IMG/VR virus record: IMGVR_UViG_3300046000_004207
Coordinates: 1-26,330 of that record
Direction: 5' to 3' (one strand)
Origin: a virus
Length of the DNA: 26,330 bases
The notes beneath the pieces were generated by a model. That model was not told the DNA's origin and ran no database searches. It saw only the letters and a list, made by a program, of their open reading frames with translations. The translations under genes were made by a program, and so were the position numbers. Within the stretch, counting starts at the first letter, position 1. Every line of letters starts with the position of its first letter. Below are positions 1-26,330 of this stretch, piece after piece.

Positions 1-1320
1 ATTACCGGTGAGAAGCATTCTGGCTTCGTGGGTCCGCGTCTTGTCCGCATCTCTCCCAACGATATTGTCTTTAATGCAACATCCTCCTCGTTTGCTGAGT
101 CTCCTAAGATTATCCGTGAATTGCGGTCGATCGGCTCGCTTAAGGCTGACATGCAGGACCACCCTGAGAACGGGTATCTTGAGGAGGTTTTCTCCAAGGT
201 GATGGTAAACCGTCATCAATTCTCTGGCCTGAGTCAGGGTGACTTCAAGAAGGCGGACGCTTTCCAAATCGACGGCTTCGGGTCCTATCTCGAGTATTTC
301 CAATCGGAGTACGTCGAACTGCTCCACTTCTACGGAGACCTGTACGATGTTGACACGCAAGAGTTCCAAAAGAATCGCGTCATTACCGTTGTTGATCGCA
401 GCTACATTATTCGCAATGAGCCCTGCTCTACGTGGACTGGACGACCGAACATCTTCCATTGTGGCTGGCGTCTGCGTCCTGACAACCTCTATGCTATGGG
501 CCCTCTCGATAATCTGGTTGGCATGCAGTACCGCATCGACCACCTCGAGAACGCCAAGTCAGACGCCTTCGACCTAATTGTCCACCCTGTCATGAAGGTG
601 ACGGGTTACGTTGAGGACTTCGATTATGGCCCGGGCGAACGTATCTATTGTGGGGACGAGGGTAACGTAGAGTTTCTGCGTCCTGACACCACCATGCTGA
701 ATGCTGACACCCAAGTCGCCATCTACGAAGCTAAGATGGAGGAGATGGCCGGTGCCCCCAAACAAGCTATGGGCTTCCGGACTCCGGGTGAAAAGACTGC
801 CTATGAGGTCCAAGTCCTAGAGAACGGGGCTAACCGAGTCTTCCTTAACAAGAGCGCATACTTCGAGGAATCCTTCCTTGAGCCTGCTCTGAATTCGATG
901 CTTGAGACTGCTCGCCGCAACATGGGCCCTTCAGACCTTATTAAGGTTATGGATGACCAGTTCGGCGCTGCGGAGTTCATGAAGATCACCAAAGACGACA
1001 TTGCCGCCAAAGGTAAACTTCGTCCCATTGGTGCTCGTCGATTCGCACGCAACGCCAACATCCTGCAGAACCTGACACAGCTGGCTTCGTCGCCCCTGGG
1101 TCAAGACCCTGCCATCAACGCCCACATCTCTGGTGTCGGCCTAGCAAAGCTGGTTGAGGAGCTGCTGGAACTGGAGCGGTTTGACCTTGTCCAAGACAAT
1201 ATCCGTATCTCGGAGATGTTGGAAACTGAGAAGCTTAAGCAATCTGCACAACAAATCGTAGCCGAACAAGGAATGCCCGACAATGCAAACCCGATGGTAC
1301 CAGCACCTCCCCAAGGCTGA
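1..1320 (+). CDS. Portal (head-tail connector) protein, 5' partial
   Basis: This is the C-terminal 439 residues of a podovirus portal, the dodecameric ring at the capsid vertex through which DNA is packaged and ejected. The reading frame is open from base 1 (ITGEKHSGFVGP...), so the true start lies outside the window. A GTG at 28 is only an internal codon. The assignment rests on overall resemblance to T7/SIO1-type connectors, including the LDNLVGMQYRIDHLENAKSD helix and the FRTPGEKTAYEVQVLENGA segment, and on position directly before a scaffold-capsid pair. The C-terminus is Gln/Pro-rich (MVPAPPQG). The 3' end overlaps the next gene by 38 bases, suggesting translational coupling. I am confident that it is a portal and less so about the exact family. 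Confidence 0.85.
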   Translation: MTGEKHSGFVGPRLVRISPNDIVFNATSSSFAESPKIIRELRSIGSLKADMQDHPENGYLEEVFSKVMVNRHQFSGLSQGDFKKADAFQIDGFGSYLEYFQSEYVELLHFYGDLYDVDTQEFQKNRVITVVDRSYIIRNEPCSTWTGRPNIFHCGWRLRPDNLYAMGPLDNLVGMQYRIDHLENAKSDAFDLIVHPVMKVTGYVEDFDYGPGERIYCGDEGNVEFLRPDTTMLNADTQVAIYEAKMEEMAGAPKQAMGFRTPGEKTAYEVQVLENGANRVFLNKSAYFEESFLEPALNSMLETARRNMGPSDLIKVMDDQFGAAEFMKITKDDIAAKGKLRPIGARRFARNANILQNLTQLASSPLGQDPAINAHISGVGLAKLVEELLELERFDLVQDNIRISEMLETEKLKQSAQQIVAEQGMPDNANPMVPAPPQG

Positions 1321-1528
1321 ACAAGAAGAAGTGAAGAATATAGTAGTTAATTCACAAAAACTACTTGACATTCTCAAAGAAATATGCTACAATACTATTC
1401 AGAATGGGGTAAAGACTCAAGAGGCCGATTACGATTGTCCTTCTTGGGCCTTCAAACAAGCTGACCTTAACGGTTACTTGCGTGCTTACAACGAGATACT
1501 CCAACTCTCTAATCTTGACAAAAGGTAG
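1283..1528 (+). CDS. Small conserved-type protein between portal and scaffold
   Basis: This 81-residue protein starts at an ATG inside the 3' end of the portal gene. It is mostly helical and charged, with a Lys/Glu-rich N-terminal half and a C-terminal motif DYDCPSWAFKQADLNGYLRAYNEILQL. Small proteins at this place are common in T7-like head cassettes, but I do not recognise a function. A sigma70-like promoter (1365-1393) lies inside the gene, and the local sequence is visibly more A/T-rich than its neighbours. The coding call rests on the portal overlap, the lack of any other ORF here and a sensible soluble composition. It ends 12 bases before the scaffold start. Confidence 0.7.
   Translation: MQTRWYQHLPKAEQEEVKNIVVNSQKLLDILKEICYNTIQNGVKTQEADYDCPSWAFKQADLNGYLRAYNEILQLSNLDKR
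1365..1393 (+). promoter_or_regulatory. Sigma70-type promoter upstream of scaffold and capsid genes
   Basis: The -35 box TTGACA (1365-1370) matches consensus exactly. A 17-base spacer follows, then -10 box TACAAT (1388-1393) preceded by TGC, an extended -10 element. Transcription would start near 1400 and read into scaffold and capsid, boosting the most abundant virion proteins. It lies within a coding sequence. The match is visible directly; activity is inferred. Confidence 0.75.
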
Positions 1529-1540
1529 AACTTACTTTCC

Positions 1541-2239
1541 ATGACCGATGGATTCATTACTCCCGCCGACACTCCGCCAGTGACCACTGCCCCGGACCAA
1601 GTTATTCAAGAACGTCTGGCCAATAAAGACGCCTTCATCAATCAACTGCAAGAAGAGCTCGCCGGTGTGCGAGACGCCCTTGCGGCCAAGGATGTCGAAG
1701 TCGAGGCTCAACGTCTACTGCGGGAGGCCCGCGAAGCCGCCAACCCTGCCCCAGCCCGAGAAGCCACACCAGCGCCTAGGGAACCGGCTAAGCCTCTTAA
1801 TGAGGACGAACTGGTTGAGCGTGTTATCAAAGCGCAAGAGCAACGTGTTGCCTCTGAGCGTTCACAAGCGAATGCAAAAGCTGTTGGTGCGCGTCTTGTC
1901 GAACTTTATGGTTCGCCGGATGCAGCCAACAAACTGGTCGCAGATCGTGCTGCGGAACTTGGTGTCTCGATTGCATATTTGCAAGAGACGGCCTCCAAGA
2001 GCCCTAACGCTTTCTATGAACTCATGAAGCTCCAAACTGCGCCGAAGCAAGCTGCCGCTCCCCACGGGGACGTGAATGCAGTCGCGCTTCAAAGCCACGC
2101 ACCGGGTGCGAAGGAAGGTACCGCCGCCTATTATGAACAGCTTCGGCTGCAAATCGGTGATATTGCCTACTACAAACCTAAAGTTCAACAGCAACGCATG
2201 AAAGACGCATTCCGTCTTGGCGATGCTTTCAATCAATAG
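1541..2239 (+). CDS. Capsid assembly scaffolding protein
   Basis: This 232-residue protein lies directly before the major capsid gene, the standard place for a T7 gp9-like scaffold. The composition fits: no Cys, very charged and Ala/Gln/Glu-rich. A predicted coiled coil runs over about residues 25-60 (LANKDAFINQLQEELAGVRD onward), a Pro/Ala-rich linker covers about residues 65-85 (PAPAREATPAPREPAKP), a helical middle follows, and the basic C-terminus (KPKVQQQRMKDAFRLGDAFNQ) would bind capsid protein. Scaffolds guide procapsid assembly and leave before or during packaging. The upstream AAAGG lies about 12 bases before the ATG, longer than usual. Assignment is by position and composition; scaffold sequences diverge quickly. 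Confidence 0.82.
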   Translation: MTDGFITPADTPPVTTAPDQVIQERLANKDAFINQLQEELAGVRDALAAKDVEVEAQRLLREAREAANPAPAREATPAPREPAKPLNEDELVERVIKAQEQRVASERSQANAKAVGARLVELYGSPDAANKLVADRAAELGVSIAYLQETASKSPNAFYELMKLQTAPKQAAAPHGDVNAVALQSHAPGAKEGTAAYYEQLRLQIGDIAYYKPKVQQQRMKDAFRLGDAFNQ

Positions 2240-2252
2240 GACTATATCTTAA

Positions 2253-3245
2253 ATGGCTGGTATGACTACCGCTAATTCGGAAGCCTTGATCCGCTCCGAA
2301 ATCTGGTCTGGTGATCTCAAGCGAATCCTTGAAGATCAGCTGATGGCCACTAAATACGTCGATTGGCTGAGCGGGTTCCCCGACGGCTCCACGTTCACCG
2401 TCCCGTCCATCGGCACTCTCGATGTGAACGACTACGTTGAAGACACCGCCATCCAATACAATGCGATGGACACCGGTGAATTCCAGTTCTCGATCACCGA
2501 CTACATCAGCTCGGCGACCTACATCACCCAGAAGGATCGTCAAGACGCTTACTTCGCAGCGAAGCTGGAGGCCTCGTTTGTGCCTGCTATGGCTCGTGCG
2601 ATTCAAGAGCGTGTTGAGGTCGACATCCTGAAGCAAGGCCAGCCCGGCACTGCTAACGGTCAAACTGTTGCCAACCTGAACTCGATCAATGGCGCTGCTC
2701 ACCGCTGGGTGGGTGGCACTACGACCAACTCGAAGCAACACATTGGTCTGGCTGACTTCGCCCGTGCCCGTCACGCGCTGAAGAAGGCTAACGTGCCCGA
2801 TCAAAACCTGATCGCTATCGTTGACCCGTCGGTTGAGTATCTGCTTAATACGCTGACCAATCTGGTTAGTGTCTCCGACAACCCGCGTTGGGAAGGCATC
2901 GTTGAGGGCGGCATCGGCCAAGGTATGCAGTTCGTCAAGAACGTTTACGGCTTCGACGTCTACACCTCCAACCGACTGGCTCTCTCGGGCACCAACCAAA
3001 GCGGTGCTGCTGAGACTATCGACTCGGTGGCCTCGACGGGTGCTTCGGTTGCCAACCTGTTCTTCTCCGCCACGCAAGACGTCCTTCCGTGGATGGGTGC
3101 CTGGCGTCAGATGCCGAAGGTTGACGGTGAATTCAACAAGGACTTCCAGCGTGAAGAGTATGTTACGACTGCTCGTTACGGCCTGAAGACCTATCGTCGC
3201 GAAAACCTGGTCACGGTCCTTTCCGATCCGTCGGTCGTTGGTTAA
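2253..3245 (+). CDS. Major capsid protein
   Basis: This 330-residue protein is the shell subunit, expected to have the HK97 fold like T7 gp10. The N-terminal part is helical (ANSEALIRSEIWSGDLKRIL). Then comes the mixed alpha/beta pattern typical of podovirus capsids: FTVPSIGTLDVNDYVED, a segment with D-Y-I-S-S-A-T-Y-I-T-Q-K-D, and a C-terminal RYGLKTYRRENLVTVLSD. The length is close to other podovirus capsids. It follows the scaffold by 13 bases and precedes a second structural gene by 18, so all three are probably co-transcribed from the promoter at 1365. Codon use looks strongly biased towards C-ending codons, as expected for a highly expressed gene. Confidence 0.9.
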   Translation: MAGMTTANSEALIRSEIWSGDLKRILEDQLMATKYVDWLSGFPDGSTFTVPSIGTLDVNDYVEDTAIQYNAMDTGEFQFSITDYISSATYITQKDRQDAYFAAKLEASFVPAMARAIQERVEVDILKQGQPGTANGQTVANLNSINGAAHRWVGGTTTNSKQHIGLADFARARHALKKANVPDQNLIAIVDPSVEYLLNTLTNLVSVSDNPRWEGIVEGGIGQGMQFVKNVYGFDVYTSNRLALSGTNQSGAAETIDSVASTGASVANLFFSATQDVLPWMGAWRQMPKVDGEFNKDFQREEYVTTARYGLKTYRRENLVTVLSDPSVVG

Positions 3246-3263
3246 TAGAAAGGATATTTAAAT

Positions 3264-3833
3264 ATGGCTAGTGCTTCCTCGGGTGCTTGGGTTAACCCGG
3301 ACGGTCTTAAAGTCCCGTTCGGCAACTACTACAAGACTCCCGCTAACTTCGTAAACCGCGCTCGTGCGCTGCCCTCTAAGGGCGGTCTCATCAAAGAGAT
3401 CGTTATTGACTATGATCTGGCTAAGCTGGGTGCCGATGGCGTCAGCTACACCACGGACATCAACAACGATGGCACTGTTGACGGTTTCACTACCGGCGAC
3501 TGCTACCTGCCCGCCAACGCCTCGGTTCTCCGTGTCGTCTCGGTGACCAGTGTGGCTGCTGTTGGGGGTACGTCTATTACGCTGGGTACCTTCGCGCTTG
3601 ATGGTACGGCTATTGACGCCGATGGCCTGATTACCGCCACTGAAGGCGTTATCGCCAACCAGAACCTGGTCGGTGGTCGTACCTACGGTGCTGGGGCCTA
3701 CGTGGCTACTTCGGTAGACACCCCGGGTATCGGTACGGCTGATGGCTATCTGGCTATTACTGCCTCCGGCACCTACACTGCTGGTAAGGGCCGTATTCTT
3801 ATTGAATACATCGATCCCCTTGGCGACCTGTAA
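3264..3833 (+). CDS. Probable capsid-associated (decoration/accessory) virion protein
   Basis: This 189-residue protein is rich in Gly, Ala, Thr, Val and Asp and looks all-beta. A middle stretch reads TDINNDGTVDGFTTGDCY, and the C-terminus ends in GRILIEYIDPLGDL. A good ribosome binding site (AAAGGA, 9 bases before the ATG) and placement directly after the capsid and before a terminator suggest an abundant virion component, perhaps a decoration or cement protein. I see no enzymatic motif. The DINNDGTVDG segment looks like a calcium-binding loop but may be coincidental. An alternative is a minor head fibre. Confidence 0.6.
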   Translation: MASASSGAWVNPDGLKVPFGNYYKTPANFVNRARALPSKGGLIKEIVIDYDLAKLGADGVSYTTDINNDGTVDGFTTGDCYLPANASVLRVVSVTSVAAVGGTSITLGTFALDGTAIDADGLITATEGVIANQNLVGGRTYGAGAYVATSVDTPGIGTADGYLAITASGTYTAGKGRILIEYIDPLGDL

Positions 3834-3852
3834 TCAGTAGGGTTTGACATTG

Positions 3853-3882
3853 AGGGGGCTGCTGAAAGGTGGCCCCCTTTTT
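3853..3882 (+). terminator. Intrinsic terminator after the capsid genes
   Basis: The stem AGGGGGC (3853-3859) pairs with GCCCCCT (3872-3878) across a 12-base loop and is followed by a run of T. It lies 20 bases after the stop of the 189-aa structural gene, where partial termination would separate high capsid expression from tail genes, as T-phi does in T7. Confidence 0.85.
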
Positions 3883-3893
3883 GTTACAGCGCC

Positions 3894-4154
3894 ATGGACA
3901 TTGCACAGGAAATCACACACTACGAGACCAACCCTGCGATCATGTACAAATTAGGGCATATCGAGGCACAGCTCGCCGCAATCAACGCCAAACTTGATTT
4001 GAAAGAGGCTGCACAGGACGTTTCAATCGAAGCCCTTCGCAAAGATGTTTCACAACTTAAAGATTGGCGGATGCTCCAACTTGGTGCTGCGGGGGCCATT
4101 TCATTCATTATCGGCATCCTAACTAAGGTGGTTACATGGCCAAGCTTGTCCTAA
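3894..4154 (+). CDS. Small coiled-coil protein with C-terminal membrane segment
   Basis: This 86-residue protein has an N-terminal helical region with heptad-like Leu/Ile/Ala spacing (about residues 18-60, LGHIEAQLAAINAKLDLKEA...VSIEALRKDVSQLKDWR). One hydrophobic stretch follows at about 62-80 (LQLGAAGAISFIIGILTKVV). The coiled-coil-then-TM layout, with a W-R just before the membrane segment, resembles XhlA-type holin accessory proteins, but I claim only similarity of layout. It lies right after the terminator and overlaps the fibre gene by 19 bases. It could be a membrane-associated lysis or entry protein placed away from the main lysis genes. Confidence 0.65.
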   Translation: MDIAQEITHYETNPAIMYKLGHIEAQLAAINAKLDLKEAAQDVSIEALRKDVSQLKDWRMLQLGAAGAISFIIGILTKVVTWPSLS

Positions 4155-5068
4155 CAGATATTGCCAGTCTACAGGCCGAAAGCACTGCGATTCAATCGAT
4201 GAACGCAAACTCGGCGGCCATTGAGACGGCCCTCGAGAATACGCTAAGTCGAGATGGCACGACGCCTAATACCATGTGCGCCTCTTTGGACATGAACAGC
4301 AACAGGATTACCAATCTCGCCGCACCTGTAAGCGGCTCCGATGCCGCACGTCTAACTGATGTTGCGGACGCTCTGTCTGTTGATGCGACTCTCGTGCCCT
4401 CGCTGACCGGCAACTCCGGAAAGATTATGTCGAATGACGGCTCGATCCTGAACTGGAAGACTCCGGCTCAGATTTCAGGCCTCGGCGATCTTCTGTCTAC
4501 CAACAACCTTTCTGATCTCGGCTCCGCCGCAACGGCTCGAACCAACCTAGGTCTCGGCACTGCCGCCGTGGTTGCTACGGGAACCTCTGGGGCCACCCTC
4601 GGTCTCCTGAATGGTAACCTGACGTTCTCGGGCACGGTCGCCAACACAGCTCTTGTCTCTATGTCTGCCGGGGCCACGCTCAGCGGTGCCGTTGACTACA
4701 GGCTTACGGCTACACCTACGACTATTAACTCGGACAGCATTGGCTACCGAGGGGCCCCTCTGAACACCCAGGACGCTACCTACACTCTTGTCCTCGTAGA
4801 CTCTGGCAAGACGGTTCTCCATACCTCGGCTTCTACTCACACTTGGACCATCCCGCCGAACTCCTCGGTGGCTTATCCGACCGGCACTGTGATCGTCGTG
4901 GCTAACATCGGCTCCGGTGCCGTCACGATTGCCCGTGGTTCTGGCGTGTCTCTCCGTATTGGCGGTAGCGCCACGAATGGCGACAAGACGCTGGCCCAAC
5001 ATGGCATCGCCTCGCTGCTCAAACTTGACACTAATAGCTGGTATATCTCCGGCACTGGCGTCTCGTAA
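4136..5068 (+). CDS. Tail fibre / receptor-binding appendage protein
   Basis: This 310-residue protein has fibre-like features. About residues 50-85 contain MNSNRITNLAAPVSGSDAAR, a motif seen in many phage fibres and appendages. About residues 120-145 contain the repeat-like NNLSDLGSAATARTNLGLGT, also typical of trimeric tail fibres. The C-terminal half is Gly/Thr/Ser-rich beta sequence ending in a probable knob (GDKTLAQHGIASLLKLDTNSW). There is no recognisable hydrolase. AAGGTGG lies 4 bases before the ATG. The C-terminal domain probably sets host specificity, which is inference. Its stop overlaps the next start (TAATG). Confidence 0.75.
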   Translation: MAKLVLTDIASLQAESTAIQSMNANSAAIETALENTLSRDGTTPNTMCASLDMNSNRITNLAAPVSGSDAARLTDVADALSVDATLVPSLTGNSGKIMSNDGSILNWKTPAQISGLGDLLSTNNLSDLGSAATARTNLGLGTAAVVATGTSGATLGLLNGNLTFSGTVANTALVSMSAGATLSGAVDYRLTATPTTINSDSIGYRGAPLNTQDATYTLVLVDSGKTVLHTSASTHTWTIPPNSSVAYPTGTVIVVANIGSGAVTIARGSGVSLRIGGSATNGDKTLAQHGIASLLKLDTNSWYISGTGVS

Positions 5069-5412
5069 TGAGCGGCGCTGTTATGGTGCTTAGCACGGGT
5101 CGACCCACGCTGGCCGCTTCGGTTCTACCGTTGGGGCTGTCAGCGACCAGATTTGGACCCGGTACTGCAGTGACATTTCAGACAGCCGTAACGACTGTTG
5201 TCGGCGGTGTACCTCCCTACACCTATCTTTGGACCCGTGTTTCAGGGGACACTGAAATAGGCCCCATCACTGGAACCTCAAGCTCCACCAAATTTTCAGC
5301 CTACTTCCCCAGTTTCGGCTCTTTCCAGACGGTGTACAAATGTGTCGTAACTGATAGCGCTGCTACTCCGGTAGACTCCAATAACATTACTATTACCATG
5401 GAAGCCAACTGA
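5068..5412 (+). CDS. Small Ig-like/PKD-like domain protein
   Basis: This 114-residue protein is dominated by one predicted beta-sandwich. The segment TTVVGGVPPYTYLWTRVSGD, followed later by YKCVVTDSAATPV and a terminal NNITITMEAN strand, is the pattern of PKD/Ig-like folds (a PPYTYxW strand, then Y-x-C-x-V-T-D). Such domains decorate phage particles and may bind surface carbohydrate. It has no signal peptide and is coupled by start/stop overlaps to the fibre gene before it and the tail tube gene after it. Probably an accessory to the fibre or tail; the function is inferred. Confidence 0.7.
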   Translation: MSGAVMVLSTGRPTLAASVLPLGLSATRFGPGTAVTFQTAVTTVVGGVPPYTYLWTRVSGDTEIGPITGTSSSTKFSAYFPSFGSFQTVYKCVVTDSAATPVDSNNITITMEAN

Positions 5413-6125
5413 TGTCGCGTAAAACATTGCTGGACATGACTCAGAACATCCTCAACGCTATGGACAGCGACGAGGTTGACTCCATCGGTGACACTGTTGA
5501 GTCTCTTCAGGTGGCCGAGGTCATCCGAGAGACCTACGAATACATCACGGTGGGCCTGGATATCCCGGGTCGCGCCGGTATCATTATGCTTGACGCAAGC
5601 GGTGACGTTGATCTTCCGAACCACATGACCGTGCCTTCTGATGTCGAGCGTGTCGAATGGATTCGATATAACGGCGAGCCTATTGAGTATAAGGACCCAC
5701 TGTCGTTTGTCATCTACGTCTCGGGCCGTGGCACTGGGACTGAAGTCGATACGATTGCCAATCTTTCGATCTACAATGATCGAGACCCTACATACTACAC
5801 CAGTTTTGATGACGACACTATTGTCTTTGACGCCTATGATCTAGAGGCCGAGTCAACCCTGCAGCAAAGCAAGACTCTTTGCTGGGGGCAACGGTCGCTA
5901 GCCTTCCTGATGGAAGACACCTTCGTCCCTTTGTTGCCGCTGGATATGTTCCCCAGGCTGCTGGCCGAAGCCAAGGCTGCTTGCTTTGTCAACTTCAAGC
6001 AGGTGTCCAACTCCAATGAGGAGCGCCGTGCCCGGAACCAGAAGGTTGTCAACATGAACAGTCGGTTCAAGGCTGGCACCATTAAACCCATCGACAGGCT
6101 TCCCAATTATGGGCGTAAGAGATGA
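5412..6125 (+). CDS. Tail tubular protein A-like (head-tail adaptor)
   Basis: This 237-residue protein resembles T7 gp11, the adaptor ring between portal and nozzle. The N-terminal helical part (TLLDMTQNILNAMDSDEVDS...VAEVIRETYEYI) is followed by a beta region (DVDLPNHMTVPSDVERVEWIRYN) and a helical C-terminal part (LLAEAKAACFVNFKQVSNSNE) with the usual basic end (RLPNYGRKR). Gene order, directly upstream of the gp12-like nozzle, supports the call. The start overlaps the previous stop as TGATG. Confidence 0.85.
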   Translation: MSRKTLLDMTQNILNAMDSDEVDSIGDTVESLQVAEVIRETYEYITVGLDIPGRAGIIMLDASGDVDLPNHMTVPSDVERVEWIRYNGEPIEYKDPLSFVIYVSGRGTGTEVDTIANLSIYNDRDPTYYTSFDDDTIVFDAYDLEAESTLQQSKTLCWGQRSLAFLMEDTFVPLLPLDMFPRLLAEAKAACFVNFKQVSNSNEERRARNQKVVNMNSRFKAGTIKPIDRLPNYGRKR

Positions 6126-6396
6126 TCTCATTGCCGAAGGGGTTCACCCCCGAGCCCTACGATGCGTCTCTAATGAGGCTGTGTATGTCTCGAGTGGACG
6201 TCAAGAATATCGCATCAAGCAGGAAGGGCCCACCTACAGCATCTCTCGATGGCCAAGGGGAACTCTTCCCAGAAATCTTAACGGTTCCTTCACCTCATTT
6301 CGAATGTGCGAAGACCGCCTAGTCAATTTTCTAAAGTCTAAAGATAAATGGGGCAAAGCCATCTACCCCGGCAAGGAGTCTCATGGCAAGAGCTAA
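6109..6396 (+). CDS. Small unknown protein between tail tube A and B genes
   Basis: This 95-residue ORF fills the gap between the two tail tube genes, overlapping the first by 17 bases and the second by 14. It is basic, with a probable small beta domain (EAVYVSSGRQEYRIKQEGPT, then YSISRWPRG) and a helical end (CEDRLVNFLKSKDKW). I do not recognise it. Its position suggests a minor tail or assembly protein. Support comes from the gap filling and a believable composition; the ribosome binding site is weak. Another frame here (6122-6322) reads less like protein. Confidence 0.6.
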   Translation: MGVRDDLIAEGVHPRALRCVSNEAVYVSSGRQEYRIKQEGPTYSISRWPRGTLPRNLNGSFTSFRMCEDRLVNFLKSKDKWGKAIYPGKESHGKS

Positions 6397-8569
6397 AGTC
6401 AATCGCCTATACAGGACGTTCGTCAAAGGCCTAATCACTGAGGCCAGCCCTCTAACGTACCCTGCCGATGCCTCCATTGACGAGGACAACTGTGAGATTT
6501 TCCGTAAGGGCAATCGCAGTCGTCGTCTCGGTATGGACTTCGAAGACACCTATGCGTTGAGCGTGTATGCCTCGGCAGGAACCGACAGCACCCGCACCTA
6601 CCGCTGGGAGTCCGTTAATAACGATAGCGAGGTTAACTTTCTCGCCCATCGAATCGGGACGTCGATCTATTTTTACGACCTGAGCCTCAGCCCGCTTTCC
6701 AGTGGGCTAAAGTCGTTTTCAATTGACCTGACCCTTTTTGCGGCTCCCAACCAGACCGACCTGAATCTCGGCGAGGTTTCTATGGCAGGTGGTAAGGGCT
6801 ATCTCTTTGTCGTCGGTGAAAAACTCGAACCCTTTCTTGTCGAGTACATCCCGGGCACAGATAGCGTCACCACGCAGCGCATCTACGTTCAGATGCGGGA
6901 TTTTCAAGGTGTCAATGATGGTCTGGCTAACGATGAAGAGCCTTCGACACTCACCGGTTTGCATCAGTACAATCTGATGAACCAGGGGTGGATTGATCCT
7001 CGTAACTCCGGTAGCGGAGGCACGGTCAACTACTTCGATCAGTTCGGCGGGATCGAAACCTATGCAGGCCCGACTACCGCCGTTATCACCGCTTACCACA
7101 CGGAGTGGTCCAAGTACCCGCCCAACAACAAACAATGGTGGGTCGCTAAAGACGCAACTACCGGTCTTTTTACCCCTGATATTCTGGGCACCTTTTTCAA
7201 CGGCACGACGCGGGCCCCTCGTGGCCACTTTGTCCTAGATGCTTTCTACAAGGACCGCACAGCTGCTTCCGGCATTGCCGACATCCCTGTTGAAGCAATT
7301 TCGGACCGACCCCCCACGGTGTCTTTTGCGGCTGGCCGCGTCTGGTACGCTTGTAACTCGACTGTCTATTTTAGCCAGGTTCTCGACGACAAGGCAAAGG
7401 CCGGATTCTGCTACCAAGAGGCAGACCCTACGTCCGAGGACATCAGCGACCTGATCGACTCTGATGGCGGTGTCATCCCTATCCCCGAGATGGCCAAGGC
7501 GGTTAAGATTCTACCATTCGGTTCGGGTCTTGTTGTTTTCGGAACTAACGGCATTTGGTATATTGGCGGAACTCAAGCTGGTCTGACGGCCACGGACATC
7601 TCTGTCTCCAAGGTCAATCCCATTGGTACCGATAGTCCCGACAGCATCGTGGAAGCCGAGGGTCAAATCTTCTGGTGGTCCCGCGTGGGCATCATGGGGA
7701 TGTCTCAGAAGTCTGGCCAGTTCGGTCCGGTGGAAGGCGTCTTTGATCGCACGAACACTACCGAGCAGACCATTCAATCCTTCTATGTCCATGACATCCC
7801 GGAGGCCTCGAAGCCATTTGCCAAGGGTGTCTATGACCCGGCAACCAACAGGGTCCAATGGATATTTAAGTCTGGCACGACCCCCAGCTCGTACATGTAT
7901 GACCGGGTGCTTAACCTAGACCTTACCCTCGGGGCATTCTTCCCGTGGACCGTTGAAACCGCCGGGCCTTACATCAGCGATATCTTCATTACAGCCAGCC
8001 TCAATACGCTGGTCGACCAGGAGAGCATCCGCAGCTCCTTTATCAAGTATCTCTGTGCCGTGCCTATCGAAGGCAGTATGTACAAATACACCTTCGGGTA
8101 CTTCAAGAGCTCCGAGTTTGCTGACTGGTATACCTACGACGGTGTCGGCACAGCCTATATGAGCTTTGTCGAAACTGGCTACGAGTTGCTGGAAGACGCC
8201 ATGCGTAAAAAGCAGACACCTTATGTCTTCTGCTACTTCCGGCGCACCGAAGAGAACTACATCGAAAGCGGAGACGACTACACCGTTGATAAGCCCTCAA
8301 GCTGCTACTTCCAAGTAAAGTGGGACTGGGCCAGCTCTTCGAACTCGAACAAATGGTCTAGCAAGATTCAGGTCTACCGGCATCGTCGGACACCTCAATT
8401 CTCTGAGGATGACCTAACCTTTGATACCGGCTTCCCTATTGTCATCTCCAAGAATAAGGTGCGTGGCAACGGCAGGGCGATTCAATTTAGATTTGAAAGT
8501 GACGAAATTGGACACGACTTTGATCTGCTCGGATGGGCCGTCCCCGTCGAAGGCAACACTGAATCCTAG
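6383..8569 (+). CDS. Tail tubular protein B-like (nozzle)
   Basis: This 728-residue protein is the expected counterpart of T7 gp12, which forms the nozzle of the short tail. The N-terminus is typical of the family: a start KVNRLYRTFVKGLITEASPL, then a segment with N-C-E-I-F-R-K-G-N-R-S-R-R-L-G-M-D, where the particle is set up against DNA-derived 'offset' sequences. The rest is a beta-rich propeller-like protein with repeated W/Y-G strands (for example FGTNGIWYIGG and EGQIFWWSRVGIMGMS). It follows the adaptor and precedes the ejection proteins, as in T7. The 3' end overlaps the GNAT gene by 11 bases if that gene starts at CTG 8559. Confidence 0.88.
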   Translation: MARAKVNRLYRTFVKGLITEASPLTYPADASIDEDNCEIFRKGNRSRRLGMDFEDTYALSVYASAGTDSTRTYRWESVNNDSEVNFLAHRIGTSIYFYDLSLSPLSSGLKSFSIDLTLFAAPNQTDLNLGEVSMAGGKGYLFVVGEKLEPFLVEYIPGTDSVTTQRIYVQMRDFQGVNDGLANDEEPSTLTGLHQYNLMNQGWIDPRNSGSGGTVNYFDQFGGIETYAGPTTAVITAYHTEWSKYPPNNKQWWVAKDATTGLFTPDILGTFFNGTTRAPRGHFVLDAFYKDRTAASGIADIPVEAISDRPPTVSFAAGRVWYACNSTVYFSQVLDDKAKAGFCYQEADPTSEDISDLIDSDGGVIPIPEMAKAVKILPFGSGLVVFGTNGIWYIGGTQAGLTATDISVSKVNPIGTDSPDSIVEAEGQIFWWSRVGIMGMSQKSGQFGPVEGVFDRTNTTEQTIQSFYVHDIPEASKPFAKGVYDPATNRVQWIFKSGTTPSSYMYDRVLNLDLTLGAFFPWTVETAGPYISDIFITASLNTLVDQESIRSSFIKYLCAVPIEGSMYKYTFGYFKSSEFADWYTYDGVGTAYMSFVETGYELLEDAMRKKQTPYVFCYFRRTEENYIESGDDYTVDKPSSCYFQVKWDWASSSNSNKWSSKIQVYRHRRTPQFSEDDLTFDTGFPIVISKNKVRGNGRAIQFRFESDEIGHDFDLLGWAVPVEGNTES

Positions 8570-8975
8570 ATTTGCTACTGAGGCTGACGAGGACCATGTC
8601 ATCTTGATGGCAAAGGATTTCTTTGCGGTCTCCCCCTATGGCAGCGTAGAGTTTGAAGAAGAGGCGGTCCGGGCCCTCTTCCGACAACTCCTCATTGGCG
8701 GATGCGTCATTGTGAGTGAGCGCGGCTTTATAGCGGGGGCCCTCACGCCGCTGTTCTTTGCGCCCCAACTGAAGGTGGCGACAGAGGTTGCGTGGTGGGC
8801 CCCCGAGGGTGGTGGCACGGAGCTGCGTGAGTTGTTTGAAGCTTGGGCTGAGGATAACGATGCGTCTGCCGTCCAGATGTCGACTCTCAACAACCCTTAT
8901 GCGGCCCGACTGGCTGGCAATCTAACGGATAATGGATATGCCCCTGTCGAGGTTTCGTATTTGAAAGCTCTCTAA
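8559..8975 (+). CDS. GNAT-type acetyltransferase (CTG start proposed)
   Basis: This 138-residue protein looks like the small GNAT proteins in phage tail cassettes. After the start come an RFATEADEDHVILMAKDFF helix, S-P-Y-G, and a central beta strand region (GGCVIVSERGFIAGALTP). A strand/acyl-CoA region follows (TEVAWWAPEGGGTELRELFE, where GGGTELR matches the acetyl-CoA-binding Q/RxxGxG/A loop position), and the end is NPYAARLAGNLTDNGYAPVE. The frame is open upstream, but residues before NPRFATEAD look like shadow of the nozzle gene. CTG at 8559 has AAGG 5 bases upstream and gives the expected N-terminus. The only in-frame ATG nearby (8607) would cut the first strand and helix. The substrate is unknown. 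Confidence 0.78.
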   Translation: MNPRFATEADEDHVILMAKDFFAVSPYGSVEFEEEAVRALFRQLLIGGCVIVSERGFIAGALTPLFFAPQLKVATEVAWWAPEGGGTELRELFEAWAEDNDASAVQMSTLNNPYAARLAGNLTDNGYAPVEVSYLKAL

Positions 8976-8976
8976 T

Positions 8977-9459
8977 ATGGCCGCTTTGACTACAATTATT
9001 GCTGGTGCTGCACTGGCTACGGCTGCCGTAGGCACAGCGACAAGCATCAAGAGCGGCAAGCAGGCTGCAAGATACCAGCGTGACGCCTCGGCTATGCAGC
9101 AAAAGCAGGCTGACCTCCAGAATGCCCGCAACAAGCGCGAGGCTATCCGGGAGGCGCGAATGGCTTATGGCAGAGCCCAGAACTCAGCCGCCAACCAAGG
9201 TGTCTCCGACTCCTCTGGCTCGCAGGGTGGTCTGAGCTCGATTGCCTCACAAGCTGCTGACAACGTGAGCTTCCTTGACCAATACGGCTTCTTCTCTGAC
9301 CAAGCGTCTCGTTCACTCGGTAGGGCTAGTGCAGCGCAGTCAAGAGCCAACACGGGTGCTGCAATTGCTAATCTCGGCTTCCAGGTTGCTGGTAACGCGG
9401 CTGGGCTGGCCAACACATTCGCGCCCAGTCCCGGGCCCGCTCCTGTAGGGGGTAACTAA
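8977..9459 (+). CDS. Internal virion protein (gp14-like)
   Basis: This 160-residue protein resembles the smallest T7-type internal/ejection protein. It has an N-terminal hydrophobic Ala/Thr-rich stretch (about residues 4-24, LTTIIAGAALATAAVGTATS), a long amphipathic helix rich in Ala, Gln, Arg and Lys (SGKQAARYQRDASAMQQKQA onward), a Ser/Gly-rich middle and a second hydrophobic region near the C-terminus (AAIANLGFQVAGNAAGLANT). T7 gp14 is released into the outer membrane during DNA ejection, and the membrane-active look fits that. Overlapping starts (TAATATG before, TAATG after) place it first in the ejection trio. Confidence 0.78.
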   Translation: MAALTTIIAGAALATAAVGTATSIKSGKQAARYQRDASAMQQKQADLQNARNKREAIREARMAYGRAQNSAANQGVSDSSGSQGGLSSIASQAADNVSFLDQYGFFSDQASRSLGRASAAQSRANTGAAIANLGFQVAGNAAGLANTFAPSPGPAPVGGN

Positions 9460-12400
9460 TGAATCCTTTTGAAGAACCGCCAGTTGATCTCTTCGCACAA
9501 GTCCCGGAGCAACCCGGACCTCCTGCTGCAGTCAACCCCGAGAATGCGCGACGCACGGCCCAACTGGCTGCGCTTTCCACTCTGGGAGCCTCAGAGGAGG
9601 CCGGTGGTATCTTCGCTTCTATGGATGCTCGGACAGATGCTTACCTTACCCAGATTGAACAAATGGGGGAGGCCTCTGTTCGCGAACAGATCAGTGCGGA
9701 CCGCCAAGCGACTAGGATGCAAGCTCTAAGCTCTGTCCTCCAAGACAACCTGCCCAATGGCGACCCTGAACTGACTGCTGGTGCCGTTGCCGCTTATACG
9801 AACCTGAGTCAGCTGGACGCCCGCGAGGATGCCGCCTATGCTATGGAGCAGCAGGCCGTTGAGCGTGTCCAGAACCTGGCATCCGCCGGGAACATTACTC
9901 AGGCACGTCTGATGCTGCAGAACCTCGAGACTGGCAATGCTCTCGATGTTATTCGTGACTACAATACCAAACAACTGCTTCTTGAGTCAGCTCTCAATCA
10001 AGCTCAGCAAAACCAACAGGACCAACCTTGGTTCCGTGACGTGGCTGACTTTGTCCTCTCTGCTGTGCCTCTCTACAGCCCATCTCGCACGGGTAACGTG
10101 GACGTGGGCGATGCAGTTAAAAACTGGTACGACAGTATCTTTGCCGGTGAGCGCTTCATCAACGAGGCCGACTCGCTGTGGGACATGCCTGTGGCAGAGT
10201 TTTCTCAGTTTGTTAACGGTGACTTCCTGACCAACCTGCGTGAAAACGCTACGCTGTTCGGATACACCAACAACACTGAGATGCTGGAGCTTATGAGCGG
10301 TCTTGCCCAGCGGACTCCGGGCGCTTTTGAAACTAATGCCTGGTCTGCTGTCGACATTGCTGGCTTTGTTCCCTGGGGTAAGGCTGCGCGTCTTGGTGGT
10401 AGCATGACCAGTATGATGGTCCGCACTGGTGCGCGCCGTGAAGCCTCCGAGCTGATGGGTCGTGCTGCTCTTGATATCCTTCAAGAAGGCTCTGAGACCG
10501 CGACGGCTCGCTCGAGCATGTCTGCTGACCAAGTAGCGCGTAACATGGAAGTCTCGGCAATTGCGCCGGAAGGCTCCATCAGTCGTGTCCCTATTGCGGA
10601 TGACGGTATCGCGGCTGCTGAGCGTGGTCGCGCTATGCTGGCTGAACTGCCTGCTCTCGAGGCCCGCGCTCGTTTGGACGAGGCTGAGGCTGCTACTGCA
10701 CTCAAGACTATTCAGACCCGTCTGGAGCGTCAGTTCGGTCGTGAGATTAAAGACGTCAATGTTGCTGATGTCGAACTGGCTGGTGGTTCTAAGACAAATC
10801 GCGTAGAGTTTACGCTCGGTCGCAAGAACGGTGGTGGCTTTGCATCTGAGTCCCAGGCTAACCGCTATGGCGGCAGCATTGGCATGTCTGGTAGCGCCAT
10901 TGTTGACGAGTCTGGCCAGTGGTTCTACCGTGTGACGGAGGACATGCAGGAGACTGGATTCTTCACCCGGCTCCTGAACGTGCTGACCCCGAGCCCCATG
11001 CGCTTTGTGCTGAACTCTCGTAACGTGGGGGATACGGCTCTGGCTGATGCCGCAGCAGTTGCTGGCGGTGCACGTAACCGTATGCTCAAGACTCTCGTGG
11101 AGCCTTTCGAGAAGACGTTCCGAGGCCTTGCTGGCCATGAGCGTGATGCCCTTGGGCAGGTCCTTCAGGCTGGCGACACCCATGGTACGTGGTTTAGCCG
11201 TGACCAGCTGGAGCTTCTGTATCAGCGTCGACTGAAGCGTTCGCCCAGTGCTCGCGAGGTAGAGGCCTATCAGGCTGCTCGTGACATTAACGATATGGAG
11301 TATGCTCTCCGTAATGATGATATCTATAAGCAGCGTGTAGTCAAAGGTTATAAGAGTGTCTCGTTCGACACCGGCTTCGGTCGGGTTGATCTAGAGAACG
11401 CCATCATTGACCGTGAGCTCAAGGACATGCCTCGTACGCGTATCTTTGATGTTTCGACTGGCCGCCACTACGCTGAGAACGGAGCCCTGACGCAGAAGCA
11501 GTGGGCCCGCATGAAGGGTCAAGGGTACCAGTTGGTCTCTCTTGAGCGTCCTCTTCGTATGGCCGACGGCACCACCGTTAAGACTTTCCTCGTGAAGGGT
11601 CATGATGTGCTGGTTGACAACTTGAAGCGCCAGCAAATCTCCTATCGCGCTGGTGGCCACCGTATGTATCGCGGTAAATACTTTGTCAAGCAAACCGTTG
11701 TCGGTCGTCAAATGGACACCGGCAAAGAGTTCCTCGAGAATCCTAACACCTATATCGCGGCCCAGACTCGTGCAGAAGCCAAATACTGGGCCTCTCGCAT
11801 GGAGGCTGCTCGCTTAGCTCACCTCGAGGGCTCTGACCTTTCTGTCATCGATGATATCTTTGGTGGTGAGGCTGGGTTCCCGACGGCGGAAGAGTTTGTC
11901 CGGATGATGGATGACCCTGCCGGGGCCTTCCAGAAGAACACCAAGTTTGACGTCTACTTCGACCGTGAAATGCCTGATGAGTATCTTCAGGACGGTCAGG
12001 CTCTGGACTTTGTCGACCCCGAGGATACGGGCTTTAACGGCTTCCTGCGTGTGCAGGGTCGCATGTATACTGGCCGTAAGGGTGAACGGCTGCCGGATTA
12101 CCTCGGTGAGAAGGCCCCGTTGCTGGACCCGTTCGAGACCATTAACCGCAGCCTCATGAATATCTCGGCCCTGACTTCGTTTGGGGATTACAAGATTCAG
12201 GCTGTGGAACGGTGGATGAAGACCTTTGGCAAGCTCCTCGATGTGAGGGATATGCCGGATGGTCTCTCGGATATGCGTCTCTTCATGGAGGCTCCGCTTA
12301 CTAAGGGTGGTAACGACTCTATCTCTCGTGCCCGCAATGCTGCTTTGGCTCAGCGTCAAATCATCAAGCGGACCCTCGGGTGGAAGACAGAGAACGACCT

Positions 12401-14060
12401 CCGGTCCGAACAGTGGACCAGGCATCTTAGTGAGTGGGTTGGTGGCAACAAAATTGACGGTGTAGTGCCTTCAATTCGCCGAGCTGCCTCTGGTGTAGAC
12501 TGGTGGCAGGATACGAACCCTATTGCTGCTCTGCGCTCTTTCGCCTTCGACCTCAAGCTCGGCCTCTTCAACGTGGCTCAGCTCCCCATGCAGCTCTCGA
12601 CGGCTGCTGCGGCTACTGCTCTGTCCCCCAAGTTGGGGATGCAAGGCTGGGCCATGATTGCTCCTATGCGCTTTATGCTGGGCGGTCGGACGTTGACCAG
12701 AGAGGCTTTTGAGGCCCGACTGGATCAACTGGTTAAGAACGGCGTTCACGATCTTGGGGGCTTCAAATCAAGTGACGACTTCAAAGACTTCGCCCGTTCC
12801 GCGACTCGCTCAGGCTTCTTTGATCTGGGCGGCACTCACGGTCTTATGGATAGCTATGGTCCTGCTGCAGGCCTCGATGGCTTTAACAGCGGGGTTAAAA
12901 GATTCCGTGAAGCTGGCCGTTTCTTCTTCTTCGAGGCGGAACGCTGGAACCGTATCGTTGCATGGCGCATTGCCTACGACGAAGCCATCCAGGCGGGTTT
13001 GAAAAAGGGTTCCCCCGAGTTTGCCGCTAGGTTGGCCGGTAGGGCAGAAGAGTATTCCTTCAACATGTCACGCGAGTCTCATGCTTGGTGGCAGAACGGT
13101 CTTCTCTCCATCCCGACTCAGTTCTGGGCTTATAACGCTCGGATGCTGGAGGCTATGACTATTGGCAACTTCAGCCCGGCCCAGAAGATGCGCTTGATTG
13201 CCAGTCAGTCTTTGCTCTACGGCTCTGCCGGTCTTCCTATAACTGGCGCTGTCAGTGCTTGGTATAAAGGACAGAACCCTGAGGATGTCGTAGACGGACC
13301 TTTGTCTCTCGAGGCTGATCTTTCAAACCCGTTTGCCATACTCGACCGTGGCCTTGTCGACCAGTTTGTATTGTCAACAACCGGCATCAATGCTCAAGTT
13401 GGTGCACGTTACGGCACCGGTGGCTGGGTCCCTGAGCTGATCAAGAACATTTTCGGGATGTCATCCTACGGTGAAGTCTCGGCAGCTGACATGCTGGGTG
13501 GTGCTACCTTCAACATCATGGGTAAACTCGGCACCGACGTCATGCGTCCGGTTATCGAATACATGGCTGCTGAAAGTGGTGATGAGGGTAGGCCTCTTAG
13601 GGGTCAGGCTCTTCTGCAACTGGCTAGCAACGTCTCGACTCTGGGTAACGGCATTAAAGCCTATATGGTCTTTAACTACGGAACCTTTAGGTCTGGGGCT
13701 GGCTCTACTTCTGTTGATGGTCTCCCGAGTCAGACTGCTTTTGCTGTGGCTCTTGGCATTCAGCCGGGAGAGATGGACGAAATCAGTGCTATGGCTTCGT
13801 TCTTTAAAAACAAGTCTGAGGCTATTAAAGAAGCCAGCAAAGTCATCAGCAACTACCGTGTTGACATGCTGAACCGTCCTGACCAACGTGAATCCATTAT
13901 GGATGAGGTCAATGCGTTTGTACGCCTACTGCCAGCAGACATAAGACAAGCGGCTTTGGAACGAGCCAATGGTGATGTAAACCCCAGCCTGTACGCCAGC
14001 TATGTTGAACGCCTACAGACTGAACAACTTGAACAGGACCGTAATGGCCAAACTGACTGA
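9459..14060 (+). CDS. Large internal virion / DNA ejection protein
   Basis: At 1533 residues this is by far the largest protein here, comparable in size to T7 gp16 and SIO1-type giant internal proteins. It begins with an acidic, Pro-rich segment and continues as long helical stretches. One hydrophobic region lies at about 305-325 (SAVDIAGFVPWGKAARLGGS), and another membrane-like part lies at about 1030-1080 (LGLFNVAQLPMQLSTAAAAT). Trp/Phe/Tyr-rich helices follow, including FFFEAERWNRIVAWRIAYDEA-like residues at about 1150-1170. I see no lytic transglycosylase motif in it; that is in the next gene. It probably helps to form the ejectosome conduit across the cell envelope. Confidence 0.8.
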   Translation: MNPFEEPPVDLFAQVPEQPGPPAAVNPENARRTAQLAALSTLGASEEAGGIFASMDARTDAYLTQIEQMGEASVREQISADRQATRMQALSSVLQDNLPNGDPELTAGAVAAYTNLSQLDAREDAAYAMEQQAVERVQNLASAGNITQARLMLQNLETGNALDVIRDYNTKQLLLESALNQAQQNQQDQPWFRDVADFVLSAVPLYSPSRTGNVDVGDAVKNWYDSIFAGERFINEADSLWDMPVAEFSQFVNGDFLTNLRENATLFGYTNNTEMLELMSGLAQRTPGAFETNAWSAVDIAGFVPWGKAARLGGSMTSMMVRTGARREASELMGRAALDILQEGSETATARSSMSADQVARNMEVSAIAPEGSISRVPIADDGIAAAERGRAMLAELPALEARARLDEAEAATALKTIQTRLERQFGREIKDVNVADVELAGGSKTNRVEFTLGRKNGGGFASESQANRYGGSIGMSGSAIVDESGQWFYRVTEDMQETGFFTRLLNVLTPSPMRFVLNSRNVGDTALADAAAVAGGARNRMLKTLVEPFEKTFRGLAGHERDALGQVLQAGDTHGTWFSRDQLELLYQRRLKRSPSAREVEAYQAARDINDMEYALRNDDIYKQRVVKGYKSVSFDTGFGRVDLENAIIDRELKDMPRTRIFDVSTGRHYAENGALTQKQWARMKGQGYQLVSLERPLRMADGTTVKTFLVKGHDVLVDNLKRQQISYRAGGHRMYRGKYFVKQTVVGRQMDTGKEFLENPNTYIAAQTRAEAKYWASRMEAARLAHLEGSDLSVIDDIFGGEAGFPTAEEFVRMMDDPAGAFQKNTKFDVYFDREMPDEYLQDGQALDFVDPEDTGFNGFLRVQGRMYTGRKGERLPDYLGEKAPLLDPFETINRSLMNISALTSFGDYKIQAVERWMKTFGKLLDVRDMPDGLSDMRLFMEAPLTKGGNDSISRARNAALAQRQIIKRTLGWKTENDLRSEQWTRHLSEWVGGNKIDGVVPSIRRAASGVDWWQDTNPIAALRSFAFDLKLGLFNVAQLPMQLSTAAAATALSPKLGMQGWAMIAPMRFMLGGRTLTREAFEARLDQLVKNGVHDLGGFKSSDDFKDFARSATRSGFFDLGGTHGLMDSYGPAAGLDGFNSGVKRFREAGRFFFFEAERWNRIVAWRIAYDEAIQAGLKKGSPEFAARLAGRAEEYSFNMSRESHAWWQNGLLSIPTQFWAYNARMLEAMTIGNFSPAQKMRLIASQSLLYGSAGLPITGAVSAWYKGQNPEDVVDGPLSLEADLSNPFAILDRGLVDQFVLSTTGINAQVGARYGTGGWVPELIKNIFGMSSYGEVSAADMLGGATFNIMGKLGTDVMRPVIEYMAAESGDEGRPLRGQALLQLASNVSTLGNGIKAYMVFNYGTFRSGAGSTSVDGLPSQTAFAVALGIQPGEMDEISAMASFFKNKSEAIKEASKVISNYRVDMLNRPDQRESIMDEVNAFVRLLPADIRQAALERANGDVNPSLYASYVERLQTEQLEQDRNGQTD

Positions 14061-16635
14061 ACAAATCTCGACCGTTAACAACGGCAAGCCCATCGTCGAC
14101 CCTGGCCCGGCGGACCCCAGTTTTCTGGGTGCCGTAGCTGAGTTCGCTGCTGGCGCTATTCCTGGTGTCGTCGGCATCGGGCGGGAGCGTGATAGACGTA
14201 CAGCAGAGGCTCGCCAACAGGACAGTCAGCTGGCTCTCGATGAGCTGGCTGGCGGTGTCCACCAAGCGCGCCTAGATGCGGCTGCTGAGGCTCTCCGTCC
14301 GGAGTCCCCCATGCCGGACTGGCTGGGTGCCGTTGACAACAACACCATGCTTCCGGGCGGTGTCATGTCACAGGCTAACGAGGTCCTTCGTGTCAAAAGG
14401 GCTGTCGACCAGGGACGTGTCTCTGCCGCCACCCTCGACATGCGTATTGAGAGCCTTGTCACCAATCTGTTCCAACAGCACCCTGACAGCCGCTACGAGA
14501 TTTCTGTGGCAATGAAGGGTCTCGGCATTGACCACTACTTGTTCCGCGAAGAGGAGACCCGCAGGGCTACCCGCGAGCACGGTGAGGCCTCCTCGCTGAA
14601 TACTGAGCGGACCCAGATTGAGTTTGCTGCGGCTCGCGGTCTGGTCACCAGCGATACCCCGCCCCGCGAGGCTGCCCGCATTGGCCGCATTGCGATGGCT
14701 GCAGACATGGAAGCTCGTGCGGCCCAGGCTCGGGCTGAGGCTGTCCGGGCTGATGCAACCTTGAGTGCAGCACAACGTGAAGCAGCTCTAGCAGAAGAGG
14801 CTGGCAATGTCAGTACTGCGCTTATCGGCTCTGCGGCTGTTGCTGTCACGCCGCTTATTGATGCCACTTCTCTGGCACTTTCGGCTGCTGGCACTGACGC
14901 TGAGCGTCAAACAGTCGTAAGCCAGTTTCGAGTTCAAACTCGGGCAGCTCTTGTCGCTTATCGGGGTCGCGGTGTTGCCCAAATTGCAGCTGCCGGTGGT
15001 AACACGGACAACATTAAAGTTTTCACCGATTATATCGATAGTCAAATTGAAGCTGTCGAAGGTCTGTATACCACGTCCTTTGAGCAGAACCAGGCGGACT
15101 CCCGTAACCTAGCGGCGGCTCTTAACATTGACATGGCCCGGGCTCTGCCTATCTACAACCGTATCCAACAGGCTATCGGCCCGGCAGCGGCTAATGCTAT
15201 TATCAGCGGCCTTGACGGTGTTCCTGGTCTCGACCCCGCTATGCTAGAGGCAGCTCGCCAAGAGATCACTAACTTTGACCCGACGTCTGCACGCGGTACC
15301 ATGAATCTGGCTCGCGCTATCGGATATCTTCGTGGCGAAGTTGGTCTCAAGGACTTGACGGCACAGGAGGCGCAATCCTATATCCGCACTAACTCTGCGG
15401 CTCTTCTGGCCAACCAAGCCGCCGTTCTTGGCGGCAACGAGGCTGCGCTACCCCAGTGGCGGACGACCTATGCAAATACTGTTGAGGCTGTTATCGAGCT
15501 GGCTCCGACAGCAACTTCTGTCGAGTCTCTGGCCCGAGCTTCAACCCAGTTCGCCACGGCTGCGTCTCGCCAAGTTCTCGCAACAGCTATGCGGGACGAC
15601 CCCGAGTACGGTGATGCACTGGCTCAAGGTAGTCGTGCCGCTGCAGCCCATACTCTGCTGCTGGCGCGTGACGTTCGCAACCCAGCGGACGGGGCCTTCA
15701 CAACGGCCTACAACAACCGTCTGGGGCGCTTCGAAGCCGTTCTGACCCGAGAGTCCTACAACACTTGGGCCAACCAGCAAAATGAGGTACTGAGGGCTGG
15801 TCGCGGTGTGGCCGGAGCTCTTGCTGGCGGAATGCTTCCTGGTGGAGGCCCTGGAGCCGTACCGTCTTACGACGAGCTTCGCCGCCAGATTCCGCAAAGC
15901 ATCAACCAACGCCTGACGGCTCAAAACAACAGCCTGGCCCATCTTGTCCTTACTGACCAATACGACGAGGCCATTCCGCGCTCTTTGTCGGGTGCCGAAC
16001 GTCGTCGTATGTATGCTACCGGCTCGACGCCTGAGTCCTTGGCTGTCCGTCCGGGCTCCGACCCCACGCAGGTTAGCGAGTGGGAACGTCTTCGTGGGAA
16101 TCTGAATACCCAAATTCAGAGCCTTCTGACGGAGACCATCTCTACGCCTGTTCCTGAGATGCCAGCTCGCGGTGAACTCCAGAACCAGGTCAGGGACAGA
16201 GCTGAAGCCGTAGGTCTCCCTTGGGGTCTTGTTGAACGGGTAGTTCGTCGTGAAAGCTCTTGGAATCCAAACGCTGAAAACACCACGACCAACGCACGCA
16301 GCCTGTTCCAGATCAATGACGATAGGACAGACAGGACACTGGAAGAGAATATCAACGATGGTCTTGGGCTCCTCAAGGAGGCCTCTGAGGTCGCTACTCG
16401 CGTTCTGGGTCGCGCGCCTCAAGACTGGGAAGTCTACGTGGCTCACCAACAAGGCCCCGGCGGCGGTCCTGCTCTTCTGAACCCCGCTAATGCCAATCGG
16501 AATGCTGTTGATGTGCTGGCTCCGCTGTACCCCTCTCGGGCTATCGCGCAATCGGCAGTTACCGGTAATGGTGGTCGGGCGAATATGACTGCGGCCCAAT
16601 TCCTGCAGGCTATTCGAGCATTCTATAATGGCTAA
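14044..16635 (+). CDS. Internal virion protein with C-terminal lytic transglycosylase domain
   Basis: The 863-residue reading starts at ATG 14044, preceded by AGGA 5 bases upstream, and overlaps the previous stop by 17 bases. An earlier in-frame ATG at 14002 has no such site. The N-terminal 700 residues are Ala/Arg/Glu-rich, mostly helical, without known domains. The last 130 residues look like a soluble lytic transglycosylase: VERVVRRESSWNPNAENTTT holds the ES...NP-A motif with the likely catalytic Glu, followed by ARSLFQIND and the H-Q-Q-G-P-G-G-G-P-A-L-L motif. In T7 gp16 this domain is N-terminal; here it is at the C-terminus of a separate protein. It would locally open peptidoglycan for DNA entry. 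Confidence 0.85.
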   Translation: MAKLTEQISTVNNGKPIVDPGPADPSFLGAVAEFAAGAIPGVVGIGRERDRRTAEARQQDSQLALDELAGGVHQARLDAAAEALRPESPMPDWLGAVDNNTMLPGGVMSQANEVLRVKRAVDQGRVSAATLDMRIESLVTNLFQQHPDSRYEISVAMKGLGIDHYLFREEETRRATREHGEASSLNTERTQIEFAAARGLVTSDTPPREAARIGRIAMAADMEARAAQARAEAVRADATLSAAQREAALAEEAGNVSTALIGSAAVAVTPLIDATSLALSAAGTDAERQTVVSQFRVQTRAALVAYRGRGVAQIAAAGGNTDNIKVFTDYIDSQIEAVEGLYTTSFEQNQADSRNLAAALNIDMARALPIYNRIQQAIGPAAANAIISGLDGVPGLDPAMLEAARQEITNFDPTSARGTMNLARAIGYLRGEVGLKDLTAQEAQSYIRTNSAALLANQAAVLGGNEAALPQWRTTYANTVEAVIELAPTATSVESLARASTQFATAASRQVLATAMRDDPEYGDALAQGSRAAAAHTLLLARDVRNPADGAFTTAYNNRLGRFEAVLTRESYNTWANQQNEVLRAGRGVAGALAGGMLPGGGPGAVPSYDELRRQIPQSINQRLTAQNNSLAHLVLTDQYDEAIPRSLSGAERRRMYATGSTPESLAVRPGSDPTQVSEWERLRGNLNTQIQSLLTETISTPVPEMPARGELQNQVRDRAEAVGLPWGLVERVVRRESSWNPNAENTTTNARSLFQINDDRTDRTLEENINDGLGLLKEASEVATRVLGRAPQDWEVYVAHQQGPGGGPALLNPANANRNAVDVLAPLYPSRAIAQSAVTGNGGRANMTAAQFLQAIRAFYNG

Positions 16636-16792
16636 AATGCCTGAACTAATTCTGGACGCTAAGGCATGGCTGGCCCGTGGCGTCTGGAACCCCGATGAAA
16701 TCTTCCTACACTTGAACAGAGATTATCGGCACATTCACTATGCAACCATTAGAAAAGCCATTCATGTGGCTAAATCGGAGATATACAAATAA
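16628..16792 (+). CDS. Small 54-aa protein, possible helix-turn-helix
   Basis: This short ORF fills the gap after the transglycosylase gene. Its ATG overlaps the previous stop, and its TAA overlaps the next ATG (TAATGG). The sequence is basic and helical, with W-L-A-R-G-V-W-N-P-D-E-I-F, then HLNRDYRHIHYATIRKAIHV. This looks like a small helix-turn-helix or recognition helix arrangement (ATIRKAI), but I cannot name a family. The double stop/start overlap is the main evidence that it is translated. Confidence 0.65.
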   Translation: MAKMPELILDAKAWLARGVWNPDEIFLHLNRDYRHIHYATIRKAIHVAKSEIYK

Positions 16793-17193
16793 TGGTTAGA
16801 AGTATCGGTGACGCTGCCCTTGCAGCTGATGAAGCTTATCTTGCCATCCATAATAGTCGGTGGTCCTATGCCGCACCTGCCAGTGGACTAGTTAATACCA
16901 CAACTGCCGTTACAATTAAGACGGCAGCTGGTGCTGGTCTTCGAAATATTATTACCGGTATGCAACTTTCGTCCGGCCCTCTCGGTGCAGCTACCGAGGT
17001 TGTCATTAGGGACGGGGCTGGTGGGACTGTTCTCTGGCGAGGCTGGAAACCCGCTACAGCCGCAGTTATCTCAATCAACTTCGCCACACCAATTCGAGGC
17101 AGTGCTAATACACTTCTGGAGGTTGCAACACTGACTGCGACTGTGACCGGCGGGGTCTACGTGAATGTTCAAGGTTACGTGCATGATCACTAA
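16792..17193 (+). CDS. Beta-rich probable virion protein
   Basis: This 133-residue protein is predicted to be all-beta, with alternating hydrophobic and Thr/Gly strands: TAAGAGLRNIITGMQLSSGP, then G-A-A-T-E-V-V-I-R-D-G-A-G-G-T-V-L-W-R-G-W. The latter type of segment recurs, as I remember it, in small structural proteins of marine phages. There is no signal peptide and no catalytic motif. It may be a head or tail decoration protein. It starts on the stop codon of the 54-aa gene. Confidence 0.65.
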   Translation: MVRSIGDAALAADEAYLAIHNSRWSYAAPASGLVNTTTAVTIKTAAGAGLRNIITGMQLSSGPLGAATEVVIRDGAGGTVLWRGWKPATAAVISINFATPIRGSANTLLEVATLTATVTGGVYVNVQGYVHDH

Positions 17194-17214
17194 CAAGGTT
17201 TTGGAGATTGCCTA

Positions 17215-17469
17215 ATGGCGAGATCGCCAGCGTGGCAACGTAAGGAAGGTCAGAACAAAGCGGGAGGTCTCAACGCTAAGGGTCGAGCCTCCTACAACAG
17301 AGCTAACCCCGGGAAACCGGGGCTCAAGCGGCCACAGCCCGAGGGCGGTAAGCGTAAGAAGTCTTTCTGTGCCCGTATGCAGGGCATGAAGAAGAAGCTA
17401 ACGAGTGCCAAGACGGCCAACGACCCTAACAGCCGTATCAACAAAAGCCTGCGGGCATGGAAGTGTTAA
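17215..17469 (+). CDS. Conserved basic phage protein (DUF6321-like)
   Basis: This 84-residue protein is highly basic (Lys/Arg/Asn-rich). Segments AWQRKEGQNKAGGLNAKGRA, KKSFCARMQGMKKKLTSAKT and NDPNSRINKSLRAWKC look strongly conserved and match, from memory, a small phage family found beside structural genes (DUF6321). The Cys at 'SFCARM' and the terminal Cys could bind metal or form a disulphide. The function is unknown; DNA binding or a packaged protein would fit the charge. It stands just before the endolysin and contains a strong GNRA-type hairpin at 17307-17322. Confidence 0.75.
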   Translation: MARSPAWQRKEGQNKAGGLNAKGRASYNRANPGKPGLKRPQPEGGKRKKSFCARMQGMKKKLTSAKTANDPNSRINKSLRAWKC

Positions 17470-17472
17470 ACT

Positions 17473-17898
17473 ATGAATACGAATGACATTGAACTGATTA
17501 AAGAACTTCGCCGTGATGAAGGTGTCGTTGACCACGCGTACCAGGACAGCCTCGGCTACTGGACCATCGGGGTGGGCCGCCTCATCGACAAAAAGAAGGG
17601 CGGCCGCCTGACTGACGAAGAGATTGACTATCTTCTGATGAATGATGTCAAAGAGTGCACCGCCGACCTAGACAAGAGTCTTCCTTGGTGGCGCTCTCTA
17701 ACGGATGCCCGGCGTCGGGTTCTTGCCAACATGCGATTTAATCTTGGTATGGCGGGTCTGCTCGGCTTCAAAAACACTCTTAAGTTCATTGAGACCGGTG
17801 AGTATAAGAAAGCTGCTGATAATATGCTTCTGTCCAAGTGGGCAAAGCAAGTGGGTCAACGGGCGAACCGTTTGGCCAAGATGATGGAGCAAGGCTGA
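17473..17898 (+). CDS. Endolysin, GH24 (T4-type) lysozyme
   Basis: This 141-residue muramidase cleaves the MurNAc-GlcNAc bond of peptidoglycan at the end of infection. The GH24 catalytic triad is visible: Glu16 in RRDEG, Asp25 in YQDSLG and Thr31 in WTIGVGR, with the usual spacing (E-x8-D-x5-T). The remainder has the helical lysozyme C-terminal half (ARRRVLANMRFNLGMAGLLG and KQVGQRANRLAKMMEQG). There is no signal peptide or SAR segment, so release depends on the holin two genes downstream. Its stop overlaps the next start (TGATG). Confidence 0.95.
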   Translation: MNTNDIELIKELRRDEGVVDHAYQDSLGYWTIGVGRLIDKKKGGRLTDEEIDYLLMNDVKECTADLDKSLPWWRSLTDARRRVLANMRFNLGMAGLLGFKNTLKFIETGEYKKAADNMLLSKWAKQVGQRANRLAKMMEQG

Positions 17899-18179
17899 TG
17901 CCCGAAACCCGCAGGCGTATGCGTATCGGCCCCAACGCTCGGCGCGGCGGCAACATCGATGATCGAAGGGGTGAAGACCGGCGCTTTCAAGTCCTAGCTC
18001 GTGATGGTGACATGTACGTTACGCCACGTCAGGATGACCCCAGGGTGCACCGGGCACTTCGAAATAGCCGACGCAATGAATCCCGAGTGTCGGACTATGG
18101 ACAACGAGGGGCGAGGCCTATGTCTAATTCGCGACAGGGGCTTCGGGCCGGAACAACTGCAACTATGGGACGTCGCTAA
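17898..18179 (+). CDS. Small basic protein between endolysin and holin
   Basis: This 93-residue, very Arg-rich protein starts RRRMRIGPNARRGGNIDDRR and ends in GLRAGTTATMGRR. It contains no predicted membrane segment, so it is not an obvious holin, antiholin or spanin. The start shares bases with the endolysin stop (TGATG), and its own stop overlaps the holin ATG (TAATG). This coupling suggests a lysis-linked or late role, but low-complexity Arg-rich content makes any function guess weak. Another frame here (18001-18198) looks like a shadow. Confidence 0.6.
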   Translation: MPETRRRMRIGPNARRGGNIDDRRGEDRRFQVLARDGDMYVTPRQDDPRVHRALRNSRRNESRVSDYGQRGARPMSNSRQGLRAGTTATMGRR

Positions 18180-18643
18180 TGAACCTACCTTGGACTGACC
18201 TCATCAACCAAATCGGACAAGCAGTGCGTCAAGTACTGCCGAACCCCGAGGCTCAGCGCGAGTTTGACCTCAAGATCATGGAGCTGGCGGCCAAAGCAGA
18301 GGAGCAGGAAACACAACTGGCTCTCGGCCAAATCGAGATCAACAAGATCGAGGCTGGCAGTGCTAACCTCTTCGTGGCTGGCTGGCGTCCCTTCATCGGC
18401 TGGACCGGCGGCGTGGCTCTGGGGTACACCTGGATTGTCTCCCCGCTCCTGAAGGCGATCTTCGGTCTTGATGAACTTCCCGCCCTTGATGCCGATGCTA
18501 TCTGGCCTATTATCGCGGCCATGCTGGGTCTCGGCACCATGAGGTCCTTTGAGAAATCTCGCGGCGTAACTACCTCTGTCAATGGGGCTGTCTTGGCTCC
18601 GAAACAAGCAGCACTACCGAGAGACCTTGAAGGTCTAGTATAA
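18179..18643 (+). CDS. Holin, 3-TM type (GTA holin family)
   Basis: This 154-residue protein has an N-terminal cytoplasmic amphipathic part with a coiled-coil-like stretch (FDLKIMELAAKAEEQETQLA). It then has hydrophobic segments at about 63-97 (SANLFVAGWRPFIGWTGGVA...GYTWIVSPLLKAIFG) and 105-122 (DAIWPIIAAMLGLGTMRS). The motif AGWRPFIGWTGG is a hallmark of the 3-TM holin family first noted in gene-transfer agents. It forms membrane lesions that release the endolysin. It is the last gene of the + arm and ends 7 bases before a bidirectional terminator. Confidence 0.9.
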   Translation: MNLPWTDLINQIGQAVRQVLPNPEAQREFDLKIMELAAKAEEQETQLALGQIEINKIEAGSANLFVAGWRPFIGWTGGVALGYTWIVSPLLKAIFGLDELPALDADAIWPIIAAMLGLGTMRSFEKSRGVTTSVNGAVLAPKQAALPRDLEGLV

Positions 18644-18647
18644 ACAC

Positions 18648-18688
18648 AAAAAGGCCCACCCCCGGTTTGATCCAGAGGTGGGCTTTTT
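18648..18688. terminator. Bidirectional intrinsic terminator between convergent arms
   Basis: The stem GCCCACC (18654-18660) pairs with GGTGGGC (18677-18683) around a 16-base loop. It is preceded by an A tract (AAAAA, 18648-18652) and followed by a T tract (TTTTT, 18684-18688), so it can stop transcription from both sides. It lies exactly between the last + gene (holin) and the last - gene (methyltransferase-like). Confidence 0.9.
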
Positions 18689-18691
18689 AGT

Positions 18692-19273
18692 TTATCCCCA
18701 CTGCTCTGCCATGGCGGCAGCAATGCCTGGGAATGTGGCGGACCGAATCTTCCAGCGGTCCTTGCTGGGTGGCAGGTTATACCACGCCGGGAGGGACTTG
18801 CCCGACTTAGTTACGTGCCGTGCACCCTTGTCTACGATCTCTGTAGCCTCTAGCGGAGGCAGATTCTTCAACCAAAGACAAGTAGTCTTGGTGGCTTCAT
18901 GTCCAAACATCCAAGGCTGGATAATCTGGTCAGGCTTCCGAATCTTAGAGGAGATGACGGAGACAGGATTCTCAAGACAGATTTTGTCAATAGGGGCATC
19001 GAGAAGTCGCTGTACGAAATCAAGAGCTCTCTGTTGTCGTCCATCTGCAATCTTGGCTGCAAAGTGTTTGGCCCCCGATACAGCCAAGTCGGTACACGGG
19101 GGATGAGCAATCATGAGGTCCCAACCCTTGTCGATGATACCAAAGATATCTTCTTCAAAGTGAGGGCCGGGAGACTCGGTGGGCAACAGGTCGCAGGAGA
19201 CCGCCTCGTGGCCCCGGGCGAGGAACGCATCGCGCACCACACCCGAGTACTCACAAGCAACTAGGACCCTCAC
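18692..19273 (-). CDS. DNA cytosine methyltransferase-like protein (short)
   Basis: This 193-residue protein has the Rossmann start of SAM-dependent C5-cytosine methyltransferases: VLVACEYSGVVRDAFLARGH (motif I-like, with E-Y-S-G), then CDLLPT. A motif IV-like AHPPCTDLAVSGAK contains the catalytic Pro-Cys, and a motif VI-like CLENPVSVIS contains Glu-Asn. It is about half the length of a typical Dcm enzyme, with no obvious target recognition domain, a common form in phages whose specificity is uncertain. Start GTG (19273-19271) overlaps the RNR stop. It may protect phage DNA from host nucleases; this is inference. Confidence 0.78.
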   Translation of the reverse strand: MRVLVACEYSGVVRDAFLARGHEAVSCDLLPTESPGPHFEEDIFGIIDKGWDLMIAHPPCTDLAVSGAKHFAAKIADGRQQRALDFVQRLLDAPIDKICLENPVSVISSKIRKPDQIIQPWMFGHEATKTTCLWLKNLPPLEATEIVDKGARHVTKSGKSLPAWYNLPPSKDRWKIRSATFPGIAAAMAEQWG

Positions 19274-21132
19274 AGAATCTCACAGAAGCCAGCAGCACAT
19301 GCCAGCTCTTGAGTTCCAGTGGTGGTGTCTTCCAGCTCAAACTCACTCAGCCTCGCCCAGTCAATCTGCGCGGGGCTTTTTTGCACCCATTCGTGATAAG
19401 TAGCCTCATCACATTCTTGATAGGGTGCCTGCTTATAGGTGTGTTCCGAGTGAGGCAAGAAGCTAACGCCGCTGAGAACGTCCCAGTTGCGCCAGACCCA
19501 GGCCTGCACATCCATCCACTCGTCTTCCTTCACACTGATGGTGATGGAGGGCTTGTGTTCACACCATTCTTCCTGGAGCGTCTTCCAGATGTCCAAATGC
19601 TCGATAGCGGTAATGTCAGCGCGAAGAGTTGCGCCCTCAGGAGCTCGCTGGGGGAAACTGAACACCACAGTGTCATTGGGTTTCGTGACGTCCGGCTCAT
19701 TTGGGACTCCTTGTTCGATGAGGAACTGCGTGAGGGGGTCTTTAACGTCACCCCGGACGGTCCGGATGTAGAAGGCGCTGTGTCGAGGATGGATACCGCT
19801 GGCACTGTCAACCAACTGTGAGACGGTCCCGGATGGCTTGACACAGGTAGTGGCCATCGACTGGGGGATACCCAGAGCTTCAGCCCAGACTTTATTGGTC
19901 TCTACGACTAGATCACGAAGCTCATTAAGAAGCTCTTTGTCATAGCAGAGAGTCTTGTGGTCAAGGATACCTGTGAGGGACACCCCGAGCAACCGTTCTT
20001 CCTCCGTGTTGGTTTGCCAGACCTTGCGGAGATACTTGAAGTTGGTAAGCGTAGACTGCAGTGTCCCTAGGATAGCGGCTGCAATTGCTTTGTCCCGGAG
20101 GGTGGCTCTGGTATCGTCGTGACGCACAACGATTTCAGATAGGTTACAAAATTGATAGGGACGGAGGATGATTTCTGAGCAAGGATTAGTTCCAAAATCA
20201 TGGCTCGGGTCCCGTCGTCCAAACTTAGCTGTTTGTCGCTGAGAGGCGTCTCGGCTGAACATTCCTCGTTCGCCGCTGTGTGAGTCATAGAGAGCCTTCC
20301 ATTCCCCCAGGAACACGCTTGTATCAGGGCGTCCGATATAGGTTGCTGAGTTGTTCGCTAGGGCTCGCTGGACATTGTGTTCCCACCAGTTCCCGCTCTT
20401 GGCCCCTCGCATCCTGTCATCATTGACATCAGACAAGGAGATCATGGCCGAACGGCGAACACCGCCGACAACGACGACCTCGCCAATCTTGCACATGATG
20501 TCATGGCATTCTAGAGTGGAGAGTCTTCGTCCTTTTGCTTTCTTGAAAGTATCGACGACAAAGTGGAAGAGGCTCTCCAGTGGTTCAGGCCCACTTGCCC
20601 GACCCCCAAAAGTGCGTAGTCGCTCTCCTGCACGTCGAACTTTTGTTGTGTCCCATCGCGGAATTTGACCAGTATAGAGGAGACCAACAAGCTCTCGCAG
20701 GGAGCGGGCCCAGCCTTCTTTGGAGTCTGCGACATGGATTGTGGTTTCCGTTTCTTCGAAGTGTTCATTGACAGGGGGCAGCTGGTCGACGTTGCGCTGT
20801 TCTACCGAGAAGCCGACCCCCGTCCCACACATGAGGACAAACATAGCCTCGTCGAAGGCGCGTGGCGAGTCAACGGGCATATAGGCACAGTTGTAGCCAG
20901 CCACATTGTTACGCTCGAGGGCCGGGCCCGCTGTCATGAGAGCCCGCATCGAAGGCATTACCTCGAGGTTGACAATCTTCTCACGCAGCTTAACGCGGGT
21001 CTTCTCGGGAATATGCTGACTAAAAAACCCGAGGTAGCGATCAACTACTTCGGGCCAGGTCTCTCGTCGGTTCTCATCATCCAGCCAGCGACTGTAGCGG
21101 GAGGTAGCAATAAAAGTTTGGTAGTCGTTAAT
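19270..21132 (-). CDS. nrdJ: Class II (adenosylcobalamin-dependent) ribonucleoside triphosphate reductase; ATT start proposed
   Basis: This 620-residue reading is a monomeric class II RNR of the RTPR type, which reduces ribonucleotides to dNTPs without oxygen or iron. The catalytic core GTNPCSEI carries the thiyl Cys (residue 318) and Glu320. Partner Cys329 in FCNLSE is 11 residues later, as in Lactobacillus RTPR (408/419), and Cys82 in GYNC completes the redox pair. The C-terminus ends in CAAGFC. An in-frame ATG (20958) would lose 58 residues, including the conserved YQTFIATSRYSRW and the R-R-E-T-W-P-E region. ATT 21132 with GGAG 7 bases before gives the family N-terminus. A one-base indel is the alternative. 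Confidence 0.9.
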   Translation of the reverse strand: MNDYQTFIATSRYSRWLDDENRRETWPEVVDRYLGFFSQHIPEKTRVKLREKIVNLEVMPSMRALMTAGPALERNNVAGYNCAYMPVDSPRAFDEAMFVLMCGTGVGFSVEQRNVDQLPPVNEHFEETETTIHVADSKEGWARSLRELVGLLYTGQIPRWDTTKVRRAGERLRTFGGRASGPEPLESLFHFVVDTFKKAKGRRLSTLECHDIMCKIGEVVVVGGVRRSAMISLSDVNDDRMRGAKSGNWWEHNVQRALANNSATYIGRPDTSVFLGEWKALYDSHSGERGMFSRDASQRQTAKFGRRDPSHDFGTNPCSEIILRPYQFCNLSEIVVRHDDTRATLRDKAIAAAILGTLQSTLTNFKYLRKVWQTNTEEERLLGVSLTGILDHKTLCYDKELLNELRDLVVETNKVWAEALGIPQSMATTCVKPSGTVSQLVDSASGIHPRHSAFYIRTVRGDVKDPLTQFLIEQGVPNEPDVTKPNDTVVFSFPQRAPEGATLRADITAIEHLDIWKTLQEEWCEHKPSITISVKEDEWMDVQAWVWRNWDVLSGVSFLPHSEHTYKQAPYQECDEATYHEWVQKSPAQIDWARLSEFELEDTTTGTQELACAAGFCEIL

Positions 21133-21146
21133 GGGTTGTCTCCAAG

Positions 21147-21314
21147 TTAATCATGTTCATCGAGGTAGCGCAGCCAGTCTTTCTGGCGCTTGTGTTTCGG
21201 GAGCGAAGCCGGGACAATTCTCGGTCGATACTTCTGACTATGCAGATCGCGCACGAGTTCGCTCCGTTTCTTCGGCAATGGTCTCGCTGGCTTTCCCGGG
21301 CGATGGCCTGTCAT
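21147..21314 (-). CDS. Small basic protein between pyrophosphohydrolase and RNR
   Basis: This 55-residue ORF is found by translating the gap upstream of RNR. It is Lys/Arg-rich (MTGHRPGKPARPLPKKRSEL, ending in KRQKDWLRYLDEHD), and its last bases overlap the region of the RNR start. Its 5' half overlaps the 3' end of the previous gene, in another frame. The basic composition and unbroken frame to a stop suggest a real small gene, possibly DNA-binding. I do not recognise a family. An overlapping shadow ORF is still possible. Confidence 0.5.
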   Translation of the reverse strand: MTGHRPGKPARPLPKKRSELVRDLHSQKYRPRIVPASLPKHKRQKDWLRYLDEHD

Positions 21315-21621
21315 CGACTAGGACTCCAAGTGAGGCGGCATCCATGAGGATACAGGCACAGGCTGCTACGTGGGCTAGGTGGTGGACATCGGCATCTTGA
21401 CTCCGCTCTTCACCGTCCTGGTAGGCCATAATGTGTCGGTACATGGCATCAAGATAGGTCGTAATAGAGACCGGGTCTTTGCGCCAGTTGTAGGGGCCGT
21501 ACTTGGCAGCCCCGTCGCGGAAAGCCTGGGCGATGTTAAGAATGGCCACCGGCGGCACAAGGCCCACCGGCGGTTTCATCCGACCGACACCTGCTTTAGG
21601 GTTGGTGTCCTTAGTCTTCAT
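21238..21621 (-). CDS. dATP/dGTP diphosphohydrolase-like protein
   Basis: This 127-residue protein matches, by pattern, the phage family annotated as dATP/dGTP diphosphohydrolase N-terminal domain: LNIAQAFRDGAAKYGPYNWR, then D-A-M-Y-R-H-I-M-A-Y-Q-D-G-E and the DVHHLAHVAACACILMDAA helix (H-L-A-H is typical). The fold is expected to be all-alpha, MazG-like, with metal bound by the His/Asp/Glu cluster. It would hydrolyse or condition purine dNTPs. Next to RNR it suggests control of nucleotide pools. The ATG overlaps the stop of the 59-aa gene by a few bases. Confidence 0.75.
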   Translation of the reverse strand: MKTKDTNPKAGVGRMKPPVGLVPPVAILNIAQAFRDGAAKYGPYNWRKDPVSITTYLDAMYRHIMAYQDGEERSQDADVHHLAHVAACACILMDAASLGVLVDDRPSPGKASETIAEETERTRARSA

Positions 21622-21790
21622 CTATTGAGAAAATTCCTGTTTCTTGAATGAGCTCTGAGTTGTCCATACAGCGGTCAAAGAACACCTCCCAGATATCTTC
21701 AGCTGTAAGGCCTAGGATTTCTGCAAGGCTTACGCCGTCGTATCGCTCAATGAGCCTCTCCCGGAATTCTTGGGTTAGTGTGTAATCCAT
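21611..21790 (-). CDS. Small 59-aa unknown protein
   Basis: I translated this ORF directly from the - strand: MDYTLTQEFRERLIERYDGV, then SLAEILGLTAEDIWEVFFDR, ending in IFSIDED. The middle looks like a small helix-turn-helix (S-L-A-E-I-L-G-L-T-A-E-D-I). It is acidic. The start lies one base after the metallophosphoesterase stop (TGAG-ATG), and the stop overlaps the next start, so it fits the polycistronic pattern. I cannot name a function; a small regulator or host-inhibitor is one guess. Confidence 0.65.
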   Translation of the reverse strand: MDYTLTQEFRERLIERYDGVSLAEILGLTAEDIWEVFFDRCMDNSELIQETGIFSIDED

Positions 21791-21791
21791 C

Positions 21792-22541
21792 TCACTTTAA
21801 GCCGCCGTAGGCTTCCTTAATCCGTTTCATTGAAATATGCTCCACATCATAGGAGCCGTTTTCGACACCACGCTTGACTACGACACCGGCGTTCCACATT
21901 TGGTTAGCGGGTCCTGCGAAGTCAGCATGATAGTCCTGATACACTCCGACAACACATCCGTGAATTTTGTTTCCTCGGACATCACTTCTGACACAGTAGT
22001 CGAAAAGATGGCTGTGACCTTGGGTACAGGATGCGAGTTGTTTGAGGATGAGTGTCTGAGCGTGGCGTTCACCGGAGATTGGTCGTCCCATGATGCCACT
22101 TGTGAAGTAATGCTGGTACGTAACCCCGTCAATATTGACTGGAGTGAGGAATGGGTACTCTTCCCATCCATACTCTTTGGATTGCAGATCGGAAAGACCA
22201 ATGGTGCCCTCGAGAACGGGGTCTCGATCAATAGCCTTAGAAATACGGGCTTCGTGGTTTCCGAGGGTCCTGACGAATCGGGGCAGCTTTTTCTTTTGCC
22301 TGCGGATGATCTCAATCATTTTCTCCTGGGCGTCTAGTCCGGCATCAATATCTCGTCGATAACGACGACCTTCAAAGCCTTTAGTCCCTTTATCATAGTG
22401 GCACAGTGAGGGCATGTCCCACCAGTCACCGATATCCACAACAACGTCGGGTTTGATGTCGTTGATGAGGTGTCCGAGCCACTGGTATCGCTTGTTGTTG
22501 AAGTCGGGGTGTGCATGGCTGTCGGGCACGACAAGGTGCAC
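21792..22541 (-). CDS. Calcineurin-like metallophosphoesterase
   Basis: This 249-residue enzyme has the four metal-binding blocks of the calcineurin-like superfamily: D-S-H at residues 7-9, V-D-I-G-D (Asp39) followed by W-W-D, G-N-H-E at 94-97, and G-H-S-H at 175-178. Members hydrolyse phosphoesters, and phage versions may act on nucleotides or nucleic acid ends; the substrate cannot be read here. The start is GTG at 22541, supported by a strong AAGGAG 4 bases upstream, directly after the endonuclease VII stop. Confidence 0.88.
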   Translation of the reverse strand: MHLVVPDSHAHPDFNNKRYQWLGHLINDIKPDVVVDIGDWWDMPSLCHYDKGTKGFEGRRYRRDIDAGLDAQEKMIEIIRRQKKKLPRFVRTLGNHEARISKAIDRDPVLEGTIGLSDLQSKEYGWEEYPFLTPVNIDGVTYQHYFTSGIMGRPISGERHAQTLILKQLASCTQGHSHLFDYCVRSDVRGNKIHGCVVGVYQDYHADFAGPANQMWNAGVVVKRGVENGSYDVEHISMKRIKEAYGGLK

Positions 22542-22551
22542 TTGGCTCCTT

Positions 22552-22944
22552 TTAGTAATTATGTTGGCGATTATAATGCTCCATTAAATACGCCGAGCCA
22601 GCCTCCAAAATATCTGAAGAATCTCGGGCATGTCCGAGCATTAGATTGCACCTATGGCACAAAATACCCCGAACTAGGTTTGTTTCATGGTCATGATCTA
22701 CGTGCCAATCACGAGTTCCCCGCTCTGAGTCCTGACAAATGGCACAACATTTATTTTGTGATTGCCACATTTGTTCGTATTCAGCTTCGGTAAGACCGTA
22801 TAGTTTTAGTTTACGTTTGCGCTCAGACTTTCGAGAACTCTCTCGGGCCTTATCAGGGTTGTTGAGCTTCCAATTTCTTGCTTGTTCTAGTTGACGCGCC
22901 TTACGCTCTGGCGTCTCCCTGTGCCAACGGCTCAGCTCAGCCAT
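22552..22944 (-). CDS. Endonuclease VII-like HNH nuclease
   Basis: This 130-residue protein belongs to the T4 endonuclease VII (recombination endonuclease) family. The N-terminal half is a basic helix rich in Arg/Lys/Glu. The core contains a zinc pair in NKCCAICQDS, the His-Asp-His-Asp cluster in WHVDHDHETN, and the second zinc pair C-H-R-C-N (treble-clef beta-beta-alpha fold). It would cut branched or mismatched DNA. It could instead be a free-standing homing HNH endonuclease, but its overlap with endonuclease I and its C-terminal G-H-A-R-D suggest the resolvase group. Start ATG overlaps the previous gene's end. Confidence 0.85.
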   Translation of the reverse strand: MAELSRWHRETPERKARQLEQARNWKLNNPDKARESSRKSERKRKLKLYGLTEAEYEQMWQSQNKCCAICQDSERGTRDWHVDHDHETNLVRGILCHRCNLMLGHARDSSDILEAGSAYLMEHYNRQHNY

Positions 22945-23279
22945 TCGTCAGGTATTCCTTCATGAGCCCATAGGAAGCCATTGCGGGTCGCCCACTCTCC
23001 ATACGTCTGTTTCTGTCCACTAATTTTTGCGTGTGCGTTATAGAAGACAAAGCGAATATCTAGGTGGGGGTGCTGGTCACGTACCGCGATCATCTTTGCG
23101 GCCTCACCAGCACCCCGTCTGAAGTGACCCTTAGACTCAATAACGATTCCATTCGCGAGGACAAAGTCTGGCGTATAGGAATGTGACTGAGTGTAGGGCA
23201 ACTTCAGTGTCTCGTATTCGAACCCCATCTTGCGTTTCTTGAGGGATGCCGCGAGACTGCGTTCGAAGGCATTACGCAT
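22932..23279 (-). CDS. Endonuclease I (T7 gp3-like Holliday junction resolvase)
   Basis: This 115-residue protein aligns by eye with T7 endonuclease I, which resolves four-way junctions and breaks down host DNA. Active-site residues are conserved: Glu6 (T7 Glu20), Asp38 in YTPDF (Asp55), Glu48 and Lys50 in IESKG (Glu65, Lys67), with identical spacing between the last three. The C-terminal half (AVRDQHPHLDIRFVFYNAHA, then YGEWATRNGFLWAHEGIPDEW) also parallels T7. It is shorter at the C-terminus than T7 gp3. ATG overlaps the previous stop as TAATG. Confidence 0.93.
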   Translation of the reverse strand: MRNAFERSLAASLKKRKMGFEYETLKLPYTQSHSYTPDFVLANGIVIESKGHFRRGAGEAAKMIAVRDQHPHLDIRFVFYNAHAKISGQKQTYGEWATRNGFLWAHEGIPDEWLS

Positions 23280-23509
23280 TAGCTGTGGAGCTTAGCCTTA
23301 GGCTCTAGGCGCTTGATCGACCGCACGTTGTCCATCGGGGTGGCAAACAGGAGCTTGCCGTCTTCAGTCACTGTGCCAGCGAATACGGGATTAAAGGACA
23401 GGAGACCGTGTTCGATGATCTCGGTGCCGTCTTTGAGGGTGAAGTTGTAGTCATAAGTTTGTTCTGGGGCCACTTTGGGCTGCCCATCTAGTCCGACAAT
23501 GTTTGTCAT
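23279..23509 (-). CDS. Small 76-aa unknown protein
   Basis: This short protein has a possible beta-rich fold: TYDYNFTLKDGTEIIEHGLL, followed by FAGTVTEDGKLLFATPMDNV and a basic end (SIKRLEPKAKLHS). I do not recognise a family. It lies between the RecB/Cas4-like nuclease and endonuclease I. Its start has AAAGAG 5 bases upstream, and its stop overlaps the next start. The coding call rests on this operon geometry and its plausible composition. Confidence 0.7.
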   Translation of the reverse strand: MTNIVGLDGQPKVAPEQTYDYNFTLKDGTEIIEHGLLSFNPVFAGTVTEDGKLLFATPMDNVRSIKRLEPKAKLHS

Positions 23510-23520
23510 TGTTCTCTTTC

Positions 23521-24375
23521 TTAGAAGGTTAGTTCGGGTACTTTAGGTTCTTTGGCGACCTCAATGAGGTGCTTAGGGCCCCCGGCGTACAGGAAGGTTC
23601 TTACGCCCACTCCACCATTTGCATCAGCCCAACAACGGAACTTGTGAGGGCAATAGCTACACCCAACACTAAGAGCGAGGTTGCCACTAAGACCGTCTGG
23701 AACAGCTTCGTAGCAGCGCTCCGGCTCCTCGGAGTCAACCACCACTTCTTTAAGGTGCTCAATGCGCTCTTCAATGCGAAGCCCCTCTGTCTCTTCCTGC
23801 GGTACTTTGAGGAGAGCAAGGTGGCCGTTCTGTTTGTCGCCTGCCAGGAAAGCTCCTGGGAGATTGAGAGCCGTGGAGTAACCACCGATTTGGTCGATGT
23901 ATCCGAACGGGTCGTCATCGGCAAGTGTTCCATATTTAAACTTCTTGAAGGCGTAGGTCGATGCAGATTTAACGTCTACAACGTGGCCATCAATTACTGC
24001 GTCGATGTGGCCTTTGATGCCGTTGATTTCGACTTCGGCTTGCTCTTGGGAGACTTCGTGTCCGGCTGCTTTTGCGAGGAAGAGGAGGACGGACTCGTAG
24101 ATGTCTCCGATGAGGAACTTGAGGAGCGTGTGGGGTTCCAGAACTTCTTTGCTGCCGTCATCATGGAACTCATACCAGAGCTGACGGTCCGGCTTGCCCA
24201 GATTGGACATGCGAAGAGTAGCAGCACGAGGGTCGGCAGCAGACCTGAGACGACTTGATACCACGCTGGCCAAGTCTGCAGCAAATCCGCTGACCAGTTC
24301 GTCGCTCGGGTTAGCGCCATGTCGAAAGAGATCATAGATGTCTTCAACGAGGCTTTCAATTTGTTTAGCAATAAT
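23521..24375 (-). CDS. RecB/Cas4-like PD-(D/E)XK exonuclease; ATT start proposed
   Basis: This 284-residue reading is a PD-(D/E)XK nuclease: Asp125 in KGHID, Asp134 and Lys136 in VDVKSAS, and a RecB-type Q-x3-Y motif (Gln162, Tyr166) in DQIGGYSTA. Near the C-terminus a Cys group has the spacing C-x2-C-x5-C (about 239, 242, 248, with Cys221 earlier), resembling Cas4/AddB iron-sulphur sites. The role is DNA end processing or host DNA degradation. The first conventional start in frame (TTG, 24273) would lose a conserved-looking helical N-terminus (IIAKQIESLVEDIYDLF). ATT 24375 or 24372 has AAAGGA 5 or 8 bases upstream (24381-24386). Confidence 0.85.
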   Translation of the reverse strand: MIAKQIESLVEDIYDLFRHGANPSDELVSGFAADLASVVSSRLRSAADPRAATLRMSNLGKPDRQLWYEFHDDGSKEVLEPHTLLKFLIGDIYESVLLFLAKAAGHEVSQEQAEVEINGIKGHIDAVIDGHVVDVKSASTYAFKKFKYGTLADDDPFGYIDQIGGYSTALNLPGAFLAGDKQNGHLALLKVPQEETEGLRIEERIEHLKEVVVDSEEPERCYEAVPDGLSGNLALSVGCSYCPHKFRCWADANGGVGVRTFLYAGGPKHLIEVAKEPKVPELTF

Positions 24376-24384
24376 TCTTATCCT

Positions 24385-24495
24385 TTAAATTGGTGCACGG
24401 TCGGCCCCATACCCGTCGCCCCCGTGCAGCACCTCCACGCCTAATCGCCGGAGGGCCCCTTCGTAGTTAGCCTTCGTTGAAGAAGTCGTACATCT
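24385..24495 (-). other. Short open frame with protein-like sequence, no clear start (possible +1 frameshift extension)
   Basis: This frame is open between a TAG and a TAA and reads ...ANYEGALRRLGVEVLHGGDG, then YGADRAPI, ending directly before the Shine-Dalgarno of the nuclease gene. It has no ATG and only a poor GTG. If the ribosome shifted +1 near the stop of the upstream 45-aa gene (GAA GGC TAA), the product would read FFNEANYEGALRRLG continuously. It may be a separate peptide, a frameshift product, or the sign of a one-base sequence error. Confidence 0.4.
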
Positions 24496-24604
24496 CTAGG
24501 ATGGCGTCTTGGTAGCCGTGCTGATAGTCAGAGTCGGCCGGATCATCGTCAAATGTCGACAGAGTCTCTTCGAGATACTGAATGACGTCGATCTTGTCCT
24601 CCAT
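24467..24604 (-). CDS. Small acidic 45-aa protein
   Basis: This ORF was read directly from the - strand: EDKIDVIQYLEETLSTFDDD, then P-A-D-S-D-Y-Q-H-G-Y-Q-D-A-I-L-E-M-Y-D-F-F. It is acidic and helical, with ATG overlapping the ssDNA-binding protein stop (TGATG). The function is unknown. The Y-Q-x-x-I-L-E-M motif looks like a small folded helix. The sequence right after its stop continues with protein-like character in another frame, so the true gene may be about 70 aa. Confidence 0.6.
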   Translation of the reverse strand: MEDKIDVIQYLEETLSTFDDDPADSDYQHGYQDAILEMYDFFNEG

Positions 24605-25065
24605 CACTGGGTCCAATCTTCGACAGTGCCATCCTCATTATAGGTCGGCAGGTCCTCATCATCACCGCTGCGACCTTCGTAGGCTACATGCTCCACGACC
24701 TGCATCTTGATGAGACCAGGCTTCGTCTCGCCCTCGTACTCATTCAGAGCGATCTTGAAGTTGCAGACCGAGCCATTGCCAATGAGAGCCTTCTGGTCCC
24801 ACGGTTGACCCTTTTTGTTGACGACCTCGATGGGCTTGCCAGCCGAGCCGTCCTTCTTCAGTTCACGACGCTTGAACGTAAGGAAGTCCCCGCGATCATC
24901 GTCTTTATTCTTAATGGCTGACTTCGACATGCCAGCCTCAATGAGCCGCGCTTTGGTCGGAGCGTCAATGCACAGATCGACGGACCATTCTTTGTATTGC
25001 TTTTTGTAACCCCAAGCGGGAGCGCCAAGAACTTTGGCGTAATGTACTGGACCTTGAATAACCAA
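24604..25065 (-). CDS. Single-stranded DNA-binding protein (T7 gp2.5-like)
   Basis: This 153-residue protein has the look of a phage gp2.5-type SSB: an OB-fold core (VHYAKVLGAPAWGYKKQYKE, then WSVDLCID, and GNGSVCNFKIALNEYEG) and an acidic C-terminal tail (GDDEDLPTYNEDGTVEDW) that in T7 contacts polymerase and primase. It coats single strands during replication and recombination. No ATG lies in the expected place; TTG (25065) gives the family-like N-terminus, with only a weak GGAAA 6 bases upstream. It follows tRNA-Trp by 31 bases, so it may be translated from a processed transcript. Confidence 0.82.
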   Translation of the reverse strand: MVIQGPVHYAKVLGAPAWGYKKQYKEWSVDLCIDAPTKARLIEAGMSKSAIKNKDDDRGDFLTFKRRELKKDGSAGKPIEVVNKKGQPWDQKALIGNGSVCNFKIALNEYEGETKPGLIKMQVVEHVAYEGRSGDDEDLPTYNEDGTVEDWTQ

Positions 25066-25096
25066 GTTTGTTTTCCGTTTCTTATTGTTTGTTGGT

Positions 25097-25172
25097 TGGC
25101 AAAGGATACAGGACTCGAACCTGTCTATCCGGTTTTGGAGACCGGTGCATCGCCCCTTAATGCTTATCCCTC
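25097..25172 (-). tRNA. tRNA-Trp (anticodon CCA)
   Basis: The 76 bases fold as a complete cloverleaf. The acceptor GAGGGAT pairs with ATCCTTT (two G-U pairs), the D-stem is GCAT/ATGC, the anticodon stem is CCGGT/ACCGG with loop CTCCAAA, and the T-stem is ACAGG/CCTGT with loop TTCGAGT. Discriminator G and an encoded CCA end follow. Position 8 is A instead of the usual U. The Trp anticodon CCA is at the centre of the loop. It lies just after a strong promoter, as the first product of the transcript. Confidence 0.92.
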
Positions 25173-25197
25173 AAAGGTGGTTGAAACCTTATTCTAT

Positions 25198-25225
25198 ATT
25201 ATAGCATAATTGACAAAGAAGTCAA
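25198..25225 (-). promoter_or_regulatory. Strong sigma70 promoter for tRNA-Trp and the replication genes
   Basis: On the - strand -35 is TTGACT (25225-25220), the spacer is 16 bases, and -10 is TATAAT (25203-25198) with TGC before it, an extended -10 element. Transcription would start about 20 bases before the tRNA. The palindrome TTGAC-TTCTTT-GTCAA covers the -35 and part of the spacer. Confidence 0.8.
25210..25225. promoter_or_regulatory. Inverted repeat overlapping the -35 box (possible operator)
   Basis: The arms TTGAC and GTCAA, each 5 bases, are separated by 6 bases. They overlap the -35 element of the promoter at 25198-25225, which is where a dimeric repressor or activator would bind. 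The arms are short, so coincidence is possible because TTGAC is itself the -35 motif. Confidence 0.35.
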
Positions 25226-25411
25226 CTAGAAAATAGCGTGATCGTAGCGGCCTGCTCTTACCTTTTCGTTGTTATAGCGTTCGCGAAGTTCTGCATAGGC
25301 TTCTTGAAGGGCTTTGAATGCCGCTTCAAGTTCGGCCCTTGACATTTTAGAAATATGTGATATAATATTCTTGCCCCGAAGGTGAATAGGTGGGGTCACA
25401 GGACATTCCAA
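25226..25411 (-). CDS. Small coiled-coil protein downstream of DNA polymerase (TTG start)
   Basis: This 61-residue protein has a charged helical C-terminal part (MSRAELEAAFKALQEAYAEL, then RERYNNEKVRAGRYDHAIF), probably coiled coil. TTG at 25411 has GAGGA 6 bases upstream, so it is better supported than the internal ATG (25345), which has no ribosome binding site. It begins 18 bases after the polymerase stop. I do not recognise it. An antisense sigma70-like promoter lies inside it. Confidence 0.55.
   Translation of the reverse strand: MECPVTPPIHLRGKNIISHISKMSRAELEAAFKALQEAYAELRERYNNEKVRAGRYDHAIF
25339..25366 (+). promoter_or_regulatory. Consensus sigma70 promoter antisense to the DNA polymerase gene
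   Basis: TTGACA (25339-25344), a 16-base spacer and TATAAT (25361-25366) match consensus in both boxes. It points right, away from the - strand genes, so a transcript starting near 25373 would run antisense to the 3' end of DNA polymerase. No + strand gene is evident after it in the window. The sequence match is clear; activity is unproven. Confidence 0.6.
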
Positions 25412-25429
25412 TAGTGATCCTCTTCTTCC

Positions 25430-26330
25430 TTAGTGAGTTTCCGCCCAGGAGTACCCGACTTTGTAATCACCGTCGAGGGGGACGCTAAACCCGAGCTCTT
25501 CGCCAGATGCAACAATGCTCGCAACTGCCAGCTTGCCAAACTCTTCAGCGTCAGTGTGTAGGACGTCGTGTTGTCCTTCGTCATGGATGTCTCCAACTTT
25601 CATTTGGTCGATGCCTTTCTCTTCACACCAACGGTCGAGGATAATAGAGGCTACCTTCATAGTGATGCCACCGGCTGATTGCAGCTTACTGTTAAGCGCT
25701 GCGTGCGGCGAGAGGCACCGGACATAGCCACCGTCAATGGTCTGAATCCAGCCCGAGGCTTGCTCGTCCTGGGCCTCCTTGATGGCATTCTCGAGGCCTG
25801 GGGTGGTCTTCATGAGAACCTCACGGGCCATCTTACCGAAGCCCTTGCCTTTGTTAGCAGTGGCATCTAGGCGACGGTCCTGTGCCCCGTAGAGGAAGGC
25901 GTAGAAGACGTTCTTAACGATTAGGTCGCGTTCTTCGGGGGCAAGACCGAGGTTCGCCGTGTTGACCGCGTGGGGGTCCCCGTGAATGTACAGTTCTGCT
26001 GCAACAGGGTCACGAAGGTAGTGCCCGAACATACGCATTTCGAGACCTTTGGCATCGTAGCCGACGAGCCTTCGTGTGGTTCGGTCAGCAACTGTCCACA
26101 GTTCTCGACATTCTTTACCATATTTTACCTTTGGTTTAGCCTTGGGGATGTTGGCCGTGTTTGGGTTGAAGTGGGTCATGCGGCGAGTAATAGCGCCACA
26201 AGTAAGGACCCGACCCCGCATACGGGAGTCTTCACGGTCTACCGCATTTAGCCATGTCTGGAGCATTGAGGCACGTCCAGACAGGACAAGCCAGTCGGCA
26301 ATGGCCTGAGCCTCGGGTACGCCTTTCTTA
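25430..26330 (-). CDS. DNA polymerase, family A (T7-like), C-terminal part
   Basis: This is the last 299 residues of a family A replicative polymerase; the frame runs off the window at 26330. The palm and fingers motifs are clear: motif A DAKGLEMRMFGHYL, motif B VKNVFYAFLYGAQD (with Lys, Tyr and YG of the O helix) and motif C D-I-H-D-E-G. The C-terminus DYKVGYSWAETH parallels T7 gp5 (GPNWAICH). The tyrosine in the O-helix pocket is the T7-like type. The first residue of the motif B triplet (R-x3-K) is displaced: the Arg is 5 residues before the Lys. It copies the phage genome, probably with the SSB encoded downstream. Confidence 0.93.
   Translation of the reverse strand, partial: KKGVPEAQAIADWLVLSGRASMLQTWLNAVDREDSRMRGRVLTCGAITRRMTHFNPNTANIPKAKPKVKYGKECRELWTVADRTTRRLVGYDAKGLEMRMFGHYLRDPVAAELYIHGDPHAVNTANLGLAPEERDLIVKNVFYAFLYGAQDRRLDATANKGKGFGKMAREVLMKTTPGLENAIKEAQDEQASGWIQTIDGGYVRCLSPHAALNSKLQSAGGITMKVASIILDRWCEEKGIDQMKVGDIHDEGQHDVLHTDAEEFGKLAVASIVASGEELGFSVPLDGDYKVGYSWAETH

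Follow-up and report, generated by a model that had tools for sequence, protein, structure and literature searches.

A host-type promoter facing the DNA polymerase gene of a podovirus fragment, and its possible co-control with the replication operon

A near-consensus sigma-70 promoter lies directly behind the DNA polymerase gene of a podovirus fragment and points back into it. Comparison with related genomes supports the conservation of both the promoter and its orientation, while in part of these genomes its initial transcribed sequence matches that of the promoter at the far end of the replication operon. Together, a conserved facing promoter and a copied operon start suggest a built-in, co-controlled brake on the replication genes. 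We tentatively regard the element as a genuine host sigma-70 convergent promoter, co-controlled with the replication operon and braking or timing it, a reading to which we give a little less than an even chance and in which we infer the transcript, the control factor and the brake.

Results

Genomic context of the promoter

The window, i.e. the whole stretch of DNA analysed, is an entire IMG/VR record of 26,330 bases derived from a podovirus. Its left arm carries structural genes on the plus strand and its right arm replication and nucleotide genes on the minus strand, and the record ends inside a family A DNA polymerase gene. The portal protein is 48-52% identical to the portals of CRP-4, CRP-5, ICBM1, ICBM2 and P12053L, and CRP-4, ICBM2 and P12053L are filed as Zobellviridae. 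This portal identity, a ribonucleotide reductase and the opposed arms, alongside searches of the relatives' records that found no PF00940, would fit Zobellviridae, of which the window is a candidate member. Near DNA matches to positions 18000-26330 in the phage collection came from two records of one phage and covered the tRNA only.

At the other end of the window, a strong promoter (TTGACA-17-TACAAT, 1365-1393, plus strand) is located upstream of the scaffold and capsid genes and is likely a late promoter. Strong promoters occupy the corresponding place in G001, G002, G003 and G006, and in G001 and G002 the -10 box of this promoter is followed by ATTCAGAAT.

The features surrounding the polymerase-facing promoter are the following.

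24604..25065, minus strand: gp2.5-like single-strand DNA binding protein, SSB (phrog_112, 9.8e-05)
25097..25172, minus strand: tRNA-Trp (CCA)
25198..25225, minus strand: divergent sigma-70 promoter TTGACT-16-TATAAT (25225-25198 in reading direction), upstream of tRNA-Trp and SSB
25226..25345, minus strand: small gene of 39 amino acids flanked by the two divergent promoters, its ATG overlapping the -35 box; kept in the relatives L003 and L005
25339..25344, plus strand: -35 box TTGACA of the polymerase-facing promoter, reading TTGACA in 22 of 23 distinct sequences (window included; the scan used favours TTGACA)
25358..25366, plus strand: extended -10, TGA followed by TATAAT (TG at 25358-25359, TATAAT at 25361-25366), with a 16-base spacer from the -35 box
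25367..25402, plus strand: discriminator, predicted start (~25373) and initial transcribed sequence, GCCCCGAAGGTGAATAGGTGGGG...
25430..26330, minus strand: 3' part of the family A DNA polymerase gene, truncated by the record end (phrog_17, 3.3e-54), which the predicted antisense RNA would cross

The near-consensus TTGACA-16-TATAAT noted in a preliminary description of this DNA is confirmed at 25339-25366 (plus strand), with an extended -10 in addition and a predicted start near 25373 that agrees with the one given there. The boxes match the consensus at 12 of 12 positions, and such a pair of hexamers at 15-19 bases stands above chance, TTGACA-N15..19-TATAAT occurring once in the 26,330 bases and in none of 100 dinucleotide shuffles. 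The promoter is directed at a phage gene from the 3' side of that gene, as CII-type antisense promoters are, and it forms one half of a divergent pair, whose partner at 25225-25198 (minus strand) points toward tRNA-Trp and the SSB gene.

The same description had placed the promoter inside the small minus-strand gene, which holds for the -35 box, overlapping the start codon, but not for the remainder, located between the gene and the polymerase stop. The 39-codon stretch shared with L003 and L005 starts at an ATG whose first base is 25345; an alternative, longer reading from a TTG at 25411 would enclose the promoter. Among the window, L003 and L005, the 39-residue gene differs by 1-3 amino acids and 3-7 synonymous codons per pair, and it has no family match in PHROGs (searched in its 61-codon reading) or in Pfam (39 residues).

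Conservation among relatives of the polymerase

Relatives of the polymerase were collected from viral contigs and from a phage collection (6 of the 2266 phage records read, with four more via portal search and family), and 78 records were scanned in both orientations with a fixed sigma-70 matrix, over an interval that opened 100 bases ahead of the polymerase stop and extended up to 1000 bases past it. Clustering at 95% identity yielded 54 clusters, 53 of which were counted, one being dropped because the sequence behind its polymerase was too short. Each contig present in several copies was counted once; L121, L122 and L125 were excluded from the scan because their match stops short of the polymerase end, and SSB relatives, together with one weak second match of L080, were kept out of the counts.

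A polymerase-facing promoter scoring at least 14 within 1 kb of the polymerase stop was recovered in 22 of the 53 clusters, compared with 4 of 320 background windows taken from these loci on the same strand, and is therefore not a chance box. It is missing from that 1-kb interval in the other 31 clusters, which makes it dispensable. All 12 clusters with a polymerase identity of at least 59% carry it, the window's own included. The promoter is kept on the same strand and near the same place, with distances to the polymerase stop ranging from 47 to 923 bases; in L009 and L010 it is found 615 bases on, beyond the 520-base reach of a narrower scan. The claim that this is a real promoter aimed against the polymerase gene is thus supported, both boxes being kept in relatives in the conservation check that had been proposed along with it.

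On a polymerase tree of 53 rows, which excludes the short L127 and scores L095 as lacking the promoter on 206 visible bases, the trait needs 8 changes, a number as low being reached by 0 or 1 of 500 shuffles, depending on the label. Judged from this tree, the trait appears to be old and to have been lost, gained or moved several times.

Downstream of the -10 box, GGTAA is present in 11 of the 22 clusters, the window having GGTGAA. Within 50 bases of the -10 box, GGTAAA occurs at 9 of 22 facing promoters, 6 of 16 operon promoters and 1 of 20 other promoters, as well as in 1.1% of random 50-mers. In L003, which shares the promoter boxes and 97% of the polymerase with the window, the initial transcribed sequence differs, as if this stretch were swapped quickly.

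Genes opposed by the promoter

In those contigs of relatives that have end repeats, a single run of genes on the sense strand, 12-17 kb long and opposite to the antisense direction, leads up to the polymerase. These genes encode glutamine amidotransferase domains, a COOH-NH2 ligase, an amidoligase, a primase-helicase and the polymerase, besides an ATP-grasp protein whose matches stay below the cut-offs and a protein that we read as ThyX-like. In L046 (~970-7770), genes for a glutamine amidotransferase, a COOH-NH2 ligase and an amidoligase precede the primase in one run, and the ligase belongs to the phiEco32-like Pfam family; Pseudomonas phage O4 has annotated counterparts to these amidotransferase and ligase genes.

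No gene was recognised on the antisense strand across the 12-17 kb in complete relatives. Between the operon promoter and the polymerase end, 24 reverse open reading frames (ORFs) of at least 100 amino acids were counted in 14 genomes. Ten of them (in G003, G005, G017, G018 and G030) are mirror frames, since at least 70% of their length is covered by sense-strand homology; each of the other 14, including six in G001 and one of 378 amino acids in G017, either finds no counterpart in the set of 14 genomes at E 1e-5 or lacks homology to operon genes. Eight reverse ORFs, three of G003 and five of G001, gave no match in PHROGs. The G001 frames at L048:7377-9350 and L046:3953-4417 (minus strand), 118-232 amino acids long and near the operon start, have neither sense-strand homology nor a PHROGs match, and could be either mirror frames or real genes. 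The suggestion that the promoter drives a gene beyond the window consequently finds little in its favour, given that the recognised genes of relatives run oppositely for 12-17 kb, that 10 of the 24 reverse ORFs are mirror frames and that the eight scanned have no PHROGs match, with the 14 other frames leaving some room for it.

RNA polymerase and promoter complement

A search of 25 relatives' records for a T7-type RNA polymerase (PF00940) returned none, with no positive control responding in that search; a second one, on 8 relatives' records (5 of them common to the first), also returned none and detected its positive control, CRP-118. Sigma factors were likewise absent from 15 relatives' records, Pseudomonas phage O4 being detected as control. 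With neither a T7-type RNA polymerase nor a sigma factor found in relatives, the reader should be the host sigma-70 RNA polymerase. Long contigs hold three to eight promoters of score at least 14 each, end repeats counted once.

Matching start sequences of facing and operon promoters

Scanning of whole contigs revealed a promoter at the operon 5' end whose initial transcribed bases repeat those of the polymerase-facing promoter. The match extends over 71 bases in G026 (one difference), 37 in G020 (all identical), and 35 in G023 and 30 in G025 (two differences each).

For the pairing test, the operon promoter was chosen blind in each genome, as the best-scoring sense promoter 8-18 kb upstream, and the first ~35 transcribed bases were compared, in 8 genomes initially and then in all 9 fetched contigs having end repeats and a facing promoter (G034 added). 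Across the 8 genomes the own-genome pairing ranked first among 40,320 permutations, and again first of 24 once the four strongest had been removed; across 9 genomes it took the top rank alone among 362,880 with the 8-18 kb pick, while with a wider 8-20 kb pick 14 of 362,880 permutations reached the observed value. Scores of the own pairs were clear in four genomes (43, 35, 27, 22) and weak in three (13, 12, 11), with no match in G034 (8 or 5) and G001 (7). The weak pairs were equalled or beaten by 18, 29 and 57, respectively, of ~10,200 own-genome windows, a count that takes in the self and pair windows. In G017 the operon promoter fits the facing promoter of G020 (13) better than its own (12). 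The type of promoter pairing considered for the window, with a putative shared control sequence, is accordingly seen in some of the 9 relatives, being clear in 4, weak in 3 and absent in 2. G001 is the nearest complete relative of the window, with 95% polymerase identity, and the start sequences of its two promoters do not match; as the window itself ends before the operon promoter, the matches that suggest shared control come from lines other than the window's own.

On a broader scale, 6 of 1285 promoter pairs within 30 records had a start match scoring at least 20, versus 0.4 expected. Four of these consist of an operon and a facing promoter, one is differently placed in G032 and one joins two late promoters of P12053L; the placement of the G032 pair and the late-promoter match indicate that a matching start is not tied to antisense. 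In Celeribacter phage P12053L (L173), the two late promoters, at 30175 and 38681 on the minus strand, have a common 22-base start, AGTCTTAACAAGTCTCCCCTGC.

Structure and coding potential of the antisense leader

Mean folding z-scores were -0.18 for the leaders of the facing set (n=27, including 4 minus-strand promoters from other places, in G027, G028, G032 and ICBM2), -0.47 for operon promoters (n=16) and -0.69 for other promoters (n=20), so that no RNA structure was detected in the antisense leader beyond that of shuffles or of other promoters. A search of 10 sources against Rfam gave no match except tRNA. A structured small RNA was discarded on these grounds, the fold being no more stable than shuffles and Rfam giving no family beyond tRNA. 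Terminator-like sites at up to 800 bases occur in 1 of 22 loci, 4 of which offered fewer than 1000 bases to search, and a short terminated RNA was dropped for want of a consistent terminator across the 22. The proposal of a regulatory RNA, made in the preliminary description, finds no support, as a discrete RNA, in these two results.

Among the longest ORFs that begin within the first 150 bases, mutual matches are confined to L013-L019-L086, L079-L019, L007-L011 and L013-L014, where we read the ORFs as mirrors of the polymerase frame, and no leader peptide is widely shared among loci. In the 14 genomes with an operon promoter, 8 of which carry the facing one, GC skew at third codon positions displays no consistent step across the promoter, which is a weak test for a lytic phage; a replication origin was not indicated by skew.

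Discussion

Proposed mechanism

In the reading that we tentatively prefer, host RNA polymerase would start at ~25373, at the 3' end of the middle (replication) operon, and transcribe back along the operon; the resulting RNA, not translated, would be antisense to the polymerase gene and to those preceding it. The operon's own promoter would lie ~12-17 kb away at the 5' end, with a matching initial sequence in several relatives; because of these matches, both promoters probably respond to a common phage control factor or behave alike at the start. Convergent transcription would then brake or time the operon through polymerase collision and antisense pairing, and an antisense RNA might in this manner limit polymerase expression. 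A more ambitious version, which we consider doubtful, holds jointly that the two facing host-type promoters bracket the replication operon with a fast-changing, phage-specific start tag by which one putative factor would switch sense and antisense together, and that, in podoviruses lacking an RNA polymerase of their own, this tag would lend an antisense brake an immunity- or nut-like specificity.

Alternative explanations

The rival that we rate highest, albeit as unlikely, sees in the shared start a binding site, for a repressor, a roadblock or nut-like antitermination, with the antisense direction being incidental; with protein bound to it, the copy at the 3' end would halt sense transcripts or insulate the promoter of SSB. 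The genome-specific nature of the matching pairs agrees with this, as do the differently placed partner in G032, the two matched late promoters of P12053L and the retention of the boxes in L003 with an initial sequence other than the window's. Nevertheless, a regulator gene was not identified, the full near-consensus promoter is kept, which is more than a bare site needs, and in the four clear genomes a query with the facing copy recovered no third one (E up to 0.05) beyond the end repeat of G020 and a 14-base match in G025. A replication origin is a somewhat less probable explanation. Promoters at T7 and T4 origins prime DNA synthesis, and a purine-rich start favours an R-loop; here too the transcript would stay on the template and act as primer. 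The strong promoter adjoins replication genes, no recognised gene reads with it and its start is G-rich in many relatives, but the skew analysis, weak as it is for a lytic phage, offered no consistent step in 14 genomes (8 with the promoter), and 31 of the 53 clusters do without such a promoter there.

It is improbable, in turn, that the promoter is an accident or only weakly selected, or that it is kept solely through the overlap of its -35 box with a start codon (ATGTCAA). TTGACAT, with the ATG on the other strand, is present in 10 of the 23 distinct sequences (window, L003, L005, L009, L011, L013, L014, L015, L108 and L127), and the distribution on the polymerase tree is patchy; against this, the other 13 carry the promoter without that ATG (e.g. 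L012, L066, L080, L086, L089 and L096), the promoter is in excess over background windows (22/53 versus 4/320), and in the window the small gene, if started at its ATG, does not include the -10 box. Slightly more improbable still is that the first few hundred bases yield a small RNA or short protein of their own. The conserved initial sequence speaks for it, but leaders fold no better than shuffles or other promoters, terminator-like sites are confined to 1 of 22 loci, leader ORFs match in few loci only and the 10 sources searched in Rfam returned nothing but tRNA. 

Comparison with known systems

To our knowledge, little work has addressed how podoviruses that encode no RNA polymerase time their early, middle and late genes. 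In lambda, nutL and nutR place the same phage-specific leader element on two opposed early transcripts, the nut boxB being a hairpin. The present arrangement is similar in having two opposed transcripts, as predicted, with the same phage-specific leader element, but differs in that no leader structure was found and in being convergent.

Cobaviruses, or Zobellviridae (ICBM1, ICBM2, SIO1 and P12053L), are described as having two opposed arms, one for replication and one structural, with a bidirectional terminator, and SIO1 as lacking an RNA polymerase (PMC6775973). The window resembles them in its opposed replication and structural arms. In the main text of that paper the word 'promoter' is absent (PMC6775973). 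No polymerase-facing promoter of score at least 13.5 was detected behind the polymerase of CRP-4, ICBM2 or P12053L. More widely, the named phages covered by the scans (CRP-4, CRP-13, CRP-118, ICBM2, P12053L, HTVC103P, HTVC104P, HTVC115P and Slicky01) all lack the promoter in the 1 kb following the polymerase. In the Lentibacter phage ICBM2 (L171), a strong promoter at 2672 on the minus strand faces back into the early genes just ahead of the primase gene, and is possibly a counterpart in another place. Among the literature matches listed, consisting of titles and the beginnings of abstracts, with subscription journals mostly outside their scope, such a promoter pair is not described. Noncoding antisense transcripts with a proposed regulatory role are reported for the T7-like podovirus LUZ100, and for LIT1 and LUZ7 as cited there (PMC10134795). 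Those of LUZ100 are measured and belong to the structural region; the antisense RNA considered here is predicted and faces the polymerase operon.

The nearest parallel to the proposed circuit is lambda paQ. The CII control sequence sits at the -35 region in lambda. The window-type common sequence differs in following the -10 box, and the boxes here are near consensus; moreover, the target is the replication operon, and the regulator is only putative. Lambda paQ is one of three CII promoters, along with pI and pE, and its transcript lowers Q and late expression (PMC2327240). The resemblance consists in an antisense promoter set against a key phage gene under a control common to other phage promoters (PMC2327240), a control that is putative for our phages. 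If an antisense promoter does have its start in common with the operon that it opposes, this would make a simple, testable circuit with a small set of promoters to map, and lambda paQ would have a parallel in phages of a different kind.
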